The notes beneath the pieces were generated by a model that was given only the letters and a program-made list of their open reading frames with translations, ran no database searches and was not told where the DNA came from. Below, piece after piece: positions 1-32,094 of a stretch of DNA of 32,094 bases (its first letter is position 1; each line of letters begins with the position of its first letter). This stretch comes from Candidatus Omnitrophota bacterium. Lineage in GTDB: Bacteria > Omnitrophota > Gorgyraeia > Tantalellales > Tantalellaceae. A program made the translations under genes and the position numbers. The stretch lies in assembly GCA_014728075.1 (NCBI GenBank), contig WJMG01000043.1, positions 1 through 32,094 on the forward strand, written 5' to 3'.

Positions 1-2511
1 GAATATACCGGGTCCGCGTTCGAGGAAGGATACCTTATAGACGAAGATGGCGCTGAGGCTTTGTCGAGAGCGTTCGCGGCGGGGTCGTTGGCCATGGACC
101 GGTTTATAGAGAACATGAAAGGTATGATTTCGGTAAAAGCGCGGCCGCCGACCATAGAGGCCATAAGGCGGAGACTGTTCCCCGGCACGGATTTCCGGCC
201 ATATTCCCTTAAAGTGGCCCCCTGGCTGGAAGAGGCGCTGTTTTACGCGCTTCCGTATTCACTGTCCGTTGTTTTGTTCGGCTGGAACAGTATGATGCCG
301 GTCCTGTCCGTAGCGCTTTCCAGGATAGTTTTCGTTTTTCTGCACGGATCGGTGGGATCGCACTCGCCTCCCGAAGGAAAGGATATTACGGAGCTTTCGC
401 CGGACCGGGTGCTAGCTCTTGTCGACGGCCGTTACGGTGAACTCAGAAAGCATATCAAGGCCGACTGGGAATACGCGCAGGCCATAGCCCGCGCCATGGG
501 AATAAAGGAAGGTTCTCCCGAATGGAAAGAACTGAAGGCCATTTCTTTCGCGCACGATATAGGAGGCGTACTGGGATATAAGCCTCACGAAGAAAAGGAG
601 CGGGAGATACTCAGGGAGCTGAAGAATGCCGGTATAGACCCCGAAGGCAAGAGCCCTTCAGAGCTTGCGCTCGCGCTCTCTAAAAGGGGAGTGCGGCTTT
701 CCCCGGGAACAGCGGCTTTTCTGAATAATGCTGATCACGCCATGCAGTCCATACGCCTTCTTTATCTGGCCGGTATCCGGATCCCCGAGGATGTAAGGCT
801 GGTCATCTCAAGACACATGCAGGAGCCGACTGATCAGGATGTGGAAGGATGGACCGAGCGCCAGAAGCTTCTCTTTTCCATATTTGCCGTAGCCGATGTT
901 TTCGAGATGGGCAATAACTACTATAAACAGGTAGGCGGATATTATATGAACAAAAGCGAATTCGAGGATCCGGAGCAGACCCTTGATTTTCTCAGGAACA
1001 TCAAGTTCAGGGGAAGGGAATACATGGAGCCCGTTCTCCGGAGAACGGAAGAGCTGGTCGCTTCTGGCGGGCTTGACGAGGCAATAGAGTACAGCCGCAG
1101 CCCTTATCTTGCCGAAAGTCTGGCGAAGAGGTTGTCGGGTACATACCTCGCGCCGGCGGTGCTTTCCCTTATCAGCGTAACGGTGTCAGCTCTGCCTTTA
1201 ATACCGGGCGCGGAAGCGTTGTGGAGCCCCGGGCGGTGGATGTTCGTTCTGGCCTCTTATCTGGTGCTGGGAGCGTGCCATCTGGCGGCCACCGTCATCG
1301 CCTACGCTACGGGGTACGAACCGGCGACGATCGGGGAAGGGTTCCTCGCGCCGGACCCCGCGGAAGAGCCCGCGGGACCCTCAGACGAGAATGTGGTCAT
1401 TGTAGGTATGAGCAGGAGTGCTTACGAGTCCCTGGGCGGGGATGTCCGCGGGATACTCGGGTCGATGACGGGTGTCAGGGTTGTATTGCTTTCGTCTTCC
1501 GACAGGGGAAAAATGCTTGAAGAATTCGGAGAGAAGAGGAAAAACCTCTATCCCCGAGCCGTAATGGCGGGTATCGTCGATGTCTCCGCGGATGATGCCG
1601 CGGAAAGCGCCGTTCTGGGTTTCGCGCAGGCGATGGTGGAAGAAGTGTATAAGCGTACGCGGCCGGAAGTGGCTTTTGCCGATGGAAAGGATATCTCCGG
1701 AATGCTTTCTCTCAGGGATGTGTTCAGGGAGATCGAGGATAGATATATAGGTAAAATATATCCTCTTTATCTTTCGGAAAAAAGTGTTTTTGACCTCAGG
1801 GCCGAGAATATTTACAGGATGCACAGGAAGGATTTCAGCCGGGGCCTTGTATCTTATCTTGATGCTCTTAAAACGGAAAGAGTAGATGGAATGAGCAGGC
1901 GGTACCTTGTAACGGCCGTTAACGAAGCAGCGGATCTGAAATTCCTCGCCGAGGCTATAGGCCGGAGGAGAGAGATCATGGGCCTGGCGGAAGGGGAAGA
2001 GGACCCCGTAAAGGACATTCTTGTTTTCAAGAACGAAGAGCTTGCTGATAAGATGGACAGGCTTCTGGAAGCGACGGGGCTCGCGGACTATATTTCAGGA
2101 GACAGGGTCATAAGCGTGGTCGGGCGCGAGAAGATAACTCCCGGAGAGATAATGGAAAAGATAGCGTCCCTTTACGGGGCCAGGCCCGCTTTGAACGAAG
2201 TGGCCATAGCTAACAAGGCCGCCGTGGTCGATCTTGACAGGACCGAGCCGGGATCGATGTTCTCTTCCGATACCTCCGAGAGCATGGTCCTGGTAGATAT
2301 GCCTGACGGCCTGGTGAGCGAGCTTTACAGGCTGACGCTTGAGATAATGTCCGACAGGAAGAAAATATCCGCCATAGAAGTGGAGGGGATGATCGAGAAG
2401 ATGGAAGGGTTCAATATATTCACATTCCTGCCCGAAATCGACAGGATAGATCTCAAGGCCGAAAAAAGGATATATAACAGGTATGTAAGAGAGATATTGA
2501 CCAGGGCCTAA
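1..2511 (+). CDS. Membrane-anchored HD-domain protein, 5' end outside window
   Basis: The frame is open from base 1, so the TTG at 61 in the ORF track is unlikely to be the true start and the gene is 5'-truncated by the window. In track numbering, residues about 50-98 hold hydrophobic segments. A metal-dependent phosphohydrolase-like HD region follows: 'AHDIGG' (H165, D166), then 'NADHAMQSIRLL', 'VISRHMQEP' and 'AVADVFEM', which match the order of metal ligands in HD/HD-GYP domains; no GYP motif is seen. Residues about 365-420 are again hydrophobic (two likely membrane spans). The C-terminal 380 residues ('ENVVIVGMSRSAYESL' onward) match no family I recognise. HD proteins hydrolyse phosphate esters, often of nucleotides, but the substrate here is unknown. 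It ends 230 bases before the giant gene, which has its own promoter. Confidence 0.8.
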   Translation, partial: EYTGSAFEEGYLIDEDGAEALSRAFAAGSLAMDRFIENMKGMISVKARPPTIEAIRRRLFPGTDFRPYSLKVAPWLEEALFYALPYSLSVVLFGWNSMMPVLSVALSRIVFVFLHGSVGSHSPPEGKDITELSPDRVLALVDGRYGELRKHIKADWEYAQAIARAMGIKEGSPEWKELKAISFAHDIGGVLGYKPHEEKEREILRELKNAGIDPEGKSPSELALALSKRGVRLSPGTAAFLNNADHAMQSIRLLYLAGIRIPEDVRLVISRHMQEPTDQDVEGWTERQKLLFSIFAVADVFEMGNNYYKQVGGYYMNKSEFEDPEQTLDFLRNIKFRGREYMEPVLRRTEELVASGGLDEAIEYSRSPYLAESLAKRLSGTYLAPAVLSLISVTVSALPLIPGAEALWSPGRWMFVLASYLVLGACHLAATVIAYATGYEPATIGEGFLAPDPAEEPAGPSDENVVIVGMSRSAYESLGGDVRGILGSMTGVRVVLLSSSDRGKMLEEFGEKRKNLYPRAVMAGIVDVSADDAAESAVLGFAQAMVEEVYKRTRPEVAFADGKDISGMLSLRDVFREIEDRYIGKIYPLYLSEKSVFDLRAENIYRMHRKDFSRGLVSYLDALKTERVDGMSRRYLVTAVNEAADLKFLAEAIGRRREIMGLAEGEEDPVKDILVFKNEELADKMDRLLEATGLADYISGDRVISVVGREKITPGEIMEKIASLYGARPALNEVAIANKAAVVDLDRTEPGSMFSSDTSESMVLVDMPDGLVSELYRLTLEIMSDRKKISAIEVEGMIEKMEGFNIFTFLPEIDRIDLKAEKRIYNRYVREILTRA

Positions 2512-2583
2512 TGCCTGAAAAAGAGAAAAAGGTAAGCAAAAAAGGCACCTCCGTTAAGGTTTAAAATAGTTATAATGCTATGG

Positions 2584-2612
2584 TTGACTTTTGATAAGGT
2601 TTACGATATACT
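2584..2612 (+). promoter_or_regulatory. Sigma70-type promoter for the giant gene
   Basis: TTGACT (2584-2589), a 17-bp spacer and TATACT (2607-2612) form a near-consensus promoter about 130 bases upstream of the giant gene. A further TATAAT lies at 2715-2720 but has no convincing -35 box. Confidence 0.65.
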
Positions 2613-2647
2613 GTATTTGTGGCGTAAGAATATAAAAAAGTAAGATA

Positions 2648-2673
2648 ATCCGTTACTCGAAATGGTAACGGAT
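2648..2673. repeat. 26-bp perfect-arm palindrome in the leader of the giant gene
   Basis: ATCCGTTAC (2648-2656) and GTAACGGAT (2665-2673) are perfect 9-bp inverted arms around an 8-base spacer. It lies about 35 bases downstream of the predicted promoter and 68 bases before the start codon. It could be an operator for a dimeric regulator or a hairpin in the 5' leader. No T-run follows, so a simple terminator is unlikely. Confidence 0.6.
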
Positions 2674-2740
2674 ATACTGCTTTATCCGTACATTCTAGAT
2701 AAAAACTGTCTATATATAATACAAGAAAAGGAGAAAGGCC

Positions 2741-5700
2741 ATGACAGGTATCAAAAGAACAGGAAACCCCCTTATGAAAATGATGAGCGTGTTGCTCATT
2801 TTCACTTTCATGTTCTACAACACCAGTTTCGCGGTACCGGAAGCGGATATCGCTCCTCCGGAAGCGGCAGATGTGTCGGCCCGTCCGCTTTTATCGGAGG
2901 AAGTAGGCGTGAGTATCGACGCGGGTACCGTAAAATCCAGGTACGACGGAGAATCGGGCAAGATGGTGGTCCATATACAGGACGCTCATTGTAATTACGA
3001 AGCCCAGAGCAACATAAACAGGATACTGGAACAGCTTACCAAAGAATGCGGTATAAACATCATCTCGGTCGAGGGGGCCGAGGGGATAGTGGATACCACA
3101 TGGTTCAAGGCCTTTCCCGATGAGGAGATACGCAAGGAAGTAGCTACTTATTTCATGAAGAAAGGGGAGATCACCGGTGCCGAGTTCTTCTCAATAACTT
3201 CCGATTTTAACGGAACTATATTCGGGTCCGAAACGCGCGACTATTACATAAAGAACCTCAAGGCCTTCACCGAAGTATATCCGTACAAGGATATGATCGA
3301 GAAGTATTTTCAGAACACCGGCAATATCGCCAACAGGCTGAAATCCGTAATATATACACCCGGGCTTCGTGAAGTCGATTCCAAAATAAGGGAGTTTGAC
3401 GGCAAAGGCCTGGAACTCAGCGATTATGCCGCTTATCTTTCCAAAAAGACCCGCGATCTGCGCATAGATAACAGGGATTATCCTAATTTCGGAAAACTGG
3501 AAAAGACACTCGAATACGAGGACAAGATAGATTTCGACATAGTGGATTCCGAAAGAAGCGAGTATATCGACCTTCTCAGCAAGACGCTGTCGAAGAAGAA
3601 GATGACCGAACTGGTCGGTGAGAGTATCCGGTTCAAGAAAGGCCACATCAAGGCCGTGGATTTTTATACATATCTGAGGGAGCTGGCAAAGGAACACGAC
3701 ATTGACATGGTCCACAAGTTCCCCAACCTTTTCTACTACTACATATACACTAAACTCTACGAGGGCATAGACAACGAGAAGCTTTTCAGGGAAATAGACC
3801 TTATAGAAACGGCCCTTAAAGAGAAACTTTTTACCAGCGGGACGGAAAGAAAACTTGATAAATACTCGTCGATGCTCGATATGTATGTGAACCTGGTGAA
3901 CATAGAGCTGACGAACGACGATTACGACAGGCTTAAGGCCTATCAGAAAGAATTTACCCTGTCGGATGTGATGTCTTTCCTTAAGAGCATGGTGGACAAG
4001 TACGGGATGAACTACGCCATAAACGGAGTGCCGGCGCAGATCAGCTCCAACATGCCCCGCATGATCGATTTTTACGAGATCGCCATGAAAAGGGACAAAG
4101 CCCTTATAGACAATACCCTGAACTTTCTCAGTAACGAGGACAACGACAGGTGCGTGCTCATAGCCGGAGGTTTCCATACCAGAGGAATAAAGAAAATGCT
4201 CGAGGCGAAAGGGATATCCTATGTCGTGGTGACCCCCAAGATAACAAAAGATGTCGAGACGCCCTACATAAAGGTTTTGACCAACCAGAGGACCTCTCTC
4301 GAGGATATAATAACCGAGAGCGCGGCCATGCCCGGAGCGAAATTGTCCGAAGAGGCTCCGGCGGCGGCCAGGGCAAAATTCCTCGGCGCCCAGTTCAGGT
4401 GCCAGCTGGTGGACATGTATCTCGCTGACGATCCCGAGCTCGCCGAGATGGCTTATCTCGAGGACGCCCTGAGCGACCGGGAAGTGGCAGAAGATGTGAT
4501 GAAGGGCTGGGTACGGGAAAATGTCGACAGATGGGTATCCAGGATGGAGAAGACCGTTCCGGAGGATCTCTGGAAAGAATTGAGCGGCGACAAGTGGATG
4601 TCCCTGAGCGGCGCCTATCTGATGCTCTGCGAAAAAGCGGCCGAGAACCTGGGTAAACCCCTTGACGACAGGACCAAGGCGGTTATTTCCGGTGTTTTCG
4701 AGGACAGGTTCAGCCCCGGAAGCGAACATGTGAAAAGAGGGACGCAGGATTCGCTTACCCCGGAAGAGGTAAAAGCGATGGACAGCGCCATAAAGGAAAC
4801 CCTTGATGCTATGGAAGCCGCGGGTATTCCCAGAAGCCGGATAGAGGTGCCCAACGAGGCTACGGGCGGTGTTTTCGTAGTGCTTGACGATGAGATATAC
4901 GCCGAAGCGGCCGGAAAATACAACGCTCCCGGGGATGTGGAATGCCATCCGGGGACCAGAAGGTCCAGGCTCGCCTTCGCGAGGGGTGAAATAGGTTACG
5001 AGGATGTCGAAAAGCGGTTTTATATAAGAAGGTCCCTGTTCGATAAACTTTCACCCGGGGAGAAAGATACTTTCGCCGCGCACGAGGAACTTCACATAAG
5101 GATCGCGCTTGGCCTTGTCGATCCCGCGGAAATCGCCAAGTTCGAGAACGAGGAGGCGTATGTTAACCACCAGATCGGAGCGGATATAAGGCCCATAATG
5201 GCTTCTCTGGGCAGTGTTTCGCATATCGAGGACCTTCTCAGGGAAGATGTTAAGTACGGCTCCGCGGCAAGGGAGCACATCGAGTCGGAACGCGGAAAGA
5301 TCGCCGCGTTGAGGGCTACAGGGGACCCGTCTAAAACAGAAAGGGCCGAGGCCCTGGAGGACGAACTCGAGGATTACGCGAAGGGCGTTTACACCCGGAG
5401 GATAAACCTGGACAGGATGCAGAGCGTACTTACCGATAAGGATTACCCGGGATACGATGTCATCATAGTCAGCAGCTCCACTCCCGAGGAGGTCGAGGCG
5501 CAGCAGAAAGCGCTCGACAAGCTTTTCGAGGGAAGGAGCACGGACAACGCCGCGATGAACAACAGGGTCTGCGTTATATCGGCCCTTGATGATTCCGAAG
5601 GCGGCCAGATAATCGGCCAGTTCAACACCTGGAGGGATGCCGGGAAAAGGTTCGCCGCCTGGGCCGAAAGGAACGGGCTCGAAGAGACCGACCTCGACTC

Positions 5701-8700
5701 CCTGGTAAAGAGCGGGGATATTAAGGTAGCGGTCTACCATAACGGCGGTAAGGGGGAAAGGGCGTCACCTGCTACCCAGGCCCTCCAGAACTCCAGGGCC
5801 AAACAGAAAGTCGTGGGTAAGGTAAAGACGGCCGCGAAAGGGGAAGAGGTTGACATCGAGCTTATGGCCGGCGTCGTGCTATCGACGGCCCCTCTGGCCC
5901 TTTCCAACGACGGGTCCCGGATAGATACTTTCTGGGCCAACCAGATGGCCTACGGGACGCTTGATTTTTCCGAACTTACAAGGACTAACTACCATTTCGA
6001 CAAATTCGTTATAAAGGTGCCGGAAGACCCCAAGAAGAAGGACCTTTTCGATTACGGTACCGCGGTAATAGGAGAATCCGGACAGATACAGAAATTCCTC
6101 GCCAACAAGGTGCTTACCAGGAAGAACGATGAGACCGGCCTTTACGAGGACAACCCGGATTACGCAGAGGAGATGCGCACGCTGATGGAAGCCCCCAAAG
6201 GGGTTTTTGATTTCGGGTCTTTCAGTATGGGAAGGGAGATGCATTACGCCCTCATGGACTACTGGACCAATGTCAAGAACATATTCGATGTTATCGATTC
6301 GAGCGAGGACAATAAAGCGGGGATGTCAAGGGACATAGACCCGGCCCTTGTACAGGTGATAGTTCCCCTGGCAAACGCGCTTTCGGGGAAAGAGCTCCCT
6401 GATCTTCCGGACCCCGAAACCCTCAGATCGATGAGGTCTCTTGAACGGGACGAGGAAGGCAATATAGAAATGGCCGCGGAAAAGAAGGCCGAACTGATGG
6501 AGGCTTACGGAAAGCTCATGTCCGTGATAGACGACGCAGACGCCGCGGCGGCCATCGAAAAGATCTATAACAATCCCGAAAAACAGGATTTCGTTCTGGA
6601 ATCCATCGAGTTCTTCATACTTTACAACGAGCTGTTCAGTGACATGGACAGGGTAGTGGGCCACATAGATATGGGCGAGAACAGCCACTGGTTCGCTTAT
6701 AAGAGAATACTGGACCTCAGCAACGAGAAGTTCTACATGCTTTCGGACATAATAGGGGCCAACCAGCAGATCGGTCCCGATGGTTCCGTTGTGATGACCG
6801 ACCTTTCGCCCGACGGGCTGGACGCCATAAGGGCCGAGGACGCCAGGAGGATGAGAGGTATAACCAACGAGGAAATAGCCGTATTCCTGGTCAACGGTGA
6901 AAGGATAGCCTTGACGGCGGACCAGGTGAAACAGGGATGGAGGGACGAGGAGAACGATATCGAGGTCAGGAACTCAGTGATACAGGGCGTTACGGTCCTT
7001 CTTCCCGGTTCCAGGGTCGTGAACAGCGTAGTCAACGACTCGCAGGGTAAGATAATCGCCGAGAACTCTTACATCGAGACCACCACGGCCAGGGAAATAG
7101 AGGCTGAGAACAGTATAGTGTATTACGCCGTGGACCCGGGAACCGTGAGGGCGGACAAGACCCTCATAGCGGACGCCTTCAGGCCGGATATCGAGGACCC
7201 GAGGTTCGGGCCGGGCCACACAAGGATGGAAGCGCCCATAGGCTACGACCCCAAGGGGAAAGAGATCAACGACAAGACGCTTTTCGGGACAAATGTCTAC
7301 ACCTTCAAACAGGTAAGGGATTTTTCCGCCAGCCGTGGTGAGGTGAATTCCGAAGATCTGCAGAAGGCCGCCAGAAGCGATGTTTTCTACGACATAGTCG
7401 ACAGGCGCAGCTGGGTGAACCTGTTCAAGGACCTGAAGTTCGGGACAAGCGGTCTCAGGGCCCTTGTCTACAACCCCGGGTACGGCAGGGACGAAGAGTG
7501 GCTTTCCGATATGGATGTTTACATAAGCACACGCGGGTTCATAAGGTTCCTCCGGTCGAGAGGGGACGAACTCGTGCCCGGACAGGACATAGCTGTAGGC
7601 GGGGACTTAAGGGACTCAACTCCGAGGATCATGTACGCCGTCATGCAGGCTGTAGAGGACATGGGATACAAGGTGGATTTCGTGGGCAGGGTGCCATCGC
7701 CCGCGCTGGCGTATTACGCCATGCAGAAGGGTATACCCAGCATAATGGTCACGGGCAGCCACATCCCCGACGACAGGAACGGGGTCAAGTTCACTAAAAA
7801 GTCCGGAGAGGTGTTAAAGAGTGACGAGAAAGAGATACTGGCCAATGTCGATAAAGAGAGGGAGGAGGAATATTCCAAGACCTGGGCCGAAACGAAGTTC
7901 AACGAGGAAGGCCTTTTCAAAGAGCCCCTTGATGAGCTTCCTCCCGTCAACGACGAAGCCGTGGAACTTTATGTGAAGAGATACGCCGAGGTTTTCACGG
8001 ACAGGCCTCTCGAGGGAGAAACGGTTGTGCTTTACAAGCATTCCGCCGTGGGCAAGGACATCATCCAGAGGATATTCGAGGCCCTGGGAGCGGATGTACG
8101 GGTCATAGCCGAGAGCGAAAGCTTTGTGCCGGTCGATACCGAAAAGATATCGGACCGGACTTACGATATTCTTGCTGAGGCAGCTAAACAGGAGCCGTTC
8201 GCCATTATTTCCACCGACGGCGATTCCGACAGGCCGCTTCTTGCTGATGGAAGAGGCAAATTTCTGCCCGGAGACAAGCTGGGCGCGCTCGTGTCCATGT
8301 TCCTCGAGCCCGATTTCGCAGCTTTTCCGGTAAGCACCAATCCCGCTGTGGCAAAGAGTCTTTCCGCGGAAGGGGTCGAGATAGAACAGACAAAGATCGG
8401 GTCTCCTTATGTGATCGCCGCGATGAACGAAAAGCTGGAACAGGACCCCGAAGCGAAAGTCGTGGCGTGGGAAGCTAACGGAGGGTTCCTTACGGGAAGC
8501 GACTGGCAGATAAACGGTAACACGCTCAAGGCGCTTCCCACCAGGGATGCCGCTCTTCCGCTGATCGCGGCTATGCTGCTCGCGAAAAGGGAGGGAAAGA
8601 CGGTTGCCGAGCTCATAGACGACAAACTTCCCCCGTTCGCTACGGCGGCAGGCGTAATCGACGATAACGCCAAGGGTACGGAGGATTATACCAGCGCCAT

Positions 8701-11410
8701 GGGGAAAGATATCGTCAGGAACTTTTCTCCGGAAAACCCGGATATAACCGAGGTCAGTTTCGACGCTTCGGGTAATGTGGAGGCGGTAAAAGGCGCCGAA
8801 CTGACCCCGGATATCGAAGAGGAAATGCGGGAGATAAGGAACAAACTCTCCGCGTATTTCAACAGGGACAGGGGTTTCGGCGAAATAGTTTCCGTAAATT
8901 TCCTCGACGGCGTCAGGATGACCTTCCTCACGGCCGAGGGCAAGGAGGAGATATACCACATAAGGCCTTCCGGGAACGCGCCGGAATTCAGGAATTACAC
9001 CGCCGCTGAGACCGAGGAAAGGGCAAAGGAAATGGCAGGGCTGCGCTTTCAGATCGTGCCTCAGATAGTCAGGGACATGAAAAGTCCCGGAGCCCAGGCG
9101 GTCAGGAGGAACATGCCCCGGTCCGATACTCCTCTCGGCAAGGTCGTACAGGCCATACTCGCCGCCAAGCCCGTATTCCTTAAGCCGTACCTGCACTTAA
9201 AGGTGTGGGGCGTGAACGGTGTGGGCGAGTACTGTTACGGTATAGAGAAAGGTGACGACAGCTCGACCGCTTCAGCCGAAGGCGAGGAAGCGTCGCTGGA
9301 AGAGCTTGTCGATCTTGTTCCCGAAGAACTGCTGGGGAAAGGGGTCGTCGAGAACTTCGGGGCGTCCATACCTCTGGTAAAGATACTTACGCCTAAGAGC
9401 AGGCTTTCGGTGCAGTTCCACGATTCCAAGAACGAGCTCTGGATCATCACCGGCATAGACGAGGAAACGGCCTGGGAAACACCTTCGGTGATCATAGGTT
9501 TCAGCGAAGAGTCAGTTGAGCGTTACGGGGACGAGGTTACCGAAGCGTACCGGGAAGCTCTTGAAAGGTACGGCGACAGGCTTAATTCACTGGCCGGTAT
9601 GATGGTGACCGGGGGTTATAAAGGTCTTCTTGACGAGCAGAAGGATATAGTGAAGGCCGCCGAGTGGGCTGTCGAAAGGAACGGAGAGAACTTTATCCAT
9701 AACGCGCTCGAACGGCTTAACGAAGCCAGGGAAGATCTGGAATGGTTCTATAACTACAGGGAGGTGAAAGTCGGGGATGTGGTCTCGATACCCGCCGGTA
9801 CGCTGCACGCCGCCGGTCCGGGGCTTGAGATACTCGAACCCCAGATACCCGGGCCTACACAGTCGCTGGAAGACGGTTCTACATGGCCCGTAAGGTACGC
9901 TTTCCCTAAATACACCGCAAGAAGCCCCGAGGCTACAAAGACGCTTGATGTGGGAAGGGCCGCAGAGATGATACCGGATGTGGCTTTACCCGATACTCCC
10001 GAGGTGGTGATGGAAGAGGAAGGCCTCATGATGGAGAGGATGCCCGGGGGCTTCGCCGATAAAGGGCTTGAGGTCCGCAGGATAAGCCTTGAAAAGGGTA
10101 AAGAGCTTTCGATAAGCGAGATAGAGAGTTTTCACAGCCTCGTTACGGTAGAGGGGCGGGCCAGGGCGATCATTGGCGGAGTAAGCTACGATATACCCGC
10201 TGCCACTCCCGACGGAGAGATGATGGTGATACCTTCTACGGTAGATACGCTTACCATCGTGGCGGATGAGGACGCTCAGATAATAGATACTTTCAGCCCG
10301 GTCCCCGCGCTGAGGAGGCTGGAAGAACCGATCAGGAGCAAGGAGAACGGTATCGCCGGCACGGCCAGCGAGGAAAGGCTGGTGTTCGCGGATTTCGGCA
10401 CCACGGTCTCGTCCCTGGATGAACTTTACATAATAGACGAGATGGCAGTGCCCGAGGTTATATCTCCCAGGGAACATGTGCTTACCGTGAAGGAAGGCAG
10501 CGTAGATCTCGTGAGGAGCTCGGACGGTAAAGTGATTGCGGAGCTGGAAGAGGGTGAAAGGTATGTGGTCCCCGAAGGGTTCGACGATTACATAATAGTC
10601 CGTACAGGGACAGTGAAGAACGCCGTGGTAAGAGTGGACTATCAAAAGACCGATATCGAGGAAATAGCTTATTCGGTCTACAACATGGTCAAAAAACACC
10701 TTAAGGAGATCAGGGCCGGCCAGATAGACCTTTTCCTGCCCCAGCAGATGTTCGCCGACAGCGGTGTGGGTTCCGCTTCCTGGATGGAGAAGTTCATACA
10801 GGAGTACATAAGCGAGACCATAAGGATAGAGACCTATAATCCGCACGGCGGTCTCAGCGAACTAGCCAAAAAGTCCATAAACAAGGGAGCCGTGGGAATA
10901 CTCGTCGCCCCGAAATCGAACATAGACGCGCTTAAGGACCTGGACGAGGATACGGACCTTTACGCGAAAGAGATAAAGGAATTCCTCTACGGCGAAAAAG
11001 GAACTTTGAGGACTCTGGCCATACCGGACATACATAAGGACAGCGAGATCGACAACAAAGGATGGTTCTTCAACCGGGAGGTCATAGGAACGGCCCTTAC
11101 GCTCGCAACGGTAAAGCCTGAACAGATAAGGGAGCTGACCGTGAACGAGCATATAGATAACGCCGCCGCCGATCTCAGGAAGATACTGGCCCAGCTTACC
11201 GGCAGGTCCGTTCCTCCGAGATACCTCTACTATCTCCTGTCGAGGAACGAGATTGAGGATCAGCTTGAAGCGCTTCCCGCGCAATTCCGGGACGATACCT
11301 TCGGCTGGCTGGCTTTCCTTGTGAACAACCTTCTTCTTAAAATGCCTATTAAGCCTTTTGATCCCAGCGATCAACTGGAACAGAGAAGAAAGGTCATGTG
11401 GTCGGTCTAA
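2741..11410 (+). CDS. Giant exported fusion: EreA/ChaN-like + sugar NTase-like + phosphohexomutase + phosphomannose isomerase
   Basis: 2,889 residues; start set by AAAGGAG 7 bases upstream. A signal peptide is visible ('MKMMSVLLIFTFMFYNTSFA'). Domains, approximate: 75-520 EreA/ChaN/TraB-like ('VHIQDAHCN', 'VEGAEG', 'AGGFHTRG' near 475); 540-880 unassigned, with HEELH at 781-785; 900-1370 sugar nucleotidyltransferase-like ('HNGGKGER' from 1000); 1375-1530 likely beta-helix repeats; 1560-2110 phosphoglucomutase/phosphomannomutase ('FGTSGLR' 1567, 'TGSHIP' 1671 with catalytic-type Ser1673, 'DGDSDRP' 1826, 'EANGGF' 1911, 'RPSGNAPEFRNY' 2075); 2145-2540 type I mannose-6-phosphate isomerase (Q2225, H2227, E2232, H2356 at metal-ligand positions); 2546-2632 extra cupin-like; 2638-2889 unassigned. 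The three enzyme modules also exist as separate genes directly downstream. Export of sugar-phosphate enzymes is unexpected. The domain calls are family recognition; activity and location are inference. Confidence 0.85.
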   Translation: MTGIKRTGNPLMKMMSVLLIFTFMFYNTSFAVPEADIAPPEAADVSARPLLSEEVGVSIDAGTVKSRYDGESGKMVVHIQDAHCNYEAQSNINRILEQLTKECGINIISVEGAEGIVDTTWFKAFPDEEIRKEVATYFMKKGEITGAEFFSITSDFNGTIFGSETRDYYIKNLKAFTEVYPYKDMIEKYFQNTGNIANRLKSVIYTPGLREVDSKIREFDGKGLELSDYAAYLSKKTRDLRIDNRDYPNFGKLEKTLEYEDKIDFDIVDSERSEYIDLLSKTLSKKKMTELVGESIRFKKGHIKAVDFYTYLRELAKEHDIDMVHKFPNLFYYYIYTKLYEGIDNEKLFREIDLIETALKEKLFTSGTERKLDKYSSMLDMYVNLVNIELTNDDYDRLKAYQKEFTLSDVMSFLKSMVDKYGMNYAINGVPAQISSNMPRMIDFYEIAMKRDKALIDNTLNFLSNEDNDRCVLIAGGFHTRGIKKMLEAKGISYVVVTPKITKDVETPYIKVLTNQRTSLEDIITESAAMPGAKLSEEAPAAARAKFLGAQFRCQLVDMYLADDPELAEMAYLEDALSDREVAEDVMKGWVRENVDRWVSRMEKTVPEDLWKELSGDKWMSLSGAYLMLCEKAAENLGKPLDDRTKAVISGVFEDRFSPGSEHVKRGTQDSLTPEEVKAMDSAIKETLDAMEAAGIPRSRIEVPNEATGGVFVVLDDEIYAEAAGKYNAPGDVECHPGTRRSRLAFARGEIGYEDVEKRFYIRRSLFDKLSPGEKDTFAAHEELHIRIALGLVDPAEIAKFENEEAYVNHQIGADIRPIMASLGSVSHIEDLLREDVKYGSAAREHIESERGKIAALRATGDPSKTERAEALEDELEDYAKGVYTRRINLDRMQSVLTDKDYPGYDVIIVSSSTPEEVEAQQKALDKLFEGRSTDNAAMNNRVCVISALDDSEGGQIIGQFNTWRDAGKRFAAWAERNGLEETDLDSLVKSGDIKVAVYHNGGKGERASPATQALQNSRAKQKVVGKVKTAAKGEEVDIELMAGVVLSTAPLALSNDGSRIDTFWANQMAYGTLDFSELTRTNYHFDKFVIKVPEDPKKKDLFDYGTAVIGESGQIQKFLANKVLTRKNDETGLYEDNPDYAEEMRTLMEAPKGVFDFGSFSMGREMHYALMDYWTNVKNIFDVIDSSEDNKAGMSRDIDPALVQVIVPLANALSGKELPDLPDPETLRSMRSLERDEEGNIEMAAEKKAELMEAYGKLMSVIDDADAAAAIEKIYNNPEKQDFVLESIEFFILYNELFSDMDRVVGHIDMGENSHWFAYKRILDLSNEKFYMLSDIIGANQQIGPDGSVVMTDLSPDGLDAIRAEDARRMRGITNEEIAVFLVNGERIALTADQVKQGWRDEENDIEVRNSVIQGVTVLLPGSRVVNSVVNDSQGKIIAENSYIETTTAREIEAENSIVYYAVDPGTVRADKTLIADAFRPDIEDPRFGPGHTRMEAPIGYDPKGKEINDKTLFGTNVYTFKQVRDFSASRGEVNSEDLQKAARSDVFYDIVDRRSWVNLFKDLKFGTSGLRALVYNPGYGRDEEWLSDMDVYISTRGFIRFLRSRGDELVPGQDIAVGGDLRDSTPRIMYAVMQAVEDMGYKVDFVGRVPSPALAYYAMQKGIPSIMVTGSHIPDDRNGVKFTKKSGEVLKSDEKEILANVDKEREEEYSKTWAETKFNEEGLFKEPLDELPPVNDEAVELYVKRYAEVFTDRPLEGETVVLYKHSAVGKDIIQRIFEALGADVRVIAESESFVPVDTEKISDRTYDILAEAAKQEPFAIISTDGDSDRPLLADGRGKFLPGDKLGALVSMFLEPDFAAFPVSTNPAVAKSLSAEGVEIEQTKIGSPYVIAAMNEKLEQDPEAKVVAWEANGGFLTGSDWQINGNTLKALPTRDAALPLIAAMLLAKREGKTVAELIDDKLPPFATAAGVIDDNAKGTEDYTSAMGKDIVRNFSPENPDITEVSFDASGNVEAVKGAELTPDIEEEMREIRNKLSAYFNRDRGFGEIVSVNFLDGVRMTFLTAEGKEEIYHIRPSGNAPEFRNYTAAETEERAKEMAGLRFQIVPQIVRDMKSPGAQAVRRNMPRSDTPLGKVVQAILAAKPVFLKPYLHLKVWGVNGVGEYCYGIEKGDDSSTASAEGEEASLEELVDLVPEELLGKGVVENFGASIPLVKILTPKSRLSVQFHDSKNELWIITGIDEETAWETPSVIIGFSEESVERYGDEVTEAYREALERYGDRLNSLAGMMVTGGYKGLLDEQKDIVKAAEWAVERNGENFIHNALERLNEAREDLEWFYNYREVKVGDVVSIPAGTLHAAGPGLEILEPQIPGPTQSLEDGSTWPVRYAFPKYTARSPEATKTLDVGRAAEMIPDVALPDTPEVVMEEEGLMMERMPGGFADKGLEVRRISLEKGKELSISEIESFHSLVTVEGRARAIIGGVSYDIPAATPDGEMMVIPSTVDTLTIVADEDAQIIDTFSPVPALRRLEEPIRSKENGIAGTASEERLVFADFGTTVSSLDELYIIDEMAVPEVISPREHVLTVKEGSVDLVRSSDGKVIAELEEGERYVVPEGFDDYIIVRTGTVKNAVVRVDYQKTDIEEIAYSVYNMVKKHLKEIRAGQIDLFLPQQMFADSGVGSASWMEKFIQEYISETIRIETYNPHGGLSELAKKSINKGAVGILVAPKSNIDALKDLDEDTDLYAKEIKEFLYGEKGTLRTLAIPDIHKDSEIDNKGWFFNREVIGTALTLATVKPEQIRELTVNEHIDNAAADLRKILAQLTGRSVPPRYLYYLLSRNEIEDQLEALPAQFRDDTFGWLAFLVNNLLLKMPIKPFDPSDQLEQRRKVMWSV

Positions 11411-11447
11411 TACAGGGGGCGGAACGACGACAACAACGACTCAGATC

Positions 11448-11483
11448 AAAAGGGCGGGGTCTAGAAGACCCCGCCCTTTTTTT
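11448..11483 (+). terminator. Rho-independent terminator after the giant gene
   Basis: A perfect 14-bp stem, AAAAGGGCGGGGTC / GACCCCGCCCTTTT, with a TAGAA loop ends in a run of seven T (11477-11483). It begins 37 bases after the giant gene's stop codon and separates it from the next transcription unit. Confidence 0.92.
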
Positions 11484-11625
11484 AGCGGTAAGCGCCGGGT
11501 CAGGCCTTGGCTCGGAGACCACAGGCCATAGGGGCTTTTTGAATGCTTTTCTCCATGTCCGGTTTCAGGCCCGGTTACAGTGAAGGACGCGCCGGATCTC
11601 CACCTTTGGCCTTTTAACCTAATCC

Positions 11626-11654
11626 TTGCGGTTATCCCCGAATTATCATATACT
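11626..11654 (+). promoter_or_regulatory. Possible promoter for the nucleotidyltransferase-mutase-isomerase operon
   Basis: TTGCGG (11626-11631), 17 bases, TATACT (11649-11654). The -10 box is good and the -35 box is weak. It lies between the terminator of the giant gene and the next start codon. The rest of the 233-base gap shows nothing else I can name. Confidence 0.4.
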
Positions 11655-11716
11655 AATCTGATAACGCGGCCTTTCTCGGATAAAGGTGATCGAACACGCT
11701 GACAGGTTTCTATATT

Positions 11717-13639
11717 ATGGAAAATAATATTATTAACAATGCGGAGCGTATGGCACGGGCCGCCTCCCTCGGTATCGGGGCGGACATAGTGATAGTGGTA
11801 AACTCTTCCGATACTCAGGCTTCTTTCTGGCAGGAAAGGCTTACCGGGGATGACGGGGTGCACGGTTCAGGGGTGGTGCTTAAGAAGGACGCCATCGTCC
11901 TTTCAGTTTCCGAGGCCCTGTGGGATGGAGAGGCGGGGAACGGTTTTGGGACCCTGAACGGGTTCGTAGAGGCGGCGATGAGAGCCGGAGAACTGGGCGT
12001 TCTTGATATGGAAGACGGCCTGGATATAGAGGATATATGCGGCGCGATGCTGTCTTTTTCCTCGGGAAAGACCGTTTTCATGTTCCATAACGCGGGCAAG
12101 GGCACCCGGGTATCTCCGCTTCCCGCCGCTGAAGCCAACTCCAAGCCCAACATCAGGCTTCCGGGAATGATAACCGTGACAGATACCGAAGGGACCCGTT
12201 CCGAGCCCATGACCATGCTGGAGGCCGTGCTAAGGGAGACGAGTGTTTACGCTCCTTCCCGAAAAGAAAGGCTCTGTGTGTTCTGGGGGGACCAGGTTAT
12301 CTTGAACGAGGAAAATATCGATAATGCCCCGGCGTTTCCCGTAGAGATATTCGGCGAGGTCGTGCCTCTTAACGAGGGAATCAGTTCTTACGGTGTCCTG
12401 CTCCCCCGGGAAGACGGGGGGATAGCCCAGAGAGAAAAACTTCCCCTTGATGAGGTCAGGAAGCTCCTGCCTCCCGGATCTGAAGAAGTCTGCAGGAGCA
12501 TAGGTTCTTTTACCGTCTCTTTCGGTTTTCTCGAAGCGCTTATAAGTATGCCGTATAACCTAGAGGCCCTTAAGCGCAGGAAGGGCCGGTCGGATACGGA
12601 CCCCGACTGGTGGCAGCCGCTTACTTCAGAGAGGCGGGAATACATCGGGGTTATGCGGGCTAAGGGGGTCCCGCCCGAAGAGGCCGGATCCGCCTGGGAC
12701 AGGATGAAAGAACTCAAAGAAGAATTCTTTACACGCGCCGCTCCGGAAACCACCGGAAAGCCTCTTGTGGGAGCCAGTAATGTAGGGAGGGATTCTTACT
12801 GGTGGGATTACGGACAGAACAGGTTTTATTTGAGGAATACCCGGCTGTTGACCTCCGACTCCCTTGAAGGAAGGGCCGCAAGGGTGTTTTTCGGTGTGGC
12901 CGAGGATAAATGGACGGTAGACTCCGAGACCGGTCCGGGATTCAGTTCGGAGGACTCAGTGATCATAGCTTCGGGCATAAAGAGGGGTAGTGTCAAGAAC
13001 TGTGTTATAATCGATTCCGAAATAGAAGAGGTCTACGCGGAAGATTCGGTGGTAATAGGGAGCCGTGTCATCGACCTCAAGGCTTATGGCTCTCTATGTT
13101 ACGGCGTCGCCGCCCGTGAAGTGAACCTGATGGGAGGAAAGGTGCTCGCGCATGTTTTCGTGCCTGGAGAGAGGCTTCCCGTGGAGATGAGGACGGACAT
13201 CGCCCGGGACGGGACAAAGGACTGGAAAGCCCGGGAAGGGAAGGGCGCGTTCGTTTACGACAATCTATATACCTATCCGGAAATAGCGCGGATGATGTCT
13301 AATGCTACAATAAAGGATGTCAGAAAAGCGAGGAACATTTTTGAGAACGGGATGCGGGAGAGAGCTTTTCCCGCTCCCTCCGCGAGAGTGAAGGAGCTCT
13401 CCTCCAGAAGGGGCGTTCCCGAAGAAGAAGCCAGGATGGCCGTTGCCCGGAGAATGCTCGCTTTCGGGGATGTAAGCTCGTTCACCGCTCGGGGGTATGC
13501 CGAAATTTTCGATATTCAGGGCCCCTGCGCCCTTTCACGGGCCGATCGGGAGCTGAAAAGATTAACAGGGGAAAATAACGGAAAGGAAGACCATGACGGA
13601 GAGCAGGCCTATGCTAAAGGACAGGAAGGAAATACTTAA
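11717..13639 (+). CDS. Sugar-nucleotidyltransferase-like protein with beta-helix domain
   Basis: 640 residues. The loop 'HNAGKGTRVSPLP' (H124 onward), with 'SKPNIRLPG' after it, resembles the nucleotide-binding G-x-G-T-R...K-P loop of sugar-1-phosphate nucleotidyltransferases, which join a sugar-1-phosphate and an NTP. Later segments such as 'SEDSVIIASGIKRGSVKNCVIIDSEIEEVYAEDSVVIGSRVI' look like the hexapeptide-type left-handed beta-helix that follows this domain in GlmU- and GlgC-type enzymes. It parallels residues about 900-1530 of the giant protein upstream. There is no signal peptide, so it is probably cytoplasmic. A mannose-1-phosphate substrate is inferred from the mutase and isomerase genes that follow; sequence alone does not show which sugar or NTP is used. 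The ribosome-binding site is weak, so the start is uncertain. Confidence 0.72.
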   Translation: MENNIINNAERMARAASLGIGADIVIVVNSSDTQASFWQERLTGDDGVHGSGVVLKKDAIVLSVSEALWDGEAGNGFGTLNGFVEAAMRAGELGVLDMEDGLDIEDICGAMLSFSSGKTVFMFHNAGKGTRVSPLPAAEANSKPNIRLPGMITVTDTEGTRSEPMTMLEAVLRETSVYAPSRKERLCVFWGDQVILNEENIDNAPAFPVEIFGEVVPLNEGISSYGVLLPREDGGIAQREKLPLDEVRKLLPPGSEEVCRSIGSFTVSFGFLEALISMPYNLEALKRRKGRSDTDPDWWQPLTSERREYIGVMRAKGVPPEEAGSAWDRMKELKEEFFTRAAPETTGKPLVGASNVGRDSYWWDYGQNRFYLRNTRLLTSDSLEGRAARVFFGVAEDKWTVDSETGPGFSSEDSVIIASGIKRGSVKNCVIIDSEIEEVYAEDSVVIGSRVIDLKAYGSLCYGVAAREVNLMGGKVLAHVFVPGERLPVEMRTDIARDGTKDWKAREGKGAFVYDNLYTYPEIARMMSNATIKDVRKARNIFENGMRERAFPAPSARVKELSSRRGVPEEEARMAVARRMLAFGDVSSFTARGYAEIFDIQGPCALSRADRELKRLTGENNGKEDHDGEQAYAKGQEGNT

Positions 13640-15287
13640 GGATATTGAACCCATCAGGTTCGGTACGAGCGGACTGAGGGACCTTGTCAGCGCGATGACG
13701 GACATGGAATGCTATATAAACGCCCGCGGGTTCATCCGTTTCCTTAAGGAGAGAGGAGAGATTTCCGCCGGTGAAAGAATAGCCGTAGGCGGTGACAGGC
13801 GTTCCAGCACGCCCCGGATAATAGCCGCGGTGGTGGAAGCGGTGAGAGCCGAAGCCTGCGGCGCGGTCTACACGGGGCTTGTACCGTCCCCTGTATTGGC
13901 GAATTATTCTCTCCGCTCCGGTATGCCCAGCATAATGGTGACCGGCAGCCATATCCCCGATGACAGGAACGGGATAAAGTTCACCAAAACGACGGGGGAG
14001 GTGCTGAAGTCCGACGAAGCGGATATATTGCGTAATGTTGCTTCCGCGAGGGAAGAGGAGTATTCAAAGAGCTGGGACGAAACGGCTTTCGGCGCTGACG
14101 GTATGTTCAGAGAGGGGAAAGAGCTTCCCGAGGCCTCGGACGAAGCCGAAAAGATGTATCTGAAAAGGTATCTGGATGTTTTCCCCCCGGATTGCCTCAA
14201 GGGCCGGAAAATAGTTCTGTACCAGCATTCGGCAGTGGGAAGGGACCTGGTCGCGGCCGTTTTTTCCGGGCTCGGGGCGGAGGTCGTTCCGGTGGGAAGA
14301 AGCGAAGAATTCGTTCCGGTGGATACCGAGAAAATATCCGCTTCAACCGCGGATATCCTTTCACGGTCCGCCCGGGAGCACTCTCCTTTCGCCATAATAT
14401 CAACCGACGGGGATTCGGACAGGCCGCTGCTTGCCGACGAGAACGGGCATTTCCTGCCCGGGGACAAGCTGGGAGCTCTCGTTTCGATGTACCTTGAACC
14501 CGATTTCGCGGCCATACCCGTCAGCGTGAACCCCGCCGTGGTAAAAGCCCTTGCCGCCGAAGGGATAGAGGTGCGTCAGACCAGGATAGGGTCTCCCTAT
14601 GTTATAGCCGCGATGAACGACAAACTGGCGGAAGATCCGGAAGCCGGGGTCGTGAGCTGGGAATCGAACGGCGGTTTTCTTACGGGAAGCGACTGGAACA
14701 TAGACGGTAAGCGGCTTCCCGCGCTTCCTACGCGTGACGCGGTGCTTCCCATGCTGGCGGTCATGCTTCTGGCGGCGCGCGAGGATAAAAAGATCTCGGA
14801 AGTGGCCTCCTCCAAACTGCCTCCGTTCTATACAGCGGCGGGGGTGGTCGATAATAAGGACGAGGGCGCCGAAAGTTATACCTCGGAAATGGGGCGCGAG
14901 ATAATACGCTCTTTTTCACCGGATAAGGCGCCGGTCAGGGAGGCGGAGTTCGATGTTTCGGGTCAGGCGGCCGTCCTTAAAGCTGAGTGCGGTGAACGGA
15001 CGCCGGAACTGGACAGGGAGCTCCTGGAAATAAGGTCCCGGCTAAAGAAGTATTTCAGCCCGGATAAAGGGTTCGGCGAAATAAAGTCGCTGAACTTCCT
15101 TGACGGCATAAGGATCACTTTCGTTACGGCTGAAGGCAGGGAAGAAGTATCCCACCTCAGGCCTTCCGGTAACGCCCCCGAGTTCAGGAATTACGCCGCG
15201 GCGGGATCGGAAGAAAGGGCTAAAGAGATAGCGGATAAGCGGTACGAGATAGTTCCGGAAATGGTCGCCGACATAGGCGCGGGATAA
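13593..15287 (+). CDS. Phosphomannomutase/phosphoglucomutase
   Basis: 564 residues, alpha-D-phosphohexomutase family, interconverting hexose-6-phosphate and hexose-1-phosphate. All four family motifs are visible: 'FGTSGLRDL' (23), phosphoserine loop 'TGSHIPDDRNG' (117; Ser119), metal loop 'DGDSDRP' (272), sugar-binding 'ESNGGF' (357) and phosphate-binding 'RPSGNAPEFRNY' (523). The loops are of the TGSHIP/DGDSDR variety rather than the textbook TASHNP/DGDGDR. The start at 13593 is preceded by AAAGGAAG and overlaps the end of the upstream gene by 47 bases, which suggests translational coupling. It is very similar over its whole length to residues 1560-2110 of the giant protein, with long identical stretches around each motif. 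Mannose specificity is inferred from the adjacent isomerase. Confidence 0.9.
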   Translation: MTESRPMLKDRKEILKDIEPIRFGTSGLRDLVSAMTDMECYINARGFIRFLKERGEISAGERIAVGGDRRSSTPRIIAAVVEAVRAEACGAVYTGLVPSPVLANYSLRSGMPSIMVTGSHIPDDRNGIKFTKTTGEVLKSDEADILRNVASAREEEYSKSWDETAFGADGMFREGKELPEASDEAEKMYLKRYLDVFPPDCLKGRKIVLYQHSAVGRDLVAAVFSGLGAEVVPVGRSEEFVPVDTEKISASTADILSRSAREHSPFAIISTDGDSDRPLLADENGHFLPGDKLGALVSMYLEPDFAAIPVSVNPAVVKALAAEGIEVRQTRIGSPYVIAAMNDKLAEDPEAGVVSWESNGGFLTGSDWNIDGKRLPALPTRDAVLPMLAVMLLAAREDKKISEVASSKLPPFYTAAGVVDNKDEGAESYTSEMGREIIRSFSPDKAPVREAEFDVSGQAAVLKAECGERTPELDRELLEIRSRLKKYFSPDKGFGEIKSLNFLDGIRITFVTAEGREEVSHLRPSGNAPEFRNYAAAGSEERAKEIADKRYEIVPEMVADIGAG

Positions 15288-15362
15288 AAGTCCCGCAGGG
15301 AAAAACAGGGAACGGACAGAGATCTATACTAAAGCATAAGCTTAAAGTGAAAGGGAGGAAAG

Positions 15363-16562
15363 GTGAACAGCGATACCGAAAGATCGAAAGCCGCAATGAA
15401 AATAGCTGACGCTGTCAGGCGGGGGGAACCCGTGTACCTTGAGCCGTACCGGGAGCCCAAGGTCTGGGGGGTGGAAGGCATCGGCGAATACTGGTACGGC
15501 GCCGAGGAGGGAGAAAAGAGTTCGATAGCTGTCTCCGGCGGCTGCAGGTCCCCTTTTTCGGAAGTTATGAAGATTTGCGCGCCGGAAGTTCTGGGGAAAA
15601 AGGTTGTACGGTCCTTCGGGGCGAGGCTCCCTCTGGTCAAGATACTCACACCGAAGAACAGGCTTTCCGTCCAGTTCCACGACGCGAAGAACGAGTTGTG
15701 GGTCGTAACCGGTGTGGACAGGGAAGTTGCCTGGGAGACCCCGGCGGTGATAATCGGTTTCAGTCCGGAAAAAGTGGAAGCGTTCGGTAGCGGTGTAACG
15801 GAGAAATACCGGGACGCGCTTGAGATCTACGGGGACAGGCTGGACGCTCTCGTGCAGACCATGATATCTTCCGGGCTCGAAAGAGAGATGGAGAGGGTAA
15901 AGAACGCGGCGGTGGCGGCCGAAAATCCTGACGCAAGCCCGGATGTGAAGAAGGCCCTTGAGGAATTCAGGCGTGCCGAGGAGGAGCTTGAGAGTTTCTA
16001 TAATTACAGGCCCGTAGGCGTCGGGGATGTCGTGGCCGTGCCTTCAGGCACACTTCACGCGGCGGGACCGGGCATAGAGATAGTCGAGCCGCAGATACCC
16101 GGCCCTACGCAGTCACTTGAGGACGGGGCCACTTATCCCGTGAGATACGCTTTTCCCGGATACGCCTCCAGATACCCCGGGGCCGGGAAAACCCTGGATG
16201 TGGAGAGGTGCGGGGAGATGAAGCCTGAAGTGGCGCCTGAGGACGCGCCCGAGGTCCTGAACGACACGGAAGATATAAAACTGGAAAGGCTGCCGGGCAA
16301 CTTTTCGGACAAGGGCCTTGAGGTCAACAGGATAACCCTGTCCCCCGGAGCCGCTTACTCCGTGAGCGGGAACGGCAGCTTTCACAGCCTTGTGGCAGTG
16401 GAGGGAAGCGCGGATATAGCGGTCGGGGAAAATAAGAGGGGAATACCGGAAGCTGTCCCGGGCGGTAGAATGCTTCTGGTACCCGCCTCGGCCGGGGATT
16501 ATGTGATATCGTCGGATAACGGGGCAAGGATCATAGATACTTTCAGCCCCGTGAAAGAGTGA
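15363..16562 (+). CDS. manA: Type I mannose-6-phosphate isomerase
   Basis: 399 residues; interconverts fructose-6-phosphate and mannose-6-phosphate. 'LSVQFHDAKNELW' (Q104, H106, E111) and 'VPSGTLHAAGPG' (H232) correspond to the zinc ligands of the cupin-type PMI family ('QVHP...E' and 'PAGTIHA'). The C-terminal part ('NGSFHSLVAVEGSADI...') is the second cupin half. The GTG start has GGGAGG four bases upstream. It is the last gene of the three-gene operon, 75 bases after the mutase gene, and is followed by a terminator. It parallels residues about 2145-2540 of the giant protein but lacks the extra cupin and C-terminal domains found there. The gene symbol is by family and not proven by orthology. 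Confidence 0.87.
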   Translation: MNSDTERSKAAMKIADAVRRGEPVYLEPYREPKVWGVEGIGEYWYGAEEGEKSSIAVSGGCRSPFSEVMKICAPEVLGKKVVRSFGARLPLVKILTPKNRLSVQFHDAKNELWVVTGVDREVAWETPAVIIGFSPEKVEAFGSGVTEKYRDALEIYGDRLDALVQTMISSGLEREMERVKNAAVAAENPDASPDVKKALEEFRRAEEELESFYNYRPVGVGDVVAVPSGTLHAAGPGIEIVEPQIPGPTQSLEDGATYPVRYAFPGYASRYPGAGKTLDVERCGEMKPEVAPEDAPEVLNDTEDIKLERLPGNFSDKGLEVNRITLSPGAAYSVSGNGSFHSLVAVEGSADIAVGENKRGIPEAVPGGRMLLVPASAGDYVISSDNGARIIDTFSPVKE

Positions 16563-16580
16563 TCCCGGGGCGGTTTTTTT
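16546..16580 (+). terminator. Terminator overlapping the end of the isomerase gene
   Basis: GCCCCG (16546-16551) pairs with CGGGGC (16566-16571) around a 14-base loop that includes the stop codon, followed by GG and seven T. The stem is short, so this is a moderate call. Confidence 0.5.
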
Positions 16581-16650
16581 CAGCCGGAAAAGATGGGATA
16601 AAGACCGGGGCAGGCTTTTGCAATACTTTTTACATGGGTATAAGATAAGT

Positions 16651-16679
16651 TTGACACCTTTGGTGAATTTTTGTAGAAT
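16651..16679 (+). promoter_or_regulatory. Strong sigma70-type promoter of the mannan-type locus
   Basis: TTGACA (16651-16656), 17 bases, TAGAAT (16674-16679), upstream of the first permease. The spacer side of the -35 box carries a small inverted repeat, CACC-TTT-GGTG (16655-16665), placed where a repressor such as the ROK protein of this locus could block RNA polymerase. The operator role is inference. Confidence 0.7.
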
Positions 16680-16728
16680 ATGAGCTCAAATAAGCGCTGA
16701 GGAACAGCATATAAACCTAGAGGCGGGA

Positions 16729-17637
16729 ATGGGCGAAGAAACTTTCTTACAGAAGCTTAACCGGCAGAAGATATCTTATCTGTTCATAATAGTTCCTCTT
16801 GCCCTGTTTATCGTTTTTCAGCTCGCCCCGGTATTTATTTCCTTTCTGTGGTCTTTTACCAAATACGATGTTTTAAGCTCTCCGAGGTTCGTGGGGCTTG
16901 AAAATTACAGGAATATACTTTTTAACGACCCGCTTTTCTGGAAAGCGATGAAGAACACCGTTTTTTATGTTCTTGGCGTTGTTCCCGCCGGGGTCTGTCT
17001 TTCTCTTCTTTTGGCGGTCGCCATAGACCAGAAGATAAGGTTCAAGAACTTTTTTAAGTCTATTTTCTTCCTTCCTACCGTGACGGCCATAGTGGCCGTT
17101 TCCGTAATTTGGAAATGGCTTTACGCGGGGGAGAAATACGGACTTCTGAACTACTGGATAATGAAGCTGGGGTTCCAGCCGGTGGACTGGCTGGCGAGCC
17201 CGGAATGGACGCTTCCTTCGATAATGATAATGTCAATATGGGCCGGGCTGGGATACAATATGATACTTTTTCTCGCGGGTCTCCAGACCATTCCCTCGGC
17301 GATGTACGAAGCCGCCGACATCGACGGAGCGGGTTTCTGGGATAAGTTCTTCAATATAACGCTCCCGCTGCTTAAACCCACAATAGTTTTCGTTACGATG
17401 ATGAGCTTCATCTTCAGTTTCCAGGTGTTCGAGCAGGTCTATATCATGACCGGAGGCCAGGAAGGCATAGGAGGAGTGCTTAACTCAGCGCTGACAATAG
17501 TCGCTTATCTTTACGATAAAGGGTTCCAGAAATTCCAGATGGGTTACGCCTCGGCGCTGGCGTATCTGATCTTTTCATGTATATTCGTGCTTACCATGGT
17601 GAACAAGCGCCTTATGAAGACGGAAGTCAGGTATTGA
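16729..17637 (+). CDS. ABC sugar transporter permease, MalF/UgpA type
   Basis: 302 residues with about six membrane spans. The cytoplasmic EAA loop that contacts the ATPase is visible as 'EAADIDGAGFWDKFFNITLPLLKP'. Members of this family (carbohydrate uptake 1, CUT1) pair with a MalG/UgpE-type permease, here the next gene 24 bases downstream, and with a solute-binding protein, here at 24281. The start has AGAGG upstream. It is the first gene of the locus. The transported sugar is inferred to be a manno-oligosaccharide from the two GH113-like genes; the sequence of the permease itself does not tell. No ATPase gene lies in the window. Confidence 0.93.
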   Translation: MGEETFLQKLNRQKISYLFIIVPLALFIVFQLAPVFISFLWSFTKYDVLSSPRFVGLENYRNILFNDPLFWKAMKNTVFYVLGVVPAGVCLSLLLAVAIDQKIRFKNFFKSIFFLPTVTAIVAVSVIWKWLYAGEKYGLLNYWIMKLGFQPVDWLASPEWTLPSIMIMSIWAGLGYNMILFLAGLQTIPSAMYEAADIDGAGFWDKFFNITLPLLKPTIVFVTMMSFIFSFQVFEQVYIMTGGQEGIGGVLNSALTIVAYLYDKGFQKFQMGYASALAYLIFSCIFVLTMVNKRLMKTEVRY

Positions 17638-17661
17638 CGGCAACTTAAGGGATATTAAAAC

Positions 17662-18510
17662 ATGTTTCCGGATACAGGAATAGGAAAAGAATCGCTGGTA
17701 ATCAAGACATTCATTTATGTCTTTCTCATAGCGGGCGCCGTGACCATGGCGCTTCCTTATGTATGGATGCTTGTGACCTCGTTCAAACCCCTTGAGGAGA
17801 TACACGCTTTTCCGCCGACCTTTATGATAAAGAACCCGACTCTCCAGCCCTACAAGGACCTGTTCAGCATGATGCCCATGATGAGGTATATGTTCAACAG
17901 TCTTTTTGTTGCCGGCGCGGTAACGCTTTTCAATGTGTTCGCCACTTCTCTGGCGGGTTACGCCTTCGCGAAACATAAATTCTGGGGAAGGGATATCATA
18001 TTTTTCCTGTTTATAGGTTCTCTGATGATACCCTGGCAGGTCAACATAATACCGGGGTTCGTCATAGTCAAAAAACTCGGATGGCTTAACTCGTATAAAG
18101 GTCTTATCATACCTTCGATGGCGTGGTGCGCTTTCGGGATATTCCTGAACAGGCAGTTTATATACAGTATCCCGGACGACCTCATTGACGCGGCCAGGAT
18201 AGACGGCTGCAGCGAGTTCATGATCTACAGGAAAGTAATACTCCCTCTGATAAGGCCGGTACTTTCAACCATGGCTATTTTTACTTTCCTGCAGCAGTGG
18301 AATAATTTCGTATGGCCTCTGGTCGTTATACATACCAGCCGGATGAGGACCATACCGCTTGCGCTGGCCGTGCTTACGGGCCAGTTCGGGTCCAAGTTCG
18401 CCATGGTTATGGCCGGGGCGGTAGTAGCCACGCTGCCGATACTCATAGTGTATCTGGTCTTTCAGAAATACATCATAAAGGGTGTGGCCATGACGGGGCT
18501 TAAGGCATAA
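17662..18510 (+). CDS. ABC sugar transporter permease, MalG/UgpE type
   Basis: 282 residues, about six membrane spans, with EAA loop 'DAARIDGCSEFMIYRKVILPLIRP' and the N-terminal 'YVWMLVTSFKP' typical of the second CUT1 permease. It forms the membrane channel with the preceding gene product. A G-rich AAGGG lies upstream of the start. A 118-base gap with its own -10 element separates it from the lipoprotein gene downstream. Confidence 0.93.
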   Translation: MFPDTGIGKESLVIKTFIYVFLIAGAVTMALPYVWMLVTSFKPLEEIHAFPPTFMIKNPTLQPYKDLFSMMPMMRYMFNSLFVAGAVTLFNVFATSLAGYAFAKHKFWGRDIIFFLFIGSLMIPWQVNIIPGFVIVKKLGWLNSYKGLIIPSMAWCAFGIFLNRQFIYSIPDDLIDAARIDGCSEFMIYRKVILPLIRPVLSTMAIFTFLQQWNNFVWPLVVIHTSRMRTIPLALAVLTGQFGSKFAMVMAGAVVATLPILIVYLVFQKYIIKGVAMTGLKA

Positions 18511-18587
18511 ATCCCGTTCTGTAAGGTATTTGCGAGGGGGGGTGAACACCTCAGCTCAGATTTGTGATGGCGGGTTTTGCCGCCGTG

Positions 18588-18596
18588 TGCTATAAT
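18588..18596 (+). promoter_or_regulatory. Extended -10 promoter element
   Basis: TGC-TATAAT (18588-18596) is an extended -10 element with no good -35 box, 32 bases before the GH113-like lipoprotein gene. It may give that gene extra or separate transcription within the locus. Confidence 0.45.
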
Positions 18597-18628
18597 AACC
18601 GTACCATTTTAACTTAAGGAAAGGTGAT

Positions 18629-20263
18629 ATGAAGAAACTACCGGTACTGCTTTTGTTCTTTCTATTTTCAATAATGTCCGTTTCGGGTTGTTCCCCCGAC
18701 GGGGAGGCGGGAAATGACGAAGCCGGAAGTGAAACCCTTACAGCTTCGGAAACCCTTATAGAGGTCGTGGAAGTCCCCGAAGGGGAAGAGCTTGTATACC
18801 TTGAGGTATCGGATGCCGAGGCGTCATCGTTCGACCGGACCCCGGACTGGGCTCCGGAACCGGACCCCATGGCCCCCGCTGACGGGGATATGCTTACCCG
18901 GTGGTCAAGCGATTATATCGAAGGCCCTCAGTGGATCTATTTTGACCTGGGAGGGGAGCAAGTGATAAGCAATGTCGTGGTCCGCTGGGAAAGGGCTCAC
19001 GCGACCGAATACAAGATACAGGTATCTAATGACGCGGAGAACTGGAAAGATGTTTACCACGAAACGAAGGGGACCGGAGGCACGATGGAAGCCTCCTTCC
19101 CGCCCGTTAAAGCCCGGTATCTCAGGATAATCGGCCTGAAAAGGGTTAATGAAAGCTGGGGTATATCCATATGGGAGGTCGAGATCTACGGCCCGGCTTC
19201 CGAAAATCCCGGAGCCGGGATGACCAAAACGGAATACCTGTCCCGGGGCAACGACCAGCAGAAGGCCAAAGAAGCGGAAGAGCTTCTGGAAAGAATGGCG
19301 GCGGAACCCGTTCCTCTTAGTGAAGAGGACTTCCAGCATGGGGTGGTATACACTTCCTGGATGGCCAACGAGTTCCTCCTTCCTTCTTCCGATCTCACCC
19401 TGGCCAGGCTCAGGCAGATAGGGTACGATACTATTGCCATAATGGTACCCGCTTACCAGGACGAGCTCAGGTCCGATACGGTTTTCACCAATGATGTCGA
19501 GGGAGGGGATACCCCCACCGACGAGGCGCTCGTGCACGCCATCAAGACCTGCCACAGGATAGGGCTCAGGGTAATGATAAAGCCCCATGTCGATCCGCGC
19601 ACGGATGAGGCCCGTATTAACATCATGGCCTCGGAAGAGTGGTTCGACAGCTACGATGAGTTCATAATGCGGTATGCCAGACTCTCCGCGGAGAACGATG
19701 TGGAGATCTTCTGTATAGGAACAGAGCTCGAAGCCACCACCTTCGAGGCCTGGACTCACCGGTGGGAAGGCCTTATAGATAAGGTGGAACAGGTTTACGA
19801 CGGCGAGCTTACTTATGCCGCCAACTGGACCGAATACGAAGGGGTCCCGTTCTGGGACCGGATGGACTATATAGGGATAGACGCCTATTTTCCTCTTACA
19901 CAGGAAAGCGATCCCACCGTCGAGCAGCTTACCGCGGCCTGGGACGGGATAGCCGATAAGATAGAGAAGTGGCTCGGAGATAACGGGCTGACCGGAAAAG
20001 GCGTCATACTTACCGAAATAGGGTACCCTTCGGCGGACAGGGCAAACACCCAGCCGTGGGTCGCCATAACTAACATAGAGGATCAGCAGGAACAGGCAGA
20101 TTGCCTTGACGCTGTCTTCAGGGCGCTTTCAAAAAGGAACTGGTTCAAGGGATACTACATATGGCAGTACTTCCCCCAGGACAGGTGGAGCCCCCTGGGA
20201 TTCACGGTCAAGGACAAGAAGGCAGAGGAAGTGCTGAAAAAGTGGGTCAAGGAACTTCAATAA
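18629..20263 (+). CDS. Lipoprotein with F5/8C-like domain and GH113-like glycosidase domain
   Basis: 544 residues. The lipoprotein signal ends in 'SVSGC' (Cys21), so it is probably anchored to a membrane outside the cytoplasm. Residues about 40-190 form a discoidin/F5-8C-like sugar-binding domain ('GDMLTRWSSDYIEGPQWIYFDLGG' and 'ARYLRIIGLKR...WGISIWEVEIYG'). Residues about 235-544 form a TIM-barrel glycosidase similar to GH113 beta-1,4-mannanases, with likely catalytic Glu366 in 'CIGTELE' and Glu463 in 'LTEIGYPS'. Known GH113 enzymes cleave beta-mannan or manno-oligosaccharides. The start is supported by AAGGA eight bases upstream. A second GH113-like protein lies at 21806. The family call is by motif; the substrate is inference. 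Confidence 0.8.
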   Translation: MKKLPVLLLFFLFSIMSVSGCSPDGEAGNDEAGSETLTASETLIEVVEVPEGEELVYLEVSDAEASSFDRTPDWAPEPDPMAPADGDMLTRWSSDYIEGPQWIYFDLGGEQVISNVVVRWERAHATEYKIQVSNDAENWKDVYHETKGTGGTMEASFPPVKARYLRIIGLKRVNESWGISIWEVEIYGPASENPGAGMTKTEYLSRGNDQQKAKEAEELLERMAAEPVPLSEEDFQHGVVYTSWMANEFLLPSSDLTLARLRQIGYDTIAIMVPAYQDELRSDTVFTNDVEGGDTPTDEALVHAIKTCHRIGLRVMIKPHVDPRTDEARINIMASEEWFDSYDEFIMRYARLSAENDVEIFCIGTELEATTFEAWTHRWEGLIDKVEQVYDGELTYAANWTEYEGVPFWDRMDYIGIDAYFPLTQESDPTVEQLTAAWDGIADKIEKWLGDNGLTGKGVILTEIGYPSADRANTQPWVAITNIEDQQEQADCLDAVFRALSKRNWFKGYYIWQYFPQDRWSPLGFTVKDKKAEEVLKKWVKELQ

Positions 20264-20296
20264 CTCAAAACTCTTAAATAAGAAGGAGGTCATAGA

Positions 20297-20881
20297 ATGA
20301 AAAAGAGTCTGGTATTGCTTATGACGGCGGCTTTTCTCTTCGCGGGATCCGCTTACGCGGAAGAAGTTGTCCTTTTCGATTTCGAGGAAGGGCTGCAAGG
20401 TTGGGAAATACCCGATTGGGCTTTTGAAAAACCCGACATGGTCCAGAACGAGATAGATATTTCGTCCGATTACGCTTCCCACGGCGATTCAAGCATGATA
20501 ATGGATGTGGATTTCACCGGCGGCAGGTGGACCGGAGCGATCGTCGAGATCATGCAGTATTACGACTGGACGGACTACGGTACTCTCGCCGTTGATATAT
20601 ATCTGCCCAAGGACGCCCCCATGGGCCTCAGGGCGAAAATGATACTTACCGTCGGCGACAGCTGGAAATGGGTGGAGATGAGCAGGACTTACGCCCTTAA
20701 ACCCGGCGCGTGGACGACCATAAGCGCGGACCTCAAGCCGGGTAGTATCGACTGGAGAAGGATACAGGTCGACGAATCCTTCCGGAAGGATGTGCGCAAG
20801 ATAGATGTAAGGATAGAGTCCAACAACAGGCCGGCTTATACCGGTAAACTTTACATAGACAATGTAAGGGTCATAGAATGA
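20297..20881 (+). CDS. Secreted small carbohydrate-binding-like protein
   Basis: 194 residues with a cleavable signal peptide ('MKKSLVLLMTAAFLFAGSAYA'). The mature part begins 'VVLFDFEEGLQGWEIPDWAF' and ends 'GKLYIDNVRVIE', the start and finish of a jelly-roll carbohydrate-binding fold such as those attached to mannanases and glucanases. Aromatic residues (several W and Y) are frequent. The ribosome-binding site is very strong (AAGAAGGAGGT). It lies 33 bases after the GH113-like lipoprotein gene and has a lipoprotein paralogue next to it. It has no visible catalytic residues, so it may hold or present the polysaccharide. The exact CBM family cannot be named from reading. Confidence 0.75.
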   Translation: MKKSLVLLMTAAFLFAGSAYAEEVVLFDFEEGLQGWEIPDWAFEKPDMVQNEIDISSDYASHGDSSMIMDVDFTGGRWTGAIVEIMQYYDWTDYGTLAVDIYLPKDAPMGLRAKMILTVGDSWKWVEMSRTYALKPGAWTTISADLKPGSIDWRRIQVDESFRKDVRKIDVRIESNNRPAYTGKLYIDNVRVIE

Positions 20882-20984
20882 CAACAGCGTTAACGGCCCC
20901 GAAAAGGGCCTGATCCCGCGCGCGCCGGCCGCGGGGAACGCCCGTGCCGGCAGCGTGATCACTCAAGAGGGAGGTAGCAGTATT

Positions 20985-21683
20985 ATGGGATTTTTTCGCA
21001 AGAGAGGCTTGCCGCTTCTTCTGGTTCCCGCACTGGCTTTCGGGCTGGCGCTGGCGGGTTGCGGCAGGGAAAGAGAAGAGGCGGACAGGGAAGTGACGGC
21101 CACCAAGCCCGCCGAAGAGCAGGAGGTCCCCCCGGTGCCTTCGGTTGAGCCGATAACCGAAGAAAGGACTTTCTACGATTTCGAGTCCAACCTTAACGGG
21201 TGGGAAGTCCCGATGTGGGCGCTGGGCAAGACCGATTATGTGGCGCAGAACCCTCCCCTGGTCTCCAAGGACGCGGCTTCCAAAGGCGAGGCGAGTATGA
21301 AGGTCATGATGGACTATCCCGGCGGAAAATGGGCCGCGGGCCTTGTCGAGATACAGCAATTCCTGGACATCAGCCCTTACAGGGCGATCATGACCGATAT
21401 CTATCTTCCCGCCGACGCTCCTGAAGGGCTCAAGGCCAAGATAATCCTTACGGTTGGAAGCAACTGGAAATTCGTCGAGATGAGCCAGAGCATACCTCTT
21501 GTCCCCGGCGAATGGACAACGATAAAGGCCAGCATTGAGCCCGGCAGTTACGACTGGAAAAGGGTGGTCCCTGACGAGACTTTCGCGGAGGATATACGGA
21601 AGATAGCTATAAGGGTGGTTTCTAACAACAAACCTGTTTACAACGGCCCTGTTTACATCGATAATATAAGAGTGGGAAGATAA
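20985..21683 (+). CDS. Lipoprotein paralogue of the carbohydrate-binding-like protein
   Basis: 232 residues from the ATG at 20985. This start is preferred over the GTG at 20955 because GGGAGGT precedes it and because it gives a clean lipoprotein signal, 'MGFFRKRGLPLLLVPALAFGLALAGC' (Cys26). A linker rich in Glu, Pro and Thr follows. The domain 'FYDFESNLNGWEVPMWALGKTDYV ... GPVYIDNIRVGR' is clearly homologous to the neighbour at 20297 over its full length. It is probably a surface- or membrane-bound glycan-binding protein working beside the secreted copy. The 103-base gap before it is GC-rich with possible short hairpins (GGCCC/GGGCC; CCCGCG/CGCGGG). A strong terminator follows. Confidence 0.78.
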   Translation: MGFFRKRGLPLLLVPALAFGLALAGCGREREEADREVTATKPAEEQEVPPVPSVEPITEERTFYDFESNLNGWEVPMWALGKTDYVAQNPPLVSKDAASKGEASMKVMMDYPGGKWAAGLVEIQQFLDISPYRAIMTDIYLPADAPEGLKAKIILTVGSNWKFVEMSQSIPLVPGEWTTIKASIEPGSYDWKRVVPDETFAEDIRKIAIRVVSNNKPVYNGPVYIDNIRVGR

Positions 21684-21688
21684 AAAAG

Positions 21689-21740
21689 ACAAGCTGTAAG
21701 CCGGCCAGAAAAAACTCAAAAGGCTTACGGCTTGTTTTTT
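21689..21740 (+). terminator. Rho-independent terminator inside the mannan-type locus
   Basis: ACAAGCTGTAAGCC (21689-21702) pairs with GGCTTACGGCTTGT (21722-21735), 14 bp with one G-U pair and a 19-base loop, followed by T-rich sequence. It would end transcription after the binding-protein pair, so the genes from 21806 onward probably need readthrough or their own promoter. Confidence 0.75.
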
Positions 21741-21805
21741 GAGACGAAAATCAGAACTTATTAAATCCTGTTAACGGTTTTATAGAAAGACCGAAGGGGG
21801 AGATC

Positions 21806-22963
21806 ATGGCAAAAGGCAGAACCAGCAGTAATAAGCCTTCATCCGCCGGGCGCAAGGCAAAAAAAGCGGCCGCGGGGGGAGGCCTTATCATAGGCATAGC
21901 GGCAGTGATAATAGCCGTCGCTGTAGTAGGCGCGGGTGCCTACTTTTTCCTCGGTAAAGCGGTCATGGGGACCAGGACACCGCTCGAATTCCAGAAGGGC
22001 ATGGGATATGTCACATGGTCCGTCGACGCTTACGAACAGCCCACCTCTGACGAATCGCTTGAAAAGCTCGCCGGAACAGGCTGTAACTATGTCAGTATAC
22101 TGGTCACCTGGTACCAGACCAACTGCTGGTCCGGCGATATAAGAAGAAAGGCCAATACGCCTTCGGACGAGTCCCTTGTCCACGCCATACGCAAGGCCAA
22201 GGAGCTGGGGATGAAAGTGATGCTCAAGCCCCATCTTGACCTCCTGGATAAATCAGACGGAAGCTGGAGGGGCGAGATCGGATGTCTGAAAGAATCGGAC
22301 TGGGATAAATGGTTCGGGAAATACACTGATTTCATAATGTATTATGTGGACATCGCAAAAAAAGAGGATGTCGAGATGTTCTGCCTGGGCACAGAGCTTT
22401 CTACCGCCGCTACGGTAAAGGGATATCTCTGGAAAGACCTTATAGCCAAAGTGAGAAAAAAGTATTCAGGGCTTTTGACCTATGCCGCGCATTGGGACAG
22501 GTACAGGGACATCAGGTTCTGGGAAGACCTGGATTATGTAGGGATCAACGCGTATTTTCCCCTTACAGAGGAGATAGATCCGCCTTACGAAGATCTGATC
22601 AAAGGCTGGGGGAAATGGGTGGATGAAATAGAGGAATTCCAGCAAAGAGTGGATATGCCCATTATCTTTCCGGAGATAGGCTGCTGTTCGGCCGACGGTG
22701 CCGCCATAAGGCCATGGGAACATTATCCCAGGAGCGAGGTGAACCTCCGTATTCAGGAAGATTATTACAGGGCTCTTTTCGAGACCTTCTGGGAAAAAGA
22801 CTGGTTTTACGGTGCGTACTGGTGGTACTGGGGGACTAATGTGAACATGGGCGGTAAATACAACCGGCTATTTCTTCTCCAGAACAAACCCGCCGAAGAA
22901 GTCGTTGAAAAATGGTACAAGAAACCGGTCAAAAGGGATCCCGGGATATTCGGCGGGAAATAA
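21806..22963 (+). CDS. Membrane-anchored GH113-like glycosidase
   Basis: 385 residues. A basic N-terminus is followed by one long hydrophobic span ('GGGLIIGIAAVIIAVAVVGAGAYFF'), probably an uncleaved signal anchor leaving the enzyme outside the cytoplasm. The rest is one TIM-barrel domain homologous to the lipoprotein at 18629: 'MGYVTWS', 'KVMLKPHLD', 'FCLGTELS' with likely acid/base Glu197, 'YVGINAYFPLTEE', 'FPEIGCCS' with likely nucleophile Glu290, and 'YGAYWWYWG'. This pattern matches GH113, a family of beta-1,4-mannanases. GGGGGAG precedes the start. It has no binding domain of its own. It is followed 45 bases later by the regulator gene, so these are likely co-transcribed. Confidence 0.8.
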   Translation: MAKGRTSSNKPSSAGRKAKKAAAGGGLIIGIAAVIIAVAVVGAGAYFFLGKAVMGTRTPLEFQKGMGYVTWSVDAYEQPTSDESLEKLAGTGCNYVSILVTWYQTNCWSGDIRRKANTPSDESLVHAIRKAKELGMKVMLKPHLDLLDKSDGSWRGEIGCLKESDWDKWFGKYTDFIMYYVDIAKKEDVEMFCLGTELSTAATVKGYLWKDLIAKVRKKYSGLLTYAAHWDRYRDIRFWEDLDYVGINAYFPLTEEIDPPYEDLIKGWGKWVDEIEEFQQRVDMPIIFPEIGCCSADGAAIRPWEHYPRSEVNLRIQEDYYRALFETFWEKDWFYGAYWWYWGTNVNMGGKYNRLFLLQNKPAEEVVEKWYKKPVKRDPGIFGGK

Positions 22964-23008
22964 AAGGCCAAAGTTCATCAAAAGGGCGCATCTATAAGGA
23001 GAACCGGT

Positions 23009-24265
23009 ATGAGAGACTTTATCTTAAAAGAGAACAGGCTTTCCGAAAAAGAAAGAAGGAACCTCAATATACTTGACGCTATACGCAGGGGAAGGGAGAT
23101 CTCCAGGGCTGAGATCTCAAAGCTTACCGATCTCAACATAGTCACGGTATCGAATTATGTAAGCAAGTATATTAAGAACAAACTCGTTTTCGAGACGGGC
23201 CTTGATATCTCTTCCGGGGGCAGGCGCCCGGAACTCCTTAAACTGAACAATCAGTACGGTTACAGCATAGGGATCGACCTTGGTTCGCCGCACCTGACGA
23301 TAGATTCCTCTATAGTGGGAGTGGTGCTTGACCTTTCGGGAAAGGTCATCGCCAGGTCCAGGGTCAAAAAGGAGTCCGAGTCCTTCGAGAAGATGACCGA
23401 GAGGGTGCTGGATATGACGGAAGCTCTCGTCGCGAAATCGGGCGTTTCGGCTTCGGATATCAAGGGTATAGGAGTAGGCATCTGGGGGGTCCTCGACCGT
23501 TACAGGGGTACCGTTAGGTATGCCGTGGAGAACGAACAGATAGTAAGCTACACCAGTCTGCTTAACCAGTTGGAGAGCCGTTTCGGGATATCGACCATTA
23601 TAGAACACGACGCTACGCTTGCCGCTTTCGGTGAAAGATGGTCCGGTATAGGCGCCGAGAGCACCGCGGACAACCTTATATTCCTGTGTTCGGATTCCAG
23701 CTGCGGTCTGATCATAAAGGGGGAGCTTTATTACGGCGCCACCAAGAGCGCCGGTGAGCTCAATATAAACCCGCCCAATGAGGGAAGCCCGGACCCCGAT
23801 AAATGCTGGGCCAGTTACGATTACGGCTGCTGCATGAGGTCGAGAGGCATAGACCTGGGAATACCCGTAAGGATAAGGGCTATTCTCGAGGAGACCAAAC
23901 CCGAAAAAAGCGTTCTTCTTGAAAAATGCGGCGGTGATCTCGACCGGATCGACTTCAATATGGTGATAGAATCAGCCGACGCCGGGGACGAGACCTCGAT
24001 AAAGACGCTCGAGGACGCGGGAAATTACCTCGGCGCCAAGATCGCTTCGCTGATAAACCTCTTCAACCCGGAGGTCGTAGTTATCGGGCGCGGAGTCGAG
24101 AAAGCCGGTGATTTCTTTTTCTCTTCCGTCCGGAAGGCCGTCCGCCAATGGGCTTACGAGGAGTCCGTTAAAATAGTCAAGATAGTCCCCACCAGCCTCG
24201 GCGAAGATGTCGTTGCGATAGGCGCCGGAGCCCTGGTCATACACGACCTTTTCGCCAAGGCGTAA
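23009..24265 (+). CDS. ROK-family transcriptional regulator
   Basis: 418 residues. Residues about 15-62 form a winged helix-turn-helix ('LDAIRRGREISRAEISKLTDLNIVTVSNYVSKYI'). The remainder is a ROK domain with an N-terminal 'YSIGIDLGSPH' loop and 'EHDATLAAFGE', which holds the Asp that is catalytic in ROK kinases. The usual ROK zinc motif (GH...CxCGxxGCxE) is altered to 'AGELNIN...KCWASYDYGCCMRS'. The NagC/XylR type of ROK protein represses sugar genes until a sugar or sugar phosphate binds. It lies inside the locus between the glycosidase and the binding-protein gene and is the natural candidate for local control. AAGGAGA precedes the start. Confidence 0.88.
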   Translation: MRDFILKENRLSEKERRNLNILDAIRRGREISRAEISKLTDLNIVTVSNYVSKYIKNKLVFETGLDISSGGRRPELLKLNNQYGYSIGIDLGSPHLTIDSSIVGVVLDLSGKVIARSRVKKESESFEKMTERVLDMTEALVAKSGVSASDIKGIGVGIWGVLDRYRGTVRYAVENEQIVSYTSLLNQLESRFGISTIIEHDATLAAFGERWSGIGAESTADNLIFLCSDSSCGLIIKGELYYGATKSAGELNINPPNEGSPDPDKCWASYDYGCCMRSRGIDLGIPVRIRAILEETKPEKSVLLEKCGGDLDRIDFNMVIESADAGDETSIKTLEDAGNYLGAKIASLINLFNPEVVVIGRGVEKAGDFFFSSVRKAVRQWAYEESVKIVKIVPTSLGEDVVAIGAGALVIHDLFAKA

Positions 24266-24280
24266 CGAAGGGGTATTTCA

Positions 24281-25516
24281 ATGCTTTCCGCGAAAAAGAC
24301 CTTTGTTTTCCTGGCCCTCACGGCATATATGCTTCTCTGCGCGGGATGCGGAGAAAGAGTAGAGACAAAGAACCGCCTGGTCGTTTGGGTAGTGGGTTCT
24401 GAAGGCGAGGCCAAGACCATAACCCGCATCAGCGAGACTTTCACCCAGAAGACGGGCATTTCTGTAGTGTGTCAGGCCATATCCTGGGGGAACGCCCACA
24501 GCAAATACCTGACATCCATAGCGGGCGAAGTGGCGCCTGATATAGGCACTATGGGCCTTACCTGGGGTATGGAGTTCGGGGAGAAAGGCGCCATGGTGGA
24601 CCTCAGGGCCGCATTCCCCGAAGACATCGCCCGCATGGAGAAACATATTTTTCCGGGGATACTGGATTCCACCCGGATAGGGGAAAAGGTGTTCGGTATA
24701 CCTTACGATATGACCGAACAGGTCCTTTTTTACCGCACTGATATAATAGAGGATCCGCCGCGTACCTGGGTTGAACTCATGGATACACTGGAGGCCCTGC
24801 GCGTCCAGGGCAAGGGCATGGTAATAGACTGGGGATCCCTTGAATGGATAGGCTTTTCCCCTTTTTTGTGGCAGGCCGGTGGAAGCTATTATAATGAAGA
24901 CCACACCCGTCCCACACTTGATACTCCCGAAGCTGCCGAAGCGCTGAGTTTTTTTTCGGCCCTTTATAAAGAAGGCGTTCCCAGGACACAGGTCCCCATG
25001 GAGCAGGGGCTCCGAACGGGAGATTATCCTCTTTCGATAGCCGGCAACTGGAAAATTATCACGCTTACCGGGGGCGCCCCGGAGATAGCCGGAAAATGGT
25101 CAATAGCCGCTCTTCCGAAAGGCCCTACCGGCAGGCGTACGGCTTTCATAGGGGGGAGGGTGATCGGCATTTTCTCGATGTCCGGGATGAAAAAGGAGGC
25201 CTGGGAGTTCATCAAATTCCTGTCCACCCCCGAAAGCCAGACGGCCATTTACGAAGGCTCAATGGCTACACAGGATGCCTACCTGCCGCCTAACATGGAT
25301 GCCTGGGAAGACCTTCCCATGAACGAAGAGTTCAAGGATGTCCTGGTCAGGCAGGCAAAGGACGCCAAGGGCCCCCCGCCCGTACTGGCCTGGGATTCCA
25401 GCACCAGGTTCGTGAACGAGGCCATACAGATGGCGATCTTCAGGAACGCTGACCCGGCGACCGTTCTTCGCAAGGCCAATGAAGAAATGGAAAGAGAGCT
25501 GGAGTTTTACAGGTGA
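24281..25516 (+). CDS. Extracellular sugar-binding lipoprotein of an ABC transporter
   Basis: 411 residues, family 1 solute-binding protein (MalE/UgpB type). The lipoprotein signal ends 'LLCAGC' (Cys23). Typical segments are 'LVVWVVGSEGEAKTITRISETFTQKTGISV', 'APDIGTMGLTWGMEF', 'FGIPYDMTEQVLFYRTDI' and 'KKEAWEFIKFLSTPESQ'. It would capture the oligosaccharide and deliver it to the permeases at 16729 and 17662, which stand unusually far away at the other end of the locus. It follows the regulator gene by 15 bases and is therefore probably in one transcript with it. It is the last gene before a bidirectional terminator. Confidence 0.92.
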   Translation: MLSAKKTFVFLALTAYMLLCAGCGERVETKNRLVVWVVGSEGEAKTITRISETFTQKTGISVVCQAISWGNAHSKYLTSIAGEVAPDIGTMGLTWGMEFGEKGAMVDLRAAFPEDIARMEKHIFPGILDSTRIGEKVFGIPYDMTEQVLFYRTDIIEDPPRTWVELMDTLEALRVQGKGMVIDWGSLEWIGFSPFLWQAGGSYYNEDHTRPTLDTPEAAEALSFFSALYKEGVPRTQVPMEQGLRTGDYPLSIAGNWKIITLTGGAPEIAGKWSIAALPKGPTGRRTAFIGGRVIGIFSMSGMKKEAWEFIKFLSTPESQTAIYEGSMATQDAYLPPNMDAWEDLPMNEEFKDVLVRQAKDAKGPPPVLAWDSSTRFVNEAIQMAIFRNADPATVLRKANEEMERELEFYR

Positions 25517-25737
25517 GTCCCGATCCCCCCGGGTTGCCCCTCGACATCGGACATTTTCAATGAAAAACAATAAATGAGGCATGTAGAAGTACAGGCGCTT
25601 TTAATAAGTCATTTGAAACTTAATACACAGCGGATATATGAGGGCAGGGGGGGGATGAGGAATATTATGGAACATGATCCGGGAGCATAGCGCATGGCCC
25701 CGGCCTCACAGCTGCCGAAGGCCGATACCTTATTCCT

Positions 25738-25781
25738 AAAACAAAGAACCGGAGAGCTGAAGCTCTCCGGTTCTTTGTTTT
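25738..25781. terminator. Bidirectional terminator between convergent genes
   Basis: A perfect 20-bp stem, AAAACAAAGAACCGGAGAGC / GCTCTCCGGTTCTTTGTTTT, with a TGAA loop. A-runs on one side and T-runs on the other allow it to end both the plus-strand mannan-type locus and the minus-strand barrel gene. The remaining 220 bases of the gap show no gene or other site that I can name. Confidence 0.93.
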
Positions 25782-25800
25782 CTTATTAAGCCAGCGTTTT

Positions 25801-26700
25801 TCAGAACAAAGCCTGCACCTTAAAGATGAATTCCTGAGCCTGGCTAACACTGTGGTACCTGTCGGCTCGACCGTCGCCCCGGCCCCACAGGGTCTGTCCA
25901 TACTGGAGCTCCAGGTTGAGCGAGGAATCCCCGCCTTTTTCGATGCTGTTGAACCCTTTCCCAAGTAAGTTAAATATGGTACCTACCCGCCAGGTTACGC
26001 CGTCTTTCCTGTACCCCGTGTCCATGTGGGAGAAGGAACAATCGATCTCTCCTTTAAGCATAAGCCTGTCCACGGGGGCAAAACCCAGTTCTGCGAATAC
26101 GGGAAAAGTGTTCGCGAACTGGCCGCCGTTAAACCTGTAGCCGCTCTCCACGGAAAAGTAAGTCAACTTCTTGTCTATGTTGAAGGCTTTACCGACCAGC
26201 GCTCTAACATCCAGTGAATTGCCGTATTCGTAAAGGTCGGGGGGTGTTACCTGGTCGCTCGCCGTATCTACGAAATATTTCACCTGAACGGAGGTCACGA
26301 CGGGTTTTTCCATTATCCGATATTTAGCGCCAAAATTTATCTGTTTAAAACCCTCCCTGTGGGTCCTTCCGGTGTTGGGGCCCCACGCGAAGTCCCAGGC
26401 GGTACCGTAGTCGTTGGCCCAGCGGTTCCAGGTATAGGGTATACCGAGGAGCAGGTTGAAGTCATCCGTTGCTCCGTATTCCAGTTTTCCTTCCACATCC
26501 CATATCTCTGAATTACCATGGTCCGGCCAGCGATGTTTTTCACCTTTCGGGTCAAAGTAATCTCGAGAGTGAAAGTATCTCGTGAAGACCTCAGTCCACG
26601 CTTTTCCCTGTTTAAGCGTCCAGGGGCCGGCCCAAGCGGTAGTGGCCGTGCCCGAGAAGAGCAGTAACCCTGTCAGGAATAAGGAAACGAGTTTTTTCAT
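25801..26700 (-). CDS. Outer-membrane beta-barrel-like protein
   Basis: 299 residues with a signal peptide ('MKKLVSLFLTGLLLFSGTATTAWA'). The mature chain alternates polar and hydrophobic residues in strand-like segments ('IWDVEGKLEYGATDDFNLLLGIPYTW', 'TYFSVESGYRFNGG', 'LMLKGEIDCSFSHMD', 'SSLNLELQYGQTLWG') and ends in Phe ('FKVQALF'), as outer-membrane barrels usually do. This supports a Gram-negative envelope. AAGGGGGA precedes the start. It lies 22 bases downstream of the small gene at 26723-26992 and probably shares its transcript. The function is unknown; a porin-like role for the products of the neighbouring glycan locus is only a guess. Confidence 0.8.
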   Translation of the reverse strand: MKKLVSLFLTGLLLFSGTATTAWAGPWTLKQGKAWTEVFTRYFHSRDYFDPKGEKHRWPDHGNSEIWDVEGKLEYGATDDFNLLLGIPYTWNRWANDYGTAWDFAWGPNTGRTHREGFKQINFGAKYRIMEKPVVTSVQVKYFVDTASDQVTPPDLYEYGNSLDVRALVGKAFNIDKKLTYFSVESGYRFNGGQFANTFPVFAELGFAPVDRLMLKGEIDCSFSHMDTGYRKDGVTWRVGTIFNLLGKGFNSIEKGGDSSLNLELQYGQTLWGRGDGRADRYHSVSQAQEFIFKVQALF

Positions 26701-26722
26701 TAAATCCCCCTTGTTGAATGTT

Positions 26723-26992
26723 TTAACGGCTCAAGCCGAAAAAAGCGGAGAACCAGGCCATGAGGCTGTCCTGGTTCTTTTGCTGTTCCTCTAATATGGA
26801 TTTTACATCATCGGGCGTCAAAATGCCCTTTTCGGTAAGGATCGCGCCTATTTCCCGCTGTACCTTGTGATTTTCCGCGTATTCTTTCTGGGTCTTTATG
26901 GCTTCCTCGATGTCCTTGCGCGAGGCAAGGCCTTTGCTGACGGCTATTTCTCCGAACCTGCGCCACCTTCTTCTTTTGAGGAATCCAAACAT
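26723..26992 (-). CDS. Small stand-alone MshEN/GspE-N-like protein
   Basis: 89 residues. Two similar halves are visible: 'RRFGEIAVSKGLASRKDIEEAIKTQ' and 'REIGAILTEKGILTPDDVKSILEEQ'. Each follows the G-x-x-L-x-x-x-G-hydrophobic...L...Q pattern of the N-terminal domain of type II secretion/type IV pilus ATPases (GspE-N, MshEN). MshEN domains can bind cyclic di-GMP. Here the domain stands alone, with no ATPase. A basic N-terminus ('FLKRRRWRR') and a hydrophobic C-terminal end ('SLMAWFSAFFGL') flank it. A near-consensus promoter precedes it. Ligand binding is inference from family resemblance. Confidence 0.68.
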   Translation of the reverse strand: MFGFLKRRRWRRFGEIAVSKGLASRKDIEEAIKTQKEYAENHKVQREIGAILTEKGILTPDDVKSILEEQQKNQDSLMAWFSAFFGLSR

Positions 26993-27036
26993 GCCGGCCT
27001 TTTAAATGTTATACAATAAAAATCTTTTTGAAAAAT

Positions 27037-27065
27037 AGTATATATTATATATAGTTATGAGTCAA
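27037..27065 (-). promoter_or_regulatory. Sigma70-type promoter for the small gene and barrel gene
   Basis: On the minus strand TTGACT (27065-27060), 17 bases, TATACT (27042-27037), in an AT-rich stretch upstream of the gene ending at 26992. Confidence 0.65.
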
Positions 27066-27283
27066 GTGTGAAGAAAGGAAAACAGGGTAGAGCGCCGCTG
27101 AACCGGAGGGCCGGCGTCCCGGTGACCACTTACAGTTTTGGTTTTGTACCGGGTACGGACACAAAGCGGTACCTGTCCCCACCCCTCGAGTCTCTGGCCT
27201 GCCGAAAGCCGATATTCGAGCTCGTCTGTGTATAGGGCATCTACGGGATATCGCATATTCCCGAATACCCTGAAAGAATATTA
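27066..27283. other. Intergenic region with REP-like palindromic sequence
   Basis: This is most of the 342-base gap between two divergent genes, lying between their predicted promoters. It is more GC-rich than the promoter flanks. It contains GTACC-G-GGTAC (27146-27156) followed by GGTACCTGTCCCC (27168-27180), a compact palindrome-rich segment that resembles dispersed extragenic repeats in other genomes. No convincing gene was found; short open frames on both strands cross it without a ribosome-binding site. Confidence 0.35.
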
Positions 27284-27311
27284 TTGACTTCCTAAAATTA
27301 TTATATATATT
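27284..27311 (+). promoter_or_regulatory. Sigma70-type promoter for the glycosyltransferase operon
   Basis: TTGACT (27284-27289), 16 bases, TATATT (27306-27311), 24 bases before the start codon of the PMT/ArnT-like gene. Confidence 0.6.
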
Positions 27312-27334
27312 AATATACAAAGACTGGAGATGTA

Positions 27335-28966
27335 ATGAGAACAAGACTATACATAACGGCATTCCTGCTGTTAGGGGCCTTTATTTTCCTGTTCGGCCTG
27401 GGGGATATGGCTCTGACCGATCCGGACGAATCCTTTTACGCGGAAACGGCGAGAGAAATGCTGGCCGAGGGAGAATGGGGGACCCCGCTTATTTTCGGCG
27501 AGCCTCAGTTCGAGAAGCCGGCCCTTTTTTACTGGCTTGTCAAATCCTCTTTTATGGTTTTCGGTGTCAACGAGTTCGCCGCGCGGTTTCCTTCGGTGAT
27601 CCTCGCTCTTTTGGGCCTTTTGGGCATCTTCCTGCTCGGCCGTATATTCTTTTCCGAAAAATGCGGTTTCCTGGCGGCCGTTATAGCCGCCACGAGCATG
27701 AAGTATGTGGTTCTGGCAAGAGCCTGTGTGACGGATATGGCCCTTATGGTATTTATCCTTTTCGTTTTCGTTTTTTTCTTTCTGGGCTGGCGAAAAGAAA
27801 AGAAACTTTATTTCATCCTTGCTTCGGCTTCGATGGGGCTGGCCGTGCTTACGAAGGGCCCCATAGGCCTTTTGATACCCGGCCTCGTTCTTCTAATATA
27901 CCTTTCCGTCAGCCGGCAGTGGGGATCTTTCGGGAAAATACCCGTAATATCCTGTGTGCTGGCTTTTCTGGCCGCGGCTTTGCCCTGGTACCTCTACGCT
28001 TATATTACGCACGGTGAAAGGTTCCTGAGCGAGTTTTTCGGTTTTCAGAATGTCACAAGATTTCTCGTTCCAGAGCACAGGATAGGGGATTCCCCGTTCT
28101 TTTATATCCCGATCGTCCTTGCGGGTTTTTTCCCCTGGACCGTGTTCCTGCCGGTCTCCCTGTGGGACCATCTCAGGAGTAAGGGGAAAAAAGACGCTTT
28201 AGTGCCCGGTGTAAAAGGATTTCTACTTACATGGTTCCTTGTGGTCTTCGTCTTTTTCTCCATATCCAGGACCAAGCTGGTCACCTACATTTTCCCGCTT
28301 TTCCCCGTACTTCCACTGATCATGGCGCGTACATGGGAAAGGATCCTGTCGGGCGAAGGTGCCATCTCCCGCAGGGATTCGTGGATCGGCGCCTCTATGG
28401 GATTTTTCACCTTTTCCGTAGCCGCCGGGTTTGCCGTCGGGTATTATATCTGCCTGGACAGATACGGGGTTTCCCTGCATCCCATGATACCCTGGGTGGC
28501 CTTCCTTGTCTTTCTGGGATGTGTTTCGGTCTTTTTTTCGATAAAGCGACAACAGGCAAAGGCTTTTTCGGTCATAGTGCTTCTGGTCGCGCTCACGATA
28601 GTTCCGGTCACCTTTCACGCTTTTTCCGTAATCGACGCCTTCGAGTCAAGCAAGTACCTGTCCCTGAGATATAAGGACCTGTCCCGGGAAGGAGAGGAAG
28701 TCGGGGGTGAATGCGACCACCGGAGGGGAATAGCCTTCTACGCGAGAACAACGGAGGTCCAGGATATCCATCCGTACCACGCGCTCAAGGAATTTACCGC
28801 GCGTGAAGATCGTGTTTGGTGCATACTTCAGGAAAAACATTACGCGCAGCTGGACCGTGAGCAGCCCGGCAGGATGTCGGATCCGATAGCTTCGTCGGGG
28901 GAGTATGTCCTGGTGACCAACCGCGGGGACGACGCCGGCAAATATCAGGTCATAAGGATCGAGTAG
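27335..28966 (+). CDS. PMT/ArnT-like membrane glycosyltransferase (GT83/GT39-like)
   Basis: 543 residues with about ten or more membrane spans and a soluble C-terminal part. The N-terminal 'ALTDPDESFYAETAREMLAEGEWGTPLIFGEPQFEKPALFYWLVK' is the signature first periplasmic loop of ArnT-like transferases, with the acidic DPDE pair that binds the lipid-phosphate sugar. These enzymes move a sugar from undecaprenyl- or polyprenyl-phosphate to lipid A, protein or another glycan on the outer face of the inner membrane. The next gene, two bases downstream, could make the lipid-linked donor. GGAG precedes the start. The sugar and acceptor are not shown by the sequence. Confidence 0.87.
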   Translation: MRTRLYITAFLLLGAFIFLFGLGDMALTDPDESFYAETAREMLAEGEWGTPLIFGEPQFEKPALFYWLVKSSFMVFGVNEFAARFPSVILALLGLLGIFLLGRIFFSEKCGFLAAVIAATSMKYVVLARACVTDMALMVFILFVFVFFFLGWRKEKKLYFILASASMGLAVLTKGPIGLLIPGLVLLIYLSVSRQWGSFGKIPVISCVLAFLAAALPWYLYAYITHGERFLSEFFGFQNVTRFLVPEHRIGDSPFFYIPIVLAGFFPWTVFLPVSLWDHLRSKGKKDALVPGVKGFLLTWFLVVFVFFSISRTKLVTYIFPLFPVLPLIMARTWERILSGEGAISRRDSWIGASMGFFTFSVAAGFAVGYYICLDRYGVSLHPMIPWVAFLVFLGCVSVFFSIKRQQAKAFSVIVLLVALTIVPVTFHAFSVIDAFESSKYLSLRYKDLSREGEEVGGECDHRRGIAFYARTTEVQDIHPYHALKEFTAREDRVWCILQEKHYAQLDREQPGRMSDPIASSGEYVLVTNRGDDAGKYQVIRIE

Positions 28967-28968
28967 AG

Positions 28969-29676
28969 ATGAACCTTAACTACAGTGTTTCTTTCGTTCT
29001 TCCCATGTACAACGAATGGGAGAACATAGAAAAATCCATCAGCATACTCAGGACCCTGGCGGGTGAGATCGCCCCCGATTACGAGATAGTTGTGGTGGAC
29101 GACGCCTCAACGGATTCTTCGGGAGATCTCGTCGAGACTATGGCTAAAACCTCCGGTGATATAAGATTCTACAGGCTCGAGAAGAACACGAAATTCGGAG
29201 GGGCCTTCGCCAGAGGGTTCAAGGAAGCCACCAAAGACATTATAATGTACATGGATTCCGACATGCCGGTGAGCGTGGCGGACATAATGGAATCTTACCC
29301 TCTGATACAGGAGTACGATATCGTTACCGGATGCAGCAGCGTCAAGAAGGGGGACACTATTAAAAGAAAGATAATTTCCGGGGTATACAATGCCCTGGTC
29401 CAGACGCTGTTCGGCCTTGATATCAAGGATATAAATTCGGGGTACAAGATAGTCCGGCGGGAACTGGTGGACGATCTGAAGTTCATCTCAAGAAGCCCTT
29501 TCGTGGATGTGGAACTTTTCATACATGCCAAGAAGAGGGGGAAAAAGGTCAAGCAGTATCCCCTGGTATTCCAGTCCCGTTCAGGAGGGAGGTCCCACAT
29601 CTCGGCAATGCCCGTGATACTGGCCACTTTCCGTGATATGCTCAAGGCGAAACTTTTTTCCGGAATTTCAAGATGA
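28969..29676 (+). CDS. GT2 glycosyltransferase, polyprenyl-phosphate sugar synthase-like
   Basis: 235 residues, a single GT-A domain: 'FVLPMYNEWENIEKSISIL', 'EIVVVDDASTDSSGDLVE', the metal-binding 'MYMDSDMP' and 'DINSGYKIVRRELV'. It resembles dolichyl-phosphate mannose synthase and the catalytic part of ArnC/GtrB, which move a sugar from an NDP-sugar to polyprenyl phosphate. There are no C-terminal membrane spans. It lies two bases after the PMT/ArnT-like gene, so the pair likely forms one donor-synthesis and transfer unit. A GDP-mannose donor would fit the upstream genes but is not shown. Confidence 0.87.
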   Translation: MNLNYSVSFVLPMYNEWENIEKSISILRTLAGEIAPDYEIVVVDDASTDSSGDLVETMAKTSGDIRFYRLEKNTKFGGAFARGFKEATKDIIMYMDSDMPVSVADIMESYPLIQEYDIVTGCSSVKKGDTIKRKIISGVYNALVQTLFGLDIKDINSGYKIVRRELVDDLKFISRSPFVDVELFIHAKKRGKKVKQYPLVFQSRSGGRSHISAMPVILATFRDMLKAKLFSGISR

Positions 29677-30521
29677 AGAAACTCGTGATCAATGCTGACG
29701 ACGCCGGTTTATCGAGCTGTGTAAACGAAGCCGTCATAAAGTGCCTGGAAGAAGGAGCCGTGACCGGCACCAGCGTAATGCCTTGCGGAGAGAGTTTCAG
29801 CGAGGCATCGGCCATGCTTAAGGACGCGGGCGTGACCGAAGCGGGACTTCACATTACACTCACTGGCGGATTTAAACCGGCTTCTTCGAGCGCTTCGGAA
29901 GTGTATTCCCTTCTCGGAGAGGAGGGGAGATTTCCCGCTACTTATATCGGCCTTTTCCGCAGGCTTGCCGCGGGAAAAGTGTCGGCCGGACACCTGCGAA
30001 AAGAACTCGGCGCCCAGCTGGACGCTTTGCGTGAGGAGGGCTTGACCGTTACCCACATAGATTCCCACGAGCATGTTCACATGTTCCCGGGTATCCTGAG
30101 CGAGGTTATAGCTCTTGCCGGGCGGTCCGGTGTGGAATATGTAAGGTTTCCCTGCGAGTGGAGCGGTTTCTGTGTCTCCCTTTCAGTGAAGGATATTTTA
30201 AGGCATTCGGCGCTCAAGTTCTTCGCGCTTCTGTCCCGACGCAAGTTCCGGGAAGTTAAGCATAACGACCTTTTTATGGGGCATTACCACGCGGGGAGGG
30301 TGGACGAAGAGGTGCTCGGGATGTTCATCGAGAACGCGGCGGAAGGTCTGACCGAGGTTGCGGTCCATCCCTGCGCGTACGACGCGGAATTTCTTGAGAA
30401 AAATCCCTGGTACGCGAACGGTCCCGCGGAACTGGAAGCTCTGCTTTCGGAAAAATGGAAAAAGAAGATCAGAGAAGGAGGGGTGAGACTGGTAAGCCAC
30501 GGTGAGGCGGTTCGCGCCTGA
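29673..30521 (+). CDS. YdjC/ChbG-family carbohydrate deacetylase-like protein
   Basis: 282 residues. 'LVINADDAGLSSCVNEAV' (metal-binding DD), 'AGLHITLTGG', 'THIDSHEHVHMFPGI' (metal-binding His) and 'VAVHPCAYDAEF' are the hallmark motifs of the YdjC family, which removes N-acetyl groups from sugars such as chito-oligosaccharides or lipid-linked GlcNAc (HpnK-like). The ATG overlaps the stop codon of the GT2 gene (ATGA), so translation is coupled. Its place beside a polyprenyl-phosphate pathway suggests that it deacetylates a lipid-linked or envelope sugar; that is inference. A terminator follows at once. Confidence 0.88.
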   Translation: MKKLVINADDAGLSSCVNEAVIKCLEEGAVTGTSVMPCGESFSEASAMLKDAGVTEAGLHITLTGGFKPASSSASEVYSLLGEEGRFPATYIGLFRRLAAGKVSAGHLRKELGAQLDALREEGLTVTHIDSHEHVHMFPGILSEVIALAGRSGVEYVRFPCEWSGFCVSLSVKDILRHSALKFFALLSRRKFREVKHNDLFMGHYHAGRVDEEVLGMFIENAAEGLTEVAVHPCAYDAEFLEKNPWYANGPAELEALLSEKWKKKIREGGVRLVSHGEAVRA

Positions 30522-30545
30522 TCCGGACGAATAAAGACCAGAACA

Positions 30546-30575
30546 AAAAAGCCCGGCTTTTCGGCCGGGCTTTTT
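30546..30575 (+). terminator. Terminator after the glycosyltransferase operon
   Basis: AAAAAGCCCGGC / GCCGGGCTTTTT with a six-base TTTTCG loop. The A-run upstream means that it may also serve the convergent small gene on the minus strand. Confidence 0.88.
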
Positions 30576-30590
30576 CGTTTCAGGCGCATC

Positions 30591-30785
30591 TTATTCCTCG
30601 TTAAGTATCAGCACCACCGCGACCAGCATCAGGCAGGCTATTCCCGAGTACATGCCGCTTGCGCTCAGGCCCCCGGGGACTATCATGCCCAGTATTCCCG
30701 GTTCGCCGCCCGTGAACCTGGCTATAAAAGTGAAGATCATCAGGATCACGCCTATGACCGCTATGATGTTGCCAAGAGTTTTCAT
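30591..30785 (-). CDS. Small two-span membrane protein
   Basis: 64 residues from the ATG at 30785. This start is chosen over the longer 76-residue frame in the track because GGGAGGTGG lies just upstream of it. Two hydrophobic segments ('IIAVIGVILMIFTFIARF' and 'GMYSGIACLMLVAVVLIL') are joined by a Gly/Pro-rich loop. No family recognised. It has its own promoter and stands alone between the glycosyltransferase operon and the tRNA. Confidence 0.7.
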   Translation of the reverse strand: MKTLGNIIAVIGVILMIFTFIARFTGGEPGILGMIVPGGLSASGMYSGIACLMLVAVVLILNEE

Positions 30786-30825
30786 GTTTAACCACCTCCC
30801 GTTGGTTTCGCAGGTTATCATGGAA

Positions 30826-30853
30826 AGTATATCACCTGTAAGGCAAAAGACAA
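30826..30853 (-). promoter_or_regulatory. Promoter for the small membrane protein
   Basis: Minus strand: TTGTCT (30853-30848), 16 bases, TATACT (30831-30826), about 40 bases before the chosen start codon. Confidence 0.55.
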
Positions 30854-30910
30854 GGGTGCGGTAAAGTAATTGTTCGCGGGCAGGTTCCTGATAACGGTTA
30901 CTTTTACATA

Positions 30911-30945
30911 AAAAAACACCACTCGATATTCAAGTGGTGTTTTTT
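30911..30945 (-). terminator. Terminator of the tRNA-Leu transcript
   Basis: AAAAAACACCACT and AGTGGTGTTTTTT form a perfect 13-bp stem with a nine-base loop, directly after the tRNA 3' end on the minus strand. The T-run is on the minus strand. Confidence 0.85.
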
Positions 30946-30946
30946 A

Positions 30947-31032
30947 TGGTGCGGGCGAGAGGATTTGAACCTCCACAGGGTTGCCCCCACATGGACCTGA
31001 ACCATGCGCGTCTGCCGTTCCGCCACGCCCGC
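30947..31032 (-). tRNA. tRNA-Leu (anticodon CAG)
   Basis: On the minus strand the molecule reads GCGGGCGTGGCGGAACGGCA... and ends CGCCCGC-A-CCA. The acceptor stem is seven pairs. The anticodon arm is CATGG-TTCAGGT-CCATG, giving CAG, which reads the leucine codon CUG. A long variable arm (TGGGGGCAACCCTGT) marks it as a class II tRNA, and the T arm is GGAGG-TTCAAAT-CCTCT. The CCA end is encoded. Length is 86 bases. Confidence 0.96.
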
Positions 31033-31033
31033 A

Positions 31034-31056
31034 GTAAAATTTCGAAGAAATTTTAC
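31034..31056. repeat. Perfect hairpin just before the tRNA 5' end
   Basis: GTAAAATTTC-GAA-GAAATTTTAC, a perfect 10-bp stem with a three-base loop, starts two bases outside the mature tRNA. In the precursor it would lie at the RNase P cleavage side. Confidence 0.6.
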
Positions 31057-31057
31057 A

Positions 31058-31142
31058 GAGCAATAGAACAGTGGAGCAATAGAGCAATAATAGATAGCGA
31101 CAATGTTCTATTGCGGTCCAATGCTCTATTGTTCCACTGTTC
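31058..31142. repeat. Head-to-head array of degenerate 8-nt units
   Basis: Units of form GARCARTR run in tandem: GAGCAATA, GAACAGTG, GAGCAATA, GAGCAATA (31058-31089). After a short core, related units run in the opposite orientation: CAATGCTC, TATTGTTC, CACTGTTC (31119-31142). The outer 21 bases on each side (31066-31086 and 31122-31142) are inverted copies with one G-U-compatible difference, so the array can fold into a long hairpin. No open frame uses it. Confidence 0.7.
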
Positions 31143-31199
31143 AGTAAATAGCTATATTTTTCAAATAACCATCAATTCCATTGACAATTGATGTAGAGG

Positions 31200-31228
31200 A
31201 TTATACTATAAATAAAAGCAAGCGTCAA
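31200..31228 (-). promoter_or_regulatory. Candidate promoter of the tRNA-Leu transcript
   Basis: Minus strand: TTGACG (31228-31223), 17 bases, TATAAT (31205-31200). The -35 box lies inside a perfect 12-bp hairpin, AAAGCAAGCGTC-AAAT-GACGCTTGCTTT (31215-31242), which could act as an operator or terminator. If used, the tRNA would have a leader of about 160 bases that includes the 8-nt array. Confidence 0.5.
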
Positions 31229-31242
31229 ATGACGCTTGCTTT

Positions 31243-31271
31243 CAGGTATAGGTAGAGGTATAGAGGTTGAG
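31243..31271 (+). repeat. GGTATAG-type short repeat upstream of smpB
   Basis: CAGGTATAGGTAGAGG (31243-31258) continues as TATAGAGGTTGAG. A 16-base stretch identical at 15 positions, CAGGTATAGGTTGAGG, lies on the other side of smpB (31783-31798). Confidence 0.55.
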
Positions 31272-31294
31272 TTTTTTGCTGATTATGTTATAAT
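31267..31294 (+). promoter_or_regulatory. Promoter for smpB
   Basis: TTGAGT (31267-31272), 16 bases, TATAAT (31289-31294). The -35 box is formed by the end of the GGTATAG-type repeat. The start codon is only 17 bases after the -10 box, so the leader would be about ten bases with no clear ribosome-binding site. Confidence 0.55.
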
Positions 31295-31310
31295 AAAGTT
31301 AGAAAATATA

Positions 31311-31763
31311 ATGAAAAAAAACGCTAAAGTCTCGAATAAGCAGGCTTTTCGGGACTTTCAGATAGAAGAGACATACGAGGCCGGCATAGAGCTCAAGGGC
31401 AGCGAGGTAAAGTCCATAAGGGCAGGCCGGGCCAGCCTCAAAGGCGCTTTCGCGAGGGTTGACAACGGTGAGGTTTTTCTTTATAACATGCATATCACCC
31501 CTTACGAGTTCGCGAACGAGGATATAGATCCCGTAAGGGTGAGGAAACTACTTCTGCACCACTCGCAGATACACCAGGCTGAAGTAAAGATCAGCCAGAA
31601 GGGTTACGCGCTCGTTCCCCTCAGGATCTATTTCAGGAGGGGCTACGCCAAGGTGGAACTGGGGATAGGAAAAGGAAAGAAGCTTTACGATAAAAGGCAC
31701 GACCTCAAGAAGAAGGAAGCCGACCGCGAGATGCAGCGGGCGATGAAACACAAAAACAAGTAA
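31311..31763 (+). CDS. smpB: SsrA-binding protein SmpB
   Basis: 150 residues from the ATG at 31311, the usual length for the family; the longer TTG-start frame in the track adds an unrelated N-terminus and would start upstream of the promoter. SmpB binds tmRNA and carries it to stalled ribosomes for trans-translation. Conserved segments are '[31 protein letters not shown]', '[14 protein letters not shown]', '[10 protein letters not shown]' and the basic tail '[22 protein letters not shown]', which enters the decoding centre. The start codon lacks a clear ribosome-binding site and the leader appears very short. The 5' end of the tmRNA gene lies 289 bases downstream. Confidence 0.96.
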
Positions 31764-31776
31764 CTTGTTCCTGTAT

Positions 31777-31798
31777 CAGGTTCAGGTATAGGTTGAGG
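31777..31798 (+). repeat. GGTATAG-type short repeat downstream of smpB
   Basis: CAGGTTCAGGTATAGGTTGAGG is the partner of the repeat at 31243-31271. Confidence 0.5.
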
Positions 31799-31901
31799 CG
31801 ACGGACCAGGGATCACATATTTATACTTTGGTTCTTTGAAAAAAACAACTGTAATTAGAAAGACAAAGGATCATGTAAGTTCCGGGTAGTAATACCTTAA
31901 A

Positions 31902-32046
31902 AGGAAGGTGAGCAGTCCGCCTAAGGCGGATGTTGAGAGGAAACCATGGGTTTCCTCTCAAAGAAATTCTGCTGTGGTTCCCAACAGCCCGAAGGGTGCG
32001 AAGGGGGCCGCAAACACCTTTAAGGCCGCCCGGAGCACAGAATTTC
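31902..32046 (+). ncRNA. Candidate structured RNA between smpB and ssrA
   Basis: The stretch has no open frame and dense pairing. TCCGCC-TAA-GGCGGA (31916-31930) is followed by TTGAGAGGAAACC-ATG-GGTTTCCTCTCAA (31933-31961, perfect 13 bp). Then AGAAATTCTG... at about 31962 can close with CAGAATTTC at about 32039-32047 around a C/G-rich interior (GGGGGCC / GGCCGCCC). It could be an independent small RNA, a 5' leader of the tmRNA transcript, or a palindromic repeat. It does not match SRP or RNase P RNA as I know them; a 6S-type RNA cannot be excluded. Confidence 0.35.
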
Positions 32047-32051
32047 CTAGA

Positions 32052-32094
32052 GGGGGTGACAGGCCTCGACGTGTTCTACGGGTCTTTGAGCAGC
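32052..32094 (+). ncRNA. ssrA: tmRNA, 5' end only (cut by window end)
   Basis: GGGGGTGACAGGCCTCGACGTG has the form of a tmRNA 5' end (GGGGG...GAC...TTCGAC): the acceptor strand followed by the D-loop-like CGAC. tmRNA rescues stalled ribosomes together with SmpB, whose gene lies just upstream. The tag-coding part and 3' end are outside the window. Confidence 0.75.

Follow-up and report, generated by a model that had tools for sequence, protein, structure and literature searches.

The fusion gene at positions 2741-11410 (forward strand, as are all features below) of the window, by which we mean the whole 32,094-nt stretch analysed, encodes a chain of 2,889 residues in which a predicted signal peptide, an EreA/ChaN-like head, an HExxH zincin-like domain, a putative nucleotidyltransferase (NTase), a phosphomannomutase, a phosphomannose isomerase, a cupin-like module and a C-terminal domain follow one another in this order. 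We give an even chance to the interpretation that this protein is a Sec-exported multi-enzyme giant, bearing active mannose-phosphate and sugar-nucleotide modules on a shared carrier, with a mutase re-taken from the adjacent operon. An earlier sequence-only reading had described one exported-looking chain with mutase, isomerase and NTase domains behind an EreA/ChaN-like front, and this description holds, the frame being intact and the motifs present. That reading had not noted the HExxH domain, the adjacent cytoplasmic homologues, the giants in tandem or the signature at the tail.

The window is a complete contig (C30) of a genome of 2.10 Mb that is 94% complete and that, by its relatives among named records, belongs to an uncultured member of Candidatus Omnitrophota. 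The contig comes from a MAG, and an assembly or frameshift artefact could thus be suspected, but we regard this as having next to no chance of being correct: the single open frame contains no internal stop, and full-length co-linear homologues in other genera, from independent MAGs, exclude a join or frameshift. AGGAG, a Shine-Dalgarno sequence, lies directly 5' of the ATG. The earlier reading had named such a break inside the gene as grounds for refutation, and none was found.

The phosphomannomutase/phosphoglucomutase domain (residues 1564-2110; 7430-9070) is recognised by Pfam, with domains I-III above the cut-off and IV below it, and aligns to the solved bacterial phosphomannomutase 4hjh with an E-value of 8e-76. 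Its loops FGTSG, TGSHIPDDRNG, TDGDSDRP, WEANGG and RPSGN are all intact, and it has the four domains, the phospho-Ser, and the DGD metal, E-x-NGG sugar and R-x-SGN phosphate loops of PMM/PGM enzymes. The serine loop TGSHIPDDRNG is identical in 4hjh, its nearest solved relative, which however stands alone without a signal peptide, whereas the fused mutase is part of an exported-looking chain. Wherever an exported copy extends over the Ser-His, DGD, E-x-NGG and R-x-SGN loops, these are retained (12 copies, 11 genera); the copy in L055 has lost FGTSG and has RASGN, and those in L073 and L081 have an altered serine loop with Ser-His still there. The type I phosphomannose isomerase domain (residues 2134-2521; 9140-10303) is divergent, matching NCBIfam manA with an E-value of 1.4e-7 and 31 bits, below the cut-off of 116, and its best PDB match has an E-value of 0.047. 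Its metal-site motifs QxH, E and the H in AGTxHA are present, and are kept in 4/4 exported copies. The bifunctional PMI-GMP of the AlgA/ManC type likewise fuses enzymes of the mannose-phosphate/GDP-mannose route; it joins the isomerase and guanylyltransferase of GDP-mannose synthesis, is cytoplasmic, and has a type II isomerase and no mutase.

The putative NTase and a beta-helix-like part occupy residues 904-1540 (5450-7360), with GGKGER at 1002-1007, and were assigned by motif, model and fold search; the fused NTase has no Pfam match. The glycine and arginine of GxGxR are invariant in 19 sequences. An AF2 model of moderate confidence (pLDDT 67) gave as its top Foldseek match the GDP-fucose pyrophosphorylase of the fucokinase/GDP-fucose pyrophosphorylase FKP (9iis, 9iit; E 1.7e-4), with a partial aligned part and a low TM-score; the weaker matches below it are mostly sugar nucleotidyltransferases. 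In FKP the pyrophosphorylase is joined to a kinase and is cytoplasmic, unlike the exported-looking setting of the fused NTase.

Could these be dead enzyme folds reused for structural or ligand-binding purposes? The enzyme set is incomplete in several relatives, and NTase motifs other than the glycine and arginine vary in some exported copies, which would fit such reuse. The catalytic loops of mutase and isomerase are nevertheless retained, even on long branches, and the mutase tree described below points to fresh capture from active genes, which makes this explanation improbable. Relic domains were rejected for mutase and isomerase on the retained catalytic motifs. Since the mutase loops are kept in divergent exported copies, catalysis is favoured, and both fused enzymes are probably active. 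The claim that their motifs are intact, and that they are not obvious relics, is accordingly strengthened, while the alternative offered alongside it, that the domains now serve as glycan-binding or structural parts, is disfavoured where these two are concerned.

The three genes immediately 3' of the fusion encode an NTase, a mutase and an isomerase without signal peptides, in the same order as in the fusion: a cytoplasmic nucleotidyltransferase homologue (11717-13639, found by profile match), a phosphomannomutase 61% identical to the fused domain (13593-15287, Pfam and alignment) and a phosphomannose isomerase 54% identical to its fused counterpart (15363-16562, Pfam/NCBIfam and alignment). 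From 16729 to 25516 a mannan-use locus comes next, encoding ABC permeases, two GH113 proteins, a ROK protein, a solute-binding protein and modules that bind mannan, CBM27 among them. The layout of fusion followed by operon recurs in L051, L055, L057 and L064. The mutase tree places the window's fusion among cytoplasmic copies from its own and a related genus (support 100/97), and the fused copy of genus G005 next to the cytoplasmic copy of G005 (92/98); given the branches with good support, location must have changed at least twice. A single ancient mutase fusion is rejected by this tree. The simplest reading is repeated capture of the mutase from the adjacent operon, or gene conversion from the neighbour, which would give the same picture.

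The remaining domains are less easily named. The head (about residues 45-535; 2873-4345; motifs IQDAHCNYEAQ, VEGA and GGFHT) was assigned from weak profile matches and a structure model. PF04187 (ChaN) matches 7/30 heads, weakly (best 3e-4), and although the head model is confident (pLDDT 85), it has no significant relative among PDB folds, EreC and the EreA-like 3b55 appearing only at E > 1, within noise; a head profile found no match among PDB sequences. We therefore call the head EreA/ChaN-like and not a proven member. The putative zincin domain (residues 584-905; 4490-5455) is assigned by a conserved motif, HEELH at 781-785 (nt 5081-5095), and HExxH is retained in 13/13 homologues covering it. 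A small module at residues 2533-2608 (10337-10564) was delimited by a home-made profile and assigned as cupin-like by eye only. The C-terminal domain (residues 2617-2889; 10589-11407; profile and alignment) ends in the tail signature MPIKPFDPSDQLEQRRKVMWSV (nt 11342-11407); domain and tail have no Pfam match, and among homologues of the fusion protein just two columns of the domain are invariant, the penultimate serine being one.

The complete domain order is found in two other genera, G009 (L051, whose contig is also the named record L138) and G006 (L055, with its 5' end cut off). Partial sets occur in others: L054 has no clear isomerase, L061 and L058 have no NTase, L117 has the NTase only, L118 the isomerase only, and L084 none of the three enzymes. 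Because relatives hold subsets of the enzymes or lack all three, the protein is best seen as a carrier, made up of head, zincin, cupin and C-terminal domain, with the enzymes as its cargo. For the same reason, a complete extracytoplasmic pathway is not a constant feature, and the absence of NTase or isomerase in several relatives counts against exported enzymes. The earlier reading, which had suggested a sugar-nucleotide pathway outside the cytoplasm, anticipated neither this inconstancy nor the large family of giants and the origin of the mutase from the adjacent cytoplasmic gene.

The tail signature is some 25-30 residues long and reads roughly P-x-h-x-[KP]-h-D, followed by charged residues and a last A, V or L. 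It is found in most fused giants, its carriers including L054, L074, L080, L122 and L134. A tail profile at E < 0.001 matched 26/444 complete ORFs, all of them long and either signal-bearing or 5'-cut, and none a cytoplasmic enzyme; for two of the 26 the signal was missed by the genome-wide scan and is visible in the comparison of head N-termini. The last residue is A, V or L in 35/41 fused-head proteins versus 78/314 signal-less proteins (Fisher p 5e-14). We looked for the signature in head-only secreted proteins and in cytoplasmic enzyme copies and did not find it. The fusion protein itself does not match the profile, its tail MPIKPFDPSDQLEQRRKVMWSV being tied to the others through intermediates, of which KLPAQPFDARDEFHKRREALWSV in L117 is an example. 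The signature also occurs in proteins that have a signal but no head (L020, L074 and L080). It looks like a candidate sorting or retention signal and predicts a sorting machine that can be sought. PEP-CTERM/exosortase cargo has a C-terminal TM segment and a basic tail; an exosortase is encoded in the host genome, but the tail contains no TM segment and is thus not PEP-CTERM. As for T9SS, whose cargo bears a Por secretion tail domain, the tail has no Pfam match, and a search of the genome run without a positive control gave no SprA match.

The putative signal peptide (residues 1-31; 2741-2833; cleavage predicted between SFA and VP) was recognised by direct reading and by its likeness to the hydrophobic N-termini of other heads. 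K5, R6 and K13 precede MMSVLLIFTFMFYNTSFA, after which V follows the cleavage site, and direct reading and a home-made scan place small residues at -3 and -1. A hydrophobic N-terminus is present in all heads with a complete 5' end. Paralogues keep the sequence of this hydrophobic core to an unusual degree, with F..[YQ][NQ]...A preceding the site of cleavage. After residue 60 the fusion protein has no segment of TM strength (best 19-residue Kyte-Doolittle value 1.49). Cysteine makes up 0.30% of the giants versus 1.32% of signal-less proteins, and the three fused enzymes contain 2 in 1,624 residues versus 13 in 1,603 in the three neighbouring enzymes (p 0.004). A general loss of cysteine in exported mutases was rejected, as those of other genera are not uniformly Cys-poor. 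Signal, tail signature, lack of TM segments and low cysteine each support export of the whole chain indirectly, and we infer such export from the sequence.

The N-terminus could instead anchor the chain in the inner membrane, the enzymes facing the cytoplasm and forming a metabolon close to the mannan importer. All substrates are cytoplasmic, and the neighbouring genes encode the soluble homologues and an ABC importer. Yet the hydrophobic stretch is preceded by positive and followed by acidic residues, a charge pattern that predicts an N-in/C-out orientation, stand-alone head proteins with a similar start look secreted, and cysteine is low, so that we consider this arrangement unlikely. The sequence-only reading had raised the possibility that the signal does not export the whole chain; the sequence leaves room for this, but tail signature, absence of other TM segments and low cysteine oppose it.

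Under our preferred interpretation, the signal peptide would take the chain over the inner membrane, and the C-terminal signature might then sort or retain it. Catalytically competent modules would have been inserted into a carrier common to relatives without enzymes, and the neighbouring mannan-use operon, whose products are cytoplasmic, would have supplied the mutase repeatedly. Outside the cytoplasm, the enzymes might have sugar phosphates or sugar nucleotides as substrates, the likeliest source being contact with, or lysis of, another cell. The periplasm is normally without sugar phosphates and GTP, which counts against enzyme action there; the mutase and isomerase reactions need no NTP, and the nucleotidyltransferase reaction is reversible with pyrophosphate. 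The NTase could therefore work in reverse as a pyrophosphorylase, salvaging sugar nucleotides to hexose phosphate.

The fusion protein belongs to a family. Searches and genome stretches gave a census of about a dozen head proteins in the host genome, with frames of up to 10,567 aa. Positions 1-2511 encode the C-terminal 836 residues of an upstream giant ending in the tail signature, and the window shares an exact overlap of 141 bp with contig C32 (L009-L011); joining the two extends this giant to about 4,870 aa and reveals four giants in tandem (at least 2,988, about 10,540, about 4,870 and 2,889 aa). Pfam has no match over most of the two 10.5-kaa giants. Other exported-looking giants, L013 (C76), L018 (C53), L019 (C68) and L014 (C6), contain protein kinase, ABC1 kinase, M48, GGDEF (WGGDEF intact), HATPase and metallophosphatase domains.

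The nucleotide-dependent domains among them (protein kinase, ABC1 kinase, GGDEF) would suit delivered effectors, that is, giants entering a host or prey cell whose cytoplasm gives GTP and sugar phosphates, where the enzymes would alter or exploit sugar-nucleotide metabolism. A predatory or parasitic way of life is presumed for Omnitrophota, and their giant ORFs have been linked to it (PMC10066038; PMC12419801). No delivery system tied to the giant family was found, however, no ATP/ADP translocase match appeared in the genome in a search without a positive control, and the mannan-use locus is of a free-living kind; delivery therefore seems to us rather doubtful. Returning to export, a broader proposal, which we put forward tentatively as possible but not probable, is that Omnitrophota perform sugar-phosphate and sugar-nucleotide chemistry outside the cytoplasm on secreted giant scaffolds with a new kind of two-ended sorting (conserved signal peptide and short C-terminal signature), resupplied with active enzymes by repeated capture of neighbouring cytoplasmic genes.

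Giant ORFs of Omnitrophota are established (Seymour et al. 2023, PMC10066038), the V. archaeovorus protein reaching 39,678 aa. Those giants share with the fusion family the phylum, a presumed extracellular location and the occurrence of several per phylum member; they are reported to be poorly conserved, with TM helices, domains of adhesin type and little else annotated, whereas the present giants are soluble and conserved, consist of sugar-phosphate enzymes and share both head and tail. PMC12419801 mentions gigantic Omnitrophota proteins that combine polysaccharide-biosynthesis enzymes, kinases and peptidases; the combining of enzymes in giant chains is shared, but those proteins are defined by a Lipocone domain and TM segments, and in the passages covered there is no mention of the head, the tail signature or operon capture. 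According to PMC12057145, a preprint connects the giant genes found in these lineages with predation. In full-text literature, outside subscription papers and preprints, we did not find this architecture, capture from a neighbouring operon or the tail signature described. The earlier remark that no described protein with this domain order was known stands for the same full texts, with the qualification that giants with polysaccharide-biosynthesis domains were known. Conserved head, zincin and end-tag provide a handle on a whole class of giants so far described as poorly conserved and lacking a known function, and finding sugar-phosphate enzymes intact within chains that look exported goes against the rule that this chemistry is cytoplasmic; the enzyme modules are small enough for testing one by one.

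A first scan of genome contigs with the whole fusion protein as query gave no relative. The genome collection holds 568 head-encoding stretches, and the best 80 of the 568 are nearly all from Omnitrophota, on which grounds a strain oddity was rejected. Outside the phylum, Candidatus Auribacter fodinae (L174) encodes the head as well as a protein of 3,221 aa that has an HExxH motif and a mutase match in split form.

Follow-up and report, generated by a model that had tools for sequence, protein, structure and literature searches.

A palindromic repeat family at tRNA and tmRNA gene ends in a class of Omnitrophota, probably a non-autonomous mobile DNA element

Structured sequence between smpB and ssrA

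The window, which is the whole stretch of 32,094 nucleotides analysed here from a Candidatus Omnitrophota bacterium, ends with its contig and holds 43 nt of ssrA at that end. Between smpB and ssrA (Table 1) lies a stretch that the earlier note had taken to be without coding potential, and only one chance open frame of 62 codons runs across it, in agreement with that description. The stems drawn there were real as well: the 13-bp and 6-bp hairpins were perfect, and the fold was far better than that of shuffled sequences on both strands (+ strand, 31902–32046: −63 kcal/mol, z −4.6, 0/200 shuffles as good; minus strand, 31903–32045: −62.6, z −5.6 versus shuffles). The 7-bp stem P1 closed a multi-branched domain. 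The stretch had been placed five bases before the presumed tmRNA 5' end; it does adjoin that end, but with a gap of 6 nt between the closing stem, whose last position is 32045, and the tmRNA start at 32052. No sigma-70-like promoter was found in 31700–32094.

A boxA-like motif resembling GTTCTTTGA just after the smpB stop codon recurred in several members of the bacterial family, and such a site after smpB suggests that the smpB-ssrA transcript may be antiterminated. Upstream of smpB, an imperfect inverted repeat (GAACAGTGGAGCAATAGAGCA / TGCTCTATTGTTCCACTGTTC) was present at 31067–31142 between tRNA-Leu and smpB, and palindromes similar to it preceded ssrA in two other genomes (G006 and G005).

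Table 1. Features of the smpB-ssrA region of the window and helices of the repeat element
Feature	Position	Strand	Remarks
smpB	31311..31763	+	Pfam SmpB PF01668, E 1.7e-55
boxA-like GGTTCTTTGAAAA	31830..31843	+	found once in the window, between smpB and the element
R1-family repeat, full, 143 nt	31903..32045	-	covariance-model match 153.9 bits, E 3.4e-41; copy among the model's training sequences
Tail, TGCTCACCTTCC on the minus strand	31903..31914	-	second partner of the h2 5' arm, with imperfect pairing
h3 hairpin, 6 perfect bp	31916..31930	-	31916-31921 with 31925-31930
h2 hairpin, 13 perfect bp, 3-nt loop	31933..31961	-	31933-31945 with 31949-31961; found again de novo
P1 stem, distal strand	31964..31970	-	T-rich tract next on the minus strand; terminator-like pattern there
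P3 hairpin, 5 bp	31971..31988	-	31984-31988 with 31971-31975; 100% of cells paired
P2 arm	31996..32038	-	helices 32035-32038/31996-31999 and 32024-32027/32006-32009
P1 stem, proximal strand	32039..32045	-	7 bp with 31964-31970; end turned towards the RNA gene, with 6 nt to tmRNA G1
ssrA (tmRNA) 5' end, cut by contig end	32052..32094	+	GGGGGTGACAGG.CTCGACG matches complete tmRNAs of family members

A repeat family with matches in one class

A repeat element had been one of the alternatives offered for this stretch, and the searches bore it out. Nearly all of the copies in the window's own genome that were first found by DNA similarity adjoined tRNA genes (tRNA-Val, tRNA-Cys and tRNA-His); the window element was 75–81% identical to these paralogues over the matched parts, and its minus strand corresponded to the tRNA-sense strand of most other copies. 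A relative of the same family had five further copies, after tRNA-Cys, Leu and Val. A covariance model (R1; 143 positions, 40 pairs) was built from eight copies. With it, six full copies were detected in the window's genome and dozens in related genomes: plain nucleotide search of the relatives reached few genomes, and the covariance model many more. R1 matched in 9/19 genomes of the bacterial family at a loose cut-off and, at E≤1e-3, in 55/292 genomes sampled from the class; in a phylum-wide sample, matches were limited to this class of Omnitrophota.

The element was undescribed as far as Rfam goes, as the earlier note had supposed. Among 4227 families, including T-box, RtT, 6S, SRP and RNase P, none reached its gathering threshold over the element; the families that reached threshold in the searched sequences were tRNA, tmRNA, RNase P and group I intron, all of them elsewhere. 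Clostridiales-2 RNA (RF02937) showed a weak + strand likeness at window positions 31861–31943 (AAGGAGGG..CAG, a hairpin, and GAGGGAAC), scoring 17.3 bits (E 0.13) against a gathering score of 58.6. No description of the element was found in the openly licensed literature searched, and none of the named genomes reached by SmpB search had an ssrA locus with the element.

Conserved pairing without a G-U excess

Read on the tRNA-sense strand, the element consisted of a spacer, P1, the P2 arm, P3, the P1 return strand, h2, h3 and a pyrimidine-rich tail; in the window's bacterial family, a T-run followed the P1 return strand. Standard pairs filled 96.5% of pair cells in the eight copies (slid controls, ≤54%), and both-sided changes that kept the pairing occurred in 20 of the 40 pairs (slid controls, ≤6). 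Such changes were present in 4/7 pairs of P1, in which 100% of cells were paired, in 5/8 pairs of P2, and in 4/7 model pairs of h3. When alignments from two other bacterial families (A6 and A7) were folded without a model, the closing stem, a long P2-like arm and h2 were obtained again; P3 and h3 were less regular in the copies from these families. The tail was more complementary to the h2 arm of its own copy than to the arms of other copies in three families (permutation P 0.0004, 0.003 and 0.04), values that are indicative only, because the copies are related. In some copies, a pseudoknot of the P3 loop with the tail was plausible by eye; it was rejected, since it was not conserved from copy to copy.

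If selection acted on one RNA strand, G-U pairs should be favoured, and equal numbers of G-U and A-C are expected if pairing is kept, or is decaying, at the level of DNA. Among 2220 paired-position cells of the element there were 21 G-U and 21 A-C, unlike the tRNA stems of the same loci, which had 79 G-U and 6 A-C. Alignment A5 had been fitted to the R1 model, whereas A6 and A7 had not, and these two together again showed no G-U excess (13 G-U, 22 A-C). This result argues that the pairing is kept in DNA and not in one RNA strand. The earlier note had named a lack of covariation in relatives, together with the lack of a transcript, as what would speak against a structured RNA; covariation proved very strong, but it looks like DNA-level pairing.

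Fixed polarity at tRNA and tmRNA gene ends

We placed 86 copies relative to tRNA and tmRNA genes. The P1 end lay within 12 nt of such a gene end in 49 of them and the distal end in none (0/86); in both genomes checked, the rough chance probability of the P1-end placement was below 1e-16. The 49 copies comprised 41 in sense at tRNA 3' ends, three in sense at the tmRNA 3' end, and antisense copies at the 5' ends of tRNA (three) and tmRNA (two). The window copy, which is antisense at a tmRNA 5' end, was left out of this count, since the contig stops within its tmRNA. Antisense copies before ssrA were also present at L051, from a different genus of the family, and at L105, from a different family. 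A further 10 copies followed CCA-like sequences of the tRNA 3'-end type for which no nearby gene was called, and one copy stood directly after the stop codon of a protein gene. The distance of P1 from tRNA 3' ends was nearly constant, at 4–10 nt, whether or not CCA was encoded, and the sequences at the foot of P1 were CTAAG, CTTTA, TGTAC or CTATAG. At one locus (L103, 5912–6156), a group I intron was found within a tRNA gene, with a copy of the element just past the tRNA 3' end.

Patchy occurrence, copy relationships and tandem heads

The comparison of smpB-ssrA gaps that had been proposed for relatives showed that, among the family ssrA loci seen, the 5' side was occupied only in the window and in G017, and the others consisted of smpB, often GTTCTTTGA (boxA-like), a short gap and ssrA. 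Occurrence at tRNA genes was also patchy. About 4 of the 43 tRNA genes of one genome (G000) carried the element, and two congeners, G084 and G059, differed at matching tRNA genes (Gly-ccc and Thr-tgt occupied in G084 only, Ser-tga in G059 only); both contained truncated copies.

Copies grouped by genome or subfamily and not by tRNA. For G000 and G016, identity was 81% within a genome versus 64% between genomes; identity was 61% between Cys copies of different genomes, versus 91% for the Cys and His copies within G000. The contrast was small for the G084/G059 pair (76 versus 73%), in which subfamilies crossed positions: the copy at Pro-cgg of G084 was 94% identical to that at Pro-ggg of G059, versus 79% for the two Pro-ggg copies. 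Gene conversion could be another source of the likeness of copies within a genome. A second head, partial or full, was arranged head-to-tail in 19/63 copies.

The h2-h3-tail part also occurred without P1–P3 behind plain terminator hairpins, at L050 (tRNA-Asp), L055 (tRNA-Gly), L255 (tRNA-Met) and L278 (3' side of ssrA). Within one genus, ssrA had a full element before its 5' end in G059 (L105/L279), and a terminator with the distal module after its 3' end in G084 (L278). At about 1500–1515 of L055, the reverse complement of the tail, GGAGGGGGTGACAG, resembled the tmRNA 5' end GGGGGTGACAGG, possibly by coincidence.

A second module type downstream of tRNA genes

At other loci downstream of tRNA genes (L026, L057, L060, L077, L080, L083, L085, L088, L090, L100, L107, L111, L123 and L133), a repeat of the tRNA 3' end, in many cases starting at C56 of the T-loop, lay 107–364 bp further on. 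Most of the inserts of this second module type contained a 7–10 nt complement to the T-arm of their own tRNA; over 18 inserts, the mean complement was 7.5, versus 6.0 for permuted tRNAs (0/20000 permutations). They often had a core resembling GCGAGCG..GCCGACC..GGAGGAAAAGGCC. Crossover in the T-loop by a tyrosine integrase would fit the duplicated 3' ends, and was set aside because the left half-site was unlike the T-stem.

Discussion

The stretch between smpB and ssrA is probably one copy of a family of non-autonomous mobile DNA repeats with specificity for tRNA and tmRNA gene ends. We propose that a copy is made up of palindromes (P1-P2-P3, h2, h3 and the pyrimidine-rich tail), is recognised in its folded or palindromic form, presumably as DNA, and is moved by an enzyme acting in trans. 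The P1 end would insert next to a tRNA or tmRNA gene end, usually just past the 3' end in sense and in fewer cases immediately outside the 5' end in antisense. In the window, insertion would have taken place between smpB and ssrA, downstream of the boxA-like site. The element, as a piece of the pre-tmRNA 5' leader, would then be read through passively on the + strand within the smpB-ssrA transcript, and RNase P would trim it off with that leader, as it would any other. Neither a constant target-site duplication nor a precise empty site was established for the copies. A Y1 transposase (PF01797) was present in 10/10 element-bearing genomes and in 8/10 genomes in which R1 was weak or not found; its presence in 18/20 genomes, with or without the element, was not discriminating as a sign of the mobilising enzyme. 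The Y1 genes lay several kb from detected copies or on other contigs. In G000, they were on contigs C66 and C3 and the element was on C30, C50, C54 and C63; in G084 and G143, the nearest detected copies were more than 10 kb from Y1 genes, and weak or truncated copies closer by could have been missed. Since the distal module was also found behind plain tRNA terminators, the mobile unit may be smaller than the full element.

The near-constant spacing of 4–10 nt from tRNA 3' ends and the mostly sense orientation would also be expected of a functional cis element, that is, a 3' trailer or terminator for termination or 3' processing of tRNA that was spread by gene conversion, and the orientation bias therefore counts against mobility. 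Strong covariation and the T-tract after P1/P3 in the window's family, with its terminator-like score, point the same way. However, few tRNA genes in G000 carry the element, sister species differ, some copies are antisense at 5' ends or follow a protein gene, the T-tract is missing from the copies of another bacterial family, and G-U is not favoured over A-C. We regard a trailer function as unlikely, and leave it appreciable weight because the distal module lies behind ordinary tRNA and tmRNA terminators, so that the proximal domain may be a terminator-like part in some lineages. Palindromes and tandems could instead have arisen, and been kept perfect, passively and without a transposase, through template switching at tRNA genes that are stalled and highly transcribed. 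Partial head-to-tail copies, near-perfect palindromes with G-U equal to A-C, and the inverted and direct copies of tRNA parts in the co-occurring module type would suit such an origin, which is nevertheless improbable, since an architecture common to several families and many unrelated tRNAs indicates the spread of one ancestral sequence and not independent generation.

The earlier note had also put forward an RNA, either separate or a leader cleaved during tmRNA maturation. The stretch does lie in the direction of the smpB-ssrA transcript, folds strongly, and precedes ssrA in three genomes of different genera (the window, L051 and L105). But in the majority of the family members seen, no element was detected before ssrA; most copies lie elsewhere, after tRNAs; the pairing lacks the preference for G-U that tRNA shows; and no promoter of the sigma-70 type was found in 31700–32094. 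A separate small RNA is very improbable, and so is a leader or regulator dedicated to tmRNA synthesis.

Among known systems, the mobile element proposed here invites comparison with REP/REPIN sequences, which are mobilised by RAYT (Y1) transposases (PMC3116915, PMC3733652). Like these, it is small, palindromic, non-coding, multi-copy, extragenic and probably mobilised in trans, and Y1 transposases are encoded in element-bearing genomes. It differs in its length and complexity (about 143 nt with five helices, against a REP of 20–40 bp or a REP doublet), in its few copies per genome, and in its fixed polarity to tRNA and tmRNA ends. REP/REPIN copies would be expected to flank their transposase gene, whereas the element was not beside the Y1 genes found, and the foot of P1 did not read as the REP tag GTAG or CGTC. 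A MITE would have terminal inverted repeats with a target-site duplication; in the element, P1 forms inverted arms around the proximal domain only.

Genomic islands also use tRNA and tmRNA genes, through tyrosine integrases (Islander, PMC4383910). They share this target with the element, but they are many kb long, whereas the element is 143 nt, non-coding, and has neither integrase nor cargo. Most of its copies do not seem to be bounded by a displaced tRNA fragment, and it also occupies 5' ends in antisense. Displaced tRNA 3' fragments were present at a subset of tRNAs, mostly bounding the second module type; the ssrA of the window is truncated. In the E. coli tyrT operon, the rtT repeats stand in tandem downstream of tRNA genes and measure 150–200 bp. 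At some related loci of the present class the tRNA 3' end is likewise repeated, but R1 uses many different tRNAs and the tmRNA across a class, and RtT gave no Rfam match to the element even at E≤10. An archaeal palindrome shares with R1 its fixed distance from tRNA 3' ends; it is about 20 bp long, occurs at about half of the tRNA genes and has been proposed as a processing signal, and neither a multi-helix structure nor tandem copies, both seen in R1, have been reported for it.

More tentatively, R1 and the module with a T-arm complement and a copied 3' end may be branches of one class-wide group of miniature elements that recognise tRNA and tmRNA gene termini by their folded form, which would make them an undescribed kind of structure-guided mobile element; we consider this wider reading possible but doubtful. 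For the study of such loci, our results are a caution that covariation before ssrA or after a tRNA need not mean a functional RNA, and the ratio of G-U to A-C, with tRNA as a control, helps to tell a functional RNA from pairing at the DNA level. Genes for tRNA and tmRNA are favourite landing sites of large bacterial islands. A tiny palindrome without genes that enters with fixed polarity at many tRNAs and at tmRNA would, if true, be a new use of this target, and the element would be a natural probe of what an enzyme recognises there, whether sequence, cloverleaf or acceptor stem.
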